Positions 1-64,000 of a stretch of 64,000 nt of DNA are shown one piece after another. A program made the position numbers and the translations under genes. How positions within the stretch are numbered: the first letter of the stretch is position 1; each line of letters opens with the position of its first letter. The notes beneath the pieces were generated by a model that worked only from the letters and a program-made list of their open reading frames with translations, was not told the origin of the DNA and did not search any database. Source of the DNA: Arthrobacter sp. U41 (GTDB taxonomy: Bacteria > Actinomycetota > Actinomycetes > Actinomycetales > Micrococcaceae); the NCBI RefSeq assembly GCF_001750145.1, contig NZ_CP015732.1, positions 2,170,001 to 2,234,000 on the forward strand, in the 5' to 3' direction.

Positions 1-2
1 CG

Positions 3-266
3 GACTCGGGTGACCCGGCGGATTCCTTGACCCTGGCCTACGGCATCACTTCCGCGCCGGAACCCACCGGGGATACCGCCTGCCCGATTTCCCACTTTTT
101 CACCTGGCCGCCCAGCGGCGCCATGTTCGGCGGTGCCTATGATCCGTTCGACACCACACCGGGTGGTCCCATGCATGTGGATACCCCCGAGGTGTACAAG
201 GACACCACCGAATACAAGTACGTCAAGCAGGCGATCACTTCACTGCGGCCCGCCGGAAAGCCATAA
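3..266 (+). CDS. C-terminal part of a putative lipoprotein (cut by window edge)
   Basis: The reading frame is open to the left edge and ends at TAA 264-266, so only the C-terminal ~87 residues are visible. They align by eye with the C-terminus of the next gene: both share AYGIT near the start, GDTACP, a WPPSGA-FGG stretch, and end in a SLRPA motif. This is therefore the tail of a tandem paralogue, presumably also a secreted lipoprotein. No function is recognised. The next gene starts 2 nt downstream, so the two are probably co-transcribed. Confidence 0.7.
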   Translation, partial: DSGDPADSLTLAYGITSAPEPTGDTACPISHFFTWPPSGAMFGGAYDPFDTTPGGPMHVDTPEVYKDTTEYKYVKQAITSLRPAGKP

Positions 267-267
267 C

Positions 268-1047
268 GTGAGGAGGCCGGCCGTTTCGCCCGGCCCCATC
301 CGGTGCGCCGCCGCCGGCGCCGCCCTCAGCTCGGTCCTGCTGCTGACCTCCTGCGGTTTGTCCCCGGCGCTGCCGGCGGGCCCCGCCGCTTCGGAAAGCC
401 AGAGCCCGGGAGGCACGACGTCGGCTGCGGCGCCGTCCGCCACGACGCCGGCCGGGTCCCCGGCGTCGGAAGGGCCGGCGTCGGGCTGGACGACGTTCAC
501 AACGACAGACGGGGATTTGTCGTTCGACTACCCCGCCGGCTGGACGGTCAACAACCCCGGCGGGGCGCTCTCCGGAGAGTTCGTGGACGTGCTGAACGCC
601 GAGGGGAAACCGATGGCGGGGCTGCGGACCAACATCGTCACCGGGGCGGAGTGCGTCGAAAAGTCCCCTTATGAGGTCTACGACTCCGAGCCGATGGTTG
701 CCCTCGCCGAGGGCGGGGGAGCCGACGGCGGGGTGCCCCGCTACGTGTTCGAGTCCCGGGGCGAAGACACCGCTCCGGTGGCCACGCAGTCCACTGTCGC
801 CGCCTACGGCATCACCATGGTCCCCGAGGAGCCCGGCGACACCGCGTGTCCGATGTTCCACCTGTTCCTGTGGCCGCCGAGCGGTGCCTTCTTCGGCGGG
901 ACGTACAACCCGGAGCACCACGAGACACCCGCGGACCCCGCGCTGCCGTACCGGGAGAAGGCCAGACTGTACGCCGGAACCCCGGAGTACCAGGACATCC
1001 GGACGATGATCACGTCCCTGCGGCCGGCGGAGGCGCCGGCAGGATAG
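268..1047 (+). CDS. putative secreted lipoprotein, tandem paralogue of the upstream gene
   Basis: 259 aa from GTG 268, which follows a GGAAAG ribosome-binding site; a longer frame exists upstream but would overlap the preceding gene. The N-terminus has positive residues, a hydrophobic stretch and the lipobox LTSC at about residues 26-29, so the protein is probably exported and lipidated. A Ala/Pro/Ser/Thr-rich linker (about residues 35-75) precedes a globular domain starting near GWTTF. The C-terminal half resembles the partial upstream gene. I do not recognise the family; a role at the cell envelope is inference. It converges with the ABC exporter genes on the other strand. Confidence 0.8.
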   Translation: MRRPAVSPGPIRCAAAGAALSSVLLLTSCGLSPALPAGPAASESQSPGGTTSAAAPSATTPAGSPASEGPASGWTTFTTTDGDLSFDYPAGWTVNNPGGALSGEFVDVLNAEGKPMAGLRTNIVTGAECVEKSPYEVYDSEPMVALAEGGGADGGVPRYVFESRGEDTAPVATQSTVAAYGITMVPEEPGDTACPMFHLFLWPPSGAFFGGTYNPEHHETPADPALPYREKARLYAGTPEYQDIRTMITSLRPAEAPAG

Positions 1048-1062
1048 ACACCGGGACCGGCC

Positions 1063-2331
1063 TCAGCGCTCCGTCGTCCGGGGACGCGGCGCCGCATCGG
1101 CGGCCGGGTGCCGCGACCCGGCACGCAGTGCGGTGCGGATGTTGACCTTCGAGGTGTAGGAAATGGAGCCGTACTGGAAGAGCCGCACGGCGAGGCGAAG
1201 CATCACCGCGGCGCCCACGAAGAGGATCACGATCACGATTCCTGCCTCGACCAGGCTCAGCGAGCCGAAGCCGTTGCGCAGCAGGGCGGTGACCGGGGCG
1301 GAGAACGGGAAGAACGTGAAGATCTGCACAATCACGGACTGCGGATCGGAGACCACCAGGGACACGGCGTAGAACGGCACAAAGATCAGCGCCATCATCA
1401 CGCCCATGAAGTTGCCGGCCTCCTTGGCGGTGGGCATCACGGCGCCGATCGCCACGAGGGTGGTGGTGAACAGGGCGAATCCGCCGACCAGGATCAGCAG
1501 GCCAACGGTCATCCGGACCGGGTCCAGGATCAGCGGGGGCAGGTCCAGGGCCGCGATGCTGAGCTCCTCAGGGAAGAACAGCCGGCCGATCAGGACGGGT
1601 GAGAGGAACACGATCATCTGTACCAGGCCGATCGCGAACAGCGCGATCACCTTGCCCGCGATCAGCGTCGTCGGTTTGAGGGTGGTCAGGATCATCTCGG
1701 TGACGCGGTTTTCCTTCTCCTCCAGCGTGGAGTTGAGCATCTGCCCGGCCAGCAGCACGATCAGCCCGTAGAAGATGACCAGGAAGATCAGCGGCGGAAT
1801 CACCGAGCCCAGGCCCCCGGATTCCTGGGTGCCGTCATAGGTGACGGTCTCGATCTGCACCCTCCCGGCCGCGAGCGCGGACAGTTGCGGTGAGCTGACC
1901 TTCTGTTCGACGGCGTGCGTCAGCAGGGCCTGCGCGACGGCGGCGTACTTGCCGTTCTCGAAGATCCCCTTGTCCGCACCGTAGACGCGCACGGCCGTCG
2001 ATTCGGGGTGGGCCGGGTAGTCGAAGTAGGCGTCCACGGTGCCGGACTGCACGGCCCGGATCCCGGCGTCGGGGGAGTCCGCGGCGGTGGCCCCGAAGAC
2101 CGCGGCGTCCCGGGCGGTGATCAGTCCGGAGGCGTCGGTGTAGGAGATGCTGAACTGGGCGCTTTTCTGGGCCTCGGCAGCGGTGTCCGTGCTGGTGTTG
2201 CTGAGGAAGATCAGCCCGAAAACCACGCCGATGATGATCGGGACGGAGAGGGTGCCGATCCAGAACCGGCCTTTGGTCACGGTGCGGATGAACTCGAAGC
2301 TCACGACCGTGCCGAGATTATGCTGCGCCAC
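1063..2331 (-). CDS. ABC-2 type exporter permease (NatB-like)
   Basis: 422 aa integral membrane protein. One membrane segment near the N-terminus (WIGTLSVPIIIGVVFGLIFL region) is followed by a ~140-aa extracytoplasmic domain and then five to six helices in the C-terminal half, the architecture of the ABC-2/NatB family. The EEKENRVTEMILTTLKP stretch after the second helix is the conserved cytoplasmic loop of these permeases. The GTG start lies 4 nt after the TAG of the ATPase gene, so the two form a translationally coupled exporter. Substrate unknown; sodium, drug or peptide export is known for relatives. Confidence 0.9.
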   Translation of the reverse strand: MAQHNLGTVVSFEFIRTVTKGRFWIGTLSVPIIIGVVFGLIFLSNTSTDTAAEAQKSAQFSISYTDASGLITARDAAVFGATAADSPDAGIRAVQSGTVDAYFDYPAHPESTAVRVYGADKGIFENGKYAAVAQALLTHAVEQKVSSPQLSALAAGRVQIETVTYDGTQESGGLGSVIPPLIFLVIFYGLIVLLAGQMLNSTLEEKENRVTEMILTTLKPTTLIAGKVIALFAIGLVQMIVFLSPVLIGRLFFPEELSIAALDLPPLILDPVRMTVGLLILVGGFALFTTTLVAIGAVMPTAKEAGNFMGVMMALIFVPFYAVSLVVSDPQSVIVQIFTFFPFSAPVTALLRNGFGSLSLVEAGIVIVILFVGAAVMLRLAVRLFQYGSISYTSKVNIRTALRAGSRHPAADAAPRPRTTER

Positions 2332-2335
2332 CGCG

Positions 2336-3292
2336 CTACACCCCTTCCCTGCCCGGGGACCGTGCGGTGCCGGCAGCCCCGGACGCGGACGGCGTGTTCT
2401 GGTCGCCGTAGACCCGGATGAAAATGTCCTCGAGGGAGATCTTGGTGGTGGTGAAGCTCCGGATGGTCAGGTCCGCCTCGACCAGGTCCCTGAGGATGAC
2501 GGCTTCGTCGGTGGCGTCGGTGATCGAGAGCTCCGAGTAGTTGGTCTCCTCGAGCATCACCTCGTAGTGGGGGGAACGGGGGATGGGGCCGCTGTGCCTG
2601 ATCCGGACGATGCGGCCGCCGTACTTGTTCTGTACCTCGTCGATCGTCCCGTAGGCTTCCGCGGTGCCGTCCTTGAGCAGGATGACCCGGTCGCAGAGCC
2701 GCTCCACCTCCTCCATCTGGTGGGTCACCATGACCACGGTGGCACCGCCCTCCTTCTGCTCGGCGATGATGTCCATCAGCAGGCGCCGGTTGACCGGGTC
2801 GAAGCCCTTCGTGGGTTCGTCCAGGATCAGCAGCTCGGGGTTGTTCATGATGGTGACGCCGAGCTGGACCTTTTGCTGCTGCCCGCTGGAGAGCTTGTCC
2901 AGCACGGCGGAGGCGCGGTCCGCCAGCGCCACCCGGTCCAGGTACTCGAGCGACCAGCGTTTCGCGGTGCGCCGCTCCATCCCTTTGAGCCGGCCGAAGT
3001 AGGTCATGATGTCGATGACCTTTTCCTTCTTGTACAGCCCGCGCTCTTCGGGAAGGTAGCCCAGCTTGTCGCCGTGCTCGGGTTTGAAGGCCCGGCCGTT
3101 GATGTGGAGGATTCCGGCGGTGGGCTCGTAGATGCCCAGCAGCGCCCGGATGGTGGTGGTCTTGCCGGAGCCGTTGCTACCGAGGAATCCGAAGGTTTCG
3201 CCGGCGTGCACGTCGAAGGACAGATCGCGGATCACCGTGGTGTCCCCGAAGTCCATTCGGAAGCCGCTGATGTGGACCCGTGCTTCGTCCAT
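2336..3292 (-). CDS. ABC exporter ATP-binding protein (NatA-like)
   Basis: 318 aa. Walker A GSNGSGKTT (about residues 38-46), signature LSSGQQQKV (about 134), Walker B LLILDEP (about 155) and the switch histidine MVTHQ are all present. A C-terminal DUF4162-like extension of ~100 aa follows the nucleotide-binding domain, typical of ATPases paired with ABC-2 permeases. It is first in a two-gene operon with the permease immediately downstream. It should energise export from the cytoplasmic face; the substrate cannot be read from the sequence. Confidence 0.93.
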   Translation of the reverse strand: MDEARVHISGFRMDFGDTTVIRDLSFDVHAGETFGFLGSNGSGKTTTIRALLGIYEPTAGILHINGRAFKPEHGDKLGYLPEERGLYKKEKVIDIMTYFGRLKGMERRTAKRWSLEYLDRVALADRASAVLDKLSSGQQQKVQLGVTIMNNPELLILDEPTKGFDPVNRRLLMDIIAEQKEGGATVVMVTHQMEEVERLCDRVILLKDGTAEAYGTIDEVQNKYGGRIVRIRHSGPIPRSPHYEVMLEETNYSELSITDATDEAVILRDLVEADLTIRSFTTTKISLEDIFIRVYGDQNTPSASGAAGTARSPGREGV

Positions 3293-3346
3293 TGCGGCTC
3301 CCGAATGGTGCCGGGCTACCCGCCCGGGGTCTTGCAGTTCCGCCGC

Positions 3347-3610
3347 TTAGACGGCGGGGTAATGCCGATGCCGGCGGTGGGCGGGCGTCGGCAGCCCTGC
3401 CCTGACCTTTCCGGTGCCGCCCCAGGCGTTGGAACGGGCCTCCTTGATCAGGCCGGTGCCGGCACATTCGCGGACCGCCATGATGCCGTCCGCGGCGGAC
3501 CGCTTGTCCTCAAAAGCCTTGGAAATCGCCAAAACCGTGCCGTCGGCCCCGAGGAGCCGGAAACGGACGTTGGCCTCAGCGTCCGTGAAGATTTCGAATT
3601 GTCCTGCCAT
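3347..3610 (-). CDS. YegP-family DUF1508 protein
   Basis: 87 aa. ATG 3610 is chosen because a GGAAGG ribosome-binding site lies about 9 nt upstream; the longer frame adds unconserved residues. The core FEIFTDAEANVRFRLLGADG followed by a YxS/K-rich repeat and GIMAVRE is the DUF1508 (YegP) fold, a short beta-alpha repeat. It is a single-repeat version. The family has no firmly established function. It is a stand-alone gene between the exporter operon and the divergent acylphosphatase gene. Confidence 0.8.
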   Translation of the reverse strand: MAGQFEIFTDAEANVRFRLLGADGTVLAISKAFEDKRSAADGIMAVRECAGTGLIKEARSNAWGGTGKVRAGLPTPAHRRHRHYPAV

Positions 3611-3696
3611 CTTTGTTTTCCTTCCGGGCAATACAGCACCGCGGGAGGGTGAGGCACTTCCATGTGCCATGCCTTGTCTCGACACGTCCCCGCAGC

Positions 3697-3764
3697 GCAC
3701 TTGTCAATCCTTGCCGCCGGGCCCGGGGCGGGTAAGGGGCAAAAGTCCCTATGTGGACAAGTGC
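3697..3764. repeat. 9-bp inverted repeat in a divergent promoter region
   Basis: GCACTTGTC at 3697-3705 and GACAAGTGC at 3756-3764 form a perfect 9-bp inverted repeat 50 bp apart, between the DUF1508 gene (minus) and the acylphosphatase gene (plus). The spacing is too long for a single dimer operator, but a looping or paired-site regulator is possible. Nothing else supports a function. Confidence 0.3.
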
Positions 3765-3811
3765 ACTAGTCCTCTGGCGGCGGGGTCCGGGGCCGGCGCT
3801 ACATTGGGAGC

Positions 3812-4117
3812 ATGGCTGAGTTTCCGAGGGGCGATTCCGGCGAGTGGGTCCGGCTGACGGCGCGGGTGGACGGTGTGGTGCAGGCCGTTGGCTTCCGCTA
3901 CTGGACGGTGCACCGGGCCGAGGAGCTGGGACTGACCGGCACCGTCCGGAACAACACCGACGGTTCGGTGGGCATCGTGGCGGAGGGCCCGCAGTCGGTG
4001 GTGCTGGAGTTCCGGCGCTGGCTGCGCTCGCCGGAGGCGCCGGGCAAGGTGGAGAACGTGGACGAAACGGTCTCCCGGGCCACGGGGGCGTTCAGCAATT
4101 TCCGGGTGGTGTACTGA
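3812..4117 (+). CDS. acyP: acylphosphatase
   Basis: 101 aa, the usual ~90-aa family size plus a short N-terminal extension. Acylphosphatase hydrolyses the carboxyl-phosphate bond of acyl phosphates in the cytosol. The active-site loop VQAVGFR (about residues 23-29) with the catalytic Arg, and the catalytic Asn in GTVRNN (about 46), are intact. The gene stands alone, converging with recQ. A GGGAG sequence is very close to the ATG, so initiation may be weak. Confidence 0.93.
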   Translation: MAEFPRGDSGEWVRLTARVDGVVQAVGFRYWTVHRAEELGLTGTVRNNTDGSVGIVAEGPQSVVLEFRRWLRSPEAPGKVENVDETVSRATGAFSNFRVVY

Positions 4118-4131
4118 CTCCCGGCCGGGGG

Positions 4132-5925
4132 TCAGGCGGGCGTGAGCAGGCCGTGGCCGAGGACGGCTTTGCGGGACAGCGTCCGGTAGCCCTCGCGGTC
4201 GAACAGCACGGTGAGGAGGTCGCCGTCGTGCCCCATCACCAGGCCCGGGCCCCAAAGGGCATGCTCCACGCGGGAGTTCACTGGAAAGGCCTCGTTGGGG
4301 CCGGCGTCAGCACCGCCGTCGGGCGTTCCGGTGTGCTCGCCGCGCTCCTGCTGCAGCGCGGAGCCGTCGGTGCAGTTGTCGCAGTTCCCGCAGGGGCCGG
4401 GCAGGTCCTCGCCGAAGTAGCCGAGCAGGAACTGGCGGCGGCAGCGGCGCGTTTCGGCGTAGCTGCGGATCATGGCGATGCGGGACTTGTCCACGCGCTC
4501 GCGGGCTGCGGCGAGCTCGACGGCGCGTTCCACCACCTGGGCGGGATCCGCCGCGGGGTCGAGCCGGACCCCGTCGGGGTCTGCGGTGACGGCGCCGGTC
4601 TCCTGCAGCTGGTTCAGCAGGCCGGTGATCCGCCGGGCGGGCCACACGGTCCCCTCGGCCAGCGCCCGGGGCTGGAGCGGCCGGCCCGCGGCGCGCAGTG
4701 CGGTCAGGACCGTCCGCAGCGCGGCCTGATCGGGGGTGTGCGTGGCGAAGTAGCGCCGTAGCCCGAGGTCCTCGGAGCGGTAATGCAGGACCGCGGCGGC
4801 AGGCAGCCCGTCCCGTCCGGCCCGGCCGATCTGCTGGTAGTAGCTGTCCAGGGATTCCGGGATGTCCGCGTGGAGGACGAAGCGGACATCGGGCTTATCG
4901 ATCCCCATGCCGAAAGCGGTGGTGGCCACCACCACGTCCAGGCCGCTGTCGAGGAACTGCTGGTGGACCAGTTCGCGCTCGGCGGGTGTGCGGCCGGCGT
5001 GATAGGCCGCGGCGCGCAGGCCGCTCCGGGCCAGTTTCGCGGCGTACTTTTCGGTGTCCCTGCGTTTGGCGGCGTACACGAGCCCGGGCCCGCGCGTTCC
5101 GGCGACCAGCTCGGTGACCTGCTCGACGACGGCCCGGCGCTTCTCCTTGTCCTCGTGGTGGCGGCGCACCTCGAGGACGATGTTGGGCCGGTCGAAGCCG
5201 TGGACCAGGATCAGCGGGTTGGTCATGCCGAGGCGGGCCAGGATCTCCTCGCGCACCGGGGGAGAGGCCGTGGCCGTCAGCGCGGCGGTGGTCGGGTTGC
5301 CGAGGCGCTCGCGGACCTCGCCGAGGCGGAGGTAGTCGGGCCGGAAATCGTGGCCCCAGGAGGAGACGCAGTGCGCCTCGTCCACCACGAACAGGGCGAT
5401 GTTGAGCGCCGCGATCCGTGCCACGGTGCTGGGCTTGGCCAGCTGCTCCGGGGCGAGGAAGAGGAACGCCGCCTCGCCGCATTCCACCGCCTGCCACGCA
5501 CGCTCCTGCTCCGCGGCGCTGTGCGAGGAGTTGACCGCGACGGCGCTGCCCGGCCCCGCGGCGTCCCGCAGCCCGTCCAGCTGGTCCTCCTGCAGGGAGA
5601 TCAGCGGGGACACGACGACGGTGGGCCGCTGTTGCTGGCGGTGCAGCAGCAGCGCAGGGACCTGGTAGATGGCCGACTTCCCGTAGCCGGTGGGCATGAC
5701 GGCGAGGACGTCCCGGCCGGCGGCGAGGGCGCGCATCCCCGTGAGCTGGCCTTCGCGGAGGTGCGGCAGGCCGAAGGTGGCGTCCGCGAGCCGGCGGAGT
5801 CCGGCGTCGTCGTCCGCTGGAATGGGGAGTGCCGGGGCAACCTGGGCTGCCGAAGCTGCAGGTACGCCCGGACGCGATGCATCCGGGCGCGGCGCATCAG
5901 CGCTGGCGGCGATGGCCTCGGTCAT
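4132..5925 (-). CDS. RecQ-family ATP-dependent DNA helicase
   Basis: 597 aa from ATG 5925 (GGAG about 8 nt upstream); a longer frame continues but overlaps the divergent cupin gene. A 3'-5' helicase of DNA repair. Motif I MPTGYGKSAIYQ, motif II DEAHCVSSWGHDFR and the RecQ aromatic-rich loop, motif VI QIGRAGRDG, and the zinc-binding cysteines (CRRQFLLGYFGE then CGNCDNC) are all present. No HRDC domain; instead a short C-terminal domain beginning SRVEHALWGPG is found, as in a short actinobacterial RecQ group. The -NSRVEH- tail resembles the small DNA-binding tails of other helicases. The N-terminal ~45 residues are Ala/Pro-rich and probably disordered. Confidence 0.93.
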   Translation of the reverse strand: MTEAIAASADAPRPDASRPGVPAASAAQVAPALPIPADDDAGLRRLADATFGLPHLREGQLTGMRALAAGRDVLAVMPTGYGKSAIYQVPALLLHRQQQRPTVVVSPLISLQEDQLDGLRDAAGPGSAVAVNSSHSAAEQERAWQAVECGEAAFLFLAPEQLAKPSTVARIAALNIALFVVDEAHCVSSWGHDFRPDYLRLGEVRERLGNPTTAALTATASPPVREEILARLGMTNPLILVHGFDRPNIVLEVRRHHEDKEKRRAVVEQVTELVAGTRGPGLVYAAKRRDTEKYAAKLARSGLRAAAYHAGRTPAERELVHQQFLDSGLDVVVATTAFGMGIDKPDVRFVLHADIPESLDSYYQQIGRAGRDGLPAAAVLHYRSEDLGLRRYFATHTPDQAALRTVLTALRAAGRPLQPRALAEGTVWPARRITGLLNQLQETGAVTADPDGVRLDPAADPAQVVERAVELAAARERVDKSRIAMIRSYAETRRCRRQFLLGYFGEDLPGPCGNCDNCTDGSALQQERGEHTGTPDGGADAGPNEAFPVNSRVEHALWGPGLVMGHDGDLLTVLFDREGYRTLSRKAVLGHGLLTPA

Positions 5926-6105
5926 AGTGCGGCTCCGTTGCGACAGTGAGGTGAAGCGGGCCGGGCAGCTGCCGGCCGCTGATCTCAGGGTAGGACGTCC
6001 CGGAGTAGTTACAAAGAATGCGTGGTGTCCCAGGGCCTGCAGCTCAAGCCCTGACCGGGGCAAAGGACCCTCGGCAGCGCGGCCGTTTCTGGGTAGGGTG
6101 GCCGC

Positions 6106-6441
6106 ATGCAGAAGATATCGCTCGATGCCCTTGCCCGTCAGCAAATCGCGGCTGCGGTGGCGGCACCCAGCGGACGCGCTGCGGATACTGCCTTTGGCGG
6201 CCATGAGAAGACCCTCCGCCAGACGGTGATGGCGTTCCGGGCCGGGACGCGGCTGAGCGAACACCAGAATCCCGGCGAAGCCACGGTCTTTGTGCTCCGC
6301 GGCTGCGTCCGGCTGCGCTCGGGCAAGGAATCCTGGCAGGGAAAGGCCGGGGACCTGCTGATCGTGCCGGACGGGCTGCACAGCCTGGAGGCGGAAGAGG
6401 ACTCGGCGATCCTGATGACGGTCGCGAAAATCAAGACCTGA
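6106..6441 (+). CDS. small cupin-domain protein
   Basis: 111 aa. A single cupin_2 beta-barrel: the first motif is approximated by G-x5-H-x(6)-E (GTRLSEHQNPGEATVFVLRG) and the second by PDGLHSLEAEED. The metal-binding His of motif 1 and His of motif 2 are visible. Proteins of this size bind a small ligand or metal; no substrate can be assigned. It begins in the divergent promoter region of recQ and stands alone. Confidence 0.75.
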   Translation: MQKISLDALARQQIAAAVAAPSGRAADTAFGGHEKTLRQTVMAFRAGTRLSEHQNPGEATVFVLRGCVRLRSGKESWQGKAGDLLIVPDGLHSLEAEEDSAILMTVAKIKT

Positions 6442-6492
6442 GGCCACGGCCCGGTTGGGCGGCGGCCGCGCAGACCGGCCTGGCCGGATTGC

Positions 6493-8142
6493 CTACTCGT
6501 TGTGCCTCGCCCATAACTGCAGCCCGACAAGCAGGCGCGTCTCGGGATCGTCCAGGTCGATGCCGAAGAGAGGTTCCACCCGGGCCAGGCGGTAGCGGAC
6601 CGTGTTGACGTGCACGCCCAAGGTCTTGGCGGCCTCGATCGCGTTGCCTCCGCAGCTCAGATAGGCGTGGATGGTCTCTTCAAAGGACTTGTTCTGGTGT
6701 TCGTCGTACTCGGCGATCCGGAGGGCGTGGGTTCCGGGCAGCTGGCCGGACGTCGTCAGCGCCGAGACGATCTGGCGCAGCTGCAGGCGCGAGCCGAGCG
6801 ATTCGTCGTCGGCCACCACGTCATCGGAGCCGGCAGGGATCCGACCCTCGGCGACGTTGCGGACCAGCTCGGACAGGACCAGTTCCGCGTTGACCCGGGA
6901 CTCCGCGAGCCGGTCGATCGGGGCCGCTGTGCCCAGCGCGGCCAGGACCGGGCGGGAGAGCAGCCGCCGCGCATTCTGGACAATCTTGAGGACCGCGCCG
7001 CGTTGGAACTGCCGCGACGATTCAGTTGTCTGCGGCAGGACGATGTACACGATGCCGTCCGAGAGCCCGCAGACCGCCGTGGGCAGCCGGATGGCGCAGG
7101 CGGTCCGGATGGTGTCGAAGAGCCGAAGGCGTGACTGCAGCGTTTCGGCCGCTACGGCTTCCGCCGGCCAGACGCTGAGTGCGGCTACCCGGATGGAAGC
7201 TGCCGAAATTCCCAGCCGGATGGCCGCCAGCTCGGCGCGCTCCGGCTCGAACAGCAGCGGCTGGACCAGATCCATCTGGCGGGTGAGGTTCGAGACGTAC
7301 GTCGTGCGTTTGTGCAGGATGTGCAGCGCGGCAACGTTGGCGGCTTCGCGCAGGATCCGGTGCGCGTCCGGGTTGTGGTCTTCGGCCCGTTCCAGGAGCC
7401 AGAGCGATCCCAGCACGGCGCCGCCGGCCCGGATGGCGACCGCCGTGCGGCGGAGCAGCGGGTCCTCGGTCGCCACATCGACAGCACCGTTGGTGGCATG
7501 GACGCGCCGGTAGTCCTTGTCGGTTTGCGTGGAGTGCGGCACGTGCAGACGCAGGATCGAGCTTCGCCGGGTCTCGTCAATGGGCTGGTCGGGCAGGGTC
7601 GAATAGGCCAGGATCATCTGATCGGGATCGGCGATCGCAATGGCACCGCCGGCCTGGGCCGCGACGGTGTTGGCCAGATCGAACAGGTCCCCGGGACGGA
7701 TGTCCACCAGGGTGCGGCCCGATTGGCGGTGCGGAACGACGGCGGCGTCCATGATCTCCGCCAGCTGGTTCCACGGCACCGAGTCGGAGGCCCGGAAGAG
7801 GGCCATCCCGGTTTCCCGGGCGGCCGCCCGGAGTGCGGCGTCCGAGCTGCCATTGGATTTGTAGACGATTGCCACGTAGCCGGCGTCGTGGAGCTCCTGG
7901 ATCTTGCCGCGCAGACGCTTCCCGGACAGCGACAGGCCGATGGCCAGCGCAACGGCCCCGGCGAACCTGGCGGGCGGGGCCGTCGGGTCGTACAGGACGG
8001 AGCCCGCGACAGTCTGCTGGTCATCGGCCGGCATTTCGACGAGGCTGACAATTTCCGATCCGGCCGAGCGCGCCACGTCCGCGAGGGTGGGCAGCGCCTG
8101 GCTCTCCGCCGCGGCAAACACCATCACGGTGTCATCCCACAC
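6493..8142 (-). CDS. PucR-family transcriptional regulator
   Basis: 549 aa. The C-terminal ~60 residues form the PucR helix-turn-helix (YLSCGGNAIEAAKTLGVHVNTVRYRLARVE), preceded by a GGDEF-like/CdaR domain and an N-terminal PucR ligand-sensing domain (LPTLADVARS... onset). Start GTG 8142 is used; an ATG six codons inside is an alternative. It is transcribed divergently from the alpha-hydroxy-acid oxidase/ABC importer operon with only 117 bp between them, so it is the probable regulator of that operon. PucR relatives activate purine, nitrogen or hydroxy-acid catabolism. Confidence 0.88.
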   Translation of the reverse strand: MWDDTVMVFAAAESQALPTLADVARSAGSEIVSLVEMPADDQQTVAGSVLYDPTAPPARFAGAVALAIGLSLSGKRLRGKIQELHDAGYVAIVYKSNGSSDAALRAAARETGMALFRASDSVPWNQLAEIMDAAVVPHRQSGRTLVDIRPGDLFDLANTVAAQAGGAIAIADPDQMILAYSTLPDQPIDETRRSSILRLHVPHSTQTDKDYRRVHATNGAVDVATEDPLLRRTAVAIRAGGAVLGSLWLLERAEDHNPDAHRILREAANVAALHILHKRTTYVSNLTRQMDLVQPLLFEPERAELAAIRLGISAASIRVAALSVWPAEAVAAETLQSRLRLFDTIRTACAIRLPTAVCGLSDGIVYIVLPQTTESSRQFQRGAVLKIVQNARRLLSRPVLAALGTAAPIDRLAESRVNAELVLSELVRNVAEGRIPAGSDDVVADDESLGSRLQLRQIVSALTTSGQLPGTHALRIAEYDEHQNKSFEETIHAYLSCGGNAIEAAKTLGVHVNTVRYRLARVEPLFGIDLDDPETRLLVGLQLWARHNE

Positions 8143-8259
8143 GATGTTTGGTAGCAGCTGCTAATGAAGGACCCTCCAATTTGTCGCAATCTCCATAGTG
8201 GCACGGTGTTTCGCTTTCTACGCTGAACCATAACGCACGCACGCAGTGGAAGGCCCTCC

Positions 8260-9609
8260 TTGAAAATCAGCGACGCCCGGCAGCTAATCCAGGTCAAAAC
8301 CCCCGTCTTCTCCCGACGGCGCCGGGTACTGGCCGACGCTTTCAATGTGGAGGAATACCGCAAATCGGCACAGCGGGTCCTGCCGGCCGGGATCTTTGAC
8401 TACCTCGACGGCGGCTCGGAAGACGAGGTGACGCTGCGCCGCAACCGCGCCGTCTTCGATTCCTGGGCGCTGATGCCCAGTTGGGGCCCGGTCTCCGGAC
8501 CCGACACCAGCACCACCCTGCTCGGAAAAAGCAGTGCCCTGCCCCTGACCCTGACGCCCACCGGCGCCACCCGGCTCTTCCATCCCGAGGGCGAGCTCGC
8601 CGTCGCCGCCGCCGCCGACCGGGCCCGTATCCCCTACGGACTGGCCGGGCTGAGCACCGTGCCGATGGAAACCATCGCGGCGAGCCACCCGGCCCTGGAC
8701 CGCTGGTTCAACTTCGGGCTCACCTCCGACGCCCAGGCAATGAAGGACAAACTGGCGCGCTGCGAGGCCGCCGGGTTCAACACCCTGATTGTCGGCGTCG
8801 ATACGCGGGCCCTGGGCGCAAGGGAACGGGACCTGCACAACGGCTTCACCGCGCCTCCCGCCCTGACGCTGTCAACCATCGCGGACATCGCCCGCCGGCC
8901 GTCCTGGTGGATCAGCTTCCTGAAGTCGGACGGCATCAGTTTCCCGAACCTGGATCCGCGCAGTGCCGCGGCCACCTCCGTGGTCACCCCGTCCATGTGG
9001 CAGCACATCCTCGGCCACTCGGATGCGACCAGCGGATGGAAGGAACTGGAAGCCTTGCGCCAGGCGTGGCACGGCAAGATCGTGCTCAAGGGCTGCGTAA
9101 ACCCGGCCGACGTCGAAAAAGCAGCCCGGATCGGCCTGGACGCCGTCCAGCTCAGCAACCACGGCGGCCGCCAGCTCGACCACATGCTCAGCCCGATGGA
9201 TGTGCTGCAGGAATCCCGCCAGCGGGTGGGCGATTCGATGGAAATCTATGTCGACTCCGGCATCCGGCGCGGCAGCGACGTCCTCAAGGCGCTGGCGCTC
9301 GGTGCCGATGCCTGCTCGATCGGCAGGGCCTACCTGTACGGACTGGTGGCGGCGGGCTCGCCCGGCGTCGGGCGCATCATCGAGATCTTCGCGGATGAGC
9401 TCCGGCGTACCATGACGTTAGTGGGCGTTTCCAGCATTCCGGAGTTGAAAGCTCGAGGCGGGGAAATTCTCCGGGACATCCGTCATTCCGGAGAAATCCT
9501 CGAAACAACAGCGTCAGGCAACACGCACCAACAAGTTCTGAACCTGCAGGCACGCAGTGCCCTCCTCCCGCAGACTTGCGGGAAGCTTTGTGAATCTCTG
9601 AACAGCTAA
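8260..9609 (+). CDS. FMN-dependent alpha-hydroxy-acid oxidase/dehydrogenase
   Basis: 449 aa from TTG 8260, preceded by GGAAGG at good spacing. Member of the lactate/glycolate oxidase TIM-barrel family, oxidising an L-2-hydroxy acid to the 2-oxo acid with FMN. Seen: FDYLDGGSEDEVTLRRN (N-terminal FMN-domain signature), ALGARERDLHNGF, and the catalytic base in LSNHGGRQLDH (about residue 305), followed by VDSGIRRGSDVLKALALGA. About 40 residues after the usual family end (ETTASGNTHQQ...) are extra. First gene of an operon with an ABC importer, divergent from pucR; the substrate is likely the imported compound or a product of it (inference). Lactate monooxygenase and mandelate dehydrogenase are alternatives. 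Confidence 0.87.
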   Translation: MKISDARQLIQVKTPVFSRRRRVLADAFNVEEYRKSAQRVLPAGIFDYLDGGSEDEVTLRRNRAVFDSWALMPSWGPVSGPDTSTTLLGKSSALPLTLTPTGATRLFHPEGELAVAAAADRARIPYGLAGLSTVPMETIAASHPALDRWFNFGLTSDAQAMKDKLARCEAAGFNTLIVGVDTRALGARERDLHNGFTAPPALTLSTIADIARRPSWWISFLKSDGISFPNLDPRSAAATSVVTPSMWQHILGHSDATSGWKELEALRQAWHGKIVLKGCVNPADVEKAARIGLDAVQLSNHGGRQLDHMLSPMDVLQESRQRVGDSMEIYVDSGIRRGSDVLKALALGADACSIGRAYLYGLVAAGSPGVGRIIEIFADELRRTMTLVGVSSIPELKARGGEILRDIRHSGEILETTASGNTHQQVLNLQARSALLPQTCGKLCESLNS

Positions 9610-9616
9610 GGAAACC

Positions 9617-10519
9617 ATGCGCACCCGATACCTTCTCCCCGTTCTCACCATAGCCACAGCCCTCTCGCTCTCCGGCTGCGTCAACAACAGCGAGCCGGCG
9701 GCTACCGGCGGGGCATCCGGAACCGCTGACGCCATCGAGGTGAAAAAGAATGACGCCGTCGCCGCGATGCTCCCGGAGAAAATGAAGAGCGCCGGCGTGC
9801 TCAACGTGGGCATGGCAAACAACTACCCGCCCAACGAGTTCAAGGACGACAACGGGGCGCCGGCCGGCTGGGCCGTGGACCTGACCAACGCCCTGGGCCA
9901 GGTCATGGGCCTGAAGGTCAACTTCGACATCGGCACGTTCGACAACATCCTCCCTGCGGTAAAGGCAGGAAAGGATGACATGGGTGTGTCCTCCTTCACC
10001 GACACCCTGGAACGCGAAAAGCAGGTGGATTTCGTGAACTACTACTCCGCCGGCATCCAGTGGGCCGCCCCGAAGGGCAAGACCGTGGACCCCGACAACG
10101 CCTGCGGGCTCAAGGTCGCCGTCCAGGCCACCACCTACCAGGACACGCACGAGGTTCCGGCCAAGTCGAAGGCCTGCACCGACGCGGGCAAGCCGGCCAT
10201 CACCATCTTCAAGTACGACGCGCAGGACCAGGCGACCAACGCCCTGGTGGTCGGGCAGGTCGACGCGATGAGTGCCGATTCCCCGGTGACCCTTTACGCG
10301 ATCTCCAAGACCAAGGACAAGCTGCAGACCGCGGGCGACGCGTTCGAAGTGGCACCGTACGGGATGCCCGTGGCCAAGGACAGCGAATTTACGCCGGCCC
10401 TGCAGAAGGCGCTCCAGACGCTGATCGACGACGGTACCTACAACAAAATCCTGTCCAAGTGGGGAGTGGAAGCCGGCGGAGTCAAGACGGCCGAGCTCAA
10501 CGTGGCAGCCAAAGGGTGA
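9617..10519 (+). CDS. polar amino-acid-type ABC transporter substrate-binding lipoprotein
   Basis: 300 aa. Signal peptide with lipobox LSGC (about residues 17-20) implies a membrane-anchored lipoprotein. The SBP_bac_3 fold is visible: LNVGMANNYPPNEF, GWAVDLTNALGQVMGLKVNFD, FDNILPAVKAGKDDMGVSSF and the C-terminal DGTYNKILSKWGV. It lies 7 nt after the oxidase gene, preceded by AAGGAAA, and 6 nt before the permease. It should capture a small amino-acid-like or organic-acid ligand; the operon context suggests a hydroxy acid or amino-acid derivative. Confidence 0.92.
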   Translation: MRTRYLLPVLTIATALSLSGCVNNSEPAATGGASGTADAIEVKKNDAVAAMLPEKMKSAGVLNVGMANNYPPNEFKDDNGAPAGWAVDLTNALGQVMGLKVNFDIGTFDNILPAVKAGKDDMGVSSFTDTLEREKQVDFVNYYSAGIQWAAPKGKTVDPDNACGLKVAVQATTYQDTHEVPAKSKACTDAGKPAITIFKYDAQDQATNALVVGQVDAMSADSPVTLYAISKTKDKLQTAGDAFEVAPYGMPVAKDSEFTPALQKALQTLIDDGTYNKILSKWGVEAGGVKTAELNVAAKG

Positions 10520-10525
10520 TAGCAG

Positions 10526-11581
10526 ATGAGCGAGCCGGAATCCGACCGGATGATTGAGGCGGAACCCGGCAAATCGCCGGAGTCCGGCAGGAACGCGGAG
10601 TCCGGCAGGGCGCCGCGGGCCGGCAGGGGGCGGGACGCGGACAACGCGCCGCCGGAAGCGATCGTCGCGATCCCGCTGCGGCACCCGTGGCGGAACGTGG
10701 TGGCCGTGCTCCTCGTCCTCGGACTGGCGGTCTTTGTCCTCGACGCCGCCCAGCGCCCGGACTATGGCTGGGCGGACGTGGGCAAGTTCATCTTCGACCG
10801 CCGGATCAGCCAGGCGGCGTGGGTGACATTGTCGCTGACCATCTACGCGATGATCGGTGCGATCGTCATCGGCCTGCTGCTGGCCATCATGCGCCTCTCG
10901 CCGAACCCGGTGCTGAAGAGCATCGCCTGGCTGTACATCTGGCTCTTCCGGGGAACCCCGGTCTACGTGCAGCTGGTCTTCTGGGGCATCGTGTCGCTGA
11001 TCTATCCGGTGTTCACGTTCGGCATTCCGTTTATGGATCCGTGGGTCACCATCCCGAACGAGATCTTCACCAACCTCTTCATCACCGCGGTGATCGGGCT
11101 GGCCCTGAACGAGGCAGCCTACATGTCCGAGATCGTGCGCGCCGGGCTGCTGTCCGTGGACCAGGGCCAGGAGGAAGCCTCCACGGCCCTGGCGATGTCC
11201 TGGGGGCAGACGATGCGGTACGTGGTGGTCCCGCAGGCGATGAAGATCATCATTCCGCCCACCGGCAACGAGGTGATCTCGATGCTCAAGACCACCTCAC
11301 TGGTGGCTGCGATCCCGTTGAGCATCGACCTGTACGGGGTGTCCCGCGGCATATCCGCGGTGACGTTCACCCCGGTGCCGCTGCTGATTGTCGCTTCCCT
11401 CTGGTACCTGCTGTTCACCTCCGCCCTGATGGTGGGACAGCACTTCATTGAGAAGCGGTTCTCCCGCGGAACCGGGCGGGTCAAGGCGGGCAAGGAATCG
11501 GCGACGCCGGAACCGGCACCGACGGCGGTTCCCGGCGCGCCCGGCGGACCGCTCGGCACGGACTTTGGAGGAAAAGGATGA
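10526..11581 (+). CDS. amino-acid ABC transporter permease (HisM/GlnP family)
   Basis: 351 aa. A ~50-aa polar N-terminus rich in Pro/Gly/Arg precedes one extra helix and the five-helix HEAA permease core; the family hallmarks [10 protein letters not shown] and the EAA loop [23 protein letters not shown] are intact. The C-terminus is an unusual Ala/Pro/Gly-rich tail. Its stop overlaps the ATPase start as ATGA (11578-11581). A single permease gene suggests a homodimeric channel. Confidence 0.92.
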
Positions 11582-12345
11582 CGGACGTGCCGATGGTGCT
11601 CGCGGAGCGGGTCTCCAAGAATTTCGGCTCCAACAAGGTGCTGCGCGGGATCAGCCTGGAGGTTGACCCCGGGGAGGTGCTCTGCATTGTGGGCCCCAGC
11701 GGTTCGGGTAAGTCGACGTTCCTGCGGTGCATCAACCACCTGGAACGGGTCGACGGCGGCCGGCTCTCGGTCGACGGGCAGCTGGTGGGCTACCGACAAA
11801 AGGGGGACAAGCTCTACGAACTGAAGCTCAAGGAAGCAGCCTTCCAGCGCCAGGAAATCGGGATGGTGTTCCAGCGGTTCAACCTGTTTCCGCACCTGAC
11901 CGCCGTGGAGAACATCATCCTTGCCCCCATGCGGGTGAAGGGTGTGTCCAAGGCCAAAGCCACCGCCCGGGCCAAAGAACTGCTGGAACGCGTGGGCCTG
12001 GGCGACAAAGGGGACGCCTATCCGGCGCACCTGTCGGGCGGGCAGCAGCAGCGTGTGGCCATCGCCCGTGCCCTGGCCATGGACCCGAAGCTGATGCTCT
12101 TTGATGAGCCGACCAGCGCCCTGGACCCCGAACTGGTGGGCGAGGTGCTGGACGTTATGAAGGAACTGGCGAAGAGCGGCATGACCATGATCGTGGTGAC
12201 CCACGAGATGGGCTTCGCCCGCGAAGTGGCGGACACGCTGGTGTTCATGGACGAAGGCGTGGTGGTGGAGGCCGGACCGCCCCGGCAGATCCTGAGCGAC
12301 CCGCAGCACGACCGCACCAAGGCGTTCCTCTCCAAGGTTCTCTGA
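11578..12345 (+). CDS. amino-acid ABC transporter ATP-binding protein (GlnQ/HisP type)
   Basis: 255 aa. Walker [11 protein letters not shown]-loop [13 protein letters not shown], signature [15 protein letters not shown], Walker [15 protein letters not shown] and the H-loop VVTHEMGFA are intact. It has a ~12-aa insertion ([15 protein letters not shown]) between Walker A and the Q-loop, also seen in some GlnQ relatives. ATGA overlap with the permease gene; last gene of the hydroxy-acid oxidase/importer operon. Confidence 0.95.
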
Positions 12346-12424
12346 CGCCGGGAGTTGACTCACGCGGCGGCGGGCCCAGCTAAGAGCTGTGGCTTCGCCG
12401 CCGCGCGCGTGGAAAAATAAGGCT

Positions 12425-13027
12425 GTGACAACGCTCGCGGACAGCAAGGTCTGGACCGACTACAACGCGGCCCAGGCGGACCGTCCCGTGCGCCCGCTCT
12501 GCCTCGGCGCCATGGAGCTAGCCGGTCCCGGCAACGGCCGCCGGGCCATCGACCTGGGCTGCGGAGCCGGCAAGGAAACGCTGGCGATGCTGCGCGCTGG
12601 CTGGTGCGTGCACGCCGTGGACTCGCTGCCGGACACCCGGGAACGGCTCCTCGGGATCGCTCCGGCGGATGCGGACGGCCGGCTCAGCATCGAGGTGCGG
12701 GCCTTCCAGGAACTCCGGGAACTCCCGGCAGCGGACCTCATCTTCGCCGGCTATTCGCTGCCGTTCATCCACCCGGACCACTTCGGACGCTTCTGGCGGA
12801 TGATGCTGGGCGCCCTTCAGCGCCGGGGCATCGTGGCCGTGAACCTGTTCGGGGACCGGGACTCCTGGGCGGACATCCCGGAATGGAACTTCCACACCGA
12901 AGCGCAGGCACGGCAGCTCTTCGACGGGCTCCAGATCCTGACGTTCGAGGTGTACGACGACGACGGGCAGTCATTCCGGGGCCCCAAGCACTGGCACATC
13001 TTCGACGTGACCGCCCGCACGCCGTGA
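12425..13027 (+). CDS. class I SAM-dependent methyltransferase
   Basis: 200 aa from GTG 12425; an in-frame GTG at 12389 adds 12 residues and cannot be excluded. Motif I AIDLGCGAGKETLAML (about residues 37-52), the acidic residue after strand 2 (VHAVDSL) and ADLIFAGYSLPFIHP (motif IV region) indicate SAM binding. No substrate domain is recognised; the short form resembles the tellurite-resistance TehB-like/UbiE-like small methyltransferases. Stands alone. Confidence 0.78.
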   Translation: MTTLADSKVWTDYNAAQADRPVRPLCLGAMELAGPGNGRRAIDLGCGAGKETLAMLRAGWCVHAVDSLPDTRERLLGIAPADADGRLSIEVRAFQELRELPAADLIFAGYSLPFIHPDHFGRFWRMMLGALQRRGIVAVNLFGDRDSWADIPEWNFHTEAQARQLFDGLQILTFEVYDDDGQSFRGPKHWHIFDVTARTP

Positions 13028-13207
13028 TGCAGGCGTCACTGGAGGCAGACTTTTCCAGCACCGCAGCGAGGACTTCCGCTTTATTCCGCGGGGTCCCGGG
13101 TCACGCAGGGCCAAAAGCCTGCCCGGCGTGACGTCTCAGGCGGCCCGCCGTAGCGGAATTTGTCGTCCGGTTCGATTTTGGCCGCCGCCGTGGGACAGAC
13201 TGTTGCC

Positions 13208-14566
13208 GTGAGCAACTCCCCACGGACGGGCCTCGCCGTCGCAGGACTCAGCCTGGGCACGGCCCTGAACCCGCTGAACTCCTCGATGATCGCCGTCGCC
13301 CTGGTGGTGCTGCGCGCCGACTTCGGGCTCGACGTCGCCACCGTCACCTGGGTGATCACTTCCTTCTACCTCACCTCCGCGGCGGGCCAGCCGCTGATGG
13401 GCCGGCTGGCGGACCGCTTCGGGCCGCGGCGGCTGTTTATGCTCGGCATGGCGCTGGTGGCCGCGACCTGCGCGCTGGCACCGTTCGCCCCGAACTTCGC
13501 CCTGCTGTGCGTGGCCCGCGCCGTTATGGCACTGGGCACCGCGACCGCCTACCCGAGCGCGGTCGTGATGGTCGGAGCGCTGGCGAAGCTGGCGGACGTC
13601 AAGTCCACCCGGCCGCTGGGCCGGATCCAGATGGCCAACACCTCGGCGGCCGCGGTCGGGCCGGTGGTGGGCGGCCTGCTGGTGGGCTTCGTCGGCTGGG
13701 AGGCGCTGTTCCTGGTCAACGTCCCGCTGGCCCTGGGCGCGATCCTCCTGGTCCGGCAGTTCGCGCCGGCGGATGAGGACCGGGAACGCGGCCGGGCCGC
13801 GGAGCTGCTGCGGGACTCGGACATCCCCGGCATCCTGGCTTTCATCGGCTCCATGGTGCTGGTGATGATGGCGCTGCTCAATGTCGTGCCGGAGTACCGC
13901 TGGTGGCTGCTCGGGGCAGGCACCCTGCTGGCCGTACTCTTTGTCTGGCGCGAGCTGCGCTTCGACCCGCCGTTCCTTGACCTGCGGCTGCTGGGCCGGA
14001 ACCGGCCGTTGCTGCTGGTCTATCTGGGCTTTGCCTTGTTCAACGGTGTCTACTACTTCGCCTTCTTCGGCCTGCCGCAGCTGCTGCAGGAAGCCGGCGG
14101 CTACGAGCCCGGTCTGGTGGGCCTGCTGATGCTGCCGCTGGCCGCCGTCTCGGTGATCTCGACGCCGCTGGCCGTCCGCGCGATGGACCGGATCGGCGTC
14201 AAGCGGGTGCTGATCGCCGGCGTCGTGCTGCTGATCGCCGCATCGGGGACGATGTGGCTGCTGACCGCCTCGTTCGCGATCCCACTGGTGATTGCGCTGA
14301 CCGCGATGCTGGGCGTGCCGTACGGAGTGGTCAGCATCGCCTCCAGCCAGGGCATGTACCTGTCCACCCGGCCGGAGGAGCGCGGCGTGGCCGCCGGGAT
14401 CTTCCAGACCTGCCGGTATCTCGGGGCGATCACGGCCACGGTGCTGATCGGGATTTTCTACGGCACCGGCGTGAACCAGGCCAACTGGGGGCTCATGGTG
14501 TTCACGATGCTCGGACTCGGCGCGGTGGTGTTTGCCGTGTCGCTGATGTGGCGGGAGCGGCGGTGA
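13208..14566 (+). CDS. MFS efflux transporter (DHA2-like)
   Basis: 452 aa from GTG 13208 (VSNSPRTG); a TTG at 13160 would add 16 unconserved-looking residues. About 12-14 hydrophobic segments. The MFS motif A GRLADRFGPRRLF follows helix 2, and the helix 1 motif LNPLNSSMIAVAL resembles the D1 motif (LDxTIVNVAL) of drug:H+ antiporters with the Asp replaced by Asn. The proline/glycine motif C region (NTSAAAVGPVVGGLL) is present. Probable exporter of a small organic molecule; substrate unknown. Confidence 0.88.
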   Translation: MSNSPRTGLAVAGLSLGTALNPLNSSMIAVALVVLRADFGLDVATVTWVITSFYLTSAAGQPLMGRLADRFGPRRLFMLGMALVAATCALAPFAPNFALLCVARAVMALGTATAYPSAVVMVGALAKLADVKSTRPLGRIQMANTSAAAVGPVVGGLLVGFVGWEALFLVNVPLALGAILLVRQFAPADEDRERGRAAELLRDSDIPGILAFIGSMVLVMMALLNVVPEYRWWLLGAGTLLAVLFVWRELRFDPPFLDLRLLGRNRPLLLVYLGFALFNGVYYFAFFGLPQLLQEAGGYEPGLVGLLMLPLAAVSVISTPLAVRAMDRIGVKRVLIAGVVLLIAASGTMWLLTASFAIPLVIALTAMLGVPYGVVSIASSQGMYLSTRPEERGVAAGIFQTCRYLGAITATVLIGIFYGTGVNQANWGLMVFTMLGLGAVVFAVSLMWRERR

Positions 14567-14752
14567 GCTCCGGGCAGCCCCAAAAGAGCCCCACATCGGC
14601 GCCTCGTTTCCTTGTGTTCGCGGAGCATTGACACGCGGATTGTGCAGGAATACTGTCTGCCTTAACGGGGCTTTCCGACCCGTTTTCTAAGTATTTTCGG
14701 CGCTGTCTCTGGGCCGCTTCTGCTTGGCGACGGTGCCAGCTAGGAGGATTCC

Positions 14753-15370
14753 ATGTCGTGGGAAATTTCGGGAACTTACGTTGGCAACTGCACTTGCCGG
14801 ATGATCTGCCCGTGCCCCGTGGACGGCGTGCCCACCGGACCGGATGGCGAGTGCCGTGGTGTAAACGTCTTCCATATCGCGAGCGGGAAGCTGGATGAAA
14901 CGGACCTCTCGGGCGTCGACTTCGTCTTCTGCAATTGGTTCCCCTCTCATCTGACCGCAGGCGGCTGGAAGGTGGGTGCCGTCGTCGACGACGGCGCTTC
15001 GGATGCGCAGGTGAGCGCCCTTGAGAGCATCCTTCGGGGACAGGCCGGCGGGCCGTTCGGGGATTTCGCGGCGCTGTACGGCGAATGGCTGGGATTGGAA
15101 CGCGCGAGTGTCTCGTTCTCGGACGGGGATACTCCGTCCGGCTCAGTGGCGGGCCGCGTGGTCGTTACGTTCGAGCCACTGCCCGGGCCCGACGGCGGCG
15201 TGACCACCGTGAAGAACGCGATGTACGGCTTTGCGCCGGAATTCCGGATCGGCAAGGGGCCGGGACACCCGGATCTCTTCGGCCTGGAGTTCGACGGCGT
15301 TTACGGCGAGACATCCGACTTCACCTTCGCCAGTGAAATGGCGGAAGGCGCACCCAAGGGCCGCGGCTAA
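14753..15370 (+). CDS. DUF1326 domain-containing protein
   Basis: 205 aa, ATG 14753 preceded by TAGGAGG. The N-terminal GTYVGNCTCRMICPCPVDGVP has four closely spaced cysteines (positions ~13, 15, 19, 21), the hallmark of DUF1326, and suggests metal binding. Followed after 9 nt by the DUF2182 membrane protein; the two families are repeatedly found together (established co-occurrence), so they probably act as a pair. Function unknown. Confidence 0.88.
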   Translation: MSWEISGTYVGNCTCRMICPCPVDGVPTGPDGECRGVNVFHIASGKLDETDLSGVDFVFCNWFPSHLTAGGWKVGAVVDDGASDAQVSALESILRGQAGGPFGDFAALYGEWLGLERASVSFSDGDTPSGSVAGRVVVTFEPLPGPDGGVTTVKNAMYGFAPEFRIGKGPGHPDLFGLEFDGVYGETSDFTFASEMAEGAPKGRG

Positions 15371-15379
15371 GGCCGGCCG

Positions 15380-16198
15380 ATGTATTACAGGAAGCCGTTC
15401 AGGAGAGCGGGCGTGCAGCCTGCAGTGCACGCCCGTATGCCGTCCCGTGTCGACCCGCGGGAGGCTGGCCTGATTGCGGCGCTGCTTCTGCTCGCTGCGG
15501 CCAGTTGGGTGTTCACGTCCACGCAGCTCAGCGGGATGGACATGGGCCGCTGGACCGACCCGGGGCCGCTGGGGTTTTTCGTCGTCACGTGGGTGGTGAT
15601 GTTGGCGGCCATGATGTTCCCGTCCGTGTCGCCCATGGTGGTGGCCTATGACCGGATCCAGCAGCATCGGCGCAAAACGGGACGGTACGCTCCCGCTGGG
15701 TCCACCGCAGTGTTCGTCGCCGGGTACCTGATCTCCTGGACCGTCTTCGGGCTGGTGGCATATTCGCTGTACATGTCGGTCGCGTCGATGGCCCCCGGGC
15801 TCTTCGGCTCGGATCAGGGCGGACGCTACCTGGCGGTCAGCGTGGTCCTGCTTGCGGCTCTGTATCAGCTGACGCCCGCCAAGAACGTCAGCCTGATGAA
15901 ATGCCGGACGCCCATGGACTTTGTTTTGCACCGCCTGCGGACCGGGTACCGGGGTGCGCTGGTCATGGGCGTGGAGCACGGCGCCTGGTGTGTCGCCTGC
16001 TGTTGGGCGCTGATGGTTGCGCTATTCGCACTCGGGGTCATGAGCATCGGCTGGATGGCGCTGATCGGAGCCTTCATCGCCGGGGAGAAGATGCTGCCCT
16101 GGAAGCGGCTCGCCAACCGTTCCGTTGCGGTGGCGCTGGCTGTAATTGCACTCGGTGTGGCCCTCACACCCGCGGCGACGGGCGGGATGGGGATGTAA
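15380..16198 (+). CDS. DUF2182 integral membrane protein
   Basis: 272 aa. About six membrane helices. The family signature is visible: VVMLAAMMFPSVSPMVV in helix 2, a LTPAKNVSLMKCRTPM loop with a conserved Cys, and GVEHGAWCVACCWALM with a His and three cysteines in a helix, suggestive of metal handling in the membrane. It is annotated in databases as a predicted metal-binding membrane protein; no experimental function is known to me. It sits 9 nt after the DUF1326 gene. A GTG at about 15412 is a possible alternative start. Confidence 0.87.
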   Translation: MYYRKPFRRAGVQPAVHARMPSRVDPREAGLIAALLLLAAASWVFTSTQLSGMDMGRWTDPGPLGFFVVTWVVMLAAMMFPSVSPMVVAYDRIQQHRRKTGRYAPAGSTAVFVAGYLISWTVFGLVAYSLYMSVASMAPGLFGSDQGGRYLAVSVVLLAALYQLTPAKNVSLMKCRTPMDFVLHRLRTGYRGALVMGVEHGAWCVACCWALMVALFALGVMSIGWMALIGAFIAGEKMLPWKRLANRSVAVALAVIALGVALTPAATGGMGM

Positions 16199-16274
16199 TG
16201 TGCTGTCTCCGCCGTAGCGCAGGCAGCGACAAACCGGGGGAATATCACAGGTCTCATCCAACAAGGAGTCGGAA

Positions 16275-16694
16275 ATGTCTGAAGATATTAAGTTGATAGA
16301 GCGGTTCTACAAGGACGTGATAGAGGCCGGGAACCTCGACCTCGTTGATGAGCTGGCGCTGGACAGCTACGTGGATCACGAGGAGGGCCTCCCCGGGCAA
16401 CCGCCCGGCAGGGAGGGCGTCAAGTACTTCGTGAAGACGATGCGGTCGGCGTTCCCGGATATCAAGGTCAAGGAGATCACACCATCGCTGAGCGCCGGAA
16501 ACATGGAGGCATGCCACGTGGTCCTTACGGGCACCCATCGTGGGGAACTGACCGGCATCCCGCCAACGGGCAAGAGCGTGGAGTTCGACTGCACCGACAT
16601 CATCCGCGTCGAGGAAGGCAAGGTGGCCGAGCATTGGGGCACCACTGACAACATGGGCATCATGCGGCAGATCGGCGCCATGTCTATGGCCTGA
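16275..16694 (+). CDS. SnoaL-like ester cyclase / NTF2-fold protein
   Basis: 139 aa. Begins with SEDIKLIERFYKDVIEAGNLDLVDELALDSYVDHE and ends with VEEGKVAEHWGTTDNMG, the pattern of the SnoaL-like polyketide-cyclase family (NTF2 cone fold). ATG 16275 is preceded by AAGGAG. These proteins bind small hydrophobic ligands; a specific substrate cannot be given. A strong hairpin terminator follows at 16762. Confidence 0.85.
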   Translation: MSEDIKLIERFYKDVIEAGNLDLVDELALDSYVDHEEGLPGQPPGREGVKYFVKTMRSAFPDIKVKEITPSLSAGNMEACHVVLTGTHRGELTGIPPTGKSVEFDCTDIIRVEEGKVAEHWGTTDNMGIMRQIGAMSMA

Positions 16695-16761
16695 GTAAGC
16701 CCCAGCACGACGTAAAACACCAGCACGACGGCGGCCGGATCGACCGCCGCCGGGCACAACG

Positions 16762-16802
16762 AAGGCTGTCCACGTTCCGAAAGGGAACGCAGACAGCCTT
16801 TT
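16762..16802 (+). terminator. intrinsic terminator after the SnoaL-like gene
   Basis: AAGGCTGTC...GACAGCCTT with a nested CGTTCC-GAAA-GGGAACG stem gives a long interrupted hairpin capped by a GNRA-type tetraloop, followed by TTTT on the plus strand. It lies ~70 nt after the SnoaL-like stop and before the convergent GDPD gene. Confidence 0.75.
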
Positions 16803-16885
16803 CCGCGGCGGATTTCGTCTACCGAGTTCAGCTCTGCGGGACACCGAACGCGTCTACTGGGGGTCAGCCGGCCGCCGTTGTGTTT

Positions 16886-17956
16886 CTAGACCGTCGGGGC
16901 GTAGGCCTTCGGCAGCTTCAGTCCGCGCTCTTCCATGACGGTGCGCAGGCGGGTGGGGTAGTCGGTGATGATGCCATCGACGCCGAGGTCCATCAGGCGC
17001 TCCATGTCCGCCGTGGTGTTGACGGTCCAGGGGACGACCGGCAGGCCGAGCTCGTGGGCTTCGGCGATCATTCCGGCGGTGACGGAGCGGAAGGCGGGGG
17101 AGATGACGTCGTAGCCCTGGGCCGCGGCTGCCTTGGCGAGGGATCCGCCGTAGGTGTCGATGTCGATGCCGCCGAGGTTGGGGCTGGCGCCGGGCTGGCC
17201 GATCTCGAGCCAGGCGTCGCCGCTGGACAACGCAACCAGCGGCATCTCCGGGGCGATTTCTTTGGTCAGGTTCAGCGATGACCAGTCGAAGGACTGCACG
17301 GTGACGCGGTCCGCCATGCCGGAGGCCTGGATCTCGGTCACCACGGCCTTGGTCAGGGCCACCATGCCCTCGCCGCCGATCTGGCTGCTTTCGACTTTGG
17401 TCTCGATGTTGAAGCCGACCTTCTCTGCGTCGGCGTCGCGAACCAGCTGGAACACGTCCTTGAGCTCGGCGATCCGGTTGCCCTCGATCACGTCCTGCTC
17501 CGGGTACCCCTTCAGCTGGGTGAAGCCGCAGTCCAGCGTCTTGATCTGGGCCAGCGACAGCTCGGCAACCCGGTCGCCGACATACGGGAAGTCTGCGTCG
17601 CCAGGCGTGGCCGGCGCCGTGTCCAGGCACTTGTCCGCCTGGATGGTGTCGTCGTGCCAGACGATGACCTTCCCGTCCGACGTCAGGTGGGTGTCCAGCT
17701 CCAAGGTGGTCACTCCCAGCCTCAGCGAGTTGGCGAAGGCGGCCAGGGATTCCTCGGTCCACTCGCCGCGGCCTCCCCGGTGGGACTGCAGGTCAAAGGA
17801 GCCGTTACGCTCGTTGGTCTTGATGCTGGAGGTGGCGGTTCCGGCAGCGTTCGACGACGGCGCGGTGCCTGCTTCGGTGTGTGAAGCGGCGACGGCGGGG
17901 CTCGCCAGCGAGGCGATGAGCGCGGCGGTGGCCGCGGCAGTCAGGACTGTGCGCAT
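16886..17956 (-). CDS. secreted glycerophosphodiester phosphodiesterase
   Basis: 356 aa. ATG 17956 follows an AGGAGG site. N-terminal signal peptide (about residues 1-23, ending AVAA). GDPD TIM barrel: catalytic SHRGGRGEWTEESLAAF (His, Arg, Glu of HR(G)xxPEN, here TEES), LELDTHLTSDGKVIVWHDDTI with the second His and acidic metal ligands, later VGFNIETK and VVPWTVNT. It hydrolyses glycerophosphodiesters to sn-glycerol-3-phosphate plus alcohol outside the cell. The usual PEN is TEES. Stands alone. Confidence 0.92.
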   Translation of the reverse strand: MRTVLTAAATAALIASLASPAVAASHTEAGTAPSSNAAGTATSSIKTNERNGSFDLQSHRGGRGEWTEESLAAFANSLRLGVTTLELDTHLTSDGKVIVWHDDTIQADKCLDTAPATPGDADFPYVGDRVAELSLAQIKTLDCGFTQLKGYPEQDVIEGNRIAELKDVFQLVRDADAEKVGFNIETKVESSQIGGEGMVALTKAVVTEIQASGMADRVTVQSFDWSSLNLTKEIAPEMPLVALSSGDAWLEIGQPGASPNLGGIDIDTYGGSLAKAAAAQGYDVISPAFRSVTAGMIAEAHELGLPVVPWTVNTTADMERLMDLGVDGIITDYPTRLRTVMEERGLKLPKAYAPTV

Positions 17957-18095
17957 GGTGATGGTTCCTCCTGGGTGACGGGTCGCCGGCGCTGCGCCGG
18001 CGACCCGACCACCCTAGGGAGGCCAGATGGACTGCCGTGTTCGGGGAACTGGACCGCGGGTGAACGCCTCATGATGCGGGGGGCGGGGTTGGGGG

Positions 18096-21000
18096 TCAGC
18101 CGTCGAACAGGCCCCGCACATCCTCCGCCGACAGTGCCGAGGAGAACATCGCGTCGTCGTCCAGTACGGCGGTGAACAGCTTGGCTTTCTTTTCCTTCAG
18201 CGCCATGACTTTCTCCTCGATGGTGTCCCGGGCCACCAGCCGGTAGACCATGACATTCCGGGTCTGGCCGATGCGATGAGTACGGTCAACGGCTTGCGCC
18301 TCTGAAGCGGGGTTCCACCACGGGTCCAACAGGAAGACGTAGTCCGCCTCGGTCAGGTTTAGTCCGAATCCACCGGCCTTGAGGCTGATCAGGAACACTG
18401 GGGCGTTTCCGGACTTGAACTGCTCAATCACGTCGCCGCGCCGGCGGGTTTTGCCGTCCAGGTAGGCGTACGGGATACCTTCGGCGTCCAGCCGGGCCGC
18501 GGCCTTGCCCAGGAAGCCAGTGAACTGGCTGAAGATCAGCGCGCGGTGTCCCTCGGATACTATGTCGGCAAGCTGCTCCAGCAGGGCGTCGAGCTTGCTG
18601 GACGGGACGGACGCGTATTTCTCGTCCACCAGGGACGCGTCCAGGCTGAGCCTGCGCAACATCGTGAGGGACTTGAAGATCGCGAAGCGGTTCTTGTCCA
18701 TGTCGTCCAGCAGCCCCAGCACCTTCTGTCGTTCGCGCTGTAAATGCCGCTGGTAAATGGTGCGGTGGCGCGGCGCCAGGTCCAACTCCAGCACCTGTTC
18801 CTGTTTGGCGGGCAGATCCTTCGCGACGAGGTCCTTGGTGCGCCGCATCATCAGAGGCCGGATCCGGCGTCGTAATTGCGCCAGTTTCTCCGCATCCCCG
18901 TCCTTCTCCACCGGCTTCTGGTAGTACTCGGCGAAATTCTTCGACGACGGGAACAAACCGGGAGCGGTGATCGCGAACATCGACCACAACTCCATCAGGT
19001 TGTTCTCCATGGGCGTGCCCGTGATGGCGAGCTTGAACGGGGCCGGGAAACGGCGGGCGTTCTGGCTGGCCTTGGTGGCCGGATTCTTGACAAACTGTGC
19101 CTCGTCCAGCACCAGCCCGGCCCAGCGCTGTGCGGCGAACGCGTCGTAGTCGAGCCGGAAGAGCGTATAGGAAACAACCACGACGTCGGACCCGGCAGCC
19201 AGTGCCGCCGGATCCGTCCCGCTGCGCTGCAGCGTGTCCGTGACCGCGGTGACGCGCAACCCGGGGGCGAACCGTCCGATTTCCGCGGCCCAGTTGGGCA
19301 CCACGGAGGTAGGGGCGACCACCAGGAAGGGGTGGCGCGCAGTTTCGTCGCGGTCCGGAGCGCCGATGCCGTTCTTGGCGTGGCAGATCAGAGCGATGGC
19401 CTGGAGGGTTTTGCCCAGGCCCATATCGTCCGCGAGCACGCCGCCCAGGCCCTGCTCCCACAGGAAGGCCAGCCAGTTGTAGCCGTCCTGCTGGTAGGGA
19501 CGCAGCGATGCGTTGAGGTCCGCCGGCAGCGGCACGTCCAGCAGCTCCGTGAACCGCAGCAGCCCGCCAACGCTCCGCCGCCAGGACTCGGCCTGTTCGG
19601 CCGTGGCAGACAGTTCCTCGAGCTCGTCCCAGAGCCCGGCCTGGTACCTGCTGATCCGCAGGGGCCCTTCGTGGTCCTGCAGGGACCTGGCTTCCTCGAT
19701 CAGCCGGCGCAGCTGGAGGAATTCGGGCTGGTCGAGCCGGAAGTAGTTTCCGGTGGAGAGCATCAGGTGTTCCTCGCCTGCGGCCAGGGCGCGGAAGAGC
19801 TGGTCGAAGGGGACATCTTCCCCGCTTAGGGTGACCGTGACGCCCAGATCAAACCAGTCGCCGTCGTCCGTTCCCTGGGTGCTGACGCCGATGAGAGGGC
19901 TGTCCGTCAGCTCGCTGTAGTCCGGCACGGTGCCCGTGGTGACGACCCGTACGTGCTCGAGCTGTTCCAGCACGGGGAGTGCCTCAGTGGTGAACCGGGC
20001 GGCGGCGATGTTTCTGAGCACCGCCGGCGCGGTGCTGCCCGGGTGGCCGGAGGTTGGGTCCGGGAACTGCTCCTGCCAGGCTGCCGGGAACGGGTCCAGG
20101 GCCCCGGCCGCCCGGGCCAGGAGCTGTGCTTCGAACGCGCGGTCGCGGTAGCCGGTGCCCGCATCGGGCAGCGGCTGGCGGGTGACGGTGCCCGCGGAGC
20201 TGTATTCCCAGTGCCATTGAAGGTGCAGCGCGCCGGGATCCTGCGGTGCTCCGGCCGCGGGGCGGCGCTGGGTCCGGCCGGACGGTACCCGCTCTGCTGT
20301 GGATTCGTGCGGGACGTGGGCGGCTGTCAGCACCAGCTCCGGCGGCAGGATCTGCGGCAGCTCCACGGAGCCGTCGCTGCAGATGACATCTGCTGCCTGG
20401 GCGAGTTGCGGGAAGATGGCACCCAGGAAGGAACCGCGGGCCGCCGCCGGAACCAGCAGTTCCGTGCGGTGGCTGATCAGCGGCCGGATGGCGTCAGGAA
20501 CGGGCGCTGTGCTCGGGGCCAGATGGAAAACACGGGGAGCCGTGGAGGTGCCCGGGCCTGTGGCGGCATCCCACCAGAACAGTCCGTGGCCGGGCCGGCC
20601 GATCACGCCCATCGCGGTGCGATCCGCGGAACCGCCGCCGATGCCGACGTACGGCGCCAGCCGCAGTCCGCCGTCGTGATCGCGGATGTCCAGCGAAATG
20701 CTGACAGGCTCATGAACCAAGACGGCGTCGCCGGTCTTTGCGGCCACCAGCGCCACCCCGATGTCGTTTGCCTGGGCGAGGAGCTGCCAGAGCAGCGGGT
20801 TGTTGAAGCCTTCCAGGGGCAGATGCGTATACGGAGCCGACGTGCCCTCGGCAGCGTAGAGCGTGGCGAAGGTGCGCATCCAACGAACCTGTTCCGGACT
20901 GAATTCCTCAAGATGGGCTCCATAGTAGGAGCGCCCGAAGGTATCCCAGCGCAGCTGGCCCACCACCCACTTGCCCTTGGCATTCAGTCTCACCGGCCTG

Positions 21001-21653
21001 GCGGTCAGGCTGACCGGCGGGGCGGATTGATCTTGCCACGGGTCAACGCGGCCACGCTGGTACCAGGCGGGCTGGCTGGAACCGGATTCGTGCAGTTCCA
21101 GCTGCACACCGAGGGGCAGCGTTGGCTTGCTGGCGCTTCGAATGGCCGGTACGCCAGCGAAACCCGGGTACCGTGATGCCGGCTCCGGGTGGAGAAGGGA
21201 ATGGATCTGCTCCTGCCAGGGAGCGGGAGGGGCCGGTTTCTGGACAGCTTTCTGAACGGCGGGTTTCAGAACGGCGGGCGCGGGCTGCCTCGGCGCGCGA
21301 GTGCTCACCGTGGCCGGCGGAATGTCCAGGAGCGCTGGCTGCTCCACGATGGGCCCACTGCTGATGTCCAGGAGCAATGCGGCGACGTGTTTGCAGTTGG
21401 AGCGCATGGGGCAGGAACATTCGCCCCAGTCAAGACGCAATCCGCTGGTGCCGTCCTGGAATGAGACTTTGGTCCGGTAGGGGGCGCCGCGGTTGCCCTG
21501 GACCTTGGCCTTCAACTCCAGGGATTTGGGGTACCACTCAATGCCGGAAACAGCGCCCTTGCGCGCGTACGTGCGGCCGCGACTGAGGGAGGTGGAACCC
21601 ACAAGGGCACTGATCACGGCGTCATCGACCTGCGGAAGCGGGGGTAAAGTCAC
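18096..21653 (-). CDS. SWIM zinc-finger SNF2-family helicase/ATPase
   Basis: 1185 aa from GTG 21653. A SWIM zinc finger lies at about residues 76-96 (CSC then CKH). A ~500-aa bacterial SNF2 accessory region follows, then the SNF2 motor: motif I LADDMGLGKTLQ (about 741), motif II DEAQ, TGTPMENNLMELWSMF, and C-terminal motifs VFLISLKAGGFGLNLTEADYV and DRTHRIGQTRNVMVYR. It should be a double-stranded-DNA translocase remodelling protein-DNA complexes. Such proteins are common in Actinobacteria, with roles in repair or transcription suggested. The first domain is Pro/Ala-rich between residues 110 and 160. No operon partner. Confidence 0.93.
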   Translation of the reverse strand: MTLPPLPQVDDAVISALVGSTSLSRGRTYARKGAVSGIEWYPKSLELKAKVQGNRGAPYRTKVSFQDGTSGLRLDWGECSCPMRSNCKHVAALLLDISSGPIVEQPALLDIPPATVSTRAPRQPAPAVLKPAVQKAVQKPAPPAPWQEQIHSLLHPEPASRYPGFAGVPAIRSASKPTLPLGVQLELHESGSSQPAWYQRGRVDPWQDQSAPPVSLTARPVRLNAKGKWVVGQLRWDTFGRSYYGAHLEEFSPEQVRWMRTFATLYAAEGTSAPYTHLPLEGFNNPLLWQLLAQANDIGVALVAAKTGDAVLVHEPVSISLDIRDHDGGLRLAPYVGIGGGSADRTAMGVIGRPGHGLFWWDAATGPGTSTAPRVFHLAPSTAPVPDAIRPLISHRTELLVPAAARGSFLGAIFPQLAQAADVICSDGSVELPQILPPELVLTAAHVPHESTAERVPSGRTQRRPAAGAPQDPGALHLQWHWEYSSAGTVTRQPLPDAGTGYRDRAFEAQLLARAAGALDPFPAAWQEQFPDPTSGHPGSTAPAVLRNIAAARFTTEALPVLEQLEHVRVVTTGTVPDYSELTDSPLIGVSTQGTDDGDWFDLGVTVTLSGEDVPFDQLFRALAAGEEHLMLSTGNYFRLDQPEFLQLRRLIEEARSLQDHEGPLRISRYQAGLWDELEELSATAEQAESWRRSVGGLLRFTELLDVPLPADLNASLRPYQQDGYNWLAFLWEQGLGGVLADDMGLGKTLQAIALICHAKNGIGAPDRDETARHPFLVVAPTSVVPNWAAEIGRFAPGLRVTAVTDTLQRSGTDPAALAAGSDVVVVSYTLFRLDYDAFAAQRWAGLVLDEAQFVKNPATKASQNARRFPAPFKLAITGTPMENNLMELWSMFAITAPGLFPSSKNFAEYYQKPVEKDGDAEKLAQLRRRIRPLMMRRTKDLVAKDLPAKQEQVLELDLAPRHRTIYQRHLQRERQKVLGLLDDMDKNRFAIFKSLTMLRRLSLDASLVDEKYASVPSSKLDALLEQLADIVSEGHRALIFSQFTGFLGKAAARLDAEGIPYAYLDGKTRRRGDVIEQFKSGNAPVFLISLKAGGFGLNLTEADYVFLLDPWWNPASEAQAVDRTHRIGQTRNVMVYRLVARDTIEEKVMALKEKKAKLFTAVLDDDAMFSSALSAEDVRGLFDG

Positions 21654-21819
21654 GGCTTAACGGTAACTGCTGGTGCGAGCCTCTTGCGAGCACCCGGTCA
21701 TCGTCCGGTGGGCTTCAACTCTGGATTCGGCGGACAGGGCCCGGTAGCGCTCAGGCGGTGTGGCTGGGGGCTTCTCCATTTGTCGCGGCTTAAACCGTCG
21801 GCCGGACGGTCAAGGTCGC

Positions 21820-22272
21820 TCAGGTGCGACTATCCAATACCGACTCCAGTTTCTCGAAGGACTCGGTCCATCCGCTGCGGTGCAGGGCCAGCCGCTCTTC
21901 CGTCAGGAACGGTCCCTGCGAGAGCACCAGGCGCGTGGCTTCGCCGGTACTCCCGAGTGCGAGGTCGACGACGGTTTCCCGGTCGTCCGGTGTCGGTTCC
22001 TCCCAGCGGAAGGTGTACACCAGACGCCAGGGAGGATCGATCTCCAGGAACTCGCCTGAGAGGTGGAACGGTTCGCCCTCCGGTGGCGTCATGCGGAATC
22101 CGTAGCGGCCGCCTTCCGTGAGGTTCAGTTCGGCTGCAGGGATGGTGAAGCCGTGCGGACCCCACCACTTCATAAGTTCGGTCGATTCCGTCAGCATCCT
22201 GAAGACTTCCTCCGGGGGAGCATCGAGCGTGCATTCCAGGTTCAGGACCAGCCCGCCAGTTTCCTCGTTCAT
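21820..22272 (-). CDS. SRPBCC / AHSA1-like domain protein
   Basis: 150 aa. Begins LNLECTLDAPPEEVFRMLTESTELMKWWGP and contains YGFRMTPPEGE and a C-terminal GWTESFEKLE, the AHSA1 (START-like) fold signature. These proteins bind hydrophobic ligands or act as toxin/stress modifiers; no specific role is seen here. No good ribosome-binding site precedes the ATG. It lies downstream of the flavin monooxygenase gene on the same strand. Confidence 0.85.
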   Translation of the reverse strand: MNEETGGLVLNLECTLDAPPEEVFRMLTESTELMKWWGPHGFTIPAAELNLTEGGRYGFRMTPPEGEPFHLSGEFLEIDPPWRLVYTFRWEEPTPDDRETVVDLALGSTGEATRLVLSQGPFLTEERLALHRSGWTESFEKLESVLDSRT

Positions 22273-22344
22273 CGTCCCACTCTGGCATCTTGCGGGCGCT
22301 GGCGGAAGGGGGCGGGTTGGCAGCCGCCACGCCGCGCTTGCCGG

Positions 22345-23490
22345 TCATGCCGCCAGCCCGCTCCGGACCTCCGCTCCGTGCTGCGGAGCCTCTTTGGCGG
22401 CGAGCCGCTTCGCCAGGTATTTGGCATCCCGGCCCACACCGGGGAGGGTTTCCGATGCTTCTGCGAAGATGAGCTCTTTCCCCAGCAGGTAGAGGCCCGG
22501 CAGGGCATCCACGATCCCGCGGTGCTGCTGCTCCCGCCAGTTCGCGGGCAGCGCCGGGATGTCCAGCCACGGGTAGGCCTCGGTGAAGCCGGTGCACCAG
22601 ATGACATTTGCCACCGGAAGGCGCTGGCCGTCGTCGAGCATCACCGCGCCGTCCTGGACTCCGGTGACCCGCGGCACCAGGTGGACGCCGGCGGCGCCCA
22701 GGTCCGCGAGCTTGGTGCGGATCAACGGCCTGGCCATGGCGGCGATCTTGGGCAGCGCCTTGCGACCCACCGGCGTGCTGGTGTTCAGCACGTGCAGCCC
22801 GGCGAAGCGGACCACCGGGAACAGGAAGCGGGCCGCGGTCCGGCCGTGCCGGAACGGGAGCTCGCCACTCGGCTTGCCGGCCAGCCAGGTTTCGTGTGTG
22901 CGGCTGGTCTCCAGGGCGATCTCCGCCCCGGAGTTGCCCACCCCCACCACCAGGACGGGACCGGGCTTGAGTTGCGCCGGGTTCTTGTAGTGGTGGGAGT
23001 GGAGCTGCACGACGTCGGACGGCAGTTCCGCCGCAAAGCCCGGCGTCTTGGGCAGCTGGCAGGCACCGGTGGCGAGGACGACGTTCGCCGCCGTCCAGCG
23101 CTGCGTCCCGGCCGTGACATGGAACCGCTGCCCGTCGTGGCTCAGCCGGGTGACGGCCGTGTTGGGCCGGACCGGCAGGTGGAACCGGGAGGCGTAGTCC
23201 TCCAGATAGTCCGCCTGCTCATCCTTGGTGGGGAAGGCGAGGGGGTCCCCCGGGAAGGGCCGGCCGGGCAGGCCGTCGTACTTGGCCGGGGTGAACAGGC
23301 GCAGCGAGTCCCAGCGGCTCCGCCACGCGTCGCCAACCCGGGTGCCGGCGTCAAGAATGACAAAGTTCCGGTGCTGCCGCGCCAGGTAGTAGCCCAGCGC
23401 CAGGCCGGACTGTCCGGCGCCGATGATGACGGTGTCGACGGCGGCAGTGCCGACGGCGCCGCCGGTGTCGGTTGCTGGGGTGGTGTTCAT
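22345..23490 (-). CDS. flavin-containing monooxygenase-like NAD(P)/FAD oxidoreductase
   Basis: 381 aa. ATG 23490 is chosen because AGGAGG lies 7 nt upstream. FAD-binding motif VIIGAGQSGLALGYYLARQ near the N-terminus, NADPH-binding motif VLVVGVGNSGAEIALE (about residues 170-185) and the DVVQLHSHHYKNP flavin-monooxygenase fingerprint region are present, followed by VIWCTGFTEAYPWLD. Similar proteins (CzcO/YpdA-like) oxidise small substrates or ketones. A small membrane protein gene is just upstream on the same strand. Confidence 0.9.
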   Translation of the reverse strand: MNTTPATDTGGAVGTAAVDTVIIGAGQSGLALGYYLARQHRNFVILDAGTRVGDAWRSRWDSLRLFTPAKYDGLPGRPFPGDPLAFPTKDEQADYLEDYASRFHLPVRPNTAVTRLSHDGQRFHVTAGTQRWTAANVVLATGACQLPKTPGFAAELPSDVVQLHSHHYKNPAQLKPGPVLVVGVGNSGAEIALETSRTHETWLAGKPSGELPFRHGRTAARFLFPVVRFAGLHVLNTSTPVGRKALPKIAAMARPLIRTKLADLGAAGVHLVPRVTGVQDGAVMLDDGQRLPVANVIWCTGFTEAYPWLDIPALPANWREQQHRGIVDALPGLYLLGKELIFAEASETLPGVGRDAKYLAKRLAAKEAPQHGAEVRSGLAA

Positions 23491-23528
23491 GGTGGTGCCT
23501 CCTTGGTGTTGCACGTGCGGTGGGGTGG

Positions 23529-23837
23529 TTATGAACGCTGTGCCCGCTGTGCCTGCTGTGCCGCCGGCTGGACCGCGGGTCCGGACCGGAAACGCAGGTA
23601 CCAGATGAGCAGCAGCGCGGAGGCGACGACGTAGAAGGAGTGCAACAGCCAGATCGGCCCCAGCGGGAGGCTGAAGACGTACAGGCAGTGCACTGCGTTG
23701 GCGACGTTGCTCAGCGCGAGGTAGCCGAGGCTGTAGGAGTCAAGATCCCTCGTGTGCAGGGCCTTGAGCAGCATGGGCAGGTAGCTCACCGCGAAGAGGC
23801 CGGTGGAAACCATTCCTGCGAGCACTGAAACGTTCAT
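23529..23837 (-). CDS. small SemiSWEET/PQ-loop-like membrane protein
   Basis: 102 aa from ATG 23837. Three hydrophobic helices: VLAGMVSTGLFAVSYLPMLLKAL, LGYLALSNVANAVHCLYVF and PIWLLHSFYVVASALLLIWYL. The YLPML...HTRDLDSYSLGYL segment matches the PQ-loop pattern (SYLPQLxKxxxTKxxxSxS) with Gln replaced by Met. A three-helix single-repeat protein of ~100 aa fits the SemiSWEET group, which dimerises to transport sugars; function here is not proven. It is 38 nt upstream of the monooxygenase gene on the same strand. Confidence 0.65.
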   Translation of the reverse strand: MNVSVLAGMVSTGLFAVSYLPMLLKALHTRDLDSYSLGYLALSNVANAVHCLYVFSLPLGPIWLLHSFYVVASALLLIWYLRFRSGPAVQPAAQQAQRAQRS

Positions 23838-23948
23838 GCCATTAACGCTATTTTTCGTCGCGTCGCGGCGAATCGGGCGAATCACCCATTTCGCATTTGC
23901 CGGGGAGAAATCCGGCGGGTGGGGAATGGGTATTTGTATGCAGGGAGG

Positions 23949-25649
23949 TCAGGCCAGTCCGTGCTGGTAGGCGTAGGCCGTGACCGCGGCCCGGGAGGTC
24001 AGGCCCAGCTTGGTGAAGATATTGCTCAGGTGCCGGGCCACGGTTTTTTCGCTGATGAACAGTTCGGCTGCGATGTTGCGGTTGCTCAGGCCGGCGGAGA
24101 CGAGCCGGACCACCTCGGCCTCGCGGGCGGTGAGCGGCCCGGCGTCGGCGGCGTGATGGGCGTCGTTGTTGCTGGTTGGCGCCGGGGCTGTCCGGGCCTC
24201 CGGCGCTCCGGGCAGCGGTTGCTCAAGCTCCAGTTGCTCGAGCTCCGGTTGCTCAAGCTCCGCGAGCGCCGGCGCGGCGCCCAGCTCGGAAAATACTGCC
24301 CGGGCCGCCTCATGCTCCAACCGGGCGGATTCCTCATCGCCGAGCGCGGCGCACAGCCTGGCCAGGAGGGCGCGGCAGCGGGCCGCTTCGAACGGTGCGT
24401 CGAGGCTGAGCCAGCGGGACCACGCGCGGCGCAGCGGGACCAGGGCAGCCTCGGGGTTGCCCTCGTGGAACAGGACAGCGGCCTCGGACTGCTCGGCGAG
24501 GGCGTGCAGCATCGGCATGTCGATCGAGGCGCACAGCGCGGTCAGCTCCTCCGCGGCGGCCCGTGCTGCCGGCGCGTCCCCTGCCGCCAGTTCGACCTCC
24601 ACCCGGGCGGCGAGCATCCGGCGCCGGTAGGCTGGGTCGACGCCGTCCATCGCCTGCCGGAGCAGGGACCGGGCCTGGTCCGGCCTGCCTTGGGCCAGAC
24701 GCAGGAGCGCCAGCCCGGGCTGCGGCGGGAAACCGGTCTCCTGAGCGTGCAGGTAGCAGGCCTCGGCGGCGTCGAAGTCGCCCCGGAGCCGGTGGATTTC
24801 GCCCTGTTCGTAGAAGCCGCCGTAGGTGGCCATGCGGTCGCCGCGGAAGGCGAGGTCCAGCGCCGCTTTGGCCTCGTCCATCGCCTCGGTCCAGGCGCCG
24901 TGCAGCCGGTACAACTCGGCCCGGTGCATCTGGCACTGACCGCTGAAGGCCACCAGGCTCTGTTGCGCGTCGCACCACCGGTCCAGCGCCCGAGTCCACT
25001 CGTGGGCGCGGTGCAGGTCGAAGGCCAGACGGCAGGTTTCGATCACCGCGCAGTAGATGATCCCGGCGGGGATCGGGGAGATTTCCCCGACGGTGACGGC
25101 GACCATGGCTTCGTCAAGCAGGGCCAGGCCGTCGTCGAACTCGCCCAGCATGACCTTCGCCTGCCCCAGGCCCAGCGTACCGAGGGCCGCAGAGTCAGCG
25201 TCCCCGCGGGCCCGGCCGAGGTCGGCGGCCCGGGTGAAGGCTTCCGCGGCGGCGGCTCCGTCGCCGCGGTAGAGGGCGCCCAGCCCGGCAGGGACGGACA
25301 GCAGGCCCTCGAAAGGGCAAGGCTCGGGCAGGTCCTCGATGATCCGGTGGGCGCGGGCGAACCAGCCGGCACTGCGGGCCGGTTCGCCCAGCAGGATGAG
25401 GTTCATCCCGGTCCAGACAGCGCAACGGACGGCGGCGGAGTAGTCGCCGTCGGCGAGGTACTTCAGGTGCGCCCGGGCCAGGATGTCCACTCCCTCGGAG
25501 CCCCGGCCGGTGAGGATGACGGAGGTGGCCAGCTGTTCCAGATCCCTGGCCGGGAGTTCGGCGTCGTGGTCGGCTGCGGTGTACTGCCCGACGGCGTCCG
25601 GCCAGCGCCGTTCGGCGTAGGCTTCCCGGCCGTGTGCGAGTGTAGACAT
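23949..25649 (-). CDS. LuxR-family transcriptional regulator with TPR-like sensor region
   Basis: 566 aa, ATG 25649 with GGAGG upstream. The C-terminal ~65 residues form the LuxR/GerE helix-turn-helix (PLTAREAEVVRLVSAGLSNRNIAAELFISEKTV, ARHLSNIFTKLG). The N-terminal ~450 residues are Ala/Leu-rich helical hairpins (for example VGQYTAADHDAELPARDLEQ, LAFRGDRMATYGGFYEQGEI) in a TPR-like array. Between them is a five-residue microrepeat ELEQP/LEQLE/LEQP. Similar regulators lacking the LuxR autoinducer domain respond to unknown signals. No coupled target is evident. Confidence 0.88.
   Translation of the reverse strand: MSTLAHGREAYAERRWPDAVGQYTAADHDAELPARDLEQLATSVILTGRGSEGVDILARAHLKYLADGDYSAAVRCAVWTGMNLILLGEPARSAGWFARAHRIIEDLPEPCPFEGLLSVPAGLGALYRGDGAAAAEAFTRAADLGRARGDADSAALGTLGLGQAKVMLGEFDDGLALLDEAMVAVTVGEISPIPAGIIYCAVIETCRLAFDLHRAHEWTRALDRWCDAQQSLVAFSGQCQMHRAELYRLHGAWTEAMDEAKAALDLAFRGDRMATYGGFYEQGEIHRLRGDFDAAEACYLHAQETGFPPQPGLALLRLAQGRPDQARSLLRQAMDGVDPAYRRRMLAARVEVELAAGDAPAARAAAEELTALCASIDMPMLHALAEQSEAAVLFHEGNPEAALVPLRRAWSRWLSLDAPFEAARCRALLARLCAALGDEESARLEHEAARAVFSELGAAPALAELEQPELEQLELEQPLPGAPEARTAPAPTSNNDAHHAADAGPLTAREAEVVRLVSAGLSNRNIAAELFISEKTVARHLSNIFTKLGLTSRAAVTAYAYQHGLA
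24218..24262. repeat. three in-frame 15-bp repeats in the LuxR gene
   Basis: The units GTTGCTCAAGCTCC, AGTTGCTCGAGCTCC and GGTTGCTCAAGCTCC follow each other. Read on the minus strand they encode the pentapeptide repeat LEQPE/LEQLE/LEQP in the linker between the TPR-like region and the DNA-binding domain. Being multiples of three, copy changes keep the frame. Confidence 0.65.
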
Positions 25650-25804
25650 CGCGCCTCCCCGTTCCCGGTGGCGGGTCTGAGCCTGGGGGCGCTGCCCGGC
25701 CCCGGCACTCCCGGAACCGGGGGGTGGGCGCGCGGCCCGTCATCTGCTTTTCAGGCTACCGCCGCCGGTTACGGGGCGGCAAGGTGCGGGGCCGAAGCTG
25801 AGTT

Positions 25805-26614
25805 TCAGCCGAGGGAATGGAAGAACGCCGCCGCGTCCCCGGCGACCCGCTCCGGGCACTCCCACAGGACCAGGTGCGCCACGTCGGGGTAGACCTTCAC
25901 CGCTGCGCCGGGGATCCGGGCGGCCAGGGTCTCCTGATCCTCGCGGGGGAGCAGGTTGTCCCGGGCGCCCCAGAGGATCAGCGTCGGCGCGTGGATGGTT
26001 CCCGATTCCGTGGGCGGCGTGGCCTCGCACAGGCCGTTGAGGATGCCTTTCCATGCGCGGGCGGGCATCCTGAGGCCGTCGCGCACGCGGTCCTCGATGA
26101 ACCCTGCGGGAACCTCGTGCAGCATGGGAAACCAGGTCAGGGATTCCCGTACCCAGGCCTCGCTGAGCGGGTCGGTCAGGCCGTCCACTTCGTCGGCGAA
26201 GGCGGGCCGGCCCTGCAGGCTTAGGGGAGCTCCCACCAGCACCATCGCCGCAACCCGTCCGGGGCAGGTAACGGCCAGCTGCTGGGCAACGTAGCCACCG
26301 CTCGAGGAGCCAAGGACGAAAGCCTCCGGCACGTTCAGGGCGTCCAGGATCGCGGCGACGTCCTCGGCCTGTTCGGCCAGGGAATAGCCATCCTCCGGTT
26401 TGTCCGCCTCGCCGTGCCCGCGGAGATCGGGAGCATAAATCCTGAAGCCGGTCAGCAGGGGTATGAGGCGGTCAAAGCTTCCGCGGGATTCGCCCCATGC
26501 ATGCAGCAGCAGCACCGGTTTCGCGTCGGCGGCGCCCCGGACGAGGCACGGCACCGTAATGCCGGTGCGGAGATTGAGGTCCCGGACTTCGGATTCCATA
26601 GACCCGGTTTCCAT
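25805..26614 (-). CDS. alpha/beta-fold hydrolase
   Basis: 269 aa. The oxyanion region LLLHAWGES, the nucleophile elbow LGSSSGGYVA (Ser at about residue 103, GxSxG as G-S-S-S-G), the catalytic Asp region LILWGARDNLLP and the catalytic His near VYPDVAHLVLWE form a complete triad. The cap is helical. This is the broad epoxide hydrolase/haloperoxidase-like lipase/esterase clan; the substrate is not recognisable. Separate from its neighbours. Confidence 0.88.
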   Translation of the reverse strand: METGSMESEVRDLNLRTGITVPCLVRGAADAKPVLLLHAWGESRGSFDRLIPLLTGFRIYAPDLRGHGEADKPEDGYSLAEQAEDVAAILDALNVPEAFVLGSSSGGYVAQQLAVTCPGRVAAMVLVGAPLSLQGRPAFADEVDGLTDPLSEAWVRESLTWFPMLHEVPAGFIEDRVRDGLRMPARAWKGILNGLCEATPPTESGTIHAPTLILWGARDNLLPREDQETLAARIPGAAVKVYPDVAHLVLWECPERVAGDAAAFFHSLG

Positions 26615-26733
26615 AGCCTCAGGGTACGCCGCAGCGGCTGCCCGGATCGCGGTCCTGGGGACGCCCGGCGCGGCCGGCCGCCGTTGGGCCTGTGATTTGC
26701 CGCTGAGGTCAGGGGAGAGGGATGGCCGTGACG

Positions 26734-27626
26734 CTAGTTCGTGTCCGGTTCCCCGCGCCGCAGGTGCCGGTGGTGCAGCTCGTAGCTGTCGAACACATCG
26801 GAGGACGTGGTTCCGGAATGGCCGAATTTGCCGCGAAGGACCTCCGCGAGGGCGTCCAGCGACGCGTGGAGCATCCGTCCGGCGAACCGGAGTTCAGGGC
26901 TCTCGCTGCGCTGGGCCTGGGACGCGAGCTCCTGGGCGTAGGCCACCGTGGCGGGCAAGGAGCCGCGCTGTTCGATTTCACGGAAGTAATAGGTTTCATG
27001 GAACGCAAGCAGATCTATGCTCACCGAAGCCACGTTTCCGGCCATTGATTCCAGCAGCCCGGCAGCATGCCTTGGATCCAGCGACAATACACCCGCCGGA
27101 CCTGCGGCCTCCGGAACAGGCTCAGTTGGTGGGCAAGTGTCCGGCGGCGGTTCAGGGCCGGGTACGTCTGCAGGATCCAGGTGACCGTTGCCGTCAGCAA
27201 CCCGAAGCCGGTGACGGCCTGGAGGGCCACAACCAGCCTGAGCAGCGGATGCGCCGGTACGATTTCGCCGAACCCCACGGTGGAAAGAGTGACTAGGGAG
27301 ATGTAGAGCGCTTCGGCAAAGTCGCTCCGCTGCGGCACCCCGGCTCCGTGAACAAAACCGGCCGGCAGGTGAGGCAGATAGAGCAGGGCCCAGCCGATGG
27401 CCGCCAGGGCCGCCCAGGCGCCAATGATTGCGGCCATGGCCAAAGGTGCTGCGATGAAGGAGCCCCGGCCCCGCAGTTTTCTGGACACCAGCCAGAATCC
27501 GCGCATGATCGCCCGGCCCAGAGGACCGGACCCGTGCGGGTAGAGGAGCGTACGAAAGACGTCAACGAGCATCAGCAGAACCAGCCCGGCTCCCAGAATC
27601 GTCCAGAGCGTGCCTTCGAAGTCCAT
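26734..27626 (-). pseudogene. two-TM potassium-channel-like gene, broken by a frameshift
   Basis: Two overlapping frames together make one ~297-codon gene. Frame 1 (27626 to 27021) gives an N-terminal channel module: two hydrophobic helices and a re-entrant pore with selectivity-filter-like STVGFGE after TLSTVGFG, as in the K+ channel family (Ion_trans_2). Frame 2 (27120 to 26734) supplies a C-terminal cytoplasmic domain (RHAAGLLESMAGNVASV...). They meet near nt 27105-27120: reading frame 2 upstream gives EAAGPAGVLSLDPRHAAG directly after frame 1 LSLFRRP. A single-base indel near the run CCGGAGGCCGCAGG explains this. A sequencing error or a slippery site are alternatives. Confidence 0.75.
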
Positions 27627-27655
27627 GCCTCATCCTATGGGCGGCACCGTGGGCA

Positions 27656-27702
27656 CAGTAAAAAACAGAGGAACCCCGCAGTGCCGGCACTGCGGGGTTC
27701 CT
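27656..27702 (-). terminator. strong intrinsic terminator (17-bp perfect palindrome plus U-run)
   Basis: The 34-bp stretch 27669-27702 is a perfect inverted repeat with arms AGGAACCCCGCAGTGCC and its complement, no loop. Read on the minus strand it is followed by CTGTTTTTTAC, an ideal U-run. It ends transcription of the 27720-28073 gene before the broken channel gene. Confidence 0.9.
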
Positions 27703-27719
27703 CACTGGCTGGATCCAGG

Positions 27720-28073
27720 TTACTCGGAACCGGGTTTCTGTTCCCGGTCCCGGAGGTTCTTCTTGAGTTCGTCGAACTTCTCCTTGATGACCCGTTCGGC
27801 TTCCGAGAGGGTTTTCCCGGCGCTGCTCAGGGGATCCATCTGGAGGTAGACGTTCTGGCTGACGGGCAGGTCGTATTCGTCCTTGAGGTGTGTGCCGCCG
27901 CCCACTCCCTGAAGCGACAGGTACACCATGGCGTCCGTCCGGGCAACGCCGGCCAGTGTTCCGAAGACAACGGTGAAATCGTTCGCCTGAAAGCTCACCG
28001 TCTGACCGATATGGCTGCGGTCCAGGTCACCGGCTGCTACCGGCTTTTCGGACTGACTTCCGCTGTAGCTCAT
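27720..28073 (-). CDS. conserved hypothetical protein with C-terminal coiled-coil-like helix
   Basis: 117 aa. ATG 28073 has AGGAG 6 nt upstream, so the start is secure. The middle (SHIGQTVSFQANDFTVVFGTLAGVARTDAMVYLSLQG) reads as a small beta barrel. The last ~30 residues (SEAERVIKEKFDELKKNLRDREQ) are a charged helix. No cysteines, signal or membrane segment. I do not recognise the family. Followed by the perfect-palindrome terminator. Confidence 0.7.
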   Translation of the reverse strand: MSYSGSQSEKPVAAGDLDRSHIGQTVSFQANDFTVVFGTLAGVARTDAMVYLSLQGVGGGTHLKDEYDLPVSQNVYLQMDPLSSAGKTLSEAERVIKEKFDELKKNLRDREQKPGSE

Positions 28074-28191
28074 GAACTTCTCCTAAAAGTCGAGGGTCAC
28101 GTACCCCAGCAGTCTATCTACGGGGCCAGTGAAGTTCCGGCGGTTCCGCTGCCCGGCAAGGAGACCGCGCAAGGCGGGTCAGCATCTCCTC

Positions 28192-29772
28192 TCAGGGTGC
28201 TGCCCGCGAGGCCCGCATCCCAAGCAGCAGCCACGTTGTCCGCGGGATCGGCCACAGGATAGCCAGTGCCAGAACCGGCACCAGCGAGATGCCGACGTCG
28301 GGGAACTGCCGGACGATGACGAAGAAGTGGGTGTCGAACCGGGCGGGGGCGTGGATGAGGCACAGCCACAGCGCAAACCCGTCGAGGGCCAGGGCCGCGG
28401 CGGCCCAGGCCAGGGGAGCCCGCCGCTTCCCGGCAGGGTCATGGCGCCGCGGCAACAGGAACCGCAGCGCCAGCCACAGGCTCAGCAGCTCCGCCAGCAG
28501 CAGTCCGAGCGCGACCGCCGAGCTGTAGCGCTGCAGCCAGTCCTCGTGCACCACCGCAGGCACCGGCGCGTGGCCGTGGAGAATCCGCAGGAGATTGGTG
28601 TCGATCGCCTTCAGCCGGGACGGGGCACCCGTGTCATTGCCGTTGATGACCAGGGCGACGCCAAGACGGGCTGAGGGAACCATGGCCAGGTAGGTGTGGC
28701 TGTTGCCCCATTCCCCCTGATGCTCCAGGAGAAGAGGCAGCGTCTTCTCCGGGACGGGCGGTGTTGCGGCCTCGGCGGACTCCACCAGCGGCCGGGTAAA
28801 CCAGCCCATGGCGTAGCGCTTGGATCCGTCCACCTGCACCCGTGGCTCGAACATCGCCTCAACGCTCCCGGGCTGGAGGATGCGGGCGGCGCCGTAGCGG
28901 CCGCCGTCGAGCAGCGCCATTAGTTCGTGGCTGAGGTCCTCGGCCGAGGAGTACAGCGTGGAGGACGGCATCCCGGTGGTAGGGGCGGGGACGTCGGTCT
29001 GGCGCCACCATGCGCCAAACCACCGCGAGTACCCGGCAGCAGCGTTGTCGGCGCGGGCACCGGCCCGGGTCGGATGGCTGTGAGCCATCTCCAGTGGTCT
29101 GAAGACGTGCTGCGCCAGGTAGTCGCCGAACGGTTGGCCGGAGACCGTCTGCACCAGGAGGCCCAGGATGTTGAAGTTGGCGCTGGCATAGCGGAAGGCC
29201 GCGCCCGGTTCGCCGGCCAGCGGGGAGTCACCCAGGGCCCGCACCCCTTCTTCGAGGGCTTCCGGGACCTGTGTGTCGGAGGCCTCGAAGGCCGTGTCCT
29301 TCGAGGCCATGCCGCTGGCCTGATGGAGCAGGTGGCGGAGGGTGATGGCGGACGAGCGGCTGTCGTCCAGCGTGAACCAGGGCAGGTACGTCTGCACTGG
29401 CTCATCCAGCCGCAGCCGGCCCGCCTCAACCTGCTGCAGCACGGCGATGGCGGTGAGGGTCTTGCTGGTGGAGGCCAGCAGCACCGGCGTCTGCGCGGTC
29501 AGCGGCCGTCCGAAGTCATCGGCTCGGCCAAAGGCAGCGGCGTGCACCCGGACCCCGTCCCGGACGACGGCGATGGCGGCGCCTGGAATTCCGAGGGCCC
29601 CGATTTGCTCCTGGAGGAAGGAGTCCAACTCCGCATAGACCTGCTCGGGATTCGGCGGGCCGGTGGCTGGCGCAGCGTAAGCGGCAGGTGCCGGCGGTGT
29701 GAGACCGCCAAGGATGCCCGCGGCCAAGAAGCACAAGAGGAGGCATTGCGCTGACCAGGGAATAGCTCGCAT
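28192..29772 (-). CDS. membrane-anchored beta-lactamase-related serine hydrolase
   Basis: 526 aa from ATG 29772. Signal peptide (residues ~1-35). Class C beta-lactamase/PBP fold: catalytic SxxK as STSK (about residue 100), the YxN-equivalent RYASANFN (about 208), and a KTG-like HQGEWGNSH region (about 345). The last ~130 residues hold three or four membrane helices. Such proteins are typically esterases or D-aminopeptidases on the cell surface rather than resistance enzymes. No evident operon partner. Confidence 0.85.
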   Translation of the reverse strand: MRAIPWSAQCLLLCFLAAGILGGLTPPAPAAYAAPATGPPNPEQVYAELDSFLQEQIGALGIPGAAIAVVRDGVRVHAAAFGRADDFGRPLTAQTPVLLASTSKTLTAIAVLQQVEAGRLRLDEPVQTYLPWFTLDDSRSSAITLRHLLHQASGMASKDTAFEASDTQVPEALEEGVRALGDSPLAGEPGAAFRYASANFNILGLLVQTVSGQPFGDYLAQHVFRPLEMAHSHPTRAGARADNAAAGYSRWFGAWWRQTDVPAPTTGMPSSTLYSSAEDLSHELMALLDGGRYGAARILQPGSVEAMFEPRVQVDGSKRYAMGWFTRPLVESAEAATPPVPEKTLPLLLEHQGEWGNSHTYLAMVPSARLGVALVINGNDTGAPSRLKAIDTNLLRILHGHAPVPAVVHEDWLQRYSSAVALGLLLAELLSLWLALRFLLPRRHDPAGKRRAPLAWAAAALALDGFALWLCLIHAPARFDTHFFVIVRQFPDVGISLVPVLALAILWPIPRTTWLLLGMRASRAAP

Positions 29773-29914
29773 GTCCGCACCTGCACTTCGGCTGACCGTC
29801 CCTTCACGGTATGACCGGGCCACGGGGAAAACAACTGCGCACGGCGCCGGAGGTGGCCCTCCGACGCAGAATCCGGTGCTGTCTTCTGTCTTCTGTCACG
29901 CAGCACCCAGGTAG

Positions 29915-30092
29915 CGTAGGAGCACTGGTCCAGCTGTGGGGAGGACTCGAACGGGTCATCCAGATCCCGTCGACGCCGAGGGCAGCGATGTACGGCAGCC
30001 GGGCGGCCAGCCCGGCGAAGTCGCCCACGCGGTCGCCCGAAGGAACGCAGATAGACCTGGTAGATGACGGCGGACTGCCACCACTGCACGCT
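29915..30092 (-). pseudogene. decayed N-terminal fragment of a GH13 alpha-glucosidase
   Basis: Read on the minus strand, three frames give consecutive pieces of one protein: WWQSAVIYQVYLRSFG, then VGDFAGLAARLPYIAALGV with DGIWMT, then PFESSPQLDQCS, separated by two frameshifts. The same peptides in the same order occur at the N-terminus of the intact GH13 part at 59.2 kb (WWHSAVIYQVYPRSF, DLAGLTARLPYIASLGVDG, PFQSSPQVDQG). Only ~55 codons remain and no downstream GH13 sequence follows. A remnant, not a gene. This is the content of the gap 29773-30124. Confidence 0.7.
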
Positions 30093-30124
30093 CCACTATG
30101 GTGCCGGACGTCACGGCGGACACT

Positions 30125-30316
30125 CTAGGCCGGCGTGGTGACGTCCCTGTCGATATAGGAACCCGCTCGCGACGAGGGCGCCGCATGGCAGCCGCACTTG
30201 CTGTCTACTTCCAACCGGACGGTGACGGCCCGGTCTCCTTCCAGCTGTAGTGTGATGGTCTCGTTTCGATCGGTCGAAACTCGCAGAACGGTTACTTCAG
30301 GAGAGATGGCAGACAT
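30125..30316 (-). CDS. small hypothetical protein
   Basis: 63 aa, ATG 30316 with an AAAGGA ribosome-binding site about 6 nt upstream. Begins MSAISPEVTVLRVS, has a beta-strand-like middle (TITLQLEGDRAVTVRLEVDS) and one CGCH cluster near residue 43. The clean start and codon pattern argue for a real gene, but no family is recognised. Confidence 0.5.
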   Translation of the reverse strand: MSAISPEVTVLRVSTDRNETITLQLEGDRAVTVRLEVDSKCGCHAAPSSRAGSYIDRDVTTPA

Positions 30317-30385
30317 GGTGTCCTTTCGTGAGCCGTGTGGCTCGTGGCGGAAATATCGGGTGGTGCATTGAAGGATTCGGGGGGC

Positions 30386-31129
30386 CTAGGTCAGGGCGTT
30401 CAGGACACCTCGCACAATGGTTGCTACGGCGCCCAGATAGGCGAGGACAATCAGTAGGATCTGAGCGGTCCTGGCGGGTACGAACTTGGCCGCGATATCT
30501 CCCAAGACCAGCCCGGCGAGGCAGGCGAAGGCCACGGCCAGCCACATGGTCCAGGGGAGCACAGGGAATGAAGCGGGGGCGGTAATGGCCTTGGCGGCCA
30601 AGGAAAAGGTTCCAATGGTGAGGAAATACGGTTGCATCGTGGCCGCGAACGAACGGTGGTTCCAGCCGGTGGCGATGGAGTACATGCTCACGGCGGGCCC
30701 GCCCACACCCGCCGCCGTGTTCATGAATCCGCTCAGGCCTCCGGCCGTCCAGAGATAGCGGCGGCGGGCCGGCAGTTTCGCCGATTTCAAGGCGAGCAGG
30801 ACGGTCAGCCCGACAGCCAGAAAGACGCCGATCGAGATTTCCAGGACAGCCGGGGGGATCAGCCTGATGAGGAACGCCGCCGGGATGATCCCGAGGAGCG
30901 CCGAGGCGGCCAGCGCTGCATACCGGCGCCAGTCGATGTCCCGGACCACCCGGAAGATGATGGCACCGGCTGTCACGGCTCCGCAGAGGTTCACCAGCAC
31001 CACGCCTTCCACCGGTCCGAGGAGCAGGACCAGGAAAGGAGCGGCCACCAGGGCGAAACCCATGCCAGTGATGCGCTGCATCCCAGCGCCCATGACGACG
31101 GCGGCCAGCACCAGCCCGGTGGTCAGCAC
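30386..31129 (-). CDS. TauE/SafE-family sulfonate/sulfite exporter
   Basis: 247 aa, about eight helices. TauE/SafE signature elements: MQRITGMGFALVAAPFLVLLLGP near the N-terminus and GFMNTAAGVGGPAVSMYSIA in the middle. Start is GTG directly abutting the TAG stop of the dehydrogenase gene. As the last gene of the sulfoquinovose-type operon it probably exports the C3-sulfonate end product (sulfolactate or equivalent); that role is inferred from context and known in other sulfoglycolytic loci. Confidence 0.88.
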   Translation of the reverse strand: MLTTGLVLAAVVMGAGMQRITGMGFALVAAPFLVLLLGPVEGVVLVNLCGAVTAGAIIFRVVRDIDWRRYAALAASALLGIIPAAFLIRLIPPAVLEISIGVFLAVGLTVLLALKSAKLPARRRYLWTAGGLSGFMNTAAGVGGPAVSMYSIATGWNHRSFAATMQPYFLTIGTFSLAAKAITAPASFPVLPWTMWLAVAFACLAGLVLGDIAAKFVPARTAQILLIVLAYLGAVATIVRGVLNALT

Positions 31130-32569
31130 CTATGGCCTCCAGGCCACGTACTGGACCTCCTCGAACTCTGCCATGCCCAGGTCTGATCCCTCCCGGCCAA
31201 GGCCGGATTGCTTGACTCCGCCCATCGGTGCGAATGCCACGGACGGCAGGGGATCATTGACTCCCACGATGCCTGCTTCCAACCGTTCCGGGACATTCCA
31301 GGCACGCTTGGAATCGGTGCTCCAGACATAGGCTGCGAGCCCCATCTCGGTGGCGTTTGCTTTCCGGATGGCGTCCTCGTCCGAGGCGAACGTGACAACA
31401 CCGGCTGCCGGGCCGAAGACCTCCTCGGTCACCAGGGCTGCGTCGTCCGGTACGTCCATCAGGAGCGCCGGGGCCATGAATGCCCCACCGTCGGGAACGT
31501 CCGTCCGCTGGGTGATCCGCCGGGCACCGCGTTCGACGGCGTCGTCCACCAGGGCCTGCACGGCTGACACCCTCTCTCCGTCGATCATCGGACCAAGATC
31601 CGGAACGGCTGAACCGCCTTCTGGAACGCCGTGTCCGATCGACATTGCATCGAACCGTGCCCCAAGCTTTTTCGCGAATTCCTCGGCGATGCTTTCCTGG
31701 ACCAGGAAGCGGTTGGCTGCGACGCAGGATTGCCCGGTGTTGCGGAGCCGTCCAAGAACGGCGCCTTCTACCGCCGCATCCAGGTCGGCATCTTCGAACA
31801 CGATATACGGCGCGTTGCCGCCCAGTTCCAGAAGGGGACGGACCAGGCGATCGGACGCCATGGCCATGATCTGCCTCCCCACGCCGGTGGAACCCGTGAA
31901 ACTGACGGCCCGCACGGCCGGGTGACGGACCAGGGCAGCGGTGATGTCCCGGGAGGGCCCATGGACGACGTTCACGACGCCGGCGGGGAACCCGGCGTCG
32001 TGCAGGACCTCGAACAACCCGGTCGCCGCGAGCGGCGCCTTTTCGGAGACCCGTCCCACCACGGTGCAGCCTGCAGCCAGCATGGCAGCAAGTTTGCGGG
32101 CCTGGATGGACACCGGGAAGTTCCACGGTGTGAGGCTCAGGGCAACCCCGATAGGTTTGCGAAGGCTAAGGTGACGCCGTCCCGGCATTTCGGGCGGACT
32201 GATCTTCCCCGTGGAGCGGCGGACTTCCTCGGCGAACCAGCGGAAGTACTCGACAGAGAAGTCCACTTCACCCTGAGCTTCGGGGAGCCGTTTGCCGGCC
32301 TCCAAGGCCAGGGTGTAAGCGAGTTCGTCGCGCCGTTCGGCGAGGAGGTCAGCCGCATTCCGGAGCAGGTCGGCCCTCATCCGCACGGTGGTTTGGGACC
32401 ACGATTCGAACGCGCCGGCAGCGGCGTCGGCGGCCTTGACGGCGTCGTTAGCTGTTCCCCAGGCAACTTCACCCACGGTGAGGCCATTCCCGGGATCGAC
32501 AACGTCCCTTGAATCGTCGGCGGACTGCCAGATGCCGTTCACTAGGTGACGGGCTGATTTCAGGTTCAC
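31130..32569 (-). CDS. aldehyde dehydrogenase, probable sulfolactaldehyde (or succinate-semialdehyde) dehydrogenase
   Basis: 479 aa from GTG 32569; the longer frame overlaps the upstream gene's end. NAD(P)-binding FTGSTGVGRQI, catalytic Glu in LELGGNAP and nucleophile Cys in NTGQSCVAANRF are intact, with the LTPWNFPV signature; it falls in the GabD-like group. In sulfoglycolysis a GabD homologue oxidises 3-sulfolactaldehyde to sulfolactate. Position in a cluster with sulfofructose kinase and aldolase makes that the likely job; succinate semialdehyde activity cannot be excluded. Followed without gap by the TauE/SafE gene. Confidence 0.87.
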   Translation of the reverse strand: MNLKSARHLVNGIWQSADDSRDVVDPGNGLTVGEVAWGTANDAVKAADAAAGAFESWSQTTVRMRADLLRNAADLLAERRDELAYTLALEAGKRLPEAQGEVDFSVEYFRWFAEEVRRSTGKISPPEMPGRRHLSLRKPIGVALSLTPWNFPVSIQARKLAAMLAAGCTVVGRVSEKAPLAATGLFEVLHDAGFPAGVVNVVHGPSRDITAALVRHPAVRAVSFTGSTGVGRQIMAMASDRLVRPLLELGGNAPYIVFEDADLDAAVEGAVLGRLRNTGQSCVAANRFLVQESIAEEFAKKLGARFDAMSIGHGVPEGGSAVPDLGPMIDGERVSAVQALVDDAVERGARRITQRTDVPDGGAFMAPALLMDVPDDAALVTEEVFGPAAGVVTFASDEDAIRKANATEMGLAAYVWSTDSKRAWNVPERLEAGIVGVNDPLPSVAFAPMGGVKQSGLGREGSDLGMAEFEEVQYVAWRP

Positions 32570-32591
32570 GTTTGGGTTCTCTTTTCTTGGG

Positions 32592-33704
32592 CTAGTGAAT
32601 TTCAAGCACGGCGGGGCGGGTTCGGCCACCCACGGCCAGGGTGGGCCAGACATCATCGATGGTGAGAATCCGGGGACCGTCGGCGGTGACCAGCACGGTG
32701 TCCTCAACTTTGAACCCTGCTCCGGACGGATTCCAGCCCAGCACCATGCCCTCAGCCAGTTCAAGGGTGGTGCGCGGGCTCACTATTAGTTCGCGCGGGT
32801 TGAACCCGGTGAGGCCGCCCTGGTGGTGCCGGCGCCACTCCTCGGGTTCGAAGCCGTTGTCGCCGTAGGCGCCCGCCCCGTGGGAGAAAATCCCGCCCAG
32901 TACGGCGCCGGGTTTGCTGTGGTCCAGGAACACCTGTTCCACGCGCAGCAAAGCGTTGTACGTGGCGGATTCGGCACCGAGCGCGGAAAAGGACGCCATC
33001 CGGGTGATGGTTCCCACCATGCCGCCCCGTCGCCCGCAGCAGGCAACCATCACGCGGTCCTGCACCGGCTTCGCGGAGGCGAGAGGGTGGCGGTGGGCGC
33101 CGATCCGTTCGTCGGATCCCACGAACAGCGCCACTGCCTCAATGCCTTCGTCCAGCAGCGCTGCCACCAATTGGCCGGCAATGTGCTGCTCTGGGTCGCC
33201 TGGCCTGATGGCAGACACAACCCGTCCGGTGATCCGCGCAAGGTCGGCGCACAGTCCGGTGAGGGTCTGCTGCTGGTCGGGGGTGAGGATCCGGCGGATG
33301 GCGGCAAGCGCTGCCTGACCGTCAATACTGTCAACACCTCCGTTGGGCTGGTCCGTCAGGACGCCTGGTCCGGAGGGAAGCCTGATTGACCGGTCTTCGG
33401 TCCAGTCCACGGCGTCGAACACCACCGCGCGGCCGGCGAATTCGGTATCGCGCAGCCTCGGCGCCTCGATGGCATTCGTGACGATCCGCACCTCTTCGGC
33501 GGACTGCGGTCCTCCGAGGCCGGAGATCACGACGTCGAAGCAGGCCATGTTCAGCGTCTGCGGCACGTGCCACTTGGCTCCCGTGAACCATGAGAGGTTC
33601 AGCGGGTCCCGGAGCACCACCGTGTGGGCACCGTGTTCCACGGACAGCCGGCGGAGGGAGGCGAGTTGATCTTCCCAGCTGCCCGGGAGGCTTGCTGCAC
33701 TCAT
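32592..33704 (-). CDS. M24-like (pita-bread fold) protein in the sulfoquinovose operon
   Basis: 370 aa, ATG 33704 overlapping the permease stop as ATGA. N-terminal creatinase/prolidase-like domain, then the pita-bread fold with LGGIFSHGAGAYGDNGF, GGLTGFNPRELIVSPRT and LAEGMVLGWNPSGAGFKVEDTVLV. The metal ligands of true M24 peptidases (two Asp of the D...D pair, then His, Glu, Glu) are not evident: the expected D-x-G-A...D region reads GMVGTITRMAS. So it may be a creatinase-like non-metal enzyme rather than a peptidase. Its role in the pathway is unknown; no homologue in known sulfoglycolysis routes is recalled by me. Confidence 0.75.
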   Translation of the reverse strand: MSAASLPGSWEDQLASLRRLSVEHGAHTVVLRDPLNLSWFTGAKWHVPQTLNMACFDVVISGLGGPQSAEEVRIVTNAIEAPRLRDTEFAGRAVVFDAVDWTEDRSIRLPSGPGVLTDQPNGGVDSIDGQAALAAIRRILTPDQQQTLTGLCADLARITGRVVSAIRPGDPEQHIAGQLVAALLDEGIEAVALFVGSDERIGAHRHPLASAKPVQDRVMVACCGRRGGMVGTITRMASFSALGAESATYNALLRVEQVFLDHSKPGAVLGGIFSHGAGAYGDNGFEPEEWRRHHQGGLTGFNPRELIVSPRTTLELAEGMVLGWNPSGAGFKVEDTVLVTADGPRILTIDDVWPTLAVGGRTRPAVLEIH

Positions 33705-34516
33705 CCCTTGCTTGCTCCGGCCGTGATCCCGGCAACGAAGTAGCGCTGCAGGAAGACGTACGCCACCACCACGGGCAGGGAGGCCAGGATGACACCGGCG
33801 AACAGCAGCGGATAGTTGGTCTGGAACTCGCCCTGGAAGCTGAGCAGTGCCAGCGGCAGGGTCCGGTTGCCCGGGGACTGGATGAACAGCAGCGGGTACA
33901 GCAGTTCGTTCCAGTGGATCACGAACAGGAAGATTGCGGCCGCCGCCACTGACGGTGCGGACAGCGGGAGGGCGATGGAGACGTACGTCCGCCAAGGCCC
34001 TGTTCCGTCAATGGAGGATGCCTCGAAGAGTTCCTTGGGCAGGGTCCGCATGAACCCGCCCAGGATGAAGACCGCGATCGGCAGCGTGGAAACCACGTTG
34101 GCCACCACCAGGCCGGTGAGGCTGTCCAGAAGCCCGAGCCGTCCGAACAGTACGTAGAGCGGCACCATGTTGGCCTGGGCGGGGATCGCCATGCCCAGGA
34201 CCAGGAAACCGAAGACGGCCCAGGACATGAAGCCCCTGAGCCGGGCCACGGCGTAGCCGGCGAGGCTGGCAAGGAACAAGGTGAGCGGCACGGAAATGGC
34301 GGTGACAATGACGCTGTTCATAAACGACGAGCCAAGGTCCTGGCCGGCGATGACCTCCGCGTAGTTGGCCGGGGAGATCGACTGCGGCAGGCTGAACGGC
34401 CCCTCGAAGAGTTCCTGGGTGGACTTGAAGCTGCCGAACCCCACCACGGTCAGCGGAACGATGATGATGACCGTGTAGATCGCGAGGATTCCGCGGCGGG
34501 TTATTGACGAGAGCAT
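33701..34516 (-). CDS. carbohydrate ABC transporter permease (MalG-like)
   Basis: 271 aa from ATG 34516 (GGGGGA upstream). Six helices with the EAA loop region ELFEASSIDGTGPWRTYVSIALPLS. It pairs with the MalF-like permease gene 4 nt upstream and shares ATGA overlap with the M24-like gene. Expected to import the sugar sulfonate with the adjacent binding protein. Confidence 0.92.
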   Translation of the reverse strand: MLSSITRRGILAIYTVIIIVPLTVVGFGSFKSTQELFEGPFSLPQSISPANYAEVIAGQDLGSSFMNSVIVTAISVPLTLFLASLAGYAVARLRGFMSWAVFGFLVLGMAIPAQANMVPLYVLFGRLGLLDSLTGLVVANVVSTLPIAVFILGGFMRTLPKELFEASSIDGTGPWRTYVSIALPLSAPSVAAAAIFLFVIHWNELLYPLLFIQSPGNRTLPLALLSFQGEFQTNYPLLFAGVILASLPVVVAYVFLQRYFVAGITAGASKG

Positions 34517-34520
34517 GCTG

Positions 34521-35483
34521 TCATTCCCCCTTCGGGGTGAGGCGGAGCAACCGGCGCTGCAGCCACGTGACCAGGGCAATCATCGCCATGAAGATGATTG
34601 ACTGGGCGGCGGCATAGCCGAACTCCGAGTTGGCGAAAGTGCTGTAGATACGGGTGGAGAGGATGTCCAGGGACGCTTTCGGCGGATTGCCGGCGATACC
34701 GAGGATCAGGTCGAACGCCTTGAACGACTGGACGGTGGAATAGGCCACCACGATGGACGTGGCGGGTGCCACGAACGGCCAGGTGATCGACTTGAACTGT
34801 TGCCATTTGCCGGCACCGTCCATCTCCGCCGCTTCGTAGAGTTCCCGCGGGATGGCTTGCAGCCCGGCGATGAAGACGACCATCATCTGCCCTGCGTGGA
34901 ACCAGACCTGTGTCAATGCCACCCAGTACAGCGCCTGCGCGTTGTTCCCCAGGTAGGAGCCCTGCAGGGCTTCCAGGCCTACGGCCCCGAGTACCGAGTT
35001 GGCGAGTCCGAAGTTCGGGTCATAAATGAACTTCCAGATGAACGCCACGGACACGGAGGACAGGATGGTGGGGAAGAAGAACAGGGCGCGGAGCAGGATG
35101 CTTCCGCGTGAGTTCTTGGTGAGCAGCAGGGCGAGCAGCAGCGAGAACACTGTCTGCGCCACCACCACCAGCAGCACGAACTTCAGGTTGTTCGTCAGCG
35201 CGTTGGTAAACAGCGAATCCTTGGTGAACGCGCGGATGAAGTTGTCCATGCCCACGTAGTTGAACGCGGCGGAGAAGCCGTTCCAGTCCGTGACGGCGTA
35301 CTGGAAGGCCTGCAGCGTGGGCATCACCAGGAAAAACGAAATGATGGCCACGGCGGGCAGGGGGAAGAGGTAGAGAGCCGGGTTCACCCGGGTGGGTGAA
35401 CGGCGGCGCGCCTTCGGGTCGGGGGCGCCGGCACGGCTGTCCGGTGCGCTCCTCTTCGCATCCGTTCCGGGGTGGATGCTCAT
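34521..35483 (-). CDS. carbohydrate ABC transporter permease (MalF-like)
   Basis: 320 aa. A polar N-terminus (~30 aa) precedes six helices; the EAA motif ELYEAAEMDGAGKWQQFKSITWPF is well conserved. Starts at 35483, overlapping the binding-protein stop by ATGA. Partner of the MalG-like permease. No ATPase gene is present in the cluster; a shared MsiK-type ATPase encoded elsewhere is the usual arrangement in these bacteria. Confidence 0.92.
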   Translation of the reverse strand: MSIHPGTDAKRSAPDSRAGAPDPKARRRSPTRVNPALYLFPLPAVAIISFFLVMPTLQAFQYAVTDWNGFSAAFNYVGMDNFIRAFTKDSLFTNALTNNLKFVLLVVVAQTVFSLLLALLLTKNSRGSILLRALFFFPTILSSVSVAFIWKFIYDPNFGLANSVLGAVGLEALQGSYLGNNAQALYWVALTQVWFHAGQMMVVFIAGLQAIPRELYEAAEMDGAGKWQQFKSITWPFVAPATSIVVAYSTVQSFKAFDLILGIAGNPPKASLDILSTRIYSTFANSEFGYAAAQSIIFMAMIALVTWLQRRLLRLTPKGE

Positions 35484-36769
35484 AGCCGTTCGTCAACAAT
35501 CTTCTGGGCCGCCTCGGCAGCCTGCTCCGGGCTGGTACCGGAGATGACGGCGGTGGCGCTTGCTTCCACGGCGTTGCGCACGTCCAGGTTCTGGAACTGG
35601 AACCTGGCGGCCAGCGCCGTCTTCTTCTCCAGCCAGGGGCTCAGCCTCTTCAGGTCGGGGTTGGTGTAGTCCACCTTGTCCACTGACACGTGCTGGGCCG
35701 TTTGGTTGGCGTAATAGGCGGCGTTCTCCGGTTCGGAGAGGAAATCGATCCACGCTGCTGCGGCTGCCTGGTTCTTGCTGGCTGAGTTGACGCCCAGGAT
35801 GAACGTGGCGTTATAAACGCCCTCGTACTTGGCGTTGCCGCCGGTGGAGGTGTTGGGGAACACCAGTTCAATGGGGAACTTGGCGCCCAGTCCCCGGACA
35901 GCGGCGATGTGGTAGGAGCCCGTGGCGAGCATCGCGGCCTTGCCCTGGGAAAAGAGGTTCTGCGCCGGCTCCACCGCGGTGCCCGTGGCGTTGGGCTGCA
36001 GGTAGGGGACCAGATCCTTGTACTGTCGGAGCATCTTCAGGAACCAGTCGTCCGTGCACTTGAGCTTGCCCTGCTCGATCTGGGCACACATGTCGTCAAC
36101 GGGGGCATTGTTGGCGATCATGCAGTTGAACAGCTGACCGCCGTTTCCGACGTCGCCGCCGGGCCAGGAGATGGGGATAACACCGGAGGCCGCGAGCTTT
36201 TCGCACATCGCCAGGAAGGCGTCCCAGTCCTTGGGCGCGATGTCTGCCCCTGCCTTGTCGAACAGGTCCGCGTTGGCCATGGGCATCGGGAAGACCACCT
36301 GGTAGGGGAGGCCAAGCTGGCTGTCCCCGGACTTGCCGGCGGCGAGCAGGCCCGGCTGATAGTTAGACGCCGCCTTGCTGTCCTTCAGATCGGTGTAGAT
36401 CCCGGCCTCGGTGAAGTTGTTGAACTGGGACCCGCGGAAAGTGGCGAACGCGTCACCGATCGAACCGCCGCGCAGCTTCTGCAGAGCCTGCGCGTTGTAG
36501 TCGTTGGAGGTGGAAATGTCCTGGGCGATTTCCACGCCGTTGTGGAGGGCGGCGAAGCGCTTGATCAGTTCGTCGAATACCACCTTGTCCTCACCTCGCC
36601 AGTGCGCGAAGGACACCTTGCCTGTGATGTTTCCGGCGGACGGGGCAACGGCGCCGGCGCTGCCGCCCGGTGCCGTGCTGCCACCGGGGCCCGCGCATGC
36701 CGCGGCCGTTGCGCCGAAGCCAAGGGCGCCAAAAACAGTGATTGCCTGCCTGCGTGAAATCTGACTCAC
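35480..36769 (-). CDS. extracellular solute-binding lipoprotein for a sugar sulfonate
   Basis: 429 aa. Twin-arginine signal SRRQAITVFGALGFGATAAAC with a lipobox ending AAAC at ~25, so probably Tat-exported and lipid-anchored. SBP_bac_1 fold: VSFAHWRGEDKVVFDELIKRF, LPYQVVFPMPMANADLFDKAG, and the C-terminal AAAWIDFLSEPENA. First transport gene of the locus, 54 nt after the isomerase gene. Ligand (sulfoquinovose or its glyceride) is inferred from context only. Confidence 0.88.
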   Translation of the reverse strand: MSQISRRQAITVFGALGFGATAAACAGPGGSTAPGGSAGAVAPSAGNITGKVSFAHWRGEDKVVFDELIKRFAALHNGVEIAQDISTSNDYNAQALQKLRGGSIGDAFATFRGSQFNNFTEAGIYTDLKDSKAASNYQPGLLAAGKSGDSQLGLPYQVVFPMPMANADLFDKAGADIAPKDWDAFLAMCEKLAASGVIPISWPGGDVGNGGQLFNCMIANNAPVDDMCAQIEQGKLKCTDDWFLKMLRQYKDLVPYLQPNATGTAVEPAQNLFSQGKAAMLATGSYHIAAVRGLGAKFPIELVFPNTSTGGNAKYEGVYNATFILGVNSASKNQAAAAAWIDFLSEPENAAYYANQTAQHVSVDKVDYTNPDLKRLSPWLEKKTALAARFQFQNLDVRNAVEASATAVISGTSPEQAAEAAQKIVDERL

Positions 36770-36823
36770 AATAATCTCCTCGTTGAGTGTTTGCGTTGCC
36801 GTGTTGCGGGCTGTTAGGGGGTG

Positions 36824-38248
36824 TCACCACTCGGTGACAGGGATCCCCAAAAGGTCAGCCGCGGTGCGGAGCTGGGGACGGATGTCCTTCCAAGCCAGGA
36901 CCGTGTGGTGGGGGAACCCGCCCACCACCAGGGAGTTCACGAACGAACTGGCGTCCACGTCGAGCCGGACTTCCGCGGTGTTGCCCTGGAAGTGGTTGGG
37001 CGCGGGGATCGATTCCCCGGCGCCGATGAGCAGCCGCAGCCCGCCACCGCCGTCGTTGTTCTCGGTCAGGCGGGCCATGACCACCGGTCCGGTCTTGAGC
37101 GGGAAGTTGCCGGCAACGCCGATTTTCCGGTTGCAGTGGGTGAACTGGGTGGCCTCGGCCGGATCGGCCGCCAAAGCAGTGGCCGCCGAGCCGCAGTGCC
37201 AGAGCCGCACGCTGTTGTTGTCCGTGTTCAGGTCCACGGTGTCCACCAGGTAGGTGGGGCCGGAGCCCAGGGACTGCATCATCAGCATGGTGACGGCGCC
37301 GTAGACGTCGCGCTCGCAGGCCGTGGGGGTGCCTTCGTCGGCGATGCGCGACAGGGAGGAACAGGGGCAGACCCCGCGCTGGGTGGGGAATTCCGGCCAG
37401 CAGCGGACGGCGATCGCGGACAAGTCCTTGGCGGCTCCCCATTCGCGCATCGCGACCGTGGTGGCGGCGGACCGTGCCACCTCGTCCGGGTTCACGGAGT
37501 CGAGGCTGGGCTGCGCGGCGCGGGCTGATTTCTGCTCCGCGTCGCACTGGGCGGGGGCCACATCGTCGATCTTGCTGAACATCTCATCGATGCTCAGCTG
37601 CTCCACCTGCAGTCCGAAGAGCTTTTCCAGCAGCTCGGGATCAAACTGGCTGGGAGTGAAACCCGGGGGGGCCTCGGACACAAGTCCCAGGCGCTGGCCC
37701 TTCATGCCCAGCAGTGACGCGCCCACGGCTTCCTTGTCCTTGGCACGTTCGCCATGCACCGGTGCCAGGGCGGCGCCGGAGGGCAGCGTCCCGTTGATGG
37801 CGTTCCGCAGAACCTCCGCCACGGTGGCCTCGTCCGGGTTGCCGTACATCAGCCGGACGCTGCGGCCGGCGCGGACCAGGGCGTGGGCATAGAGGTTGGA
37901 CCCGCACAGCGAGTTCAGCCAGAGCCTGTCTCCCACCGGTCCCGGTTCGCGGAAGGACCACAGGAGCACCGGCTGGTCCAGCTCCGCATACAGAGCCAGC
38001 GCCGGGGAGGCATCGGAGAAGCTGGCGCAGACGTTGACCACCAGGTCGAAGTCCTCCTGCAGGTACGGCAGGGCGGCTTCGATGTCCTCGGGGGTCATGA
38101 CCAGTTCGCTGGGCCCGAAGACCTCGGCGCCCAGTTCCTCCACCAGGGCCCGGGCGGCCGCGGCGTAGCGGCTGGCGACGTCCACCACGAAGGTGGGCCG
38201 CGCCGTCGCGATCATCAGTACGCGCTTCCTGGCGCCGGTGGTGCTCAT
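36824..38248 (-). CDS. FucI/AraI-family isomerase, putative sulfoquinovose isomerase
   Basis: 474 aa from ATG 38248, ATGA-overlapping the aldolase stop. A Rossmann-like N-terminus (VLMIATARPTFVVDVASRYAAAA) and the C-terminal FucI/AraI-like domain: CWPEF, TACERDVYGAVTMLMMQ, YLVDTVDLNTDNNSVRLWHCG, with acidic residues matching the metal site. It is not YihS, the AGE-fold SQ isomerase of E. coli. Between a YihV-like kinase, YihT-like aldolase and sugar importer it is the only candidate for converting sulfoquinovose to sulfofructose. I recall a variant route (called sulfo-EMP2) described in Arthrobacter with a non-YihS isomerase, but cannot check this here. Confidence 0.75.
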   Translation of the reverse strand: MSTTGARKRVLMIATARPTFVVDVASRYAAAARALVEELGAEVFGPSELVMTPEDIEAALPYLQEDFDLVVNVCASFSDASPALALYAELDQPVLLWSFREPGPVGDRLWLNSLCGSNLYAHALVRAGRSVRLMYGNPDEATVAEVLRNAINGTLPSGAALAPVHGERAKDKEAVGASLLGMKGQRLGLVSEAPPGFTPSQFDPELLEKLFGLQVEQLSIDEMFSKIDDVAPAQCDAEQKSARAAQPSLDSVNPDEVARSAATTVAMREWGAAKDLSAIAVRCWPEFPTQRGVCPCSSLSRIADEGTPTACERDVYGAVTMLMMQSLGSGPTYLVDTVDLNTDNNSVRLWHCGSAATALAADPAEATQFTHCNRKIGVAGNFPLKTGPVVMARLTENNDGGGGLRLLIGAGESIPAPNHFQGNTAEVRLDVDASSFVNSLVVGGFPHHTVLAWKDIRPQLRTAADLLGIPVTEW

Positions 38249-39129
38249 GCGTTGGTCCGCTGGGAGGCGACGACGTCGTCCACGACGGCGCAGAGGTGCT
38301 GCAGCCGCCGCACGGCGTCGGTGGACAAGGAGGCGACGACGTCGGGGGAACCGATGCAGGATGCCCACACTGCACGTCCGGAGAGGAAGCCGCTGGCACC
38401 TTCGAGGCAGGCCCACCGGACGGCGTCGGGGAAGACATCCTCGGGGACGCCCGAGGAGAGGACAACCCAGGGGCCGTCGATGGCCCGGGTCAGTTCGGCG
38501 CAGGCTGCCCGTACCGCTTCTTCCGGGGCCTGTCCGTGGAATGGCACTTCGGCCTTGTACAGGTCGGCTCCAAGGCTGCCCAGTTCTTTGGCTGCGGCCA
38601 GGATGCCTGCGTCCCAGTCGAAATCGTCCCCGGAGAGCGGTTTGCGGGATAAAGGTTCGATGATGCTGATCAGTCCGGCAGACTTGCACAGCTCCACGAA
38701 CTCGCGGACCATCTGCACCCGGCCCCCGGCAGGCTCATCCGGGCGGTAGAGCACCAGCAGCTTGAGTGCCTTCACGCCCAGGGCGGCATACTTGTGCGGA
38801 TCAACCAGGCGGTCGATGGTTACCTCGCCCACCAGTTCGCCATGCGCTGATTCGAAGTGGTCGGCTGAAGCGATGAGACCGCAAGAAGGGTCAACCACCC
38901 CTGCCTCTATGGCCTGGTCCAGGGCGAACTGCCGGTCGATCAGGACACCGGAGGCGTACGGGCTAAGGATGCGGGCTGCCTCCAGTTTGAAGTCGCGCAG
39001 GTCTTCATCAGTGACCGGCTCCACCTGGTGCTCAGCGATCATGTTGCGCATGGCTTCGCGCTGGTCGACGGCGAGCATTGCGAAGGCGCCGGACGGGCGC
39101 TGGAGGGGTGAAAGATCTGTGAGGGTCAT
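38245..39129 (-). CDS. sulfofructose-1-phosphate aldolase (YihT-like, class I)
   Basis: 294 aa from ATG 39129. Strong resemblance to E. coli YihT: GAFAMLAVDQREAMR at the N-terminus, KALKLLVLYR, ISIIEPLSRKP, AAKELGSLGADLYKAEVP with the Schiff-base Lys (about residue 193), WVVLSSGVPE and FLSGRAVWAS near the phosphate/sulfonate pocket. It cleaves 6-deoxy-6-sulfofructose-1-phosphate to dihydroxyacetone phosphate and 3-sulfolactaldehyde. Second gene of the operon, 17 nt from the kinase and ATGA-coupled to the isomerase gene. Confidence 0.9.
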   Translation of the reverse strand: MTLTDLSPLQRPSGAFAMLAVDQREAMRNMIAEHQVEPVTDEDLRDFKLEAARILSPYASGVLIDRQFALDQAIEAGVVDPSCGLIASADHFESAHGELVGEVTIDRLVDPHKYAALGVKALKLLVLYRPDEPAGGRVQMVREFVELCKSAGLISIIEPLSRKPLSGDDFDWDAGILAAAKELGSLGADLYKAEVPFHGQAPEEAVRAACAELTRAIDGPWVVLSSGVPEDVFPDAVRWACLEGASGFLSGRAVWASCIGSPDVVASLSTDAVRRLQHLCAVVDDVVASQRTNA

Positions 39130-39145
39130 GGGCTGCTTCTTTCGG

Positions 39146-40045
39146 CTAGGCGGTGTGGTTTGAGGCAAGAACAGGTGTGATGATTTCGCGCGGGATGGCA
39201 GAGCGGCCGTCCAGCCCAGCGCAGGATGCGGAGGCAATACGGCCGGCGAAGGCGGCGGCGTCGACGAGGGGCTGGCCGGCCGCCACAGCGGCGAGCAGTG
39301 CGCCGTGAAAGACGTCGCCTGCGCCCAGGGTGGAGACGATATGGGCAGGTGTCGCCGGTACATGGACCGCCTCGCCGTTGGCGGACTTCACCCAGGCCCC
39401 GTTCGCGCCGGCAGTGGCGACGACGGCGGTGGCGCCGTCGTCGATCGCTTTCTGGAGCAGCGACTCAACCGGCAGGTCTGCGCCGTACACGGCCTGCAGG
39501 CGCTCGACGGTGGGGACGTAGAGGGCCACGCCGCGCGGGCTGAAGTTAGGGATGGGGTTGCCAGCGTCCACGCTGAGGTTCAGGTTGGGGATGCCCGTGA
39601 CGGCGTTCCAGCCGAGGTGGTCCACATGGACCCACGCTGCGGCGTTGAGCAGTTCCCGGAAGCGTCCGTCCGTGGGGAACTGGACCGGCGGGACCGGCCG
39701 GGTGACGATGGCGCGGCTTTCGGAGCGCTTGCTGACGACGATCACGCTGGCACCTGTTTTGACGCCCGGATCGCGGAGGACGGCGGAGGTGTCCACCCCC
39801 TCGGCCTGCAGGCCGGCGATGATCCGGTCCCCCTCCTCATCCGTGCCGAGCACCCCGGCGAAGGCGGCTTCAGCTCCGGCGCGGGCGGCGGCGACGGCTG
39901 CGGTGGCGGCTGGTCCGCCGCCCGCTGTGGCAAAGTCGGTTGCGATGGTGCGGCTGTCCGCCGCGGGGTAGTCCTGGACCAGGGCAATGGAGTCAAGAGT
40001 TGCGCAGCCTACGAATAGCAGGGTTCCGGTTGACGGTTGGGACAC
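39146..40045 (-). CDS. PfkB-family sugar kinase, sulfofructose kinase-like (YihV-like)
   Basis: 299 aa. The substrate-side glycine motif GGGPAATAAVAAARAGA and the C-terminal STLGAGDVFHGALLA (GAGD anion hole, catalytic Asp) are both close to E. coli YihV, and the end DGRSAIP is shared too. Role: ATP-dependent phosphorylation of 6-deoxy-6-sulfofructose at C1. First gene of the minus-strand operon, with a promoter and palindrome just upstream. Assignment relies on the linked YihT-like aldolase as well as the motifs. Confidence 0.85.
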   Translation of the reverse strand: MSQPSTGTLLFVGCATLDSIALVQDYPAADSRTIATDFATAGGGPAATAAVAAARAGAEAAFAGVLGTDEEGDRIIAGLQAEGVDTSAVLRDPGVKTGASVIVVSKRSESRAIVTRPVPPVQFPTDGRFRELLNAAAWVHVDHLGWNAVTGIPNLNLSVDAGNPIPNFSPRGVALYVPTVERLQAVYGADLPVESLLQKAIDDGATAVVATAGANGAWVKSANGEAVHVPATPAHIVSTLGAGDVFHGALLAAVAAGQPLVDAAAFAGRIASASCAGLDGRSAIPREIITPVLASNHTA

Positions 40046-40080
40046 GTTCCACCTCGTTGTAGTTCCGGTTGTAATGAAGA

Positions 40081-40109
40081 AATATACACACGCTATGTTG
40101 GAATAACAA
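40081..40109 (-). promoter_or_regulatory. sigma-A-type promoter of the sulfoquinovose operon
   Basis: On the minus strand TTGTTA (40109-40104) is the -35 and TATATT (40086-40081) the -10, 17 bp apart, 35 nt before the kinase start. The palindromic operator covers the -35 box. Confidence 0.7.
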
Positions 40110-40111
40110 CA
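40096..40111. promoter_or_regulatory. palindromic operator TGTTG-N6-CAACA
   Basis: A perfect 5+5 palindrome, TGTTG GAATAA CAACA, in the 133-bp intergenic region of the divergent kinase and Gfo/Idh/MocA genes. It overlaps the minus-strand -35 box and the plus-strand -35 candidate, so a bound protein would block both promoters. The same core occurs at 43720. The DeoR-family product (41408-42190) is the obvious candidate ligand-responsive repressor. Confidence 0.7.
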
Positions 40112-40124
40112 CTTTCTGTATAGT
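40098..40124 (+). promoter_or_regulatory. candidate promoter of the Gfo/Idh/MocA-deoR unit
   Basis: TTGGAA (40098-40103) and TATAGT (40119-40124) on the plus strand, spaced 15 bp, shorter than the usual 17, so only moderately likely. It overlaps the operator. Confidence 0.45.
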
Positions 40125-40178
40125 TCTGTCTGGGATGCAACGCGATCCCATCCTCAACGTAGAGAAACGGAGCAGCTC

Positions 40179-41318
40179 ATGTCATTGCCCACTGCGGAAG
40201 CGGTCAGGACCATTCGTTACGGACTCATAGGCGCCGGCCACATGGCCCGGGAACACGTTCGCAACCTTGCTTTGATCCCCGGAAGCCTGATTACCGCGGT
40301 TTCGGATCCCCAGCCGTCCTCCCTCGAGGAGACCGTGGCGGAGATCGGCTATGAGGTGACGACGTTTCCGGACCACCGTGAACTCCTGGTCTCAGGCCTG
40401 GTTGATGCGCTGGTCATCGCAAGCCCGAACGACACGCACCTGGACATCCTGAAGGACATCTTCTCTAACCAGATGAAGCTCCCCGTGCTGGTGGAGAAGC
40501 CGGTCTGCACCACGGCCGCACAGGCTGACGAACTCGAGTCCCTCGCCGCGGGCTACTCCGCCCCTGTCTGGGTGGCCATGGAGTACCGCTACATGCCTCC
40601 GGTGCAGGAGCTCATCCAGGCCGCCCACGGCGGCAAGCTGGGCAACGTGTTTATGCTGTCCATCGTGGAGCACCGGTTCCCTTTCCTGCACAAAGTGGAT
40701 GCGTGGAACCGCTTCAACGAGCGCACGGGCGGAACCCTGGTGGAGAAGTGCTGCCACTTCTTCGACCTGATGAGGCTGATCCTCCAGGACGAGCCCACCC
40801 GCATCTATGCAAGCGGCGGCCACGACGTCAACCACATGGACGAGCTGTACGAAGGCCGGGTGTCGGACATGATCGACAACGCCTACGTTGTGGTGGACTT
40901 CAAGAGCGGCCGGCGGGCCATGCTGGAGCTGTCCATGTTCGCCGAAGGATCCAAGTTCCAGGAGCGGATCTCCATCGTGGGCGATGCCGCCAAGATCGAG
41001 TGCCTTATCCCCGTCGCGGCCAGCCACTGGATCGAGGGCGATGAATCCGAAGCTGTGGTGGAATTCAGCCCCCGCTCACCGCTGGGCCCCGAAACACACG
41101 AGGTCCCGGTTGATGAAGCGGTGCTGGCAGCAGGCGCCCACCACGGCTCCACCTACTATGAGCACCTTGGCTACCGCAAAGCCATCCTGGGGGAGGGCCC
41201 GGTGGAGGTCACGGTTGCGGACGGACTGCAGTCGGTGCGCATGGGCCTCGCGGCCGAGCGCTCCATCATTGAAGGACGCCCGGTTGAGCTGCTGAGCGCC
41301 AACAGCGCCGTCAGCTGA
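40179..41318 (+). CDS. Gfo/Idh/MocA-family protein, candidate NAD-dependent sulfoquinovosidase
   Basis: 379 aa. N-terminal dinucleotide-binding [12 protein letters not shown] and the EKP motif (LVEKPVC, about residues 105-111); then [15 protein letters not shown] and [18 protein letters not shown] with a HxxD/R-rich pocket. Family members are NAD(P)-dependent oxidoreductases, and one branch (GH188) are NAD+-dependent sulfoquinovosidases described from Arthrobacter (recalled, not checked). No YihQ-type GH31 sulfoquinovosidase is in the window, so this gene is a reasonable entry enzyme releasing sulfoquinovose from its glycerides. Divergent from the kinase operon. Confidence 0.75.
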
Positions 41319-41407
41319 TACGTAAGTTCACAAAGTACATTTGAGCGTGGAATGAAAATCCCCGCCAGGCCAGATCGTCCGGTCAAGGGACGCAGGGAGA
41401 AGGGGAC

Positions 41408-42190
41408 ATGAGCATCTCAAGTGAAGAGGCGCCGCTGACGCCCCGACAGCGCACCATACTGGATGAATTGGAGCGGCGGGGGTTCATCTCCACCACCGAC
41501 CTTGCCCAGACATTTTCAGTGTCGGACATGACGGTACGCCGGGACACCCGCCAGCTCTCGCAGCGCGGGCTGGTCCGGGTGGTGCACGGTGGGGTGAGTG
41601 CGGTCGACGGGGCCGGCCAGAACGCTGATTTTGCCGCGAGGGTCCGTGAGGACGCGGACGGCAAGCAGCGGGTGGCACGTGCCTGCGTCTCCCTCATCGG
41701 GGAGCGCGACGCCATCATCCTCGATGCCGGCACGACAACGTACCAGATCGCGCAGGAGCTCCCCGCGCTGTTCGCGGGCACCATCATCACGCATTCGGCC
41801 CCGGCCATCCAGCGGTGCCTGCAGCTCACGTCGGCGCGGACCATTTGTCTTGGCGGGGAGCTGCTTCTGGACAGCCAGGCGTTTAACGGGGACATGACAG
41901 TTGCGGCCGTGGCGGGGCTCCGGGCAAAAACCGCGTTCATCGGGGTGAGCGGGATCCACGACGAGGGGTTCTACATCGAGCGGGATGTGGAACGGGCCAC
42001 CAAGCTGGCGCTGATGAACTCCGCCGAGCAAGTGGTGGTGGTGGCGACCCGGCAGAAGATGCTCCGGTACGCGTTGGCGCGGCTCGCCGCCTTTGAAGCG
42101 GTCGATGTTCTCGTGACGGACGCTCCGCCGCCGCGGGAAATTGAAGCTGCGCTGCGGGCCGCGTCCGTCAACGTGATCGTGGCGCGGTGA
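41408..42190 (+). CDS. DeoR-family transcriptional repressor, probable regulator of the sulfoquinovose locus
   Basis: 260 aa. DeoR helix-turn-helix at the N-terminus (RQRTILDELERRGFISTTDLAQTF, SVSDMTVRRDTRQL) and the DeoR sugar-phosphate-sensing domain with DAGTTTYQIAQEL. This family responds to phosphorylated sugars. It is 89 nt after the Gfo/Idh/MocA gene, on the same strand, and thus in the regulated unit. The predicted operator is TGTTG-N6-CAACA (40096 and 43720). Terminator at 42241. Confidence 0.87.
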   Translation: MSISSEEAPLTPRQRTILDELERRGFISTTDLAQTFSVSDMTVRRDTRQLSQRGLVRVVHGGVSAVDGAGQNADFAARVREDADGKQRVARACVSLIGERDAIILDAGTTTYQIAQELPALFAGTIITHSAPAIQRCLQLTSARTICLGGELLLDSQAFNGDMTVAAVAGLRAKTAFIGVSGIHDEGFYIERDVERATKLALMNSAEQVVVVATRQKMLRYALARLAAFEAVDVLVTDAPPPREIEAALRAASVNVIVAR

Positions 42191-42240
42191 CGGCCGGGAC
42201 GTAGTGAAGTCGCTTCGACAGCGCTCGCTGGTGCTGCGCA

Positions 42241-42275
42241 AAAGGGTGCCGGGCCTCAACGGCCCGGCACCCTTT
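42241..42275. terminator. bidirectional terminator between deoR and the phosphohexomutase
   Basis: AAAGGGTGCCGGGCC and its exact complement (15-bp arms) flank a TCAAC loop, followed by TTTATT on the plus strand. Because the arms end in AAA/TTT it can work in both directions, which fits the convergent genes. Confidence 0.85.
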
Positions 42276-42291
42276 ATTGTGGTTCGTGGCC

Positions 42292-43686
42292 TTAGCGGCG
42301 GATTAGTTCCAGGACGCTGTCCCGCACTCGCTGCATGGTTGCCGCGTCCTTGCCTTCGACATTCAGCCGCAGCAGCGCTTCAGTGTTGGAGGCGCGAACG
42401 TTGAACCACCAGTCGCCTGTTTTGGAGGAAATGCTCAGGCCGTCGAGCTGATCCACGACGACGCCGCCGAGACTTTCGAAGCTGGCGTGGACCCGGGCGA
42501 CGGTGCTGGCGACGCCTTCCACGGAGGAATTGATTTCCCCGCTGGCCGTGTACGGCTCGAATTCCCGGCCGAGTTCAGAGAGCGGCACCGCCTGCTCACC
42601 CAGGGCGGCGAGCACATGCATCGCGGCCAGCATCCCGGTATCGGCGTTGTAGAAGTCGCGGAAGTAGTAGTGGGCCGAATGCTCGCCGCCGAACACGGCG
42701 CCTTCCGCGGCCATCCGGGCCTTGATAAAGGAGTGCCCGACCCGGGTGCGCACCGGACGCCCGCCGGCGGCCTTGATGAACTCGGGTACAGCCTTTGAGG
42801 TGATCAGGTTGTGAATGATGGCTGGTTCCGCCGCGCCGGCGGTTCTTGCACGTGCAATCTCGCGGACGGCGATCAGCGACGTGATGGCGGACGGCGTCAG
42901 CGGCTGGCCTTTCTCGTCGACCACAAAGCAGCGGTCCGCGTCTCCGTCAAAGGCCAGGCCGAGGTCCGCGCCGTGTTCGACGACGGCGGCCTGCAGGTCG
43001 CGGAGGTTATCCGGGTCCAGGGGGTTTGCCGGATGGTTGGGAAAAGTGCCGTCCAGCTCGAAGTACAGAGGCACCACTGTGAGGGGCAACGCCGGGAGGA
43101 TCTGGTCCCCGAGTACTGCCGGGACAGTCAGCCCGGCCATGCCGTTGCCGGCGTCCACCACGACTTTGAGGGGGCGGATGCTGCCGAGGTCCACCAGGGA
43201 GCGAAGCTTTTCCGCATAGCCATTCAGTATGTCGAATGCCGAAGTGCTCCCCGGCGCTCCGTCTTCCGGAATTCCCTCGGTGAGGTACTGCTGGGCCAGG
43301 TCCCTGATCTCATTGAGTCCGGTTTCGGAGGAGACCGGGACGGCTCCGGCCTGGGCCATCTTGATCCCGTTGTATTCGGCAGGATTGTGGCTTGCGGTGA
43401 AAATGGCGCCGGCTGCATCAAATGCGCCGCACGCGAAGTAGAGCTCGTCGGTGGAGATTAGACCAAGGTCCCTGACGTCGGCGCCGCGCTTTGTGGCTCC
43501 GGCGGCGAAGGCCGCTGTGAAGGCGGGGGAGGACGGCCGCATGTCCCCGCCGCAGAAGATTGACTGTCCGCGGAGTCCCAGCACGTCAACGAAGGCCGCT
43601 CCCACAGCCTCGCAGCTCTCCGCTGTGATGCTCTCCCCGACGATGCCCCGCACGTCGTAGGCTTTGAATGACGCTGACATGTCCAT
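42292..43686 (-). CDS. phosphomannomutase/phosphoglucomutase
   Basis: 464 aa; start ATG 43686 (an ATG two codons downstream, 43680, is equally possible). Alpha-D-phosphohexomutase domains I-IV: active-site phosphoserine loop TASHNPAEYNG (about residue 96), metal loop DGDADRCF (about 240), and sugar-phosphate loop GGEHSAHYYF (about 325). Interconverts hexose-6-phosphate and -1-phosphate. It stands alone with the same palindromic operator ATGTTG-N6-CAACAT 34 nt upstream as the sulfoquinovose operon, so it is probably co-regulated; why is unclear. Confidence 0.9.
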   Translation of the reverse strand: MDMSASFKAYDVRGIVGESITAESCEAVGAAFVDVLGLRGQSIFCGGDMRPSSPAFTAAFAAGATKRGADVRDLGLISTDELYFACGAFDAAGAIFTASHNPAEYNGIKMAQAGAVPVSSETGLNEIRDLAQQYLTEGIPEDGAPGSTSAFDILNGYAEKLRSLVDLGSIRPLKVVVDAGNGMAGLTVPAVLGDQILPALPLTVVPLYFELDGTFPNHPANPLDPDNLRDLQAAVVEHGADLGLAFDGDADRCFVVDEKGQPLTPSAITSLIAVREIARARTAGAAEPAIIHNLITSKAVPEFIKAAGGRPVRTRVGHSFIKARMAAEGAVFGGEHSAHYYFRDFYNADTGMLAAMHVLAALGEQAVPLSELGREFEPYTASGEINSSVEGVASTVARVHASFESLGGVVVDQLDGLSISSKTGDWWFNVRASNTEALLRLNVEGKDAATMQRVRDSVLELIRR

Positions 43687-43719
43687 GGCGCTCCCCGCGG
43701 TTGCTAATGCAAACATAAA

Positions 43720-43737
43720 ATGTTGGATAAACAACAT
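43720..43737. promoter_or_regulatory. second copy of the palindromic operator (ATGTTG-N6-CAACAT)
   Basis: A perfect 6+6 palindrome ATGTTG GATAAA CAACAT, 34 nt before the phosphohexomutase start. It shares the core TGTTG-N6-CAACA and an A/T-rich spacer with the site at 40096. It should place the mutase under the same regulator. Confidence 0.65.
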
Positions 43738-43824
43738 CAGTTTAGCCGGGGAGGTTGTGGGGGCGCGAATCGCCGGGGGCCGGCGCCACGGAGACCTCGG
43801 TGCCCGGCGGGCTCTGTCCACGTT

Positions 43825-43890
43825 CCCGTTGCGCTATCACGTATGGGCCTTCTGAGCGCTGAGAACAGCTAAAAGTGATAGCGCAACGGG
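43825..43890. repeat. 16-bp inverted repeat with 34-nt loop
   Basis: CCCGTTGCGCTATCAC (43825-43840) and GTGATAGCGCAACGGG (43875-43890) are exact complements. The loop holds AGCGCT and ends AGCTAAAA. No U-run follows on either strand, so it is not a standard terminator. It lies between the mutase promoter and the stop of the split GH13 gene; it may be a repeated intergenic element of the genus. Confidence 0.65.
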
Positions 43891-43911
43891 TGTCCCGTCT
43901 TGCCGGTCGGC

Positions 43912-44250
43912 TCAGCCGCGCAGCACCCACGCCGCATTGTCCGGCTGCAGCCAGCCGTCCTCCGCCAGGGGTGCGGCACTGAGCAGCACGGATCCGGCCG
44001 GCAATTGCACCGGTTCAGTGCCCATGGCGACGGCGACGAAGAAGCCGGCGCTGCGTTCGCAGATCAGCAGGTTCCCTGCCTCGATCCGCCAGGTGCCGCC
44101 GTCGTCCGGGCCGAAGACCTCGTTCTTCCACAGCAGCCGGCGCAGTTCCAGCGCCTTGGTGACCAGCGCCAGCCGGGACTCCGGGTCCTGCTGCTGGCGT
44201 TCGATCGCGTGCGCGCCCCAGCCCGCGGGCTGCGGGAGCCACGGCCCTGA
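43912..44250 (-). pseudogene. 3' part of a GH13 alpha-glucosidase gene (separated from its 5' part)
   Basis: Minus-strand frame ending at TGA 43912-43914. It encodes the C-terminal GH13 domain (QPAGWGAHAIERQQQDPES, ALELRRLLWKNEVFGPD, TWRIEAGNLLICERSAGFFV, VQLPAGSVLLSAAPLAEDGW). The frame starts abruptly at the transposon left end (44251). Its partner, the catalytic 5' part, is at 57969-59275; joining them over one copy of CCTGA continues the frame as ASGPWLPQPAGWGAH. No start codon of its own, so it is not expressed as a whole enzyme. Confidence 0.85.
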
Positions 44251-44275
44251 TGTCGTTTTTCGAAGTCGTCTGCAC
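44251..44275 (+). repeat. left terminal inverted repeat of the Tn402-like element
   Basis: Begins TGTCGTTTTTCGAAGTCG and ends TCTGCAC. Matches the right end (57944-57968, reverse complement) except at four positions. Directly preceded by target-duplication copy CCTGA. Confidence 0.9.
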
Positions 44276-44300
44276 TGGCATTCGCGGTAGCCCGAGGGTT

Positions 44301-44398
44301 GTGCAGACGGGTTTGAACACGCGTTTGTTCAAACCCGCCTGCACAAAAGGCATTCTGTCTCAAAGCCGTCTGCACTACCTTTAACTATGGCTTTGAGG
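44301..44398. repeat. subterminal repeats (candidate transposase-binding sites)
   Basis: 44301-44344 is an inverted repeat with 19-bp arms and one mismatch (GTGCAGACGGGTTTGAAC against GTTCAAACCCGCCTGCAC). CAAAGCCGTCTGCAC (44361-44375) is a further copy of the CGTCTGCAC end motif, with GGCTTTG near 44389 as its inverted partner. Repeated end-motif copies are typical of TniA-binding sites. Confidence 0.65.
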
Positions 44399-44420
44399 CG
44401 CCTGCACCGTCGTTACCGGC

Positions 44421-46085
44421 ATGACTGACGAGGAACCGCCGATCGTTGAGCGTGGCCTGCTGGCCATGTCCGATTCGGAGTGGGATGAGGCAGTGCGACA
44501 GGCTGCGGTGATTGCTCCCTTGGCTGCGTCGGATGTTGTCGGGCGGGGGGCAGTCAATGATGCTGCCACGCTGCTGGGTGTGTCGCATCGGCAGGTTTAC
44601 GTGCTGATCGACCGGTACAGGCGCGGCACCGGCAGAGTCACGGATCTGCTTCCTGGCCGATCGGGGGGCGGCCGCGGAGGGGGCCGTCTGACGCCACCGG
44701 TGGAAGCGGTGATCGACGGGCTGATCCGCAAGCGCTATCTGAAGCGGCAGAAGCTCTCCCTGGCGGTGGTTCACCGTGACATCGTCCGCGCGTGCACGGA
44801 GGAGGGATTGCCTGCCCCGTCGCGAAGTACTGTTGCCCGCCGCGTCGCTGAATTGCATCCAACGACCGTCGCCCGCCGTCGGGAAGGCGCGGACGCGGCC
44901 CGTCCGCTGCCGTCGGCCGGAGGTATCGTTCCGGAAATCTCTGCCCCGTTGGAACAGGTCCAGATCGATCACACCGTGATTGATCTGGTCATCGTGGACG
45001 AGCGTGATCGACAACCAGTCGGCCGCCCGTATCTGACCGCGGCCATCGACGTTTACAGCCGCTGCCTGGTCGGCATGGTGGTCACTCTTGAGCCCCCATC
45101 GGCAGTTTCCGTCGGGCTCTGCCTGGCCCACGTGTGCAGCGACAAGCGTCCGTGGCTGGAGGGCTTGGGGATTGGAGGGGACTGGCCGATGAGCGGCAAA
45201 CCGCGGCTGCTGTACCTGGATAACGCGTCCGAATTCAAGAGTGAGGCCCTGCGCCGCGGCTGCGAACAGCACGGTATACAACTGGACTACCGACCCCTGG
45301 GGCGGCCGCACTACGGCGGCATTGTGGAGCGGGTGATCGGCACGGTCATGGCGCAGATCCATGAACTCCCTGGGACGACGTTCTCCAATCCCGTGGAACG
45401 ACGAACCTATGATTCGGAGAAGACTGCCGCATTGACGTTGAATGAGCTGGAGCGATGGCTGGCCCTGGCTGTGGTTTCCTATCACGGCAGCATCCATAGC
45501 GGCCTGGCCCAGACACCTGCCGCACGCTGGGATCAGGGCATCACCGAATCCGGGAAACCGCCGGTGGTCACCAGCCCCACGGCGTTTCTGGTGGACTTCC
45601 TGCCGGTGCTCCGCCGCAAGCTCGGACGCACCGGTTTCGTCATCGATCACGTGCACTACTTCGCTAACGTGCTCAAGCCCTGGATCGCCCGGCGGGACCG
45701 GTTGGAGCGGTTTGTCATCCGTCGGGATCCTCGTGACATCAGCAGGATCTGGGTGCTGGACCCGGAGGGCAACAACTACGTTGAAGTCCCGTACCGGACC
45801 CTGTCGAATCCTGCGGTGACACTGTGGGAACACCGCCAGGCCGTAGCGCGGCTGCGCGAGCAGGGGCGTGCGCAGGTCAACGAGCAGGAGCTGTTCCGCA
45901 TGATCGGACAGATGCGTGAGATCGCCAGCACCGCGCAGCGCGATACCCGGCGGTCGCGCAGGGATCGGGAGCGCCGGAGCCAGCTGAAATCCGGGCACAA
46001 TCTCAATGTTTTGAAACCGCCGCGGGACGGGATGGCCGGCGATTCTCCGCCGGCCGCGCCGTTTGATGACATCGAGGAGTGGTAG
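44421..46085 (+). CDS. tniA: TniA-family DDE transposase
   Basis: 554 aa. A helix-turn-helix N-terminus (AATLLGVSHRQVYVLIDRY and a second at QKLSLAVVHRDIVRACTEEG) precedes a retroviral-integrase-like core: first Asp in VQIDHTVIDL (about residue 182), second in LYLDNASEFKSE (about 266), Glu in GGIVERVIGTV (about 301), with the DDE spacing 84/35. A C-terminal Mu-like domain ends with a basic tail. It catalyses DNA cleavage and joining of the element's ends. tniB begins 3 nt after its stop in the ancestral arrangement. Confidence 0.92.
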   Translation: MTDEEPPIVERGLLAMSDSEWDEAVRQAAVIAPLAASDVVGRGAVNDAATLLGVSHRQVYVLIDRYRRGTGRVTDLLPGRSGGGRGGGRLTPPVEAVIDGLIRKRYLKRQKLSLAVVHRDIVRACTEEGLPAPSRSTVARRVAELHPTTVARRREGADAARPLPSAGGIVPEISAPLEQVQIDHTVIDLVIVDERDRQPVGRPYLTAAIDVYSRCLVGMVVTLEPPSAVSVGLCLAHVCSDKRPWLEGLGIGGDWPMSGKPRLLYLDNASEFKSEALRRGCEQHGIQLDYRPLGRPHYGGIVERVIGTVMAQIHELPGTTFSNPVERRTYDSEKTAALTLNELERWLALAVVSYHGSIHSGLAQTPAARWDQGITESGKPPVVTSPTAFLVDFLPVLRRKLGRTGFVIDHVHYFANVLKPWIARRDRLERFVIRRDPRDISRIWVLDPEGNNYVEVPYRTLSNPAVTLWEHRQAVARLREQGRAQVNEQELFRMIGQMREIASTAQRDTRRSRRDRERRSQLKSGHNLNVLKPPRDGMAGDSPPAAPFDDIEEW

Positions 46086-46087
46086 CT

Positions 46088-46101
46088 GTGGATGAATATC
46101 C
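46088..46101 (+). pseudogene. detached first codons of tniB
   Basis: GTG GAT GAA TAT CC directly after the tniA stop are the first codons of tniB. The ISL3 element follows at 46102. Included to mark the interrupted gene (46088-48379). Confidence 0.75.
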
Positions 46102-47476
46102 GGCTCTCCTGACGTAAGTGTGGGTCAGGGTTTGCGTGTTATGAGGCATGGGTAGCCCGGTAGATTTGGGAGTTCTCACACTGTCCAAATTTCGGAGCTA
46201 CCCATGCGTGCTACTACTCTACTCAACGGCGTCTTGAATCTGGCCGGGGTCCGGGTTGTTGACGTTGATCCTGGCGCCGGGGGTCCGCTGCTGGTGCGGG
46301 TGGCGTTGAAGGCCCGCAAGCGCCTGGACTGCCCGCACTGCAGCTACTCAACGATGGCCGGGTATGACACCCGGTGGGCGGAATCGTCGTGGCGGCATCT
46401 GGATTTCGCCGGCAGGGTCCTGGTGCTCACAATGCTCCGCCGGCGGCTGGTCTGCCCCAGCCACGGCGTCGTGGTGCAGGGCGTGCCGTTCGCCCGGCCC
46501 GGCTCCCGGTTCAGCACGGAATTTGAGGACATGATCGCCTGGCTGGTCACCCGTGCGGACAAGACCACGGTGTCCACCTTCGCCCGGATAGCGTGGCGGA
46601 CCGTCGGGGCGATCTGTGAACGCGTCGTGGCCGAACAACTCGATGAGAGCCGCTTCGAAGGCCTGGTCAATATCGGCGTGGATGAGATTTCCTGGCGCAA
46701 ACACCACCGCTACCTGACCCTCGTCTCGGACCACGCCACCTCGAAGATCGTCTGGGGCGCACCGGGAAAGAACGCGGCGACACTGGATGGATTCTTCAAG
46801 GAGATCGGACCGGTGAACACGGCGGCGATAGAGGCCGTCAGCATGGACATGGGCCCGGCTTTTGCCAAGTCCGTGAAGACCAACGCACCCGGCGCGGTCA
46901 TCTGCTACGACCCGTTCCACGTCATCCAGGTCGCCACCAACGCGCTGGAAGCCTTCCGCCGTTCCATCTGGCAACGGACCCGTGAGCTGCCCGATCAGGA
47001 CATCGCGAAGAAGTTCAAAGGAACCCGCTGGGTGCTGCTGAAAAACCCGCAGAACCTCACCGAAAAACAACAAGCCACCCTGGCCGGGCTCGAACGCACC
47101 GGAGGGCTGCTCTGGGACGCCTACCAGCTCAAGGAATCCCTCCGGGAGGTCTTCGCCGGCGACCTCAACCCCGATGACGTGATGGAGATGATCACCACCT
47201 GGTGCGACCTCGCCGCCAAATCCAACATCCGCGAGTTCGCCAGGGCCGCCGCCACGATCCGATCCCACACCCAAGGGATCCACGCAGCAGTCACCAGGAA
47301 ACTCTCCAACGGCCGCCACGAAGGACTGAACAACAAGATCCGCACCATGACCCGCAGATCCTACGGATTCCACACCCCCGAAGCCGCCCTCGCCCTGATC
47401 ATGCTCGCCTGCGGACCCGTCGAAATCAAACTCCCATACCAGACATAACCGAACCCACATTCACGTCAGGAGAGCC
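46102..47476 (+). mobile_element. ISL3-family insertion sequence inside tniB
   Basis: 1375 bp. Terminal inverted repeats GGCTCTCCTGACGTAAGTGT... (left) and the same with GTGAATGT (right) at 46102 and 47476. An exact 8-bp duplication GAATATCC flanks it (46094-46101 and 47477-47484), as expected for ISL3. It carries one complete transposase gene. It separates tniB's ancestral start from the rest of the gene. Confidence 0.9.
46204..47448 (+). CDS. ISL3-family transposase
   Basis: 414 aa. Zinc-binding N-terminal CPHCSYSTMAGYDTR region (C..C) and a CPSHGVV second cysteine pair, then a helix-turn-helix-like FARIAWRTVGAICERVVAEQ, and a DDE core: first Asp in GVDEISWRKHHRYLT (about residue 159), second in VSMDMGPAFAKS (about 218), Glu in NGRHEGLNNKIRTMTRRSYG (about 378). 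Ends at 47448, 28 nt before the IS right end. It is intact. Confidence 0.92.
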   Translation: MRATTLLNGVLNLAGVRVVDVDPGAGGPLLVRVALKARKRLDCPHCSYSTMAGYDTRWAESSWRHLDFAGRVLVLTMLRRRLVCPSHGVVVQGVPFARPGSRFSTEFEDMIAWLVTRADKTTVSTFARIAWRTVGAICERVVAEQLDESRFEGLVNIGVDEISWRKHHRYLTLVSDHATSKIVWGAPGKNAATLDGFFKEIGPVNTAAIEAVSMDMGPAFAKSVKTNAPGAVICYDPFHVIQVATNALEAFRRSIWQRTRELPDQDIAKKFKGTRWVLLKNPQNLTEKQQATLAGLERTGGLLWDAYQLKESLREVFAGDLNPDDVMEMITTWCDLAAKSNIREFARAAATIRSHTQGIHAAVTRKLSNGRHEGLNNKIRTMTRRSYGFHTPEAALALIMLACGPVEIKLPYQT

Positions 47477-47485
47477 GAATATCCT

Positions 47486-48379
47486 TTGGAGGACCTGTCC
47501 CATCTCCAGGACTCCGCACGGGAAACAGCACGGTTGCCGGGGCCGGAACGGACCCAGCGGATCCGTGCCGACCGATGGATCGGCTACCCCCGCGCCCAGG
47601 AAGCCCTCGCCCGGCTCCAGACCCTTTACGAGTGGCCGGTCAGGCAGCGCATGCCCAACCTGTTGCTGGTCGGGCCGACCAACAACGGCAAGTCAATGAT
47701 CATCGAAAAATTCCGGCGCCGGCATCCATTAGTTCCCGGACCCGACCGGGAACAGATCCCGGTGCTCAGCGTGCAGATGCCCTCCGATCCCTCCGTCGCC
47801 CGCTTCTACGCCGCGTTATTGGCGGCAACGGGGGCTCCCGTCCAACCGCGCCAGCGGCTGGCCGAACTCGAACGGTTAGCCGTGTTCCTGCTGCGCGAGG
47901 TCGGGGTGCGGATTCTGGTGATTGACGAACTGCATAACGTGCTGGCAGGGCGGGAGAGCGGCCGCCGGGAGTTCCTGAACCTGCTGCGCTTCCTGGGAAA
48001 CGAACTGCGGATCCCCCTGGTAGGGGTCGGAACCCGGGAGGCGTACCTGGCCATCCGCTCCGATGACCAGCTCGAGAACAGGTTTGAGCCCATGACCCTG
48101 CCCTTATGGGAGGTCAACACCGACCTGTTGTCCCTGCTCGCCAGCTTCGCGTCATCCTTCCCGCTACGCCAGCGCTCGGATCTGGCCACCGAGGATATGG
48201 CCCGCTACCTGCTCACCCGCAGCGAAGGGACCATCGGCGAACTGACCATGCTGCTCACCGAGGCAGCCGTGGCGGCCATAGACAGCGGCGAGGAATCCAT
48301 CAACCACCGGACGCTGACCCTGGCAAGCTACGACGGTCCCGCTGCCCGGCGCCGTAAGTTCGAACGCGAACTGATGTGA
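47486..48379 (+). CDS. tniB: TniB-family AAA ATPase (start displaced by the ISL3 insertion)
   Basis: 297 aa as now read from TTG 47486. Walker A VGPTNNGKSMIIEKF (about residues 66-80), Walker B RILVIDELHNVLAG (about 145), sensor region GVGTREAYLAI; the target-capture/regulatory ATPase of TniABQ systems. Deleting the IS and one GAATATCC gives GTG 46088 followed by DEYPLEDLS, so the native start lay 3 nt after tniA stop and its first four codons now sit upstream of the IS. TTG could still allow synthesis, but with no clear ribosome-binding site. tniQ overlaps its stop by 4 nt. Confidence 0.85.
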   Translation: MEDLSHLQDSARETARLPGPERTQRIRADRWIGYPRAQEALARLQTLYEWPVRQRMPNLLLVGPTNNGKSMIIEKFRRRHPLVPGPDREQIPVLSVQMPSDPSVARFYAALLAATGAPVQPRQRLAELERLAVFLLREVGVRILVIDELHNVLAGRESGRREFLNLLRFLGNELRIPLVGVGTREAYLAIRSDDQLENRFEPMTLPLWEVNTDLLSLLASFASSFPLRQRSDLATEDMARYLLTRSEGTIGELTMLLTEAAVAAIDSGEESINHRTLTLASYDGPAARRRKFERELM

Positions 48380-49014
48380 TGCCCCCGCCGCGCTGGCCCC
48401 TGCACCCGGCCCCCGCAGAGGCCGAGGCACTGTCCTCCTGGCTGAACCGGCTGGCCGGCACCTACCGGATGGACACCTCCGCGCTCCTGGAGCACGGGCT
48501 GGGCCAAGGAAGAATCCAGGACCGGCAACTCGACGAGAACCCACCGGCCACTCTGCTGACGGAACTGGCCAGGTGCAGCGGCGTCGGCCGGGAACTGCCA
48601 CTCATGCTGAGCTGTCCGCGGCACGGCCGCCGCATCGAAACCTACGAAGGCCTGCCCCCGGACTACCTGCGTTGGACCTCAGCGACCTCTGACCCGCCCT
48701 CGACCCGGGACGCAGTCACACTCATGGACCGGCGTACCTGGCAGGCAATAACGACAGGATCAGTAGACCTGCCCCGCCGCCGCGTTCACGCAGGCATCTG
48801 GTTCCGGCTCCTGCGCACCCTACTGGACGAGCTCTCAACCGCCCAAGGACGATACGGGCGGCAGTTGGCAGAGGTCCGCCTTGTCTGGGAGTACTGCGGT
48901 CACCCGTTTCGGGCAGGCATGCATGCTTGGCGCCCGTTCGAGAACCTGCACTGGGAGAAGCAAAAGCAACTGCTCGAAGCAGCCGCCGCCGGGGAAAAGC
49001 TCATCTCCCGGTAG
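48376..49014 (+). CDS. tniQ: compact TniQ-family target-selection protein
   Basis: 212 aa from GTG 48376 (or ATG 48379). The N-terminal PAEAEALSSWLNRLAGTYRMD and a single remaining Cys-His pair SCPRHGRR, followed by LPPDYLRWT, mark the TniQ/TnsD N-terminal domain. Family members are usually ~400 aa with a four-cysteine zinc finger; this is about half that and the second cysteine pair was not seen. Probably a short TniQ, possibly truncated. Overlaps tniB by 4 nt, so expressed with it. Confidence 0.75.
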   Translation: MMPPPRWPLHPAPAEAEALSSWLNRLAGTYRMDTSALLEHGLGQGRIQDRQLDENPPATLLTELARCSGVGRELPLMLSCPRHGRRIETYEGLPPDYLRWTSATSDPPSTRDAVTLMDRRTWQAITTGSVDLPRRRVHAGIWFRLLRTLLDELSTAQGRYGRQLAEVRLVWEYCGHPFRAGMHAWRPFENLHWEKQKQLLEAAAAGEKLISR

Positions 49015-49135
49015 ACGCCCACGTAGGCCCGATCGTTGGCTGCGCGCCGTCCCACCGTGTCCGGTGGTGCTGCTTCTGTCATGGATTTGGAACGATCTCG
49101 CCGGCACTGGTCGTATTCGTCGACGTGACGTGTTC

Positions 49136-49756
49136 CTAGTAGATGACGGTGCCGGTGGTCGCCACAGTGGTGCCGGAAATGGCGTTGCGGCCGCTGACCT
49201 CGAGCTGGATTCCTGTCCGCTGCAGCGGTGTCTCCAGGGCCGTGGATAGGTCCGGAATGACCCTGGTGTTGATCCTGTGGAGGACGTCCTGGATGTCGGC
49301 GCGGTTGGAAACCGTGACTTTCATTGTGAGATCCGGTTCCATGGCGGTGCCGCGCAGCAGCGCCGAGGAACCCACAACTCCGGGAAGGGTATTGATCTGG
49401 TTTTCCACCGCGGAGCCCAGCACCGAGGCTTCACACAGCGTGGTTCCGGAGGCGGGGTCCTGATGCAGCCGGTACCTGTCGGCGGGATTCCTTCGTGGAA
49501 TCTGTGCCAGGATCCACAACAACCCCAGGGCGCCCATGAGAACCCCGGCCACCAGGACAATGGCCGTAACATACGCGGGCCCGAAGGCAGTGTGCAGGTC
49601 CCCTGTCACGACGGGGCCCTCTGCAGCCACAGTTGCGGGGTTCATGGCGTGCAGCGTTCCGCTGGCGACCAGCAGTATCAGGACGCCGCAGGCCAGGGCG
49701 AGAATGCCAAGGATGGCCAGCCAGGTGCGGTTCAGCGCTCCGGCGTGTTGTCGCAT
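49136..49756 (-). CDS. AmaP-like membrane anchor of the Asp23 module
   Basis: 206 aa. Two membrane segments (WLAILGILALACGVLILLVA and VTAIVLVAGVLMGALGLLWI) separated by a short loop, then a C-terminal soluble domain beginning about TTLCEASVLGSAVENQ with beta-alpha pattern TMKVTVSNRADIQDVLHRI. That is the AmaP architecture (two TMs, cytosolic domain) which anchors Asp23 to the membrane in Staphylococcus. Last gene of the minus-strand part; ends 120 nt from tniQ. Confidence 0.75.
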   Translation of the reverse strand: MRQHAGALNRTWLAILGILALACGVLILLVASGTLHAMNPATVAAEGPVVTGDLHTAFGPAYVTAIVLVAGVLMGALGLLWILAQIPRRNPADRYRLHQDPASGTTLCEASVLGSAVENQINTLPGVVGSSALLRGTAMEPDLTMKVTVSNRADIQDVLHRINTRVIPDLSTALETPLQRTGIQLEVSGRNAISGTTVATTGTVIY

Positions 49757-49798
49757 GGGGTGCCTTCTTTCCGGAGTGCGGGAGGATGGTTGCCGCGG

Positions 49799-50380
49799 TC
49801 ATTCCCTGGACCGGACGGACGCGGTGACCTTTGGGACCGGGTTGAGCCCGGTACCGGCCAGTTGTTCCCTGACCACGGCAATGACACGCCCGCGCAGCTC
49901 CCCTGTTTCGTGCAGAGCCGTGGTCACGTTCAGGTGGACTGCGCGGGCCGAGGCCGTGGCCGATGCTGAACGGACGCCGTCGACGAGTTCACAGTGCGCC
50001 GCCGCGTACCGCGCCACGGCCCGCCGCGTCATGACTATCTCGTGCGCGCCCGCCACAGGCACTTGCCCCCCGTCCTCGGGCGCCTGCAGACGCAAGGCGT
50101 TAAAGCGGCCCGGAACCAGTGCCGCCGCCAGCAGGACGGCTCCCACGACCGCCGCCGCAGCCCCCACGGCCCAGACTCCCGGATCGTTCCAGGTCAAACC
50201 GCTCAGCCAGTCCCGGGGGCCGGCCAGATACACCGGCCACGAACCCGTGACCAGCCGGGCCACTGCCGCCCACACCAGTGCCACGCCGGCGGCCAGAAGC
50301 AGCGTTCCCAGGATCAGGGCAGGAACAGCCCGGCTGGGACGGTGCCGCAGGGGTGTGGCTTTCCCATCGTGCCGGCTCAT
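49799..50380 (-). CDS. DUF6286-like membrane protein of the Asp23 module
   Basis: 193 aa. Two hydrophobic segments (AVPALILGTLLLAAGVALVWAAVA and VWAVGAAAAVVGAVLLAAALV) and a C-terminal Asp23-like soluble region (AVHLNVTTALHETGELRGRVIAVVREQL). Its ATG overlaps the stop of the upstream Asp23 gene as ATGA, and it precedes the AmaP-like gene. Family named from the order of genes in actinobacterial Asp23 operons; function unknown. Confidence 0.7.
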   Translation of the reverse strand: MSRHDGKATPLRHRPSRAVPALILGTLLLAAGVALVWAAVARLVTGSWPVYLAGPRDWLSGLTWNDPGVWAVGAAAAVVGAVLLAAALVPGRFNALRLQAPEDGGQVPVAGAHEIVMTRRAVARYAAAHCELVDGVRSASATASARAVHLNVTTALHETGELRGRVIAVVREQLAGTGLNPVPKVTASVRSRE

Positions 50381-50772
50381 AACAGCCTCCGGCGGCCGGT
50401 GGTTTCATCGGCCGGTTTCAGCCAGGACACTGTGATGTCGATCTGGCGGACCTCCACACCGGTCAGGGCGTTGACGCGTTCGCTGATCCGGCGCCGCAGC
50501 TGTTCGGTCACCTGGCGCAGCGGTACCGGGTAAAGCAGCCCTATTTCAACGCTGAGCACGGCAATATTGCCTGCCAGCTCCACCGTGACTTTGGGCCGGG
50601 CGGAAAAGTCCGAATGTGCTCCGATGCCCAGGAACCCTCCGGAGGACCCGCCGGCAAAGGACTCTTCGCTCGCGACCTGACTGGCGATCTTCTCCACCAC
50701 CTTCCGGTCAAGGACGGTGCGCCCCCGCGAATCCAGGTCCCGGGAGCCGGCAGGTGCTGCGGGAGTATTCAT
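50377..50772 (-). CDS. Asp23/Gls24 family envelope-stress protein
   Basis: 131 aa from ATG 50772; the longer frame runs through the small DUF2273 gene. LDRKVVEKIASQVASEE at the N-terminus and the core KVTVELAGNIAVLSVEIGLLYPVPLRQ, VTEQLRRRISERVNALTGVEV match Asp23 (DUF322). Asp23 proteins form a membrane-associated network in envelope stress. Coupled by ATGA overlap to the genes on both sides. Confidence 0.85.
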   Translation of the reverse strand: MNTPAAPAGSRDLDSRGRTVLDRKVVEKIASQVASEESFAGGSSGGFLGIGAHSDFSARPKVTVELAGNIAVLSVEIGLLYPVPLRQVTEQLRRRISERVNALTGVEVRQIDITVSWLKPADETTGRRRLL

Positions 50773-50948
50773 CGGCTGGATGCTTTGCCGAACAGTGCCT
50801 GCAGATCCAGTTTCCCTTCCGCAATACGGCCCACCACCAGCCCGATCAGACCAAAGAGGAGCACTGTCACCAGGGCTGTAAAACCTCCGAAGGCCAAAAC
50901 GATTCCTAATACCAGACCGACTGCCAGACACCATCGTGTAGTGGACAT
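50769..50948 (-). CDS. 59-aa DUF2273-like membrane protein
   Basis: Read on the minus strand from ATG 50948 with GGAGCG just upstream to TGA 50769-50771. A helix-rich peptide starting MSTTRWCLAVGLVLGIVLAF, with a second hydrophobic stretch (ALVTVLLFGLIGLVVG) and a charged end IAEGKLDLQALFG. This two-helix, ~60-aa form fits DUF2273, found between Asp23 and AmaP genes in stress operons. It overlaps the next Asp23 start (ATGA). Confidence 0.75.
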   Translation of the reverse strand: MSTTRWCLAVGLVLGIVLAFGGFTALVTVLLFGLIGLVVGRIAEGKLDLQALFGKASSR

Positions 50949-51005
50949 GCGGCGCTCCTTCCAAATCGGTTACCGCCCGACAACGGGGCGGAGTGGGTGA
51001 GGTGG

Positions 51006-51536
51006 TTACTCCAGAGGCTTCCTGGCGTCCTCTTCGGGCCGCTCATCCTCGGGCAGATGAACATCGGTGACGTTGACGTTCACTTCCAGCACCTCCAGGC
51101 CGGTTGCGCGCTCCACTGACTGGATGACATTGCGCCGGATACCCTGGCTTACCTCGACAATGGACGTTCCGTACTCGACGACGATGCTCAAGTCGATGGC
51201 GGTCTGGCGTTCGCCCTTTTCCACGCTCACACCGCCGCTGACATTCGTCTGGGAACCGGGAATGCGCTCGGTCATCGCGCCGAACGCGCGCCGGGCAGCA
51301 CTGCCCATCGCATACACGCCGGGAACCTCACGCGTGGCCATGCCTGCCAGCTTCTGAACCACGGTTTCCTCAATGGTGGTATCCCCCCGGTCCGTGTGCA
51401 GCAGGTCAGTGCTGCGGCGCGACTCACGCGACTCAGCCGGGGCGTTCCGCTTCTGCTCCTCCTGGGTTGCCACCATGCCTCCGGACTTTCCTGGGAGCTG
51501 CGGGGCTTCTGTCACGGGAACCATCTCCTCAATCAA
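51006..51536 (-). CDS. Asp23/Gls24 family envelope-stress protein with N-terminal extension
   Basis: 176 aa from TTG 51536; ATG 51524 and others inside are possible because no start has an ideal ribosome-binding site. A ~50-aa polar, probably disordered N-terminus precedes the Asp23 core: ETVVQKLAGMATREVPGVYAMG, AIDLSIVVEYGTSIVEVSQGI, RATGLEVLEVNVNVTDV. First gene of the minus-strand stress operon and divergent from the sigma-factor gene; 193 bp separates them. Confidence 0.85.
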   Translation of the reverse strand: MIEEMVPVTEAPQLPGKSGGMVATQEEQKRNAPAESRESRRSTDLLHTDRGDTTIEETVVQKLAGMATREVPGVYAMGSAARRAFGAMTERIPGSQTNVSGGVSVEKGERQTAIDLSIVVEYGTSIVEVSQGIRRNVIQSVERATGLEVLEVNVNVTDVHLPEDERPEEDARKPLE

Positions 51537-51729
51537 CCGATGTGATTTTGCCTACATGGTTAAAGACGCACGTCACCGCCAAACGTCACGCGGAAAGGCA
51601 AACTGCTTTGTCCCTGTTTCTCCCCGCACCGGCCATTCCCATTGCCGCCCGCGTCTGAAAATATTGGTCCTAAGCCCCGGAACCCGGGTGGTGCGGTTCG
51701 GGGGCAAAAGGGGATGGCGGTGACGATGG
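51537..51729. promoter_or_regulatory. divergent intergenic region of the Asp23/sigma-factor module
   Basis: 193 bp separating the divergent Asp23 and sigma-factor starts. Both promoters must lie here. I do not see a clear -35/-10 or a shared palindrome; an alternative sigma factor could recognise non-consensus boxes. Confidence 0.4.
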
Positions 51730-52329
51730 ATGAGCGTGAACCGGTTGCCCCTGACCCGGCCGGAGGATCTGGACGAGGCGACCGTCGTCGCCCGGGCCCA
51801 GGACGGCAACTTGGACGCCTTCGAATACCTCGTCGAGGCGTATCAGGGCAGACTTTTCCGTCTCGCTTTCCGGATGCTCCATGACCGGGGAGAGGCCGAA
51901 GACGTCGTGCAGGACACCCTGATGGCCTGCTGGAGAAAGCTGCCGCTGCTGACAAGCGTTCAGGCTTTCAGCGGGTGGCTGTACCAGATGGCCACCAACC
52001 GTTGCCTGGACAGTCTGCGTCGACGGTCCAGTCAGGCGGAGGTCGTCCAGGAACCGGTAACTCTGCAAACAACCGCGGATTCCTTCATCAGACCGGGAAC
52101 CGGAGACGATCCCGCCCGCGAAGCGGAAATCTCCTGCGAGATCGATGGCCTGGCCGCAGCGTTGCTGACCCTCCCGCCCGGGCAGCGAGCCTGCTGGCTC
52201 CTGCGGGAAATCCACGAACGCAGCTACGCTGAAATAGCGGCAACGCTGAAGGTCAGTGAACCGACGGTCAGAGGCCGCCTCGCCAGAGCACGCGCACAAC
52301 TCGCGGAAAGGATGAGTCAATGGCAATAG
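51730..52329 (+). CDS. ECF-like RNA polymerase sigma factor
   Basis: 199 aa, ATG 51730. Region 2: ARAQDGNLDAFEYLVEAYQGRLFRLAFRMLHDRGEAEDVVQD. Region 4: LTLPPGQRACWLLREIHERSYAEIAATLKVSEPTVRGRLARARAQLA. Two-region layout without sigma 1.1 or 3 makes it ECF-type. Immediately followed (10-nt overlap) by a protein with a zinc-binding anti-sigma motif fused to an Asp23-like domain, so the pair is probably a sigma/anti-sigma unit controlling the module. Confidence 0.88.
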   Translation: MSVNRLPLTRPEDLDEATVVARAQDGNLDAFEYLVEAYQGRLFRLAFRMLHDRGEAEDVVQDTLMACWRKLPLLTSVQAFSGWLYQMATNRCLDSLRRRSSQAEVVQEPVTLQTTADSFIRPGTGDDPAREAEISCEIDGLAAALLTLPPGQRACWLLREIHERSYAEIAATLKVSEPTVRGRLARARAQLAERMSQWQ

Positions 52330-52904
52330 ACGAAACCATCCCCCGCCTGGGCTGTGGGCGCAGCATCGACGAGGTCTGGGCGACCATCAACCAGCCTCCC
52401 AGCGCCCATGAAAACGGCTGCGGCCACTGCCGGACGGCCCGGGCCAGCCTGGCGAAGCTCGCGAAAGCCGCCCGCACGCTTCGGGACAACGATGCAGAAG
52501 ATGCCTCCCTGCAGCCGCAGCACGCCGTCAAGGACACCATCATGAACCTGGCCCGCGCCGAAGTCCGGAGGGGCAGCCGGCTGCCCGTCTACCGGTCTGG
52601 CCAGGGTGGCATTGCGATCAGCGAACAAGCCATCACTTCAGTGATCTGGTTCGGCGCCGATGCCCTTCCGGGAGTACGGGGCCGTCGCTGCCGCGTCCAT
52701 CCTGACCCGGATAACGCGGAGGACCCCCGCCCGGCCGGGACCGCCGACATCCTGGTTGACCTTCGAATCGCCGTGGCCTCCGGCACCGACATCCCCGGAA
52801 CCGCCGAGCTGCTGCGTCAGCGGATCATCGGCATGATCACAGCACACGTCGGAGTCAACGCCGGAGCCGTCAACATCACCGTGGAGGATTTCTACGATGT
52901 CTGA
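52320..52904 (+). CDS. putative ZAS anti-sigma factor fused to an Asp23-like domain
   Basis: 194 aa; start 52320 overlaps the sigma-factor gene by 10 nt. The N-terminus contains HENGCGHC (about residues 30-37), the HxxxCxxC pattern of zinc-associated anti-sigma domains, in a helical context. The C-terminal half (AGTADILVDLRIAVASGTDI and RIIGMITAHVGVNAGAVNITVEDF) has the Asp23-like strand-helix-strand pattern. A fusion of an anti-sigma zinc finger and Asp23 would link envelope or protein-network state directly to the neighbouring sigma factor (inference). Family assignment of the second domain is moderate. Confidence 0.7.
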   Translation: MAIDETIPRLGCGRSIDEVWATINQPPSAHENGCGHCRTARASLAKLAKAARTLRDNDAEDASLQPQHAVKDTIMNLARAEVRRGSRLPVYRSGQGGIAISEQAITSVIWFGADALPGVRGRRCRVHPDPDNAEDPRPAGTADILVDLRIAVASGTDIPGTAELLRQRIIGMITAHVGVNAGAVNITVEDFYDV

Positions 52905-53310
52905 GCGTCCTCTCGAGGCCCGGCTGATCAGCAGTCACCTTATTGCCGGCCTTGCCGCCCGCACCGCCCTCGATACACCAGGCGTCCTCCGGCTCGAACC
53001 GACCCTGAAAAACCTTCTCACCCACCTGGGAACAGGAACAATCCAAAATCTCCGCAGGACAGACACCCGGACCACTCCCGCCCGGCACGACGGGGTCTTT
53101 GTCACCCTCCACAACGGCATCGCCGACGTCCAGCTCGACATCGCCACCGATATCGCCTTCGCAGCCCTGAACGTCGCCCAAGCCGTGCGGGAGCAGATCT
53201 CCCGGACCATCAGCCACACCGGGCTCATCCCCGGGCGCATCGACATCTCGATCCTGGCCATCGAGCACCCACCCACCGCCACAGCGGCCCGCGCTCCCAG
53301 GCCCCTCTGA
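52897..53310 (+). CDS. Asp23-like protein
   Basis: 137 aa; overlaps the preceding gene by 8 nt. Hydrophilic N-terminus, then an Asp23-like core: GVFVTLHNGIADVQLDIATDIAF, NVAQAVREQISRTISHTGL, RIDISILAIEH. No membrane segment. Third gene of the plus-strand arm. Degenerate compared with the two minus-strand copies, so the family call is less certain. Confidence 0.7.
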   Translation: MSERPLEARLISSHLIAGLAARTALDTPGVLRLEPTLKNLLTHLGTGTIQNLRRTDTRTTPARHDGVFVTLHNGIADVQLDIATDIAFAALNVAQAVREQISRTISHTGLIPGRIDISILAIEHPPTATAARAPRPL

Positions 53311-53428
53311 TCCAGAACACCAGCATGCCGGCCACCAAACCATCATCGTTTACGGACTCGTTTAACGATTCCGAACCACGGCACCGCGCCCCGGACTCCC
53401 GGGCGGGACCCATCGGCATGGAACCGGC

Positions 53429-53656
53429 ATGAACTCTGAACCCAACAACCAGGAAAACCCGACCGAAGGCATCCCGGACGGAACCGGCCGGCACCAAGGC
53501 AAGACATCCTGGGCAACGGCCATCCTCCTCCCACCGGCGCTGCTGCTCTGCGGCGTCTGGCTGCTGCTGATTGCCAACTACCTTCTCGCCGCCGTATTCT
53601 TCTTCGCCGCCATGGCCTCTCTGGCCTACTTCGCGGCCAGCCGCCGACGCGGATGA
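53429..53656 (+). CDS. small membrane protein of the cargo module
   Basis: 75 aa from ATG 53429. A polar N-terminus of ~25 residues precedes two tightly packed hydrophobic segments (ATAILLPPALLLCGVWLLLI and LLAAVFFFAAMASLAYFAA) and ends in RRRG. It follows the Asp23-like gene by 118 nt. No family recognised; a stress-module membrane accessory is a guess. Confidence 0.5.
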   Translation: MNSEPNNQENPTEGIPDGTGRHQGKTSWATAILLPPALLLCGVWLLLIANYLLAAVFFFAAMASLAYFAASRRRG

Positions 53657-53712
53657 ACTAGAAGCATCCCTCCGGGCGGCCGGTGCGGCGGATCCCGTCC
53701 GAGGTCCGGTGT

Positions 53713-53832
53713 TTGGTGAGCAGCAACAGTGCGGCTTTGGAGCGGCACCTGCTCGAGTACTTCCCGGCGCTGGAGCAGGCCTTTGACTACGCCGAGGAAC
53801 GAGGGGCTGGACAGGCTGGAGCGGACACGTAG
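53713..53832 (+). pseudogene. short IS110-family transposase remnant
   Basis: A 39-codon frame ending in TAG reads SNSAALERHLLEYFPALE then QAFDYAEERG, similar to the EYFPALERAFDYSKS-like segment of IS110 transposases. No start and no conserved catalytic parts are present, so at most a relic. The remaining ~180 nt to 54014 show nothing else. Confidence 0.4.
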
Positions 53833-54014
53833 AATCCGAAGGAACAGCCAAAAACGGTCGTAGACACAAAGATCGGACACGGCGGAGCCCTGCGACGTCG
53901 GGGCCGGGTCCAACAGCCGGCCGCGCCAGCGGAGGCCCGATAACTGGTGGAGCGCAACGGAATCCGATGCGTTGATGCTCTGTTTGGCGCTCTAACATCA
54001 GAAGGGAGACCGAG

Positions 54015-54290
54015 ATGGGCCTCAGAAGTCTCTTTCAGCGAAAAGCAGTAACCACCGCATGTGTGAGCCCCGTTCGGGCGGCCACCGCCGGCCAAGACCA
54101 GCTTTTGTCGCCGGAACGCCAGGAGGAGCTGCAGGCCGCCTGGGTTGAACTGACTGAGGCAGCCAGAGGCTCAAAGGTGACCAGCTTCCACGCCTGCACC
54201 CGGAATGGCCGACCCTGGACGGAAGATCCGGCCGCGGTCAGAGCCGTCGCCGCCACACTCCGTGAATTCCCGGCCTCGGACAGCCAATAG
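54015..54290 (+). CDS. hypothetical protein
   Basis: 91 aa, ATG 54015 with GGGAG about 6 nt upstream. Starts GLRSLFQRKAVTTACVSP and has a C-terminal ELTEAARGSKVTSFHACTRNGRPWTE, then AVRAVAATLREF. No family recognised. A longer antisense frame (minus) covers the region but lacks a ribosome-binding site. Confidence 0.55.
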   Translation: MGLRSLFQRKAVTTACVSPVRAATAGQDQLLSPERQEELQAAWVELTEAARGSKVTSFHACTRNGRPWTEDPAAVRAVAATLREFPASDSQ

Positions 54291-54638
54291 GCCGCATTTC
54301 CCCCGCATTGTTCAAGCAGGGCGAGCATGCGCTCCTCTTCGGCCCGGTCTGTGCCCCATGCCGATAACAGTAACGCTGGAAAGGATCCGCACCGGAGAAC
54401 CGTCGCCGGCCCCAAGTCTCAGGTGGTAGCCGCTTGGAAGGCTTCGGCGATTCCGACCCAGTATCGTGCCGTGGGAGCGTACCTGATACCCATTCTCGAT
54501 GGCCCAACGAGCGGATCGGCCCGGGGCGGAGACTCTGCCCGCGCGGGGCGTCTTTGCCGCGGGCCCGGCGGTCCTGTGGTCTCCGCGTCCGGGGGCGGGT
54601 TGGCAGCCCGACAGTGTGCAGACGATTTCGAACATTCC
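54291..54638. other. non-coding stretch to the left of the internal transposon end
   Basis: About 350 nt with no convincing gene on either strand. It holds an extra copy of the end motif (GTGCAGACGATTTCGAAC at 54616-54633), 23 bp before the internal terminal repeat. Confidence 0.45.
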
Positions 54639-54663
54639 GTGCAGACGACTTCGAAAAATGACA
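54639..54663 (-). repeat. internal right-end terminal repeat of the Tn402-like element
   Basis: GTGCAGACGACTTCGAAAAA then TGACA, the same end motif as the outer right end (57944-57968). The upstream half-copy at 54616 and its 23-bp spacing repeat those of the outer end (57921). The 5 bases after TGACA are CCGAC, not CCTGA, so this end was not the one used in the last insertion. Confidence 0.85.
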
Positions 54664-54756
54664 CCGACCCTACCGGCGACACGCCGCGAAATCCATGTCG
54701 AAAACCCGCGCCGGAAATCAACGTCGGCAAACCCTGGGTATGGGTATTATCGACAC

Positions 54757-55347
54757 ATGTTGATCGGATATGCGCGCGTCTCCACCGCCGACCAAAACCC
54801 CGTCCACCAAACGGACGCCCTCGCCCGCGCCGGCGTCGACCCGGCCAACATTTACCTCGACCACGCCAGCGGTGCCAAAGCCAGCAGGCCCGAGCTCGAC
54901 AAGGCCCTCGCCTCCTCCAACCGGGCCGGTGACCAGCTCGTCATCACCCGCCTCGACAGACTCGGCCGGTCGGTACTCCACCTCGTCACCCTCGGCGCAG
55001 CTCTCCGGGAACGTGGTGTGGGATTGCGTGTCCTCGAGCAGGGCATCGACACCACGACCGCGGAAGGGCGGGCAATGTTCGGGATGCTCTCCGTCCTCGC
55101 CGAACTCCAACGAGAACTCATCATCGCCAACACCCGGGACGGCCTCGCGGCCGCCCGCGCCCGCGGACGAACCGGAGGAAGACGCCCCAAACTCACCCCC
55201 GATCAGGCCCACCATGCCCAACAGCTCTACGACGCCGGGGACCACACCGTTCAGCGCATCGCCGATCTGCTTCAGGTCCCGCGCTCCACGATCTACGGCC
55301 ACCTCAACAAATCAAGCATCGGGCGACGCCCCACCCCAGCGCCGTGA
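54757..55347 (+). CDS. serine recombinase (resolvase/invertase family, TniR-like)
   Basis: 196 aa from ATG 54757. Catalytic Ser in ARVSTADQNPVHQTDAL (about residue 10), RLDRLGRSVLHL (Arg and Ser helix), MLSVLAELQRELIIANTRDG, and the C-terminal helix-turn-helix AQQLYDAGDHTVQRIADLLQVP, RSTIYGHL. Such enzymes resolve cointegrates of Tn402/Tn3 elements. It lies to the right of the internal end, in the outer segment of the element. The ~90 nt before it, with GGGTATGGGTATTATCGACAC, may be a res site. Confidence 0.9.
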   Translation: MLIGYARVSTADQNPVHQTDALARAGVDPANIYLDHASGAKASRPELDKALASSNRAGDQLVITRLDRLGRSVLHLVTLGAALRERGVGLRVLEQGIDTTTAEGRAMFGMLSVLAELQRELIIANTRDGLAAARARGRTGGRRPKLTPDQAHHAQQLYDAGDHTVQRIADLLQVPRSTIYGHLNKSSIGRRPTPAP

Positions 55348-55420
55348 CCCGGCGTAACAGCGGTGCCGACCAGAACCTCTACTACCTGGCCCCAACGGCT
55401 TAGCGTGACTTTCCCGAGCA

Positions 55421-55720
55421 TTGGTCCTCAAGCCCCTCGTCTTCGGGATGTTCGCCGCCCTCGCCGAGTTCGAACGCGAACTCATCTCCGAACGCACGAT
55501 CGCAGGCCTCGCCGCCGCCCGTGCCCGCGGACGGAACGGAGGCCGCCCCTACAAGATGACGCCGGCGAAACTCCGGCTCGCGGTGGCGTCCATGGGCAAG
55601 CCAGGAACCAAAGTCAGCGACCTCTGCACCGAACTCGGCATCACCCGCCAAACCCTCTACCGGCACGTCTCACCCACAGGGGAGCTGCGGCCCGACGGTG
55701 AGAAACTTCTCTCGCGATAG
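55421..55720 (+). pseudogene. serine recombinase gene fragment (C-terminal part)
   Basis: 99-codon frame. FGMFAALAEFERELISERTIAG, AAARARGRNGGRPYKMTP and the C-terminal helix-turn-helix (LCTELGITRQTLYRHV) equal the second half of the recombinase just upstream; the catalytic N-terminus is missing. A relic from duplication or an older recombinase. Confidence 0.75.
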
Positions 55721-56016
55721 CAGTAGACCCGCCCGTACCAGCAGCGGCCGGCACCACCGCCCTGGCCAGCGCATCCGGCCTCGCCGGCGTTCCCTTTCAC
55801 GCCCCGTCACCGGTCGTTTCAGCGGACGGGGGTTACGGGACGGTCGACTTTCCTGTGAATTCCGGAATTTCTTATGTAGCAGGTCAGGGCGGGGTGCGCT
55901 CCGCTAGCCGACCGGCTTGCGGGATGGCAGGAAGGCTCTATAAGGGACACCCCAAAAGGTGCTGTATATGATGACGCACTTATGCAGAGCTGGCGTTCCG
56001 GCTGCGGAGCTTTGCC
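55721..56016. other. segment without a supported gene
   Basis: About 300 nt between recombinase relic and the small membrane gene. A frame from 55729 (VDPPVPAAAG...) to about 55970 is open but has no start codon context or recognisable domain. Nothing else seen. Confidence 0.4.
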
Positions 56017-56193
56017 TTATTCTTCTCCACTCGTCAAGCCCACGGCCAACCAGGCAGCTGCAAAAGCTAGTGCAAGGACCGGCTTCCATATGTCAGCACC
56101 TTCGATGAGCCCACTGATACCCAGCCATCCAAATACCAGGGCTCCGAGGATCGCAACGATCAGAGTTGTTCGTGGCGCCTCGTACAGCCTCAA
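56017..56193 (-). CDS. small hydrophobic protein, two membrane segments
   Basis: 58 aa on the minus strand from TTG 56193 to TAA 56017. Reads LRLYEAPRTTLIVAILGAL, then GWLGISGLIEGADIWKPVLA and a second hydrophobic stretch ending GLTSGEE. Two helices are clear. No ribosome-binding site is obvious, so expression is uncertain; a longer frame upstream has no better start. A hairpin (56216) lies just upstream. Confidence 0.45.
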   Translation of the reverse strand: MRLYEAPRTTLIVAILGALVFGWLGISGLIEGADIWKPVLALAFAAAWLAVGLTSGEE

Positions 56194-56215
56194 CGAGATG
56201 GCGCCGTCGACGTCA

Positions 56216-56242
56216 GAGAACCGGGGCCTGGCCCCGGTTCTC
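56216..56242 (-). terminator. strong hairpin after the secreted-protein gene
   Basis: GAGAACCGGGGCC and GGCCCCGGTTCTC are exact complements around a single T. It lies 32 nt after the secreted-protein stop (minus strand) but lacks a U-run, so it may work as an attenuating or rho-assisted terminator. Confidence 0.5.
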
Positions 56243-56273
56243 CGTCTTGCGCGAAACTACTGGCGTGCGATGG

Positions 56274-56801
56274 TCACGGCCCGGTGATCGTGATGTAGTC
56301 GCCGGTGAAGCCGGCGAAGTGCAGCGTGTAGGTGAAGCTGCTGAGCGTGATGGTTCCTCCGAGCAGTTCCTTGGTCCAGTTGCCGTTGGGGCAGGTCGCT
56401 CGGGCCACGAAGTCTGCCGCCGTCGGGACGGGCGACGAGCTCAGCGCTGTTACCCTGAGCCTGCCGTTCTTGGGTGCGAGGTCTCCGGTGGTCGCCGGCA
56501 CGGTCGTGACCTGAGACTTGACCTCGACGATCTGGCCACCGCGGTTGCGGCATTGGACCGTGGCCGTGTAAGTCGTGGACAAGGTTGCTTCGGCATTGGC
56601 GTTTCCGACGCCCGCCAATTCGAACGTGGTGCAGTCGACCTGGGTTGCTGTGACGCTACAGCCGATCGTTCCCGACTGAAGATGCGTGCCCGTCGGGGCG
56701 GCAGCGGGATCGATGGTGGTGGTGGCGGCCAGCGCCGATGTGGTGACGCCGAACAAGAGCATCGCCATGGCGGCGATGATCGCAAAAAATCGCTTATACA
56801 T
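56274..56801 (-). CDS. secreted hypothetical protein
   Basis: 175 aa. ATG 56801 with AGGAG 7 nt upstream. Signal peptide MYKRFFAIIAAMAMLLFGVT..SALA, cleavage after about residue 25. The mature part is Thr/Ala/Ser-rich beta-type with four cysteines (CSVTATQVDC, VQCRNRGG, ATCPNGNW) suggesting two disulfides. No family recognised; composition and the relatively low-GC flank suggest transfer. Lies in the outer part of the transposon. Confidence 0.7.
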   Translation of the reverse strand: MYKRFFAIIAAMAMLLFGVTTSALAATTTIDPAAAPTGTHLQSGTIGCSVTATQVDCTTFELAGVGNANAEATLSTTYTATVQCRNRGGQIVEVKSQVTTVPATTGDLAPKNGRLRVTALSSSPVPTAADFVARATCPNGNWTKELLGGTITLSSFTYTLHFAGFTGDYITITGP

Positions 56802-57297
56802 CTTTGTCTCCTGTAGCAAAAGTGGTAAGACTTGGCCTCCGCTAATCAGCGGGGAAAAGGACCCCCCAGTCAGTCCCAACAGTTGCTCGTCGGGATTTCT
56901 GCTCTCGCTATTCCCGGCCCTCCAAGAAGACACCTAACGGAACGAAACCACAAGGGAATTCAGTACTATCTCTTGATGCGAAGTCACGATTTACGGTCGC
57001 AGGAACGTGGCAACGGCAACACCTACGAAAAAGCCAGAGATTCAACGACCTCCTGCACGTGATCGCGAACGTTCGTGCTCAGATCGAACATGATCTTGAG
57101 ATGGGCTACTTCGAGCTTAAAACCTAATCGATCGCGCCGCACAGTCTTCGAGCCCTCGGGCATCGAACCTGCCCGTTGAGGGATCCTCTTGCGGACGCTC
57201 GTTAGGGGTCGCTTCGGGCAAAATGGCGATATGAAACAGTTCATGCGATCACTGGCAAACTGACATTCTCAGCGCCGTCGGTCCAGGGCGCCGAGTA
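56802..57297. other. gap region, no supported gene
   Basis: Roughly 500 nt, lower in GC than its surroundings. A plus-strand frame ending TAA at 57125-57127 (LRKSQRFNDLLHVIANVRAQ) is open for about 90 codons without a start, so it may be a C-terminal relic. At 57231 ATG (MKQFMRSLAN) lies in the wrong frame for the kinase at 57298. Confidence 0.4.
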
Positions 57298-57891
57298 GTG
57301 GCAGTCGACGGCGTGGATGGCAGTGGCAAGACATTCTTCGCCGCAAACCTGGCATTCGAGATCCAGAATCGACCCGTGATCGTCATCCACGCCGACGACT
57401 TTCTAAACCCCTCGCCCGTGAGGCATGCCAAGGGACGTGCTTCACCCGAAGGGTTCTGGGAGGATACCTACAACTACGCGGCCCTGCAGGATCGGTTGCT
57501 CGCGCCACTCGGCCCAAAGGGAGACGGCTGGTACTCGCCGGTTTGCTACGACGCAGTGACCGACCGAATGCCACAAGTGGAGGTCGTTCGCGCTCCATCG
57601 GATGCACTGGTCGTTGTCGAAGGCATGTTCCTGCACCGCGATGAACTCACCTCCTTCTGGGATGCGTCGGTATTCCTGGATGTTCCGTTCACCGAGACCG
57701 CGGCACGAATGGCAGTTCGGAACGGTAGCAACCCCGACCCTGAGCACCCAACGATGCGCCGGTACGTCGGCGGACAGCGCCTCTACTTCGACGCTGCACG
57801 ACCCTGGGAACGTGCCACGTTCGTCGTGGATAACTCGGATTTCACTTCACCGAAAGTCATCCGTCCCGACGAGGCTTCAACTGTCCGGTGA
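57298..57891 (+). CDS. uridine-kinase-like P-loop protein, probably N-terminally truncated
   Basis: 197 aa. Walker A GVDGSGKTFFA near the N-terminus, IVIHADDFLNPS (metal-binding acidic pair), ERATFVVDNSDF at the end; a uridine kinase-like phosphoribulokinase/kinase fold. The GTG start is poor. Upstream, ATG 57231 encodes MKQFMRSLAN, and removal of one T (near 57260) would join it to DILSAVGPGRRVVAVDG. So the start may be frameshifted. Probable phosphotransferase of a nucleoside or similar small alcohol. Confidence 0.7.
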   Translation: MAVDGVDGSGKTFFAANLAFEIQNRPVIVIHADDFLNPSPVRHAKGRASPEGFWEDTYNYAALQDRLLAPLGPKGDGWYSPVCYDAVTDRMPQVEVVRAPSDALVVVEGMFLHRDELTSFWDASVFLDVPFTETAARMAVRNGSNPDPEHPTMRRYVGGQRLYFDAARPWERATFVVDNSDFTSPKVIRPDEASTVR

Positions 57892-57943
57892 GGGTTCCTC
57901 ATACGGACTTGTAGAGGGCCGTGCAGGCGAGTGTGGACATTCC

Positions 57944-57968
57944 GTGCAGACGACTTCGGAAACTGACA
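57944..57968 (-). repeat. right terminal inverted repeat of the Tn402-like element
   Basis: GTGCAGACGACTTCGGAAAC then TGACA; reverse complement of the left end except four positions. A half-copy GTGCAGGCGAGTGTGGAC begins at 57921. Directly followed by duplication copy CCTGA. Confidence 0.9.
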
Positions 57969-59275
57969 CCTGATGCCTGAACCGCAGCGGCTGGTTCAGT
58001 CAGCGAAAAGCCGTGGTTCAGCGCGACGTCCTCGGTCCAGGGCAGCGGCACGCGGGCGCCGTCGCGGCAGACGCCGCCGCGGGCCCACATCGGATCCACC
58101 CGGGCCTCGAGCGGGACGTCGACCTCGGGCAGCCCAAGCTCCTGGCCCTGGTACAGGTATGCCGGGCCGGGCAGACCCAGCAGGGCGACCAGTGCGGCGC
58201 GGGCCCGCAGGGCGCCAACGTCCCCGCCGCCGAAGCGGGTGACGGAGCGGACGATGTCGTGGTTCTCCAGCGCCCAGGTAGGGGTGGCGCCGTGGAGCTG
58301 GCGGGCGGCTTCGAGTTCGTTGCCGGCGGTGGCCCAGTCCGCGGGGTCCCAGCCGAGTTTCACGAACGCGAAGGCGAAGGCCTGCTGCATTTCGTCCGCG
58401 CGGGTGTAGCGGGCGGCGCGGGCCGGTTCCAGGTTGACCTCGCCCACCAGCAGGCGGTGCGGCTCATACTTCTCGGCCAGGACACGCCAGCGCCGGTAGA
58501 CCTCGTGGACTTCCTCCTGGTCCGAGACCTGCGGGTTGGACCGCAGCCCGTCCACCACCCCGCCGGTGGAGGGCGAGTCCGGCAGGCCCTCGGCCTTGAA
58601 CAGGGCATGGGCGACGTCGATCCGAAGCCCGTCCACGCCCTTGTCGAACCAGAAGCGCAGCACGCCGTCGAAGTAGTCGCCGACGGCGGGGTTGCGCCAG
58701 TTCCAGTCCGGCTGTTCGGCCGAGAACAGGTGCAAGTACCAGTTGGTGTCCTTCGCCGAGCCGGGGGTGGCGCGGCTCCAGGCGCGGCCGCCGAAGACGC
58801 TCTGCCAGTTGTTCGGCGGGGTGTCAGCATCGCGCCCTTCAACAAAGTGGAACATGTCCCGTTCCGGCGAGCCCGGGCCGGCCACGAGGGCCGCCTGGAA
58901 CAGCGGGTGCTCCGACGAGCAGTGGTTGGGGACGACGTCGAGCAGCACGCGCAGGCCCAGCGAGTGGGCGAGTTCCAGCAGATGGTCGAACTGTTCCATG
59001 GTGCCGAACAGCGGGTCCACGCCGGAGTAGTCGGACACGTCGTAGCCCTGGTCCACCTGCGGGGAGGACTGGAACGGGGTCATCCAGATGCCGTCGACGC
59101 CGAGCGAGGCGATGTACGGCAGGCGGGCGGTGAGCCCGGCGAGGTCGCCCACGCCGTCGCCGTCGCCGTCGGCGAAGGAGCGCGGATAGACCTGGTAGAT
59201 GACGGCGGAGTGCCACCAGTGCACATCCGGCGTGAGGGTGGTTTCCTCAACGGTGCCGAATTCGAGAGGGCTCAT
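57969..59275 (-). pseudogene. 5' part of a GH13 alpha-glucosidase gene
   Basis: The frame from ATG 59275 runs to the transposon end at 57969, then reads into the element to a stop at 57899. Catalytic domain: WWHSAVIYQVYPRSF, VVPNHCSSEHPLF (region I), GLRIDVAHALF (nucleophile Asp), LVGEVNLEP (acid/base Glu), LENHDIVR (region IV). Oligo-1,6-glucosidase/alpha-glucosidase type. The C-terminal domain is displaced to 43912-44250. Start overlaps the truncated permease stop by ATGA. Reconstructed, the whole protein would be ~550 aa. The chimeric product lacks the C-terminal domain and is probably inactive. Confidence 0.88.
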
Positions 59276-59535
59276 TTGCTGGCGCCCGCGGTGAGGCCCT
59301 CGACGATCCGGCGCTGGAAGATCAGCACCATGATCACCAGCGGGACGGTGACGATCACGCCGGCGGCCATCTGCTCGCCGAAGGGCGCCTGGAATTCGGT
59401 GGCGCCGGTGAACTTGGAGATCGCGACCGTGGCGGTCTGGATCTTGGGATCGTTGATCATCGACAGCGCGATGATGAACTCGTTCCAGCTGTGGATGAAC
59501 GTCAGGATCGCGGTGGTGAAGCCCTCAGGATGGGC
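59272..59535 (-). pseudogene. C-terminal remnant of a sugar ABC permease (MalG-like)
   Basis: About 87 codons. HPEGFTTAILTFIHSWNEFI and IALSMINDPKIQTATVAISK followed by EFQAPFGEQMAAGVIVTVPL and QRRIVEGLTAGASK is the last third of a MalG-type permease. No upstream part exists: the frame is cut directly after the TAG of the lipid kinase gene. It overlaps the GH13 start, so it was the last transport gene before alpha-glucosidase in the original maltodextrin-type operon. A deletion junction. Confidence 0.8.
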
Positions 59536-60480
59536 CTAGGCGCCGGGTCCGTCGAACAGCGCGCTGGTGCTGCTCTGCGGCACCACCACGTGGACGGCGT
59601 TACGCTGGACGGTGAAGTCGGTGGGCGTGGTGGTGGCGATCTCGCCGTCGAGGTTCACCGGCGGCTCGTCGGTGACCAGCCGCACACTCCTGGTGGTCAG
59701 GTGGTACACCCGGTCGTGTTTGATGAAGCTTCCGTCTTTGAGCAGCCGTGCGATGCTCACGTGCTCCCGCAGAGGCCCCGCCAGGATGGCGTAGATATCA
59801 AGGATGTGGTCATCGATGCCTGCGGTGGGGGAGACCGTGTTGCCGCCGCCGTAATGCCGGCCGTTGCCGACCGCCACCTGGAGCAGGTCCTCGAGCTCCA
59901 GCGGCTCGTGGTCACCCTCCGGGAACTCGAGGCGGACCCGAAATGGCTTGTGCCGGGCATAAGCCCGAAGCGTGGCGATGCTGTAGGCCAATGGCCCGAT
60001 GTACCGCTTCAAGCGGGGGCTGAGCGCTTCGGTAGCCGCCACCGAGAGGCCCACGGATGCGACGTTGAGGAACGGCTCACCGTTGGCCCGGCCGAGGTCG
60101 ATGTCCACCACCTTGCCTTCGGCGACGGTGGCGCACGCCTCGGCAAGATTGTTCGGTATCTCCAGCGTGCGGGCGAAGTCGTTGGCCGTGCCCAGTGGAA
60201 GAACGCCGAGCATAACGTTGGTGCCGGCAACCCGGCCGGCGGCGTAGGAGACAGTCCCGTCGCCGCCGCCGACAACCATTAGGTCGTGCCCGTCCGCCAG
60301 CACCCGGTCAAGCGCCCCGGCCAGGTCTGCCCCCGACAGCACGCGGTGCACGGCGGAGATTGGCACGCCGGCCTTTCGCATCACGTCCACGGCAAGTTCG
60401 TGTGACGCCCCTCGGCGTGATCCGGCGTTGATCACAACGGCGGCAGAGCGTGCGTCCCGGGCAGCCTTCATGTGGAACAT
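59536..60480 (-). CDS. diacylglycerol/lipid kinase family protein
   Basis: 314 aa from ATG 60480 (ATG 60471 also possible). Catalytic GGGDGTVSYAAG (about residue 75), LPLGTANDFARTL and the C-terminal LDGEIATTTPTDF match the DAGK/LCB5 kinase family, which phosphorylates a lipid alcohol such as diacylglycerol. Separated by 26 nt from the ThDP enzyme gene stop on the same strand. Its stop codon abuts a truncated permease. Confidence 0.9.
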   Translation of the reverse strand: MFHMKAARDARSAAVVINAGSRRGASHELAVDVMRKAGVPISAVHRVLSGADLAGALDRVLADGHDLMVVGGGDGTVSYAAGRVAGTNVMLGVLPLGTANDFARTLEIPNNLAEACATVAEGKVVDIDLGRANGEPFLNVASVGLSVAATEALSPRLKRYIGPLAYSIATLRAYARHKPFRVRLEFPEGDHEPLELEDLLQVAVGNGRHYGGGNTVSPTAGIDDHILDIYAILAGPLREHVSIARLLKDGSFIKHDRVYHLTTRSVRLVTDEPPVNLDGEIATTTPTDFTVQRNAVHVVVPQSSTSALFDGPGA

Positions 60481-60506
60481 GGTAGGCCGCGGACCTGTGA
60501 ATTCCG

Positions 60507-62180
60507 TTAGCCGGCCACCGCCGCCTTCGCGGCCTGCGAGGCCGCCATCCACTCGCTCAGCCACGGGGCCCGGACGCTCGACGTGATCCGGCAGTCGGCC
60601 ACAAAGGTTCCGCTGGCGCCGGCGTCGATCCAGTCCGTGAGCGCGGAAAGGTCCGCCAGCGAGCGGATGATCGCCGATTCGGCACCAAGCGCTCGAGCGA
60701 CGCCGCTGAAGTCCACCTCGGGGATCAGCATGGGCTTTTCGGTCAGGCCCTGGGAGCCGTACTGGTGGATTTCGGCTCCATAGGCGGCATCGTTGTAGAT
60801 CACGACGACGGCGCTGCTCGCCGCGCCAATCAGCGATTCGAGGTCGGACAGGCCCATCAGGAAACCGCCGTCGCCGGAGGCCAGCACCAGGGTGCGGCCG
60901 TCCTCCACCGCGCGGGCTGCCCCGACGGCGCTGGCAAGGCCCAGCCCGATGGTCTGGTAGGCGGTCCCCACCATGACCAGGTCCTGTGGCCTCGGGATGC
61001 GCCAGTACATGGGTGCCCAGCCGACGAAGTGCCCTCCGTCCTGGACCACCGTGCGGCGCTCCGGCAGCACCACATCCAATGCCGTGGCAAGGGAGCGCGG
61101 GTCCAGCCGGCCGTCCGGGGTCTCCGCTGAGCCTGGATGGTGGGCCGGTCCTTCAGCCAGGCGTTTGCGGGCTTCCGCGCGCCAGGCTTCTGCGGGGGTG
61201 GCGTCCGGCGAGGCCGGGCCATCCAGCATCTTCAGGATGCGTCCCGCAGCAGACTTCACGTCCGCGCTGACGAAAGTGTCCACCCGGGGGTGCGTCGGCT
61301 GCAGGGCGGCGTCGATCTGGATGACCGTGCTGTCCGGGCCGAGCAGGTGCCCGAACCGCATGGTGAAGGGGCTCAAGCTGGCCCCGGCCACGAGGACCAC
61401 ATCGGCCTCACCCATGAGCCCGGCCGCGGTATCCGTGCCGAAGCCGCCCGCGACGCCGAGATACCCGTCGCCGTGGAGGAGGTTGAGCGCCAGGGCGGTT
61501 CCGGCGGTCAGCGCGCCGAGCCGGTCGGCAAGTTCGCGGAGCTCCGGGCCGGCGCCGGCGAGGTGTGCGCCGCGGCCGGCGAGGATCAGCGGCCGCTTCG
61601 CCCCGGCGAGCAGGCGGGCTACCTGCCCCAGTCCGCCGTCGACGTCGTCCGTTACCTGGGGTGCCAACGGCGCCGGAAGCTCTTCATCTGCCGCCTCGAG
61701 TGCCGCGAGATCGTAGGGGATGGCAATCACGACGGCGGTGCGCTTGGTGAGTGCGTACTCCACCGCCTGCCGCGTGATGGAGCCCGCGGCGTCGCGGGTC
61801 ACGGTGAAGGTGGCCGCGCCGAGGCCTGCGGCGATGGCTGCCTGGTCCACGTCCTGAGGACGGGCGCCACTGCTCGGAGCGTCCCCGGTGACCAGCACCA
61901 CGGGGATTTGGGCCTGGACCGCCTCGGCGAGGGCGGTGAGTGCGTTGGTGTAGCCGGGGCCGTAGGTGGTGGTGCCCGCTGCGAGACGGCCCGAGGCGCG
62001 GTAGTAGGCGTCGGCTGCGGCGATGGCGGCGCCTTCATGGCGGACGGCGGAGAAACGAAGGCCCAGCTTCTCAGCGGCGTCCAGGAAGTAGACGTTTCCG
62101 TTGCCCATGACACCGAAGAGATCGGTGAGATAGCTGCTGAGAACCTGTGCCACGCGGCCGGAGACGGTGAGTGAAGTCAT
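60507..62180 (-). CDS. ThDP-dependent enzyme, acetolactate synthase large-subunit-like
   Basis: 557 aa. Catalytic Glu in VRHEGAAIAAADAYYRASGR (about residue 52), ThDP/Mg motif GDGGFLMGLSDLESLI (about 450) with NDAAYG as the second Mg ligand. FAD site uncertain. Resembles acetolactate synthase/pyruvate oxidase/2-oxoacid decarboxylases; lacking a small-subunit gene nearby. The N-terminal DVDQAA region fits the family. Substrate not assigned. Transcribed minus, upstream of the lipid kinase. Confidence 0.87.
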   Translation of the reverse strand: MTSLTVSGRVAQVLSSYLTDLFGVMGNGNVYFLDAAEKLGLRFSAVRHEGAAIAAADAYYRASGRLAAGTTTYGPGYTNALTALAEAVQAQIPVVLVTGDAPSSGARPQDVDQAAIAAGLGAATFTVTRDAAGSITRQAVEYALTKRTAVVIAIPYDLAALEAADEELPAPLAPQVTDDVDGGLGQVARLLAGAKRPLILAGRGAHLAGAGPELRELADRLGALTAGTALALNLLHGDGYLGVAGGFGTDTAAGLMGEADVVLVAGASLSPFTMRFGHLLGPDSTVIQIDAALQPTHPRVDTFVSADVKSAAGRILKMLDGPASPDATPAEAWRAEARKRLAEGPAHHPGSAETPDGRLDPRSLATALDVVLPERRTVVQDGGHFVGWAPMYWRIPRPQDLVMVGTAYQTIGLGLASAVGAARAVEDGRTLVLASGDGGFLMGLSDLESLIGAASSAVVVIYNDAAYGAEIHQYGSQGLTEKPMLIPEVDFSGVARALGAESAIIRSLADLSALTDWIDAGASGTFVADCRITSSVRAPWLSEWMAASQAAKAAVAG

Positions 62181-62299
62181 GCAGCAATTTTGTGTGCTGG
62201 GTCACGAATCAGCAAGAGAGTTGTTTTTGATTGGTATTTTTGGCAGTTGAAAGTGGTTCGAAGTGAAAATAGGCACGCTTGTGGTGTGGGTCATGCGTA

Positions 62300-62803
62300 T
62301 TAGTCGGCGGGGCGGGATTCCTGCTCCGAGAGCCGGGCCAGGAGGCCGTCGTAACGCGGCGGCATGAGTTCCAGCACGGAAATGGCGGTGCTGGTCCGCT
62401 GGATGCCGTCGATTTCCAGGATCTCATTGGTAATGCGGTAGAGGTCGGCCGTGCCGCGGGCCACCACCTTGGCCATGAGGTCCGCATCCCCGGTGGTGGC
62501 GTGCACCTCGATGACCTCCGGGATTGCTGCTAGCCCGTCTTCCACCGCTCCGGTCCTCGTCTGGCTGATGGACAACGAAAGGAAGGCCATGAGCTCATAG
62601 CCCAGCGCGGCGGGGTCCAGCCTGCGGCTGAAGGATCGGAGGGCGCCGCTGCGCTCGAGCCGCGCCAGCCGGGCATGGACGGTGTTCCGTGCGACGCCAA
62701 GCGCCCGCGAGAGTGCCAGGGCGCTGGCCTCGGGATCCTTGTCCAGGGCCAGGATGATCCTGCCGTCGAGGGAATCCAGGGTGCGAGGGCTCGGAATGGT
62801 CAT
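62300..62803 (-). CDS. Lrp/AsnC-family transcriptional regulator
   Basis: 167 aa. N-terminal helix-turn-helix LDGRIILALDKDPEASALALS, RALGVARNTVHARLARLE and a C-terminal RAM ligand domain (EVIEVHATTGDADLMAKVV). Divergent from the aminotransferase gene with 93 bp between; it probably regulates it in response to an amino acid. Confidence 0.9.
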   Translation of the reverse strand: MTIPSPRTLDSLDGRIILALDKDPEASALALSRALGVARNTVHARLARLERSGALRSFSRRLDPAALGYELMAFLSLSISQTRTGAVEDGLAAIPEVIEVHATTGDADLMAKVVARGTADLYRITNEILEIDGIQRTSTAISVLELMPPRYDGLLARLSEQESRPAD

Positions 62804-62896
62804 ATTTTCACCGCAGACAGTAGAAGTTGAGCAGAAGTCCCAATGGAATGAGGGTATCTTGCATTGTGGGGCGGGTCACAATCATGATCGTTCCTC

Positions 62897-63994
62897 ATGA
62901 CCCATGATCAGCTCCTGACCGCACCGGACACAGCGTTTCCCACCCTTCGTGGCGCTGTGGCCGGACTTCCGTCCTACGTCCCGGGCCGGCGGAGCGCCGG
63001 CCTGGACATTGCAGCCCTCGCTAGCAACGAAAGCCACTACGAGCCGCTGCCGGCGGCCGCCGCTGCGGTGACCGAAGCGGCCGGCACCATGAACCGCTAC
63101 CCGGACAGTACCGCCGTCGAACTCCGCGAACGGCTCGCCCGGCACCTGGGCGTCACCGCCGGGGAGGTCGCGGTGGGGCCCGGCAGTGTGGGGGTCCTCC
63201 AACAGATCATCACCGGACTGTGCGACGCCGGCGATGAAGTGATCTTCGCCTGGCGCTCCTTCGAGGCGTACCCCATCCTGGTTGAGCTGGCCGGCGCCCG
63301 GCCGGTCCGCATCCCGCTGGACGACGCCGAGGGCCACGACCTCGAGGCCATGGCCGCGGCCGTCACTGACCGCACCAAGGTGATCCTGCTCTGCACTCCC
63401 AACAACCCCACCGGCGTGCCGATCAGCCACGAGCGCATCGAGGCCTTCCTGCAGTCCGTCCGTTCCGACATCCTCGTGGTGGTCGACGAGGCCTACGTGG
63501 AGTACGCCGAAGCGGGCAGCGGCCCCGATTCCCTGTCGCTCTACCGCCAGCACCCGAACGTCTGCATCCTGCGCACCTTCTCGAAGGCCTACGGACTCGC
63601 CGGCCTGCGCGTGGGCTACGCCGTGGCGGCGCCGGCCATCGCCGAGGGACTGCGCCGCACCGCGCTTCCCTTTTCGGTGAGTGCGCTGGCCCAGAAGGCT
63701 GCCATCGCGTCGCTGGACGCCGGAGAAGAGATGGAATCGCGGGTGACAGCCGTCAGGCAGGAGCGCGCCCGGATGGCCGCGCAGCTGGAAGCGCAGGGCT
63801 GGAAACTGCAGCCAAGCCAGGGCAACTTCCTGTGGATCCGCGCAGATAACAGCCTCCGGGCGAGGCTGGTGGACGCGTTCGACCGCGCAGACATCCTGGT
63901 CCGGGCGTACCAGGGCGACGGCGTGCGGATCACCGTTGCCGATCCCGCCTCCAACGATCGCGTGCTCCGGCTCCTGGCAGCCCACGCTGCTTAG
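62897..63994 (+). CDS. class I/II PLP aminotransferase (HisC-like)
   Basis: 365 aa from ATG 62897, close to full family length. Substrate-binding LASNESHYEPLP near the N-terminus, the PLP Asp/Tyr region VVVDEAYVEYAE, PLP-binding Lys in RTFSKAYGLAGLRVGYA (about residue 235) and Asn/Pro motif TPNNPTGVP are all present. A HisC-type or aromatic aminotransferase; divergent from an Lrp regulator rather than in a his operon, so catabolic or aromatic amino-acid use is more likely. Confidence 0.9.
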   Translation: MTHDQLLTAPDTAFPTLRGAVAGLPSYVPGRRSAGLDIAALASNESHYEPLPAAAAAVTEAAGTMNRYPDSTAVELRERLARHLGVTAGEVAVGPGSVGVLQQIITGLCDAGDEVIFAWRSFEAYPILVELAGARPVRIPLDDAEGHDLEAMAAAVTDRTKVILLCTPNNPTGVPISHERIEAFLQSVRSDILVVVDEAYVEYAEAGSGPDSLSLYRQHPNVCILRTFSKAYGLAGLRVGYAVAAPAIAEGLRRTALPFSVSALAQKAAIASLDAGEEMESRVTAVRQERARMAAQLEAQGWKLQPSQGNFLWIRADNSLRARLVDAFDRADILVRAYQGDGVRITVADPASNDRVLRLLAAHAA

Positions 63995-64000
63995 CAACCA

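Follow-up and report, generated by a model that had tools for sequence, protein, structure and literature searches.

A sigma factor and Asp23-family gene module within a damaged Tn402/Tn5053-like element of an Arthrobacter-group bacterium

In the ECF sigma groups ECF286 and ECF292, the sigma factor adjoins a soluble Asp23-family protein that is predicted to be its anti-sigma factor, and the account of Asp23-paired groups drawn on here gives no measured mechanism (PMC8999054). The molecular function of Asp23 itself, encoded with AmaP in Staphylococcus aureus, is described in the relevant section as still unclear (PMC6954212). For the Tn402/Tn5053 transposons, the res site hunters, the cargo named in the passages used here is mercury resistance (mer) or integrons, and members defective in tni functions presumably move in trans (PMC7765201).

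We analysed a 64,000-nucleotide stretch of DNA (the window) from an Arthrobacter-group soil bacterium, in which eight genes and a 59-aa membrane ORF form two divergent arms (49136-53656; Table 1). All eight genes are open frames at the coordinates listed. The left arm encodes, in order, an Asp23 protein, the membrane ORF, a further Asp23 protein, a DUF6286 protein and an AmaP-like protein. The right arm encodes an ECF sigma factor, an Asp23 protein with an anti-sigma-like Cys-His-Cys-Cys N-terminus, a weakly scoring Asp23 protein and a 75-aa ORF. As in ECF286 and ECF292, an ECF sigma factor (regions 2 and 4) adjoins an Asp23-family protein, a likeness of gene arrangement; unlike those groups, the Asp23 protein bears a ZAS-like N-terminus and the module adds a divergent Asp23/DUF6286/AmaP-like operon, all within a transposon. 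As in the S. aureus operon, in the part of its description consulted (PMC6954212), Asp23-family proteins are combined with an AmaP-type membrane partner, but the module joins DUF6286 and an ECF sigma factor of its own to several divergent Asp23 paralogues, and its AmaP match falls under the curated cut-off. The surrounding element resembles the res site hunters, as far as the cited passages describe them (PMC7765201), in its 25-bp inverted repeats, in the tniABQ-res-tniR order of its relatives and in apparent nesting at resolvase genes; its cargo, an envelope-stress module, and its Arthrobacter-group host set it apart. Of its native tniR it keeps only the 3' half, and a foreign resolvase is present. 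On balance, and with reservations, we favour the reading that the module is a self-contained 4.5-kb mobile envelope regulon that a tni transposon of the res-site-hunting kind acquired and carried with it into an amylase-family gene.

Table 1. Features of the element and its cargo (positions in the window)
Feature	Position	Strand	Basis
Target duplication CCTGA, left copy	44246..44250	.	exact 5 bp
Damaged mosaic tni element of Tn402/Tn5053-like type, 13.7 kb	44251..57968	.	terminal repeats, duplication, adjoining flanks in L099
Left terminal inverted repeat	44251..44275	+	25 bp
tniA transposase	44421..46085	+	Mu-transpos_C 40.9 bits, Mu I-gamma domain 22.8, rve 25.3 (below cut-off)
ISL3-family transposase between tniA and tniB	46204..47448	+	PF01610 229 bits
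tniB	47486..48379	+	PF05621 250.6 bits
tniQ, shortened	48376..49014	+	PF06527 32.2 bits
Mobile module, DNA homology block common to other genomes	49109..53652	.	80-94% identity to L006, L007, L008, L010, L011
AmaP-like membrane protein	49136..49756	-	NF033218 (NCBIfam) 46.0 bits, E 4.5e-12, cut-off 55
DUF6286 membrane protein	49799..50380	-	PF19803 83.7 bits, cut-off 35
Asp23-family protein b (Asp23b)	50377..50772	-	PF03780 35 bits
59-aa membrane protein at DUF2273 position	50769..50948	-	ORF; PF10031 E 0.23 only
Asp23-family protein a (Asp23a)	51006..51536	-	PF03780 103 bits, cut-off 28
ECF-like promoter GTGACG-N15-CGTCTT facing Asp23 arm	51563..51589	-	pattern conservation
ECF sigma factor	51730..52329	+	PF04542 67.2 bits, PF08281 52.5 bits, TIGR02937 101.5 bits (cut-off 42.9)
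Candidate anti-sigma factor, 194 aa	52320..52904	+	ZAS-like C12...H30xxxC34xxC37 N-terminus and Asp23 domain, PF03780 26.8 bits
Weak Asp23-family protein c, 137 aa	52897..53310	+	PF03780 15.7 bits, below cut-off
75-aa ORF with hydrophobic stretch, part of conserved block	53429..53656	+	in most of the close copies, homology block runs to 53652
Internal second right element end, left from another tni element	54392..54663	-	TIR 54639-54663
Foreign resolvase, start ~94 bp from internal element end	54757..55347	+	PF00239 138 bits on longer frame 54499-55347
Native tniR resolvase, 3' half only	55436..55720	+	DNA 82-88% identical to tniR in related elements
Alpha-amylase-family gene interrupted by element	57899..59275	-	PF00128 324 bits
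Outer terminal inverted repeat at right, plus 20-bp inner repeat	57944..57968	-	25 bp
Target duplication CCTGA, right copy	57969..57973	.	exact 5 bp

The initial annotation had recognised Asp23-type genes in two divergent arms and an ECF-like sigma factor, and profile searches bear out both (Table 1). Its AmaP/DUF6286 assignment holds for DUF6286, with the AmaP match under its cut-off. The DUF2273 protein it proposed corresponds to a small membrane ORF at the right position that the DUF2273 profile matches poorly (the DUF2232 profile gives E 0.0059); the label follows from its position, its small size and a gene order like that of the host core locus. That locus (L005; C1:1714931-1717242) encodes Asp23, a small membrane ORF, an Asp23-like protein, DUF6286 and a further membrane protein, an order similar to that of the module's Asp23 arm. 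It differs from the module in that its Asp23 gene is near-universal (found in 203 of the 204 genus genomes) and in that no match to the module's sigma factor was found within the 13 kb fetched around it. Core and module Asp23 are 44% identical. The element carries a second, distantly related copy of the putative cell-membrane scaffold operon, together with what look like an activator and a repressor protein belonging to it; a distant relative was apparently the source of this gene set.

The gene for the 194-aa protein overlaps the 3' end of the sigma gene, and its product is a plausible candidate for the anti-sigma factor of the adjacent ECF sigma. The ZAS anti-sigma motif consists of an HxxxCxxC zinc motif and an upstream Cys, and the 194-aa protein contains it. 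We call the protein ZAS-like, not ZAS, because the match to the zf-HC2 profile is not significant (no Pfam match at E <= 1). Alignment by hhalign with 17 zf-HC2 proteins of the host and related genomes was in register and weak (E 0.0027, probability 11%); this set used 17 of 18 places, omitting one below cut-off, and kept only N-terminal rows with few gaps. C12, H30, C34 and C37 are retained in 20 of 21 homologue rows from other genomes, a count that leaves out eight of the 30 fetched loci (L033-L038, L040, L041; about 30-33% identity), for at least most of which wrong frames had been picked, and in whose alignment L012 is the module's own protein. One homologue in this alignment, G082/B6, has no ZAS-like segment at all. 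The same four residues are nearly invariant across a further alignment of 54 sequences, for which 53 homologues were taken from 120 listed among 163 found. The PF03780 score of the 194-aa protein lies just below the cut-off (28) on the ORF; in the whole-genome profile search the match scored 22.8 bits alone and 28.2 bits together with its neighbours in frame, where it was counted as over the cut-off. The protein was also modelled, with a fold search that covered mainly the C-terminal domain. For the 75-aa ORF at the end of this arm, searches of Pfam (E <= 1) and NCBIfam (E <= 0.1) found nothing.

All 12 genomes searched have the promoter pattern GTGACG-N15-CGTCTT with at most one mismatch, always inside the module, and there was one other match in total; the pattern was drawn from the same homologous loci that were later searched, so that this count measures conservation and not independent repetition. 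Self-regulation had been suggested at the outset, and the conserved promoter facing the Asp23 arm agrees with it; no promoter was identified before the sigma gene. From this arrangement we infer how the module might work. In the resting cell the 194-aa protein, made up of ZAS-like helices and an Asp23 domain, would hold the ECF sigma factor. The Asp23 domain would sense the state of the Asp23 lattice beneath the membrane and release the sigma factor under envelope stress; alternatively, the zinc site would supply the input by sensing the thiol/oxidant or metal state. Freed sigma would transcribe the divergent Asp23-membrane ORF-Asp23-DUF6286-AmaP operon from its single promoter, and a second Asp23/AmaP membrane scaffold would arise beside the core one.

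That the module lies inside a TniABQ element, as first annotated, is confirmed by the inverted repeats, the CCTGA duplication, the tniA, tniB and tniQ profiles and the flanks in a relative. The outer repeats are 88% complementary over 25 nt. A target duplication of 5 bp is a trait of the Tn402/Tn5053 family. In the relative (L099) the flanks 43910-44245 and 57987-59521 adjoin each other. The whole element sits in the amylase-family gene, the last codons of whose frame extend into the element end; in another genome (G199) an 89% identical homologue lies within an 885-aa open frame.

Within these ends the element is a mosaic. The genes tniA, tniB and tniQ stand in the order of Tn402/Tn5053, despite the shortened tniQ and an ISL3 element with 48-nt inverted repeats (46096-46143 and 47435-47482; 79% complementary). 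Comparison with relatives shows that about 77 internal residues of tniQ are absent and that its 3' end is lost at the start of the foreign DNA. The internal right end has a repeat 96% complementary to the left one, with no matching target duplication, and is 82% identical over 273 bp to an element end elsewhere in the same genome (C1:3158276-3158536; L082:8277-8537). The resolvase start about 94 bp away could fit insertion at a res site, but the element as a whole lies in the amylase-family gene. The foreign resolvase and the native tniR found in relatives share 43-50% identity. Because of the damage seen, the 13.7-kb element may no longer be mobile.

Copies of the 4.5-kb module with 80-94% DNA identity occur in other Arthrobacter-group genomes, and homologues of the 194-aa protein (at least 42% identity) in 21 of 206 genomes. 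Edge alignments place the limits of the homology block near the outer gene ends of the module and reveal no terminal sequence specific to it; the L008 and L010 matches are slightly shorter than those of L006, L007 and L011. The close copies share no common neighbourhood, with only scattered short matches outside the module. In the four genomes nearest to the host by core Asp23 (G140, 93%; G172, 92%; G046, 87%; G164, 86%) the module protein is only 49-54% identical, and the fifth-nearest, G136, has no module match; G130 and G021, with core Asp23 at 75-76%, have module proteins that are 91% and 89% identical. This disagreement, an identity comparison of two proteins, indicates that the module moved horizontally.

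The initial annotation had called the module mobile in connection with tniABQ. Horizontal movement is supported, and specificity to tniABQ is not: among the 206 genomes, none but the host's showed TniB next to the module, and TniB (E <= 1e-10) lay within 10 kb in 0 of the 20 other genus genomes with a 194-aa homologue (at least 42% identity), in two of which (G127 and G140) contigs end close to the module. Nine related tni elements also lacked the module over the stretches fetched, which for three of them stopped short of the right end. One genome (ISL-48; G129) has the module in a 9.2-kb interval bounded by convergent 25-bp TIRs that are accompanied by inner repeats, and one of these ends lies about 93 bp from a resolvase start; TniA and TniB gave no match in this genome at E <= 1e-10, and an exact target duplication was not found (GTGGA vs GCGTG). 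Four of six close-copy genomes have TIRs no more than 20 kb from the module (0.18 expected if scattered evenly), against none of eight with a more distant module. These counts leave out G127 (contig end) and A. hankyongi (named locus only) among the close copies and G139, G073, G042 and G204 among the distant ones, and use rough module ends for G096 and G172.

Element ends, duplication, module presence, varied neighbourhoods and the mismatch between module and core identities are direct observations, and the transposon reading would join them as follows: a unit bounded by tni ends beside a resolvase, as in ISL-48, joined a resident tniABQ-res-tniR element, where it would have replaced the end of tniQ, the res region and the start of tniR, and the composite then transposed via its outer ends. 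The module could instead be ordinary accessory DNA in a composite of broken tni elements, gathered by recombination and not regularly mobilised by the transposon in the past or at present. We consider this distinctly unlikely, even though most close copies were not seen inside tni elements, the element is damaged and the homology block runs out close to gene edges and shows no terminal sequence peculiar to it: the outer TIRs and exact duplication show that the composite moved whole, unless the module entered after insertion, the flanks adjoin in L099, and ISL-48 holds a second TIR-bounded copy.

As to what the regulon answers, the 194-aa protein might act chiefly as a ZAS-type zinc/thiol sensor, its Asp23 domain serving only for anchoring or oligomerisation and the regulon responding to oxidants or metals, not envelope stress. 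Some ZAS proteins sense redox, the four metal-site residues are conserved and the alignment to zf-HC2 proteins of the host and related genomes is in register; set against a weak profile score, a facing arm of Asp23/membrane genes only and a G082 homologue without the metal site, this seems a somewhat unlikely account. Far less credible, indeed highly improbable, is a chance resemblance among unrelated families. The 137-aa protein and the 59-aa ORF do fall below Pfam cut-offs, and AmaP below its NCBIfam cut-off, but the scores for Asp23, DUF6286, the sigma factor and AmaP contradict it, as does a gene order similar to that of the host core operon; profile searches run on the Asp23-like genes and the sigma factor did not place them in unrelated families.

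What is new is the transposon carriage. The module had been presented as a new kind of cargo; the pairing of sigma factor and Asp23 protein is not new, being already classified as ECF286/ECF292 in the section cited (PMC8999054). We tentatively suggest, as possible rather than probable, a transmissible membrane-scaffold regulon, in which the sigma factor, Asp23-type anti-sigma factor and Asp23/AmaP genes would move together on res-site-hunting tni ends and could give any Arthrobacter-group bacterium they enter a second lattice under its own control, independent of the core copy. Such a portable set of one promoter, one sigma factor and one candidate anti-sigma factor offers a small system in which to test Asp23 lattice sensing and formation, and an envelope-stress module extends the range of cargo seen on tni elements. 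The related tni copies (n = 10; nine genomes and a second copy in the host genome) all have the order tniA-tniB-tniQ, with a resolvase downstream in nine; an exact 5-bp duplication flanks four of the seven with both ends in the fetched stretch, and in eight ends of this comparison the distance to a resolvase start is about 50-115 bp.

The 4.79-Mb genome of Arthrobacter sp. U41 comprises four contigs, and the window corresponds to C1:2170001-2234000. Two divergent arms make up the genes at 49136-53656 (see table). The initial annotation of these arms held for the Asp23, DUF6286 and ECF sigma genes; for the labels DUF2273 and AmaP, the profile scores of the module genes do not reach curated cut-offs.

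Genes of the two divergent arms of the envelope module (window coordinates)
Gene	Position	Arm
Asp23a	51006-51536	left (first, reading leftwards)
Membrane ORF, 59 aa	50769-50948	left
Asp23b	50377-50772	left
DUF6286	49799-50380	left
AmaP-like	49136-49756	left
ECF sigma	51730-52329	right
194-aa protein	52320-52904	right
Weak Asp23, 137 aa	52897-53310	right
75-aa ORF	53429-53656	right

The terminal inverted repeat (TIR) at 44251-44275, located with a repeat finder, pairs with 54639-54663 (96%) and with 57944-57968 (88%). A matching 5-bp duplication, CCTGA, is found solely at the outer repeat pair, and the transposed unit is therefore 44251-57968 (13.7 kb). The insertion target is an alpha-amylase-family gene (PF00128, 324 bits). 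In another genome of the genus (G199) the homologue of the interrupted ORF is an 885-aa open frame with 89% identity to the window ORF, and the window flanks, 43910-44245 and 57987-59521, align to the locus of this homologue (87-88%) at neighbouring positions 1165-1501 and 1505-3078. The earlier placement of the module inside a tni element is borne out and was slightly understated, because both ends of the element are resolved with single-base precision. The element also encodes a 219-aa protein without a Pfam match (56274-56933) and a protein with weak P-loop/kinase matches only (57298-57891).

The host's core Asp23 operon (locus L005, C1:1709000-1722000) resembles the module's left arm in gene order: Asp23 (84.9 bits), an ORF of 60 aa, a second, weakly scoring Asp23 (14.9 bits), DUF6286 (40.5 bits) and a protein of 203 aa with no family match. 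The module and core Asp23 proteins are 44% identical. The window sigma has no match within the 13 kb of L005. The element thus adds a second, divergent copy together with regulators. We infer the function and control of the module from sequence.

The element is a damaged mosaic. Compared with relatives, its tniQ lacks ~77 internal residues and ends early, homology to relatives breaks off near 48991, and 55436-55720 corresponds to the 3' half of tniR as it occurs natively in related elements (82-88% identity). The interval from the tniQ break to the tniR remnant contains the module, another element end (54392-54663, with 82% identity to one elsewhere in the host genome) and a foreign resolvase that starts ~94 bp from this internal end. 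An ISL3-family transposase sits in the short gap between tniA and tniB, on an insertion (46096-47482) that may alter tniB expression. The element may now be unable to move alone. In the likeliest history, a TIR-bounded unit beside a resolvase would have joined a resident tni element, replacing its tniQ end, res and tniR start, and the resulting composite would then have transposed as a whole. The reverse order, in which the module entered the element only after its insertion in the amylase gene, is possible.

We compared the element with tni relatives at nine loci of other genomes and with a second copy in the window's own genome. The order tniA-tniB-tniQ is present in all ten (the tniA match at locus L096 is split in two pieces), and a resolvase (tniR) lies downstream in every copy except L096. 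Both ends fall within the fetched stretch for seven relatives and a single end for L093, L096 and L097; four of the seven two-ended relatives have an exact 5-bp duplication (G164, TGCAT; the host's second copy, TCTAG; G202, TCGAA; G158, GCCTG) and three do not (G096, G146 and G184). Eight ends in this set lie ~50-115 bp from a resolvase start, a spacing expected of res site hunters, which are described as tniABQ-res-tniR elements with 25-bp repeats that nest in the res of carriers (PMC7765201). According to the same source, tni-defective res site hunters are presumably mobilised in trans. The host's second element (L081, C1:3121209-3128314), ~112 bp from another resolvase, has a native tniR and a tniQ with a long open frame in addition to its exact duplication, and might act in trans for the window's element. 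At up to two mismatches, the 25-bp element end occurs at 16 places on host contigs C1-C4 (reversed control pattern, 0), with six on C2 and C3; the two on C4 were counted together with the remainder on C1.

At 80-94% DNA identity, block 49109-53652 recurs at five named loci (Arthrobacter sp. ISL-48, ISL-5, ISL-95 and B6, and A. hankyongi); part of it also matches ISL-72, where a contig end cuts the module. The 194-aa protein was matched in 71 of 206 genomes of the genus at E<=1e-5 and at >=42% identity in 21 of the 206, the window's own included; two of these 21 matches are partial (G127, at a contig end; B6, without the first 42 residues). The core Asp23 gene is present in 203/204 genomes, and TniB in 33/206 (E<=1e-10). 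Across the 206 genomes, TniB lies within 10 kb of a >=42% module copy in the window's genome only, with contigs ending close by in G127 and G140. Outside the module, blastn revealed no neighbourhood that the close copies have in common; matches there are scattered and lie at varying distances, the largest near the module being 182 bp, in opposite orientation, between ISL-95 and ISL-72; the distant copies G046, G164 and G111 have some flanking DNA in common. Module edges fall at or near outer gene ends, and their alignment revealed no common terminal sequence. With neither a common neighbourhood nor a common terminal sequence, the close-copy module is a discrete set of accessory genes that shows no ends of its own.

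In ISL-48, convergent 25-bp repeats with inner repeats surround a 9.2-kb stretch containing the module, and the left end lies ~93 bp from a resolvase start. This unit has no exact target duplication; tniA, tniB and tniQ are unmatched in 40 kb around the module (E<=1e-4), as are TniA and TniB in the genome, which is 95% complete (E<=1e-10). By eye only, other ORFs within these TIRs (L064/L065) resemble MarR, DoxX-like, LUD-domain, MerR and glyoxalase genes. An element end (<=3 mismatches) lies within 20 kb of the module in four of six close-copy genomes, the exceptions being G153 and B6, against 0.18 expected if ends were evenly scattered (Poisson P 4e-5, only a guide because mobile ends cluster and the 20-kb distance was picked after looking), and in 0/8 distant-copy genomes. 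Among the genomes with nearby ends, ISL-48 is the only one in which the ends were seen to flank the module as a pair. Transposon carriage of the module is firm in one case and probable in one. The description of a new kind of transposon cargo was fair but narrow: the sigma/Asp23 pairing and the transposon family are known, and the combination is new.

The genomes nearest by core Asp23 protein are G140 (93%), G172 (92%), G046 (87%) and G164 (86%), whose module protein is just 49-54% identical to the window's; the fifth-nearest, G136, has no match to the 194-aa protein in the genus search. The most similar full-length module proteins are those of ISL-5 (91%) and G021 (89%), where core Asp23 is 75-76% identical. 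This disagreement, which is large but drawn from two proteins rather than from trees, indicates horizontal transfer. The host lacks the module-protein version of the four nearest genomes, the flanks of two of which were compared.

In the 194-aa candidate anti-sigma, C12, H30, C34 and C37 are nearly invariant (>=90%) over 54 sequences, and in an alignment with 21 rows from other genomes 20 retain all four. The remaining row, B6 (L019), has the sigma gene and lacks the whole ZAS-like segment; if the anti-sigma reading is true, the B6 sigma should be free. In the structure model (mean pLDDT 75.9, pTM 0.52), helices span 16-21, 29-33, 35-59 and 68-82, and the Asp23 part after them forms an alpha/beta domain. 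The N-terminus aligns in register at HxxxCxxC with 17 zf-HC2 proteins from the host and from related genomes, but the match is weak (E 0.0027, probability 11%), and we therefore call it ZAS-like; the C-terminal control gave no alignment (E 0.47). ECF286 and ECF292 are encoded beside soluble Asp23-family proteins described in a review as predicted anti-sigma factors for which experimental data are lacking (PMC8999054).

The divergent region contains GTGACG-N15-CGTCTT, a putative promoter oriented towards the Asp23 arm; none was identified there for the sigma arm. At <=1 mismatch, this pattern, derived from an alignment of these same loci, occurs once inside the module in all 12 genomes searched, which reflects conservation rather than independent repetition because the loci are homologous. 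The sole extra match lies on host contig C4 and does not exceed chance expectation, given two matches to the reversed control pattern over the 12 genomes. The spacer differs from the close group to the distant one, with the hexamers largely kept.
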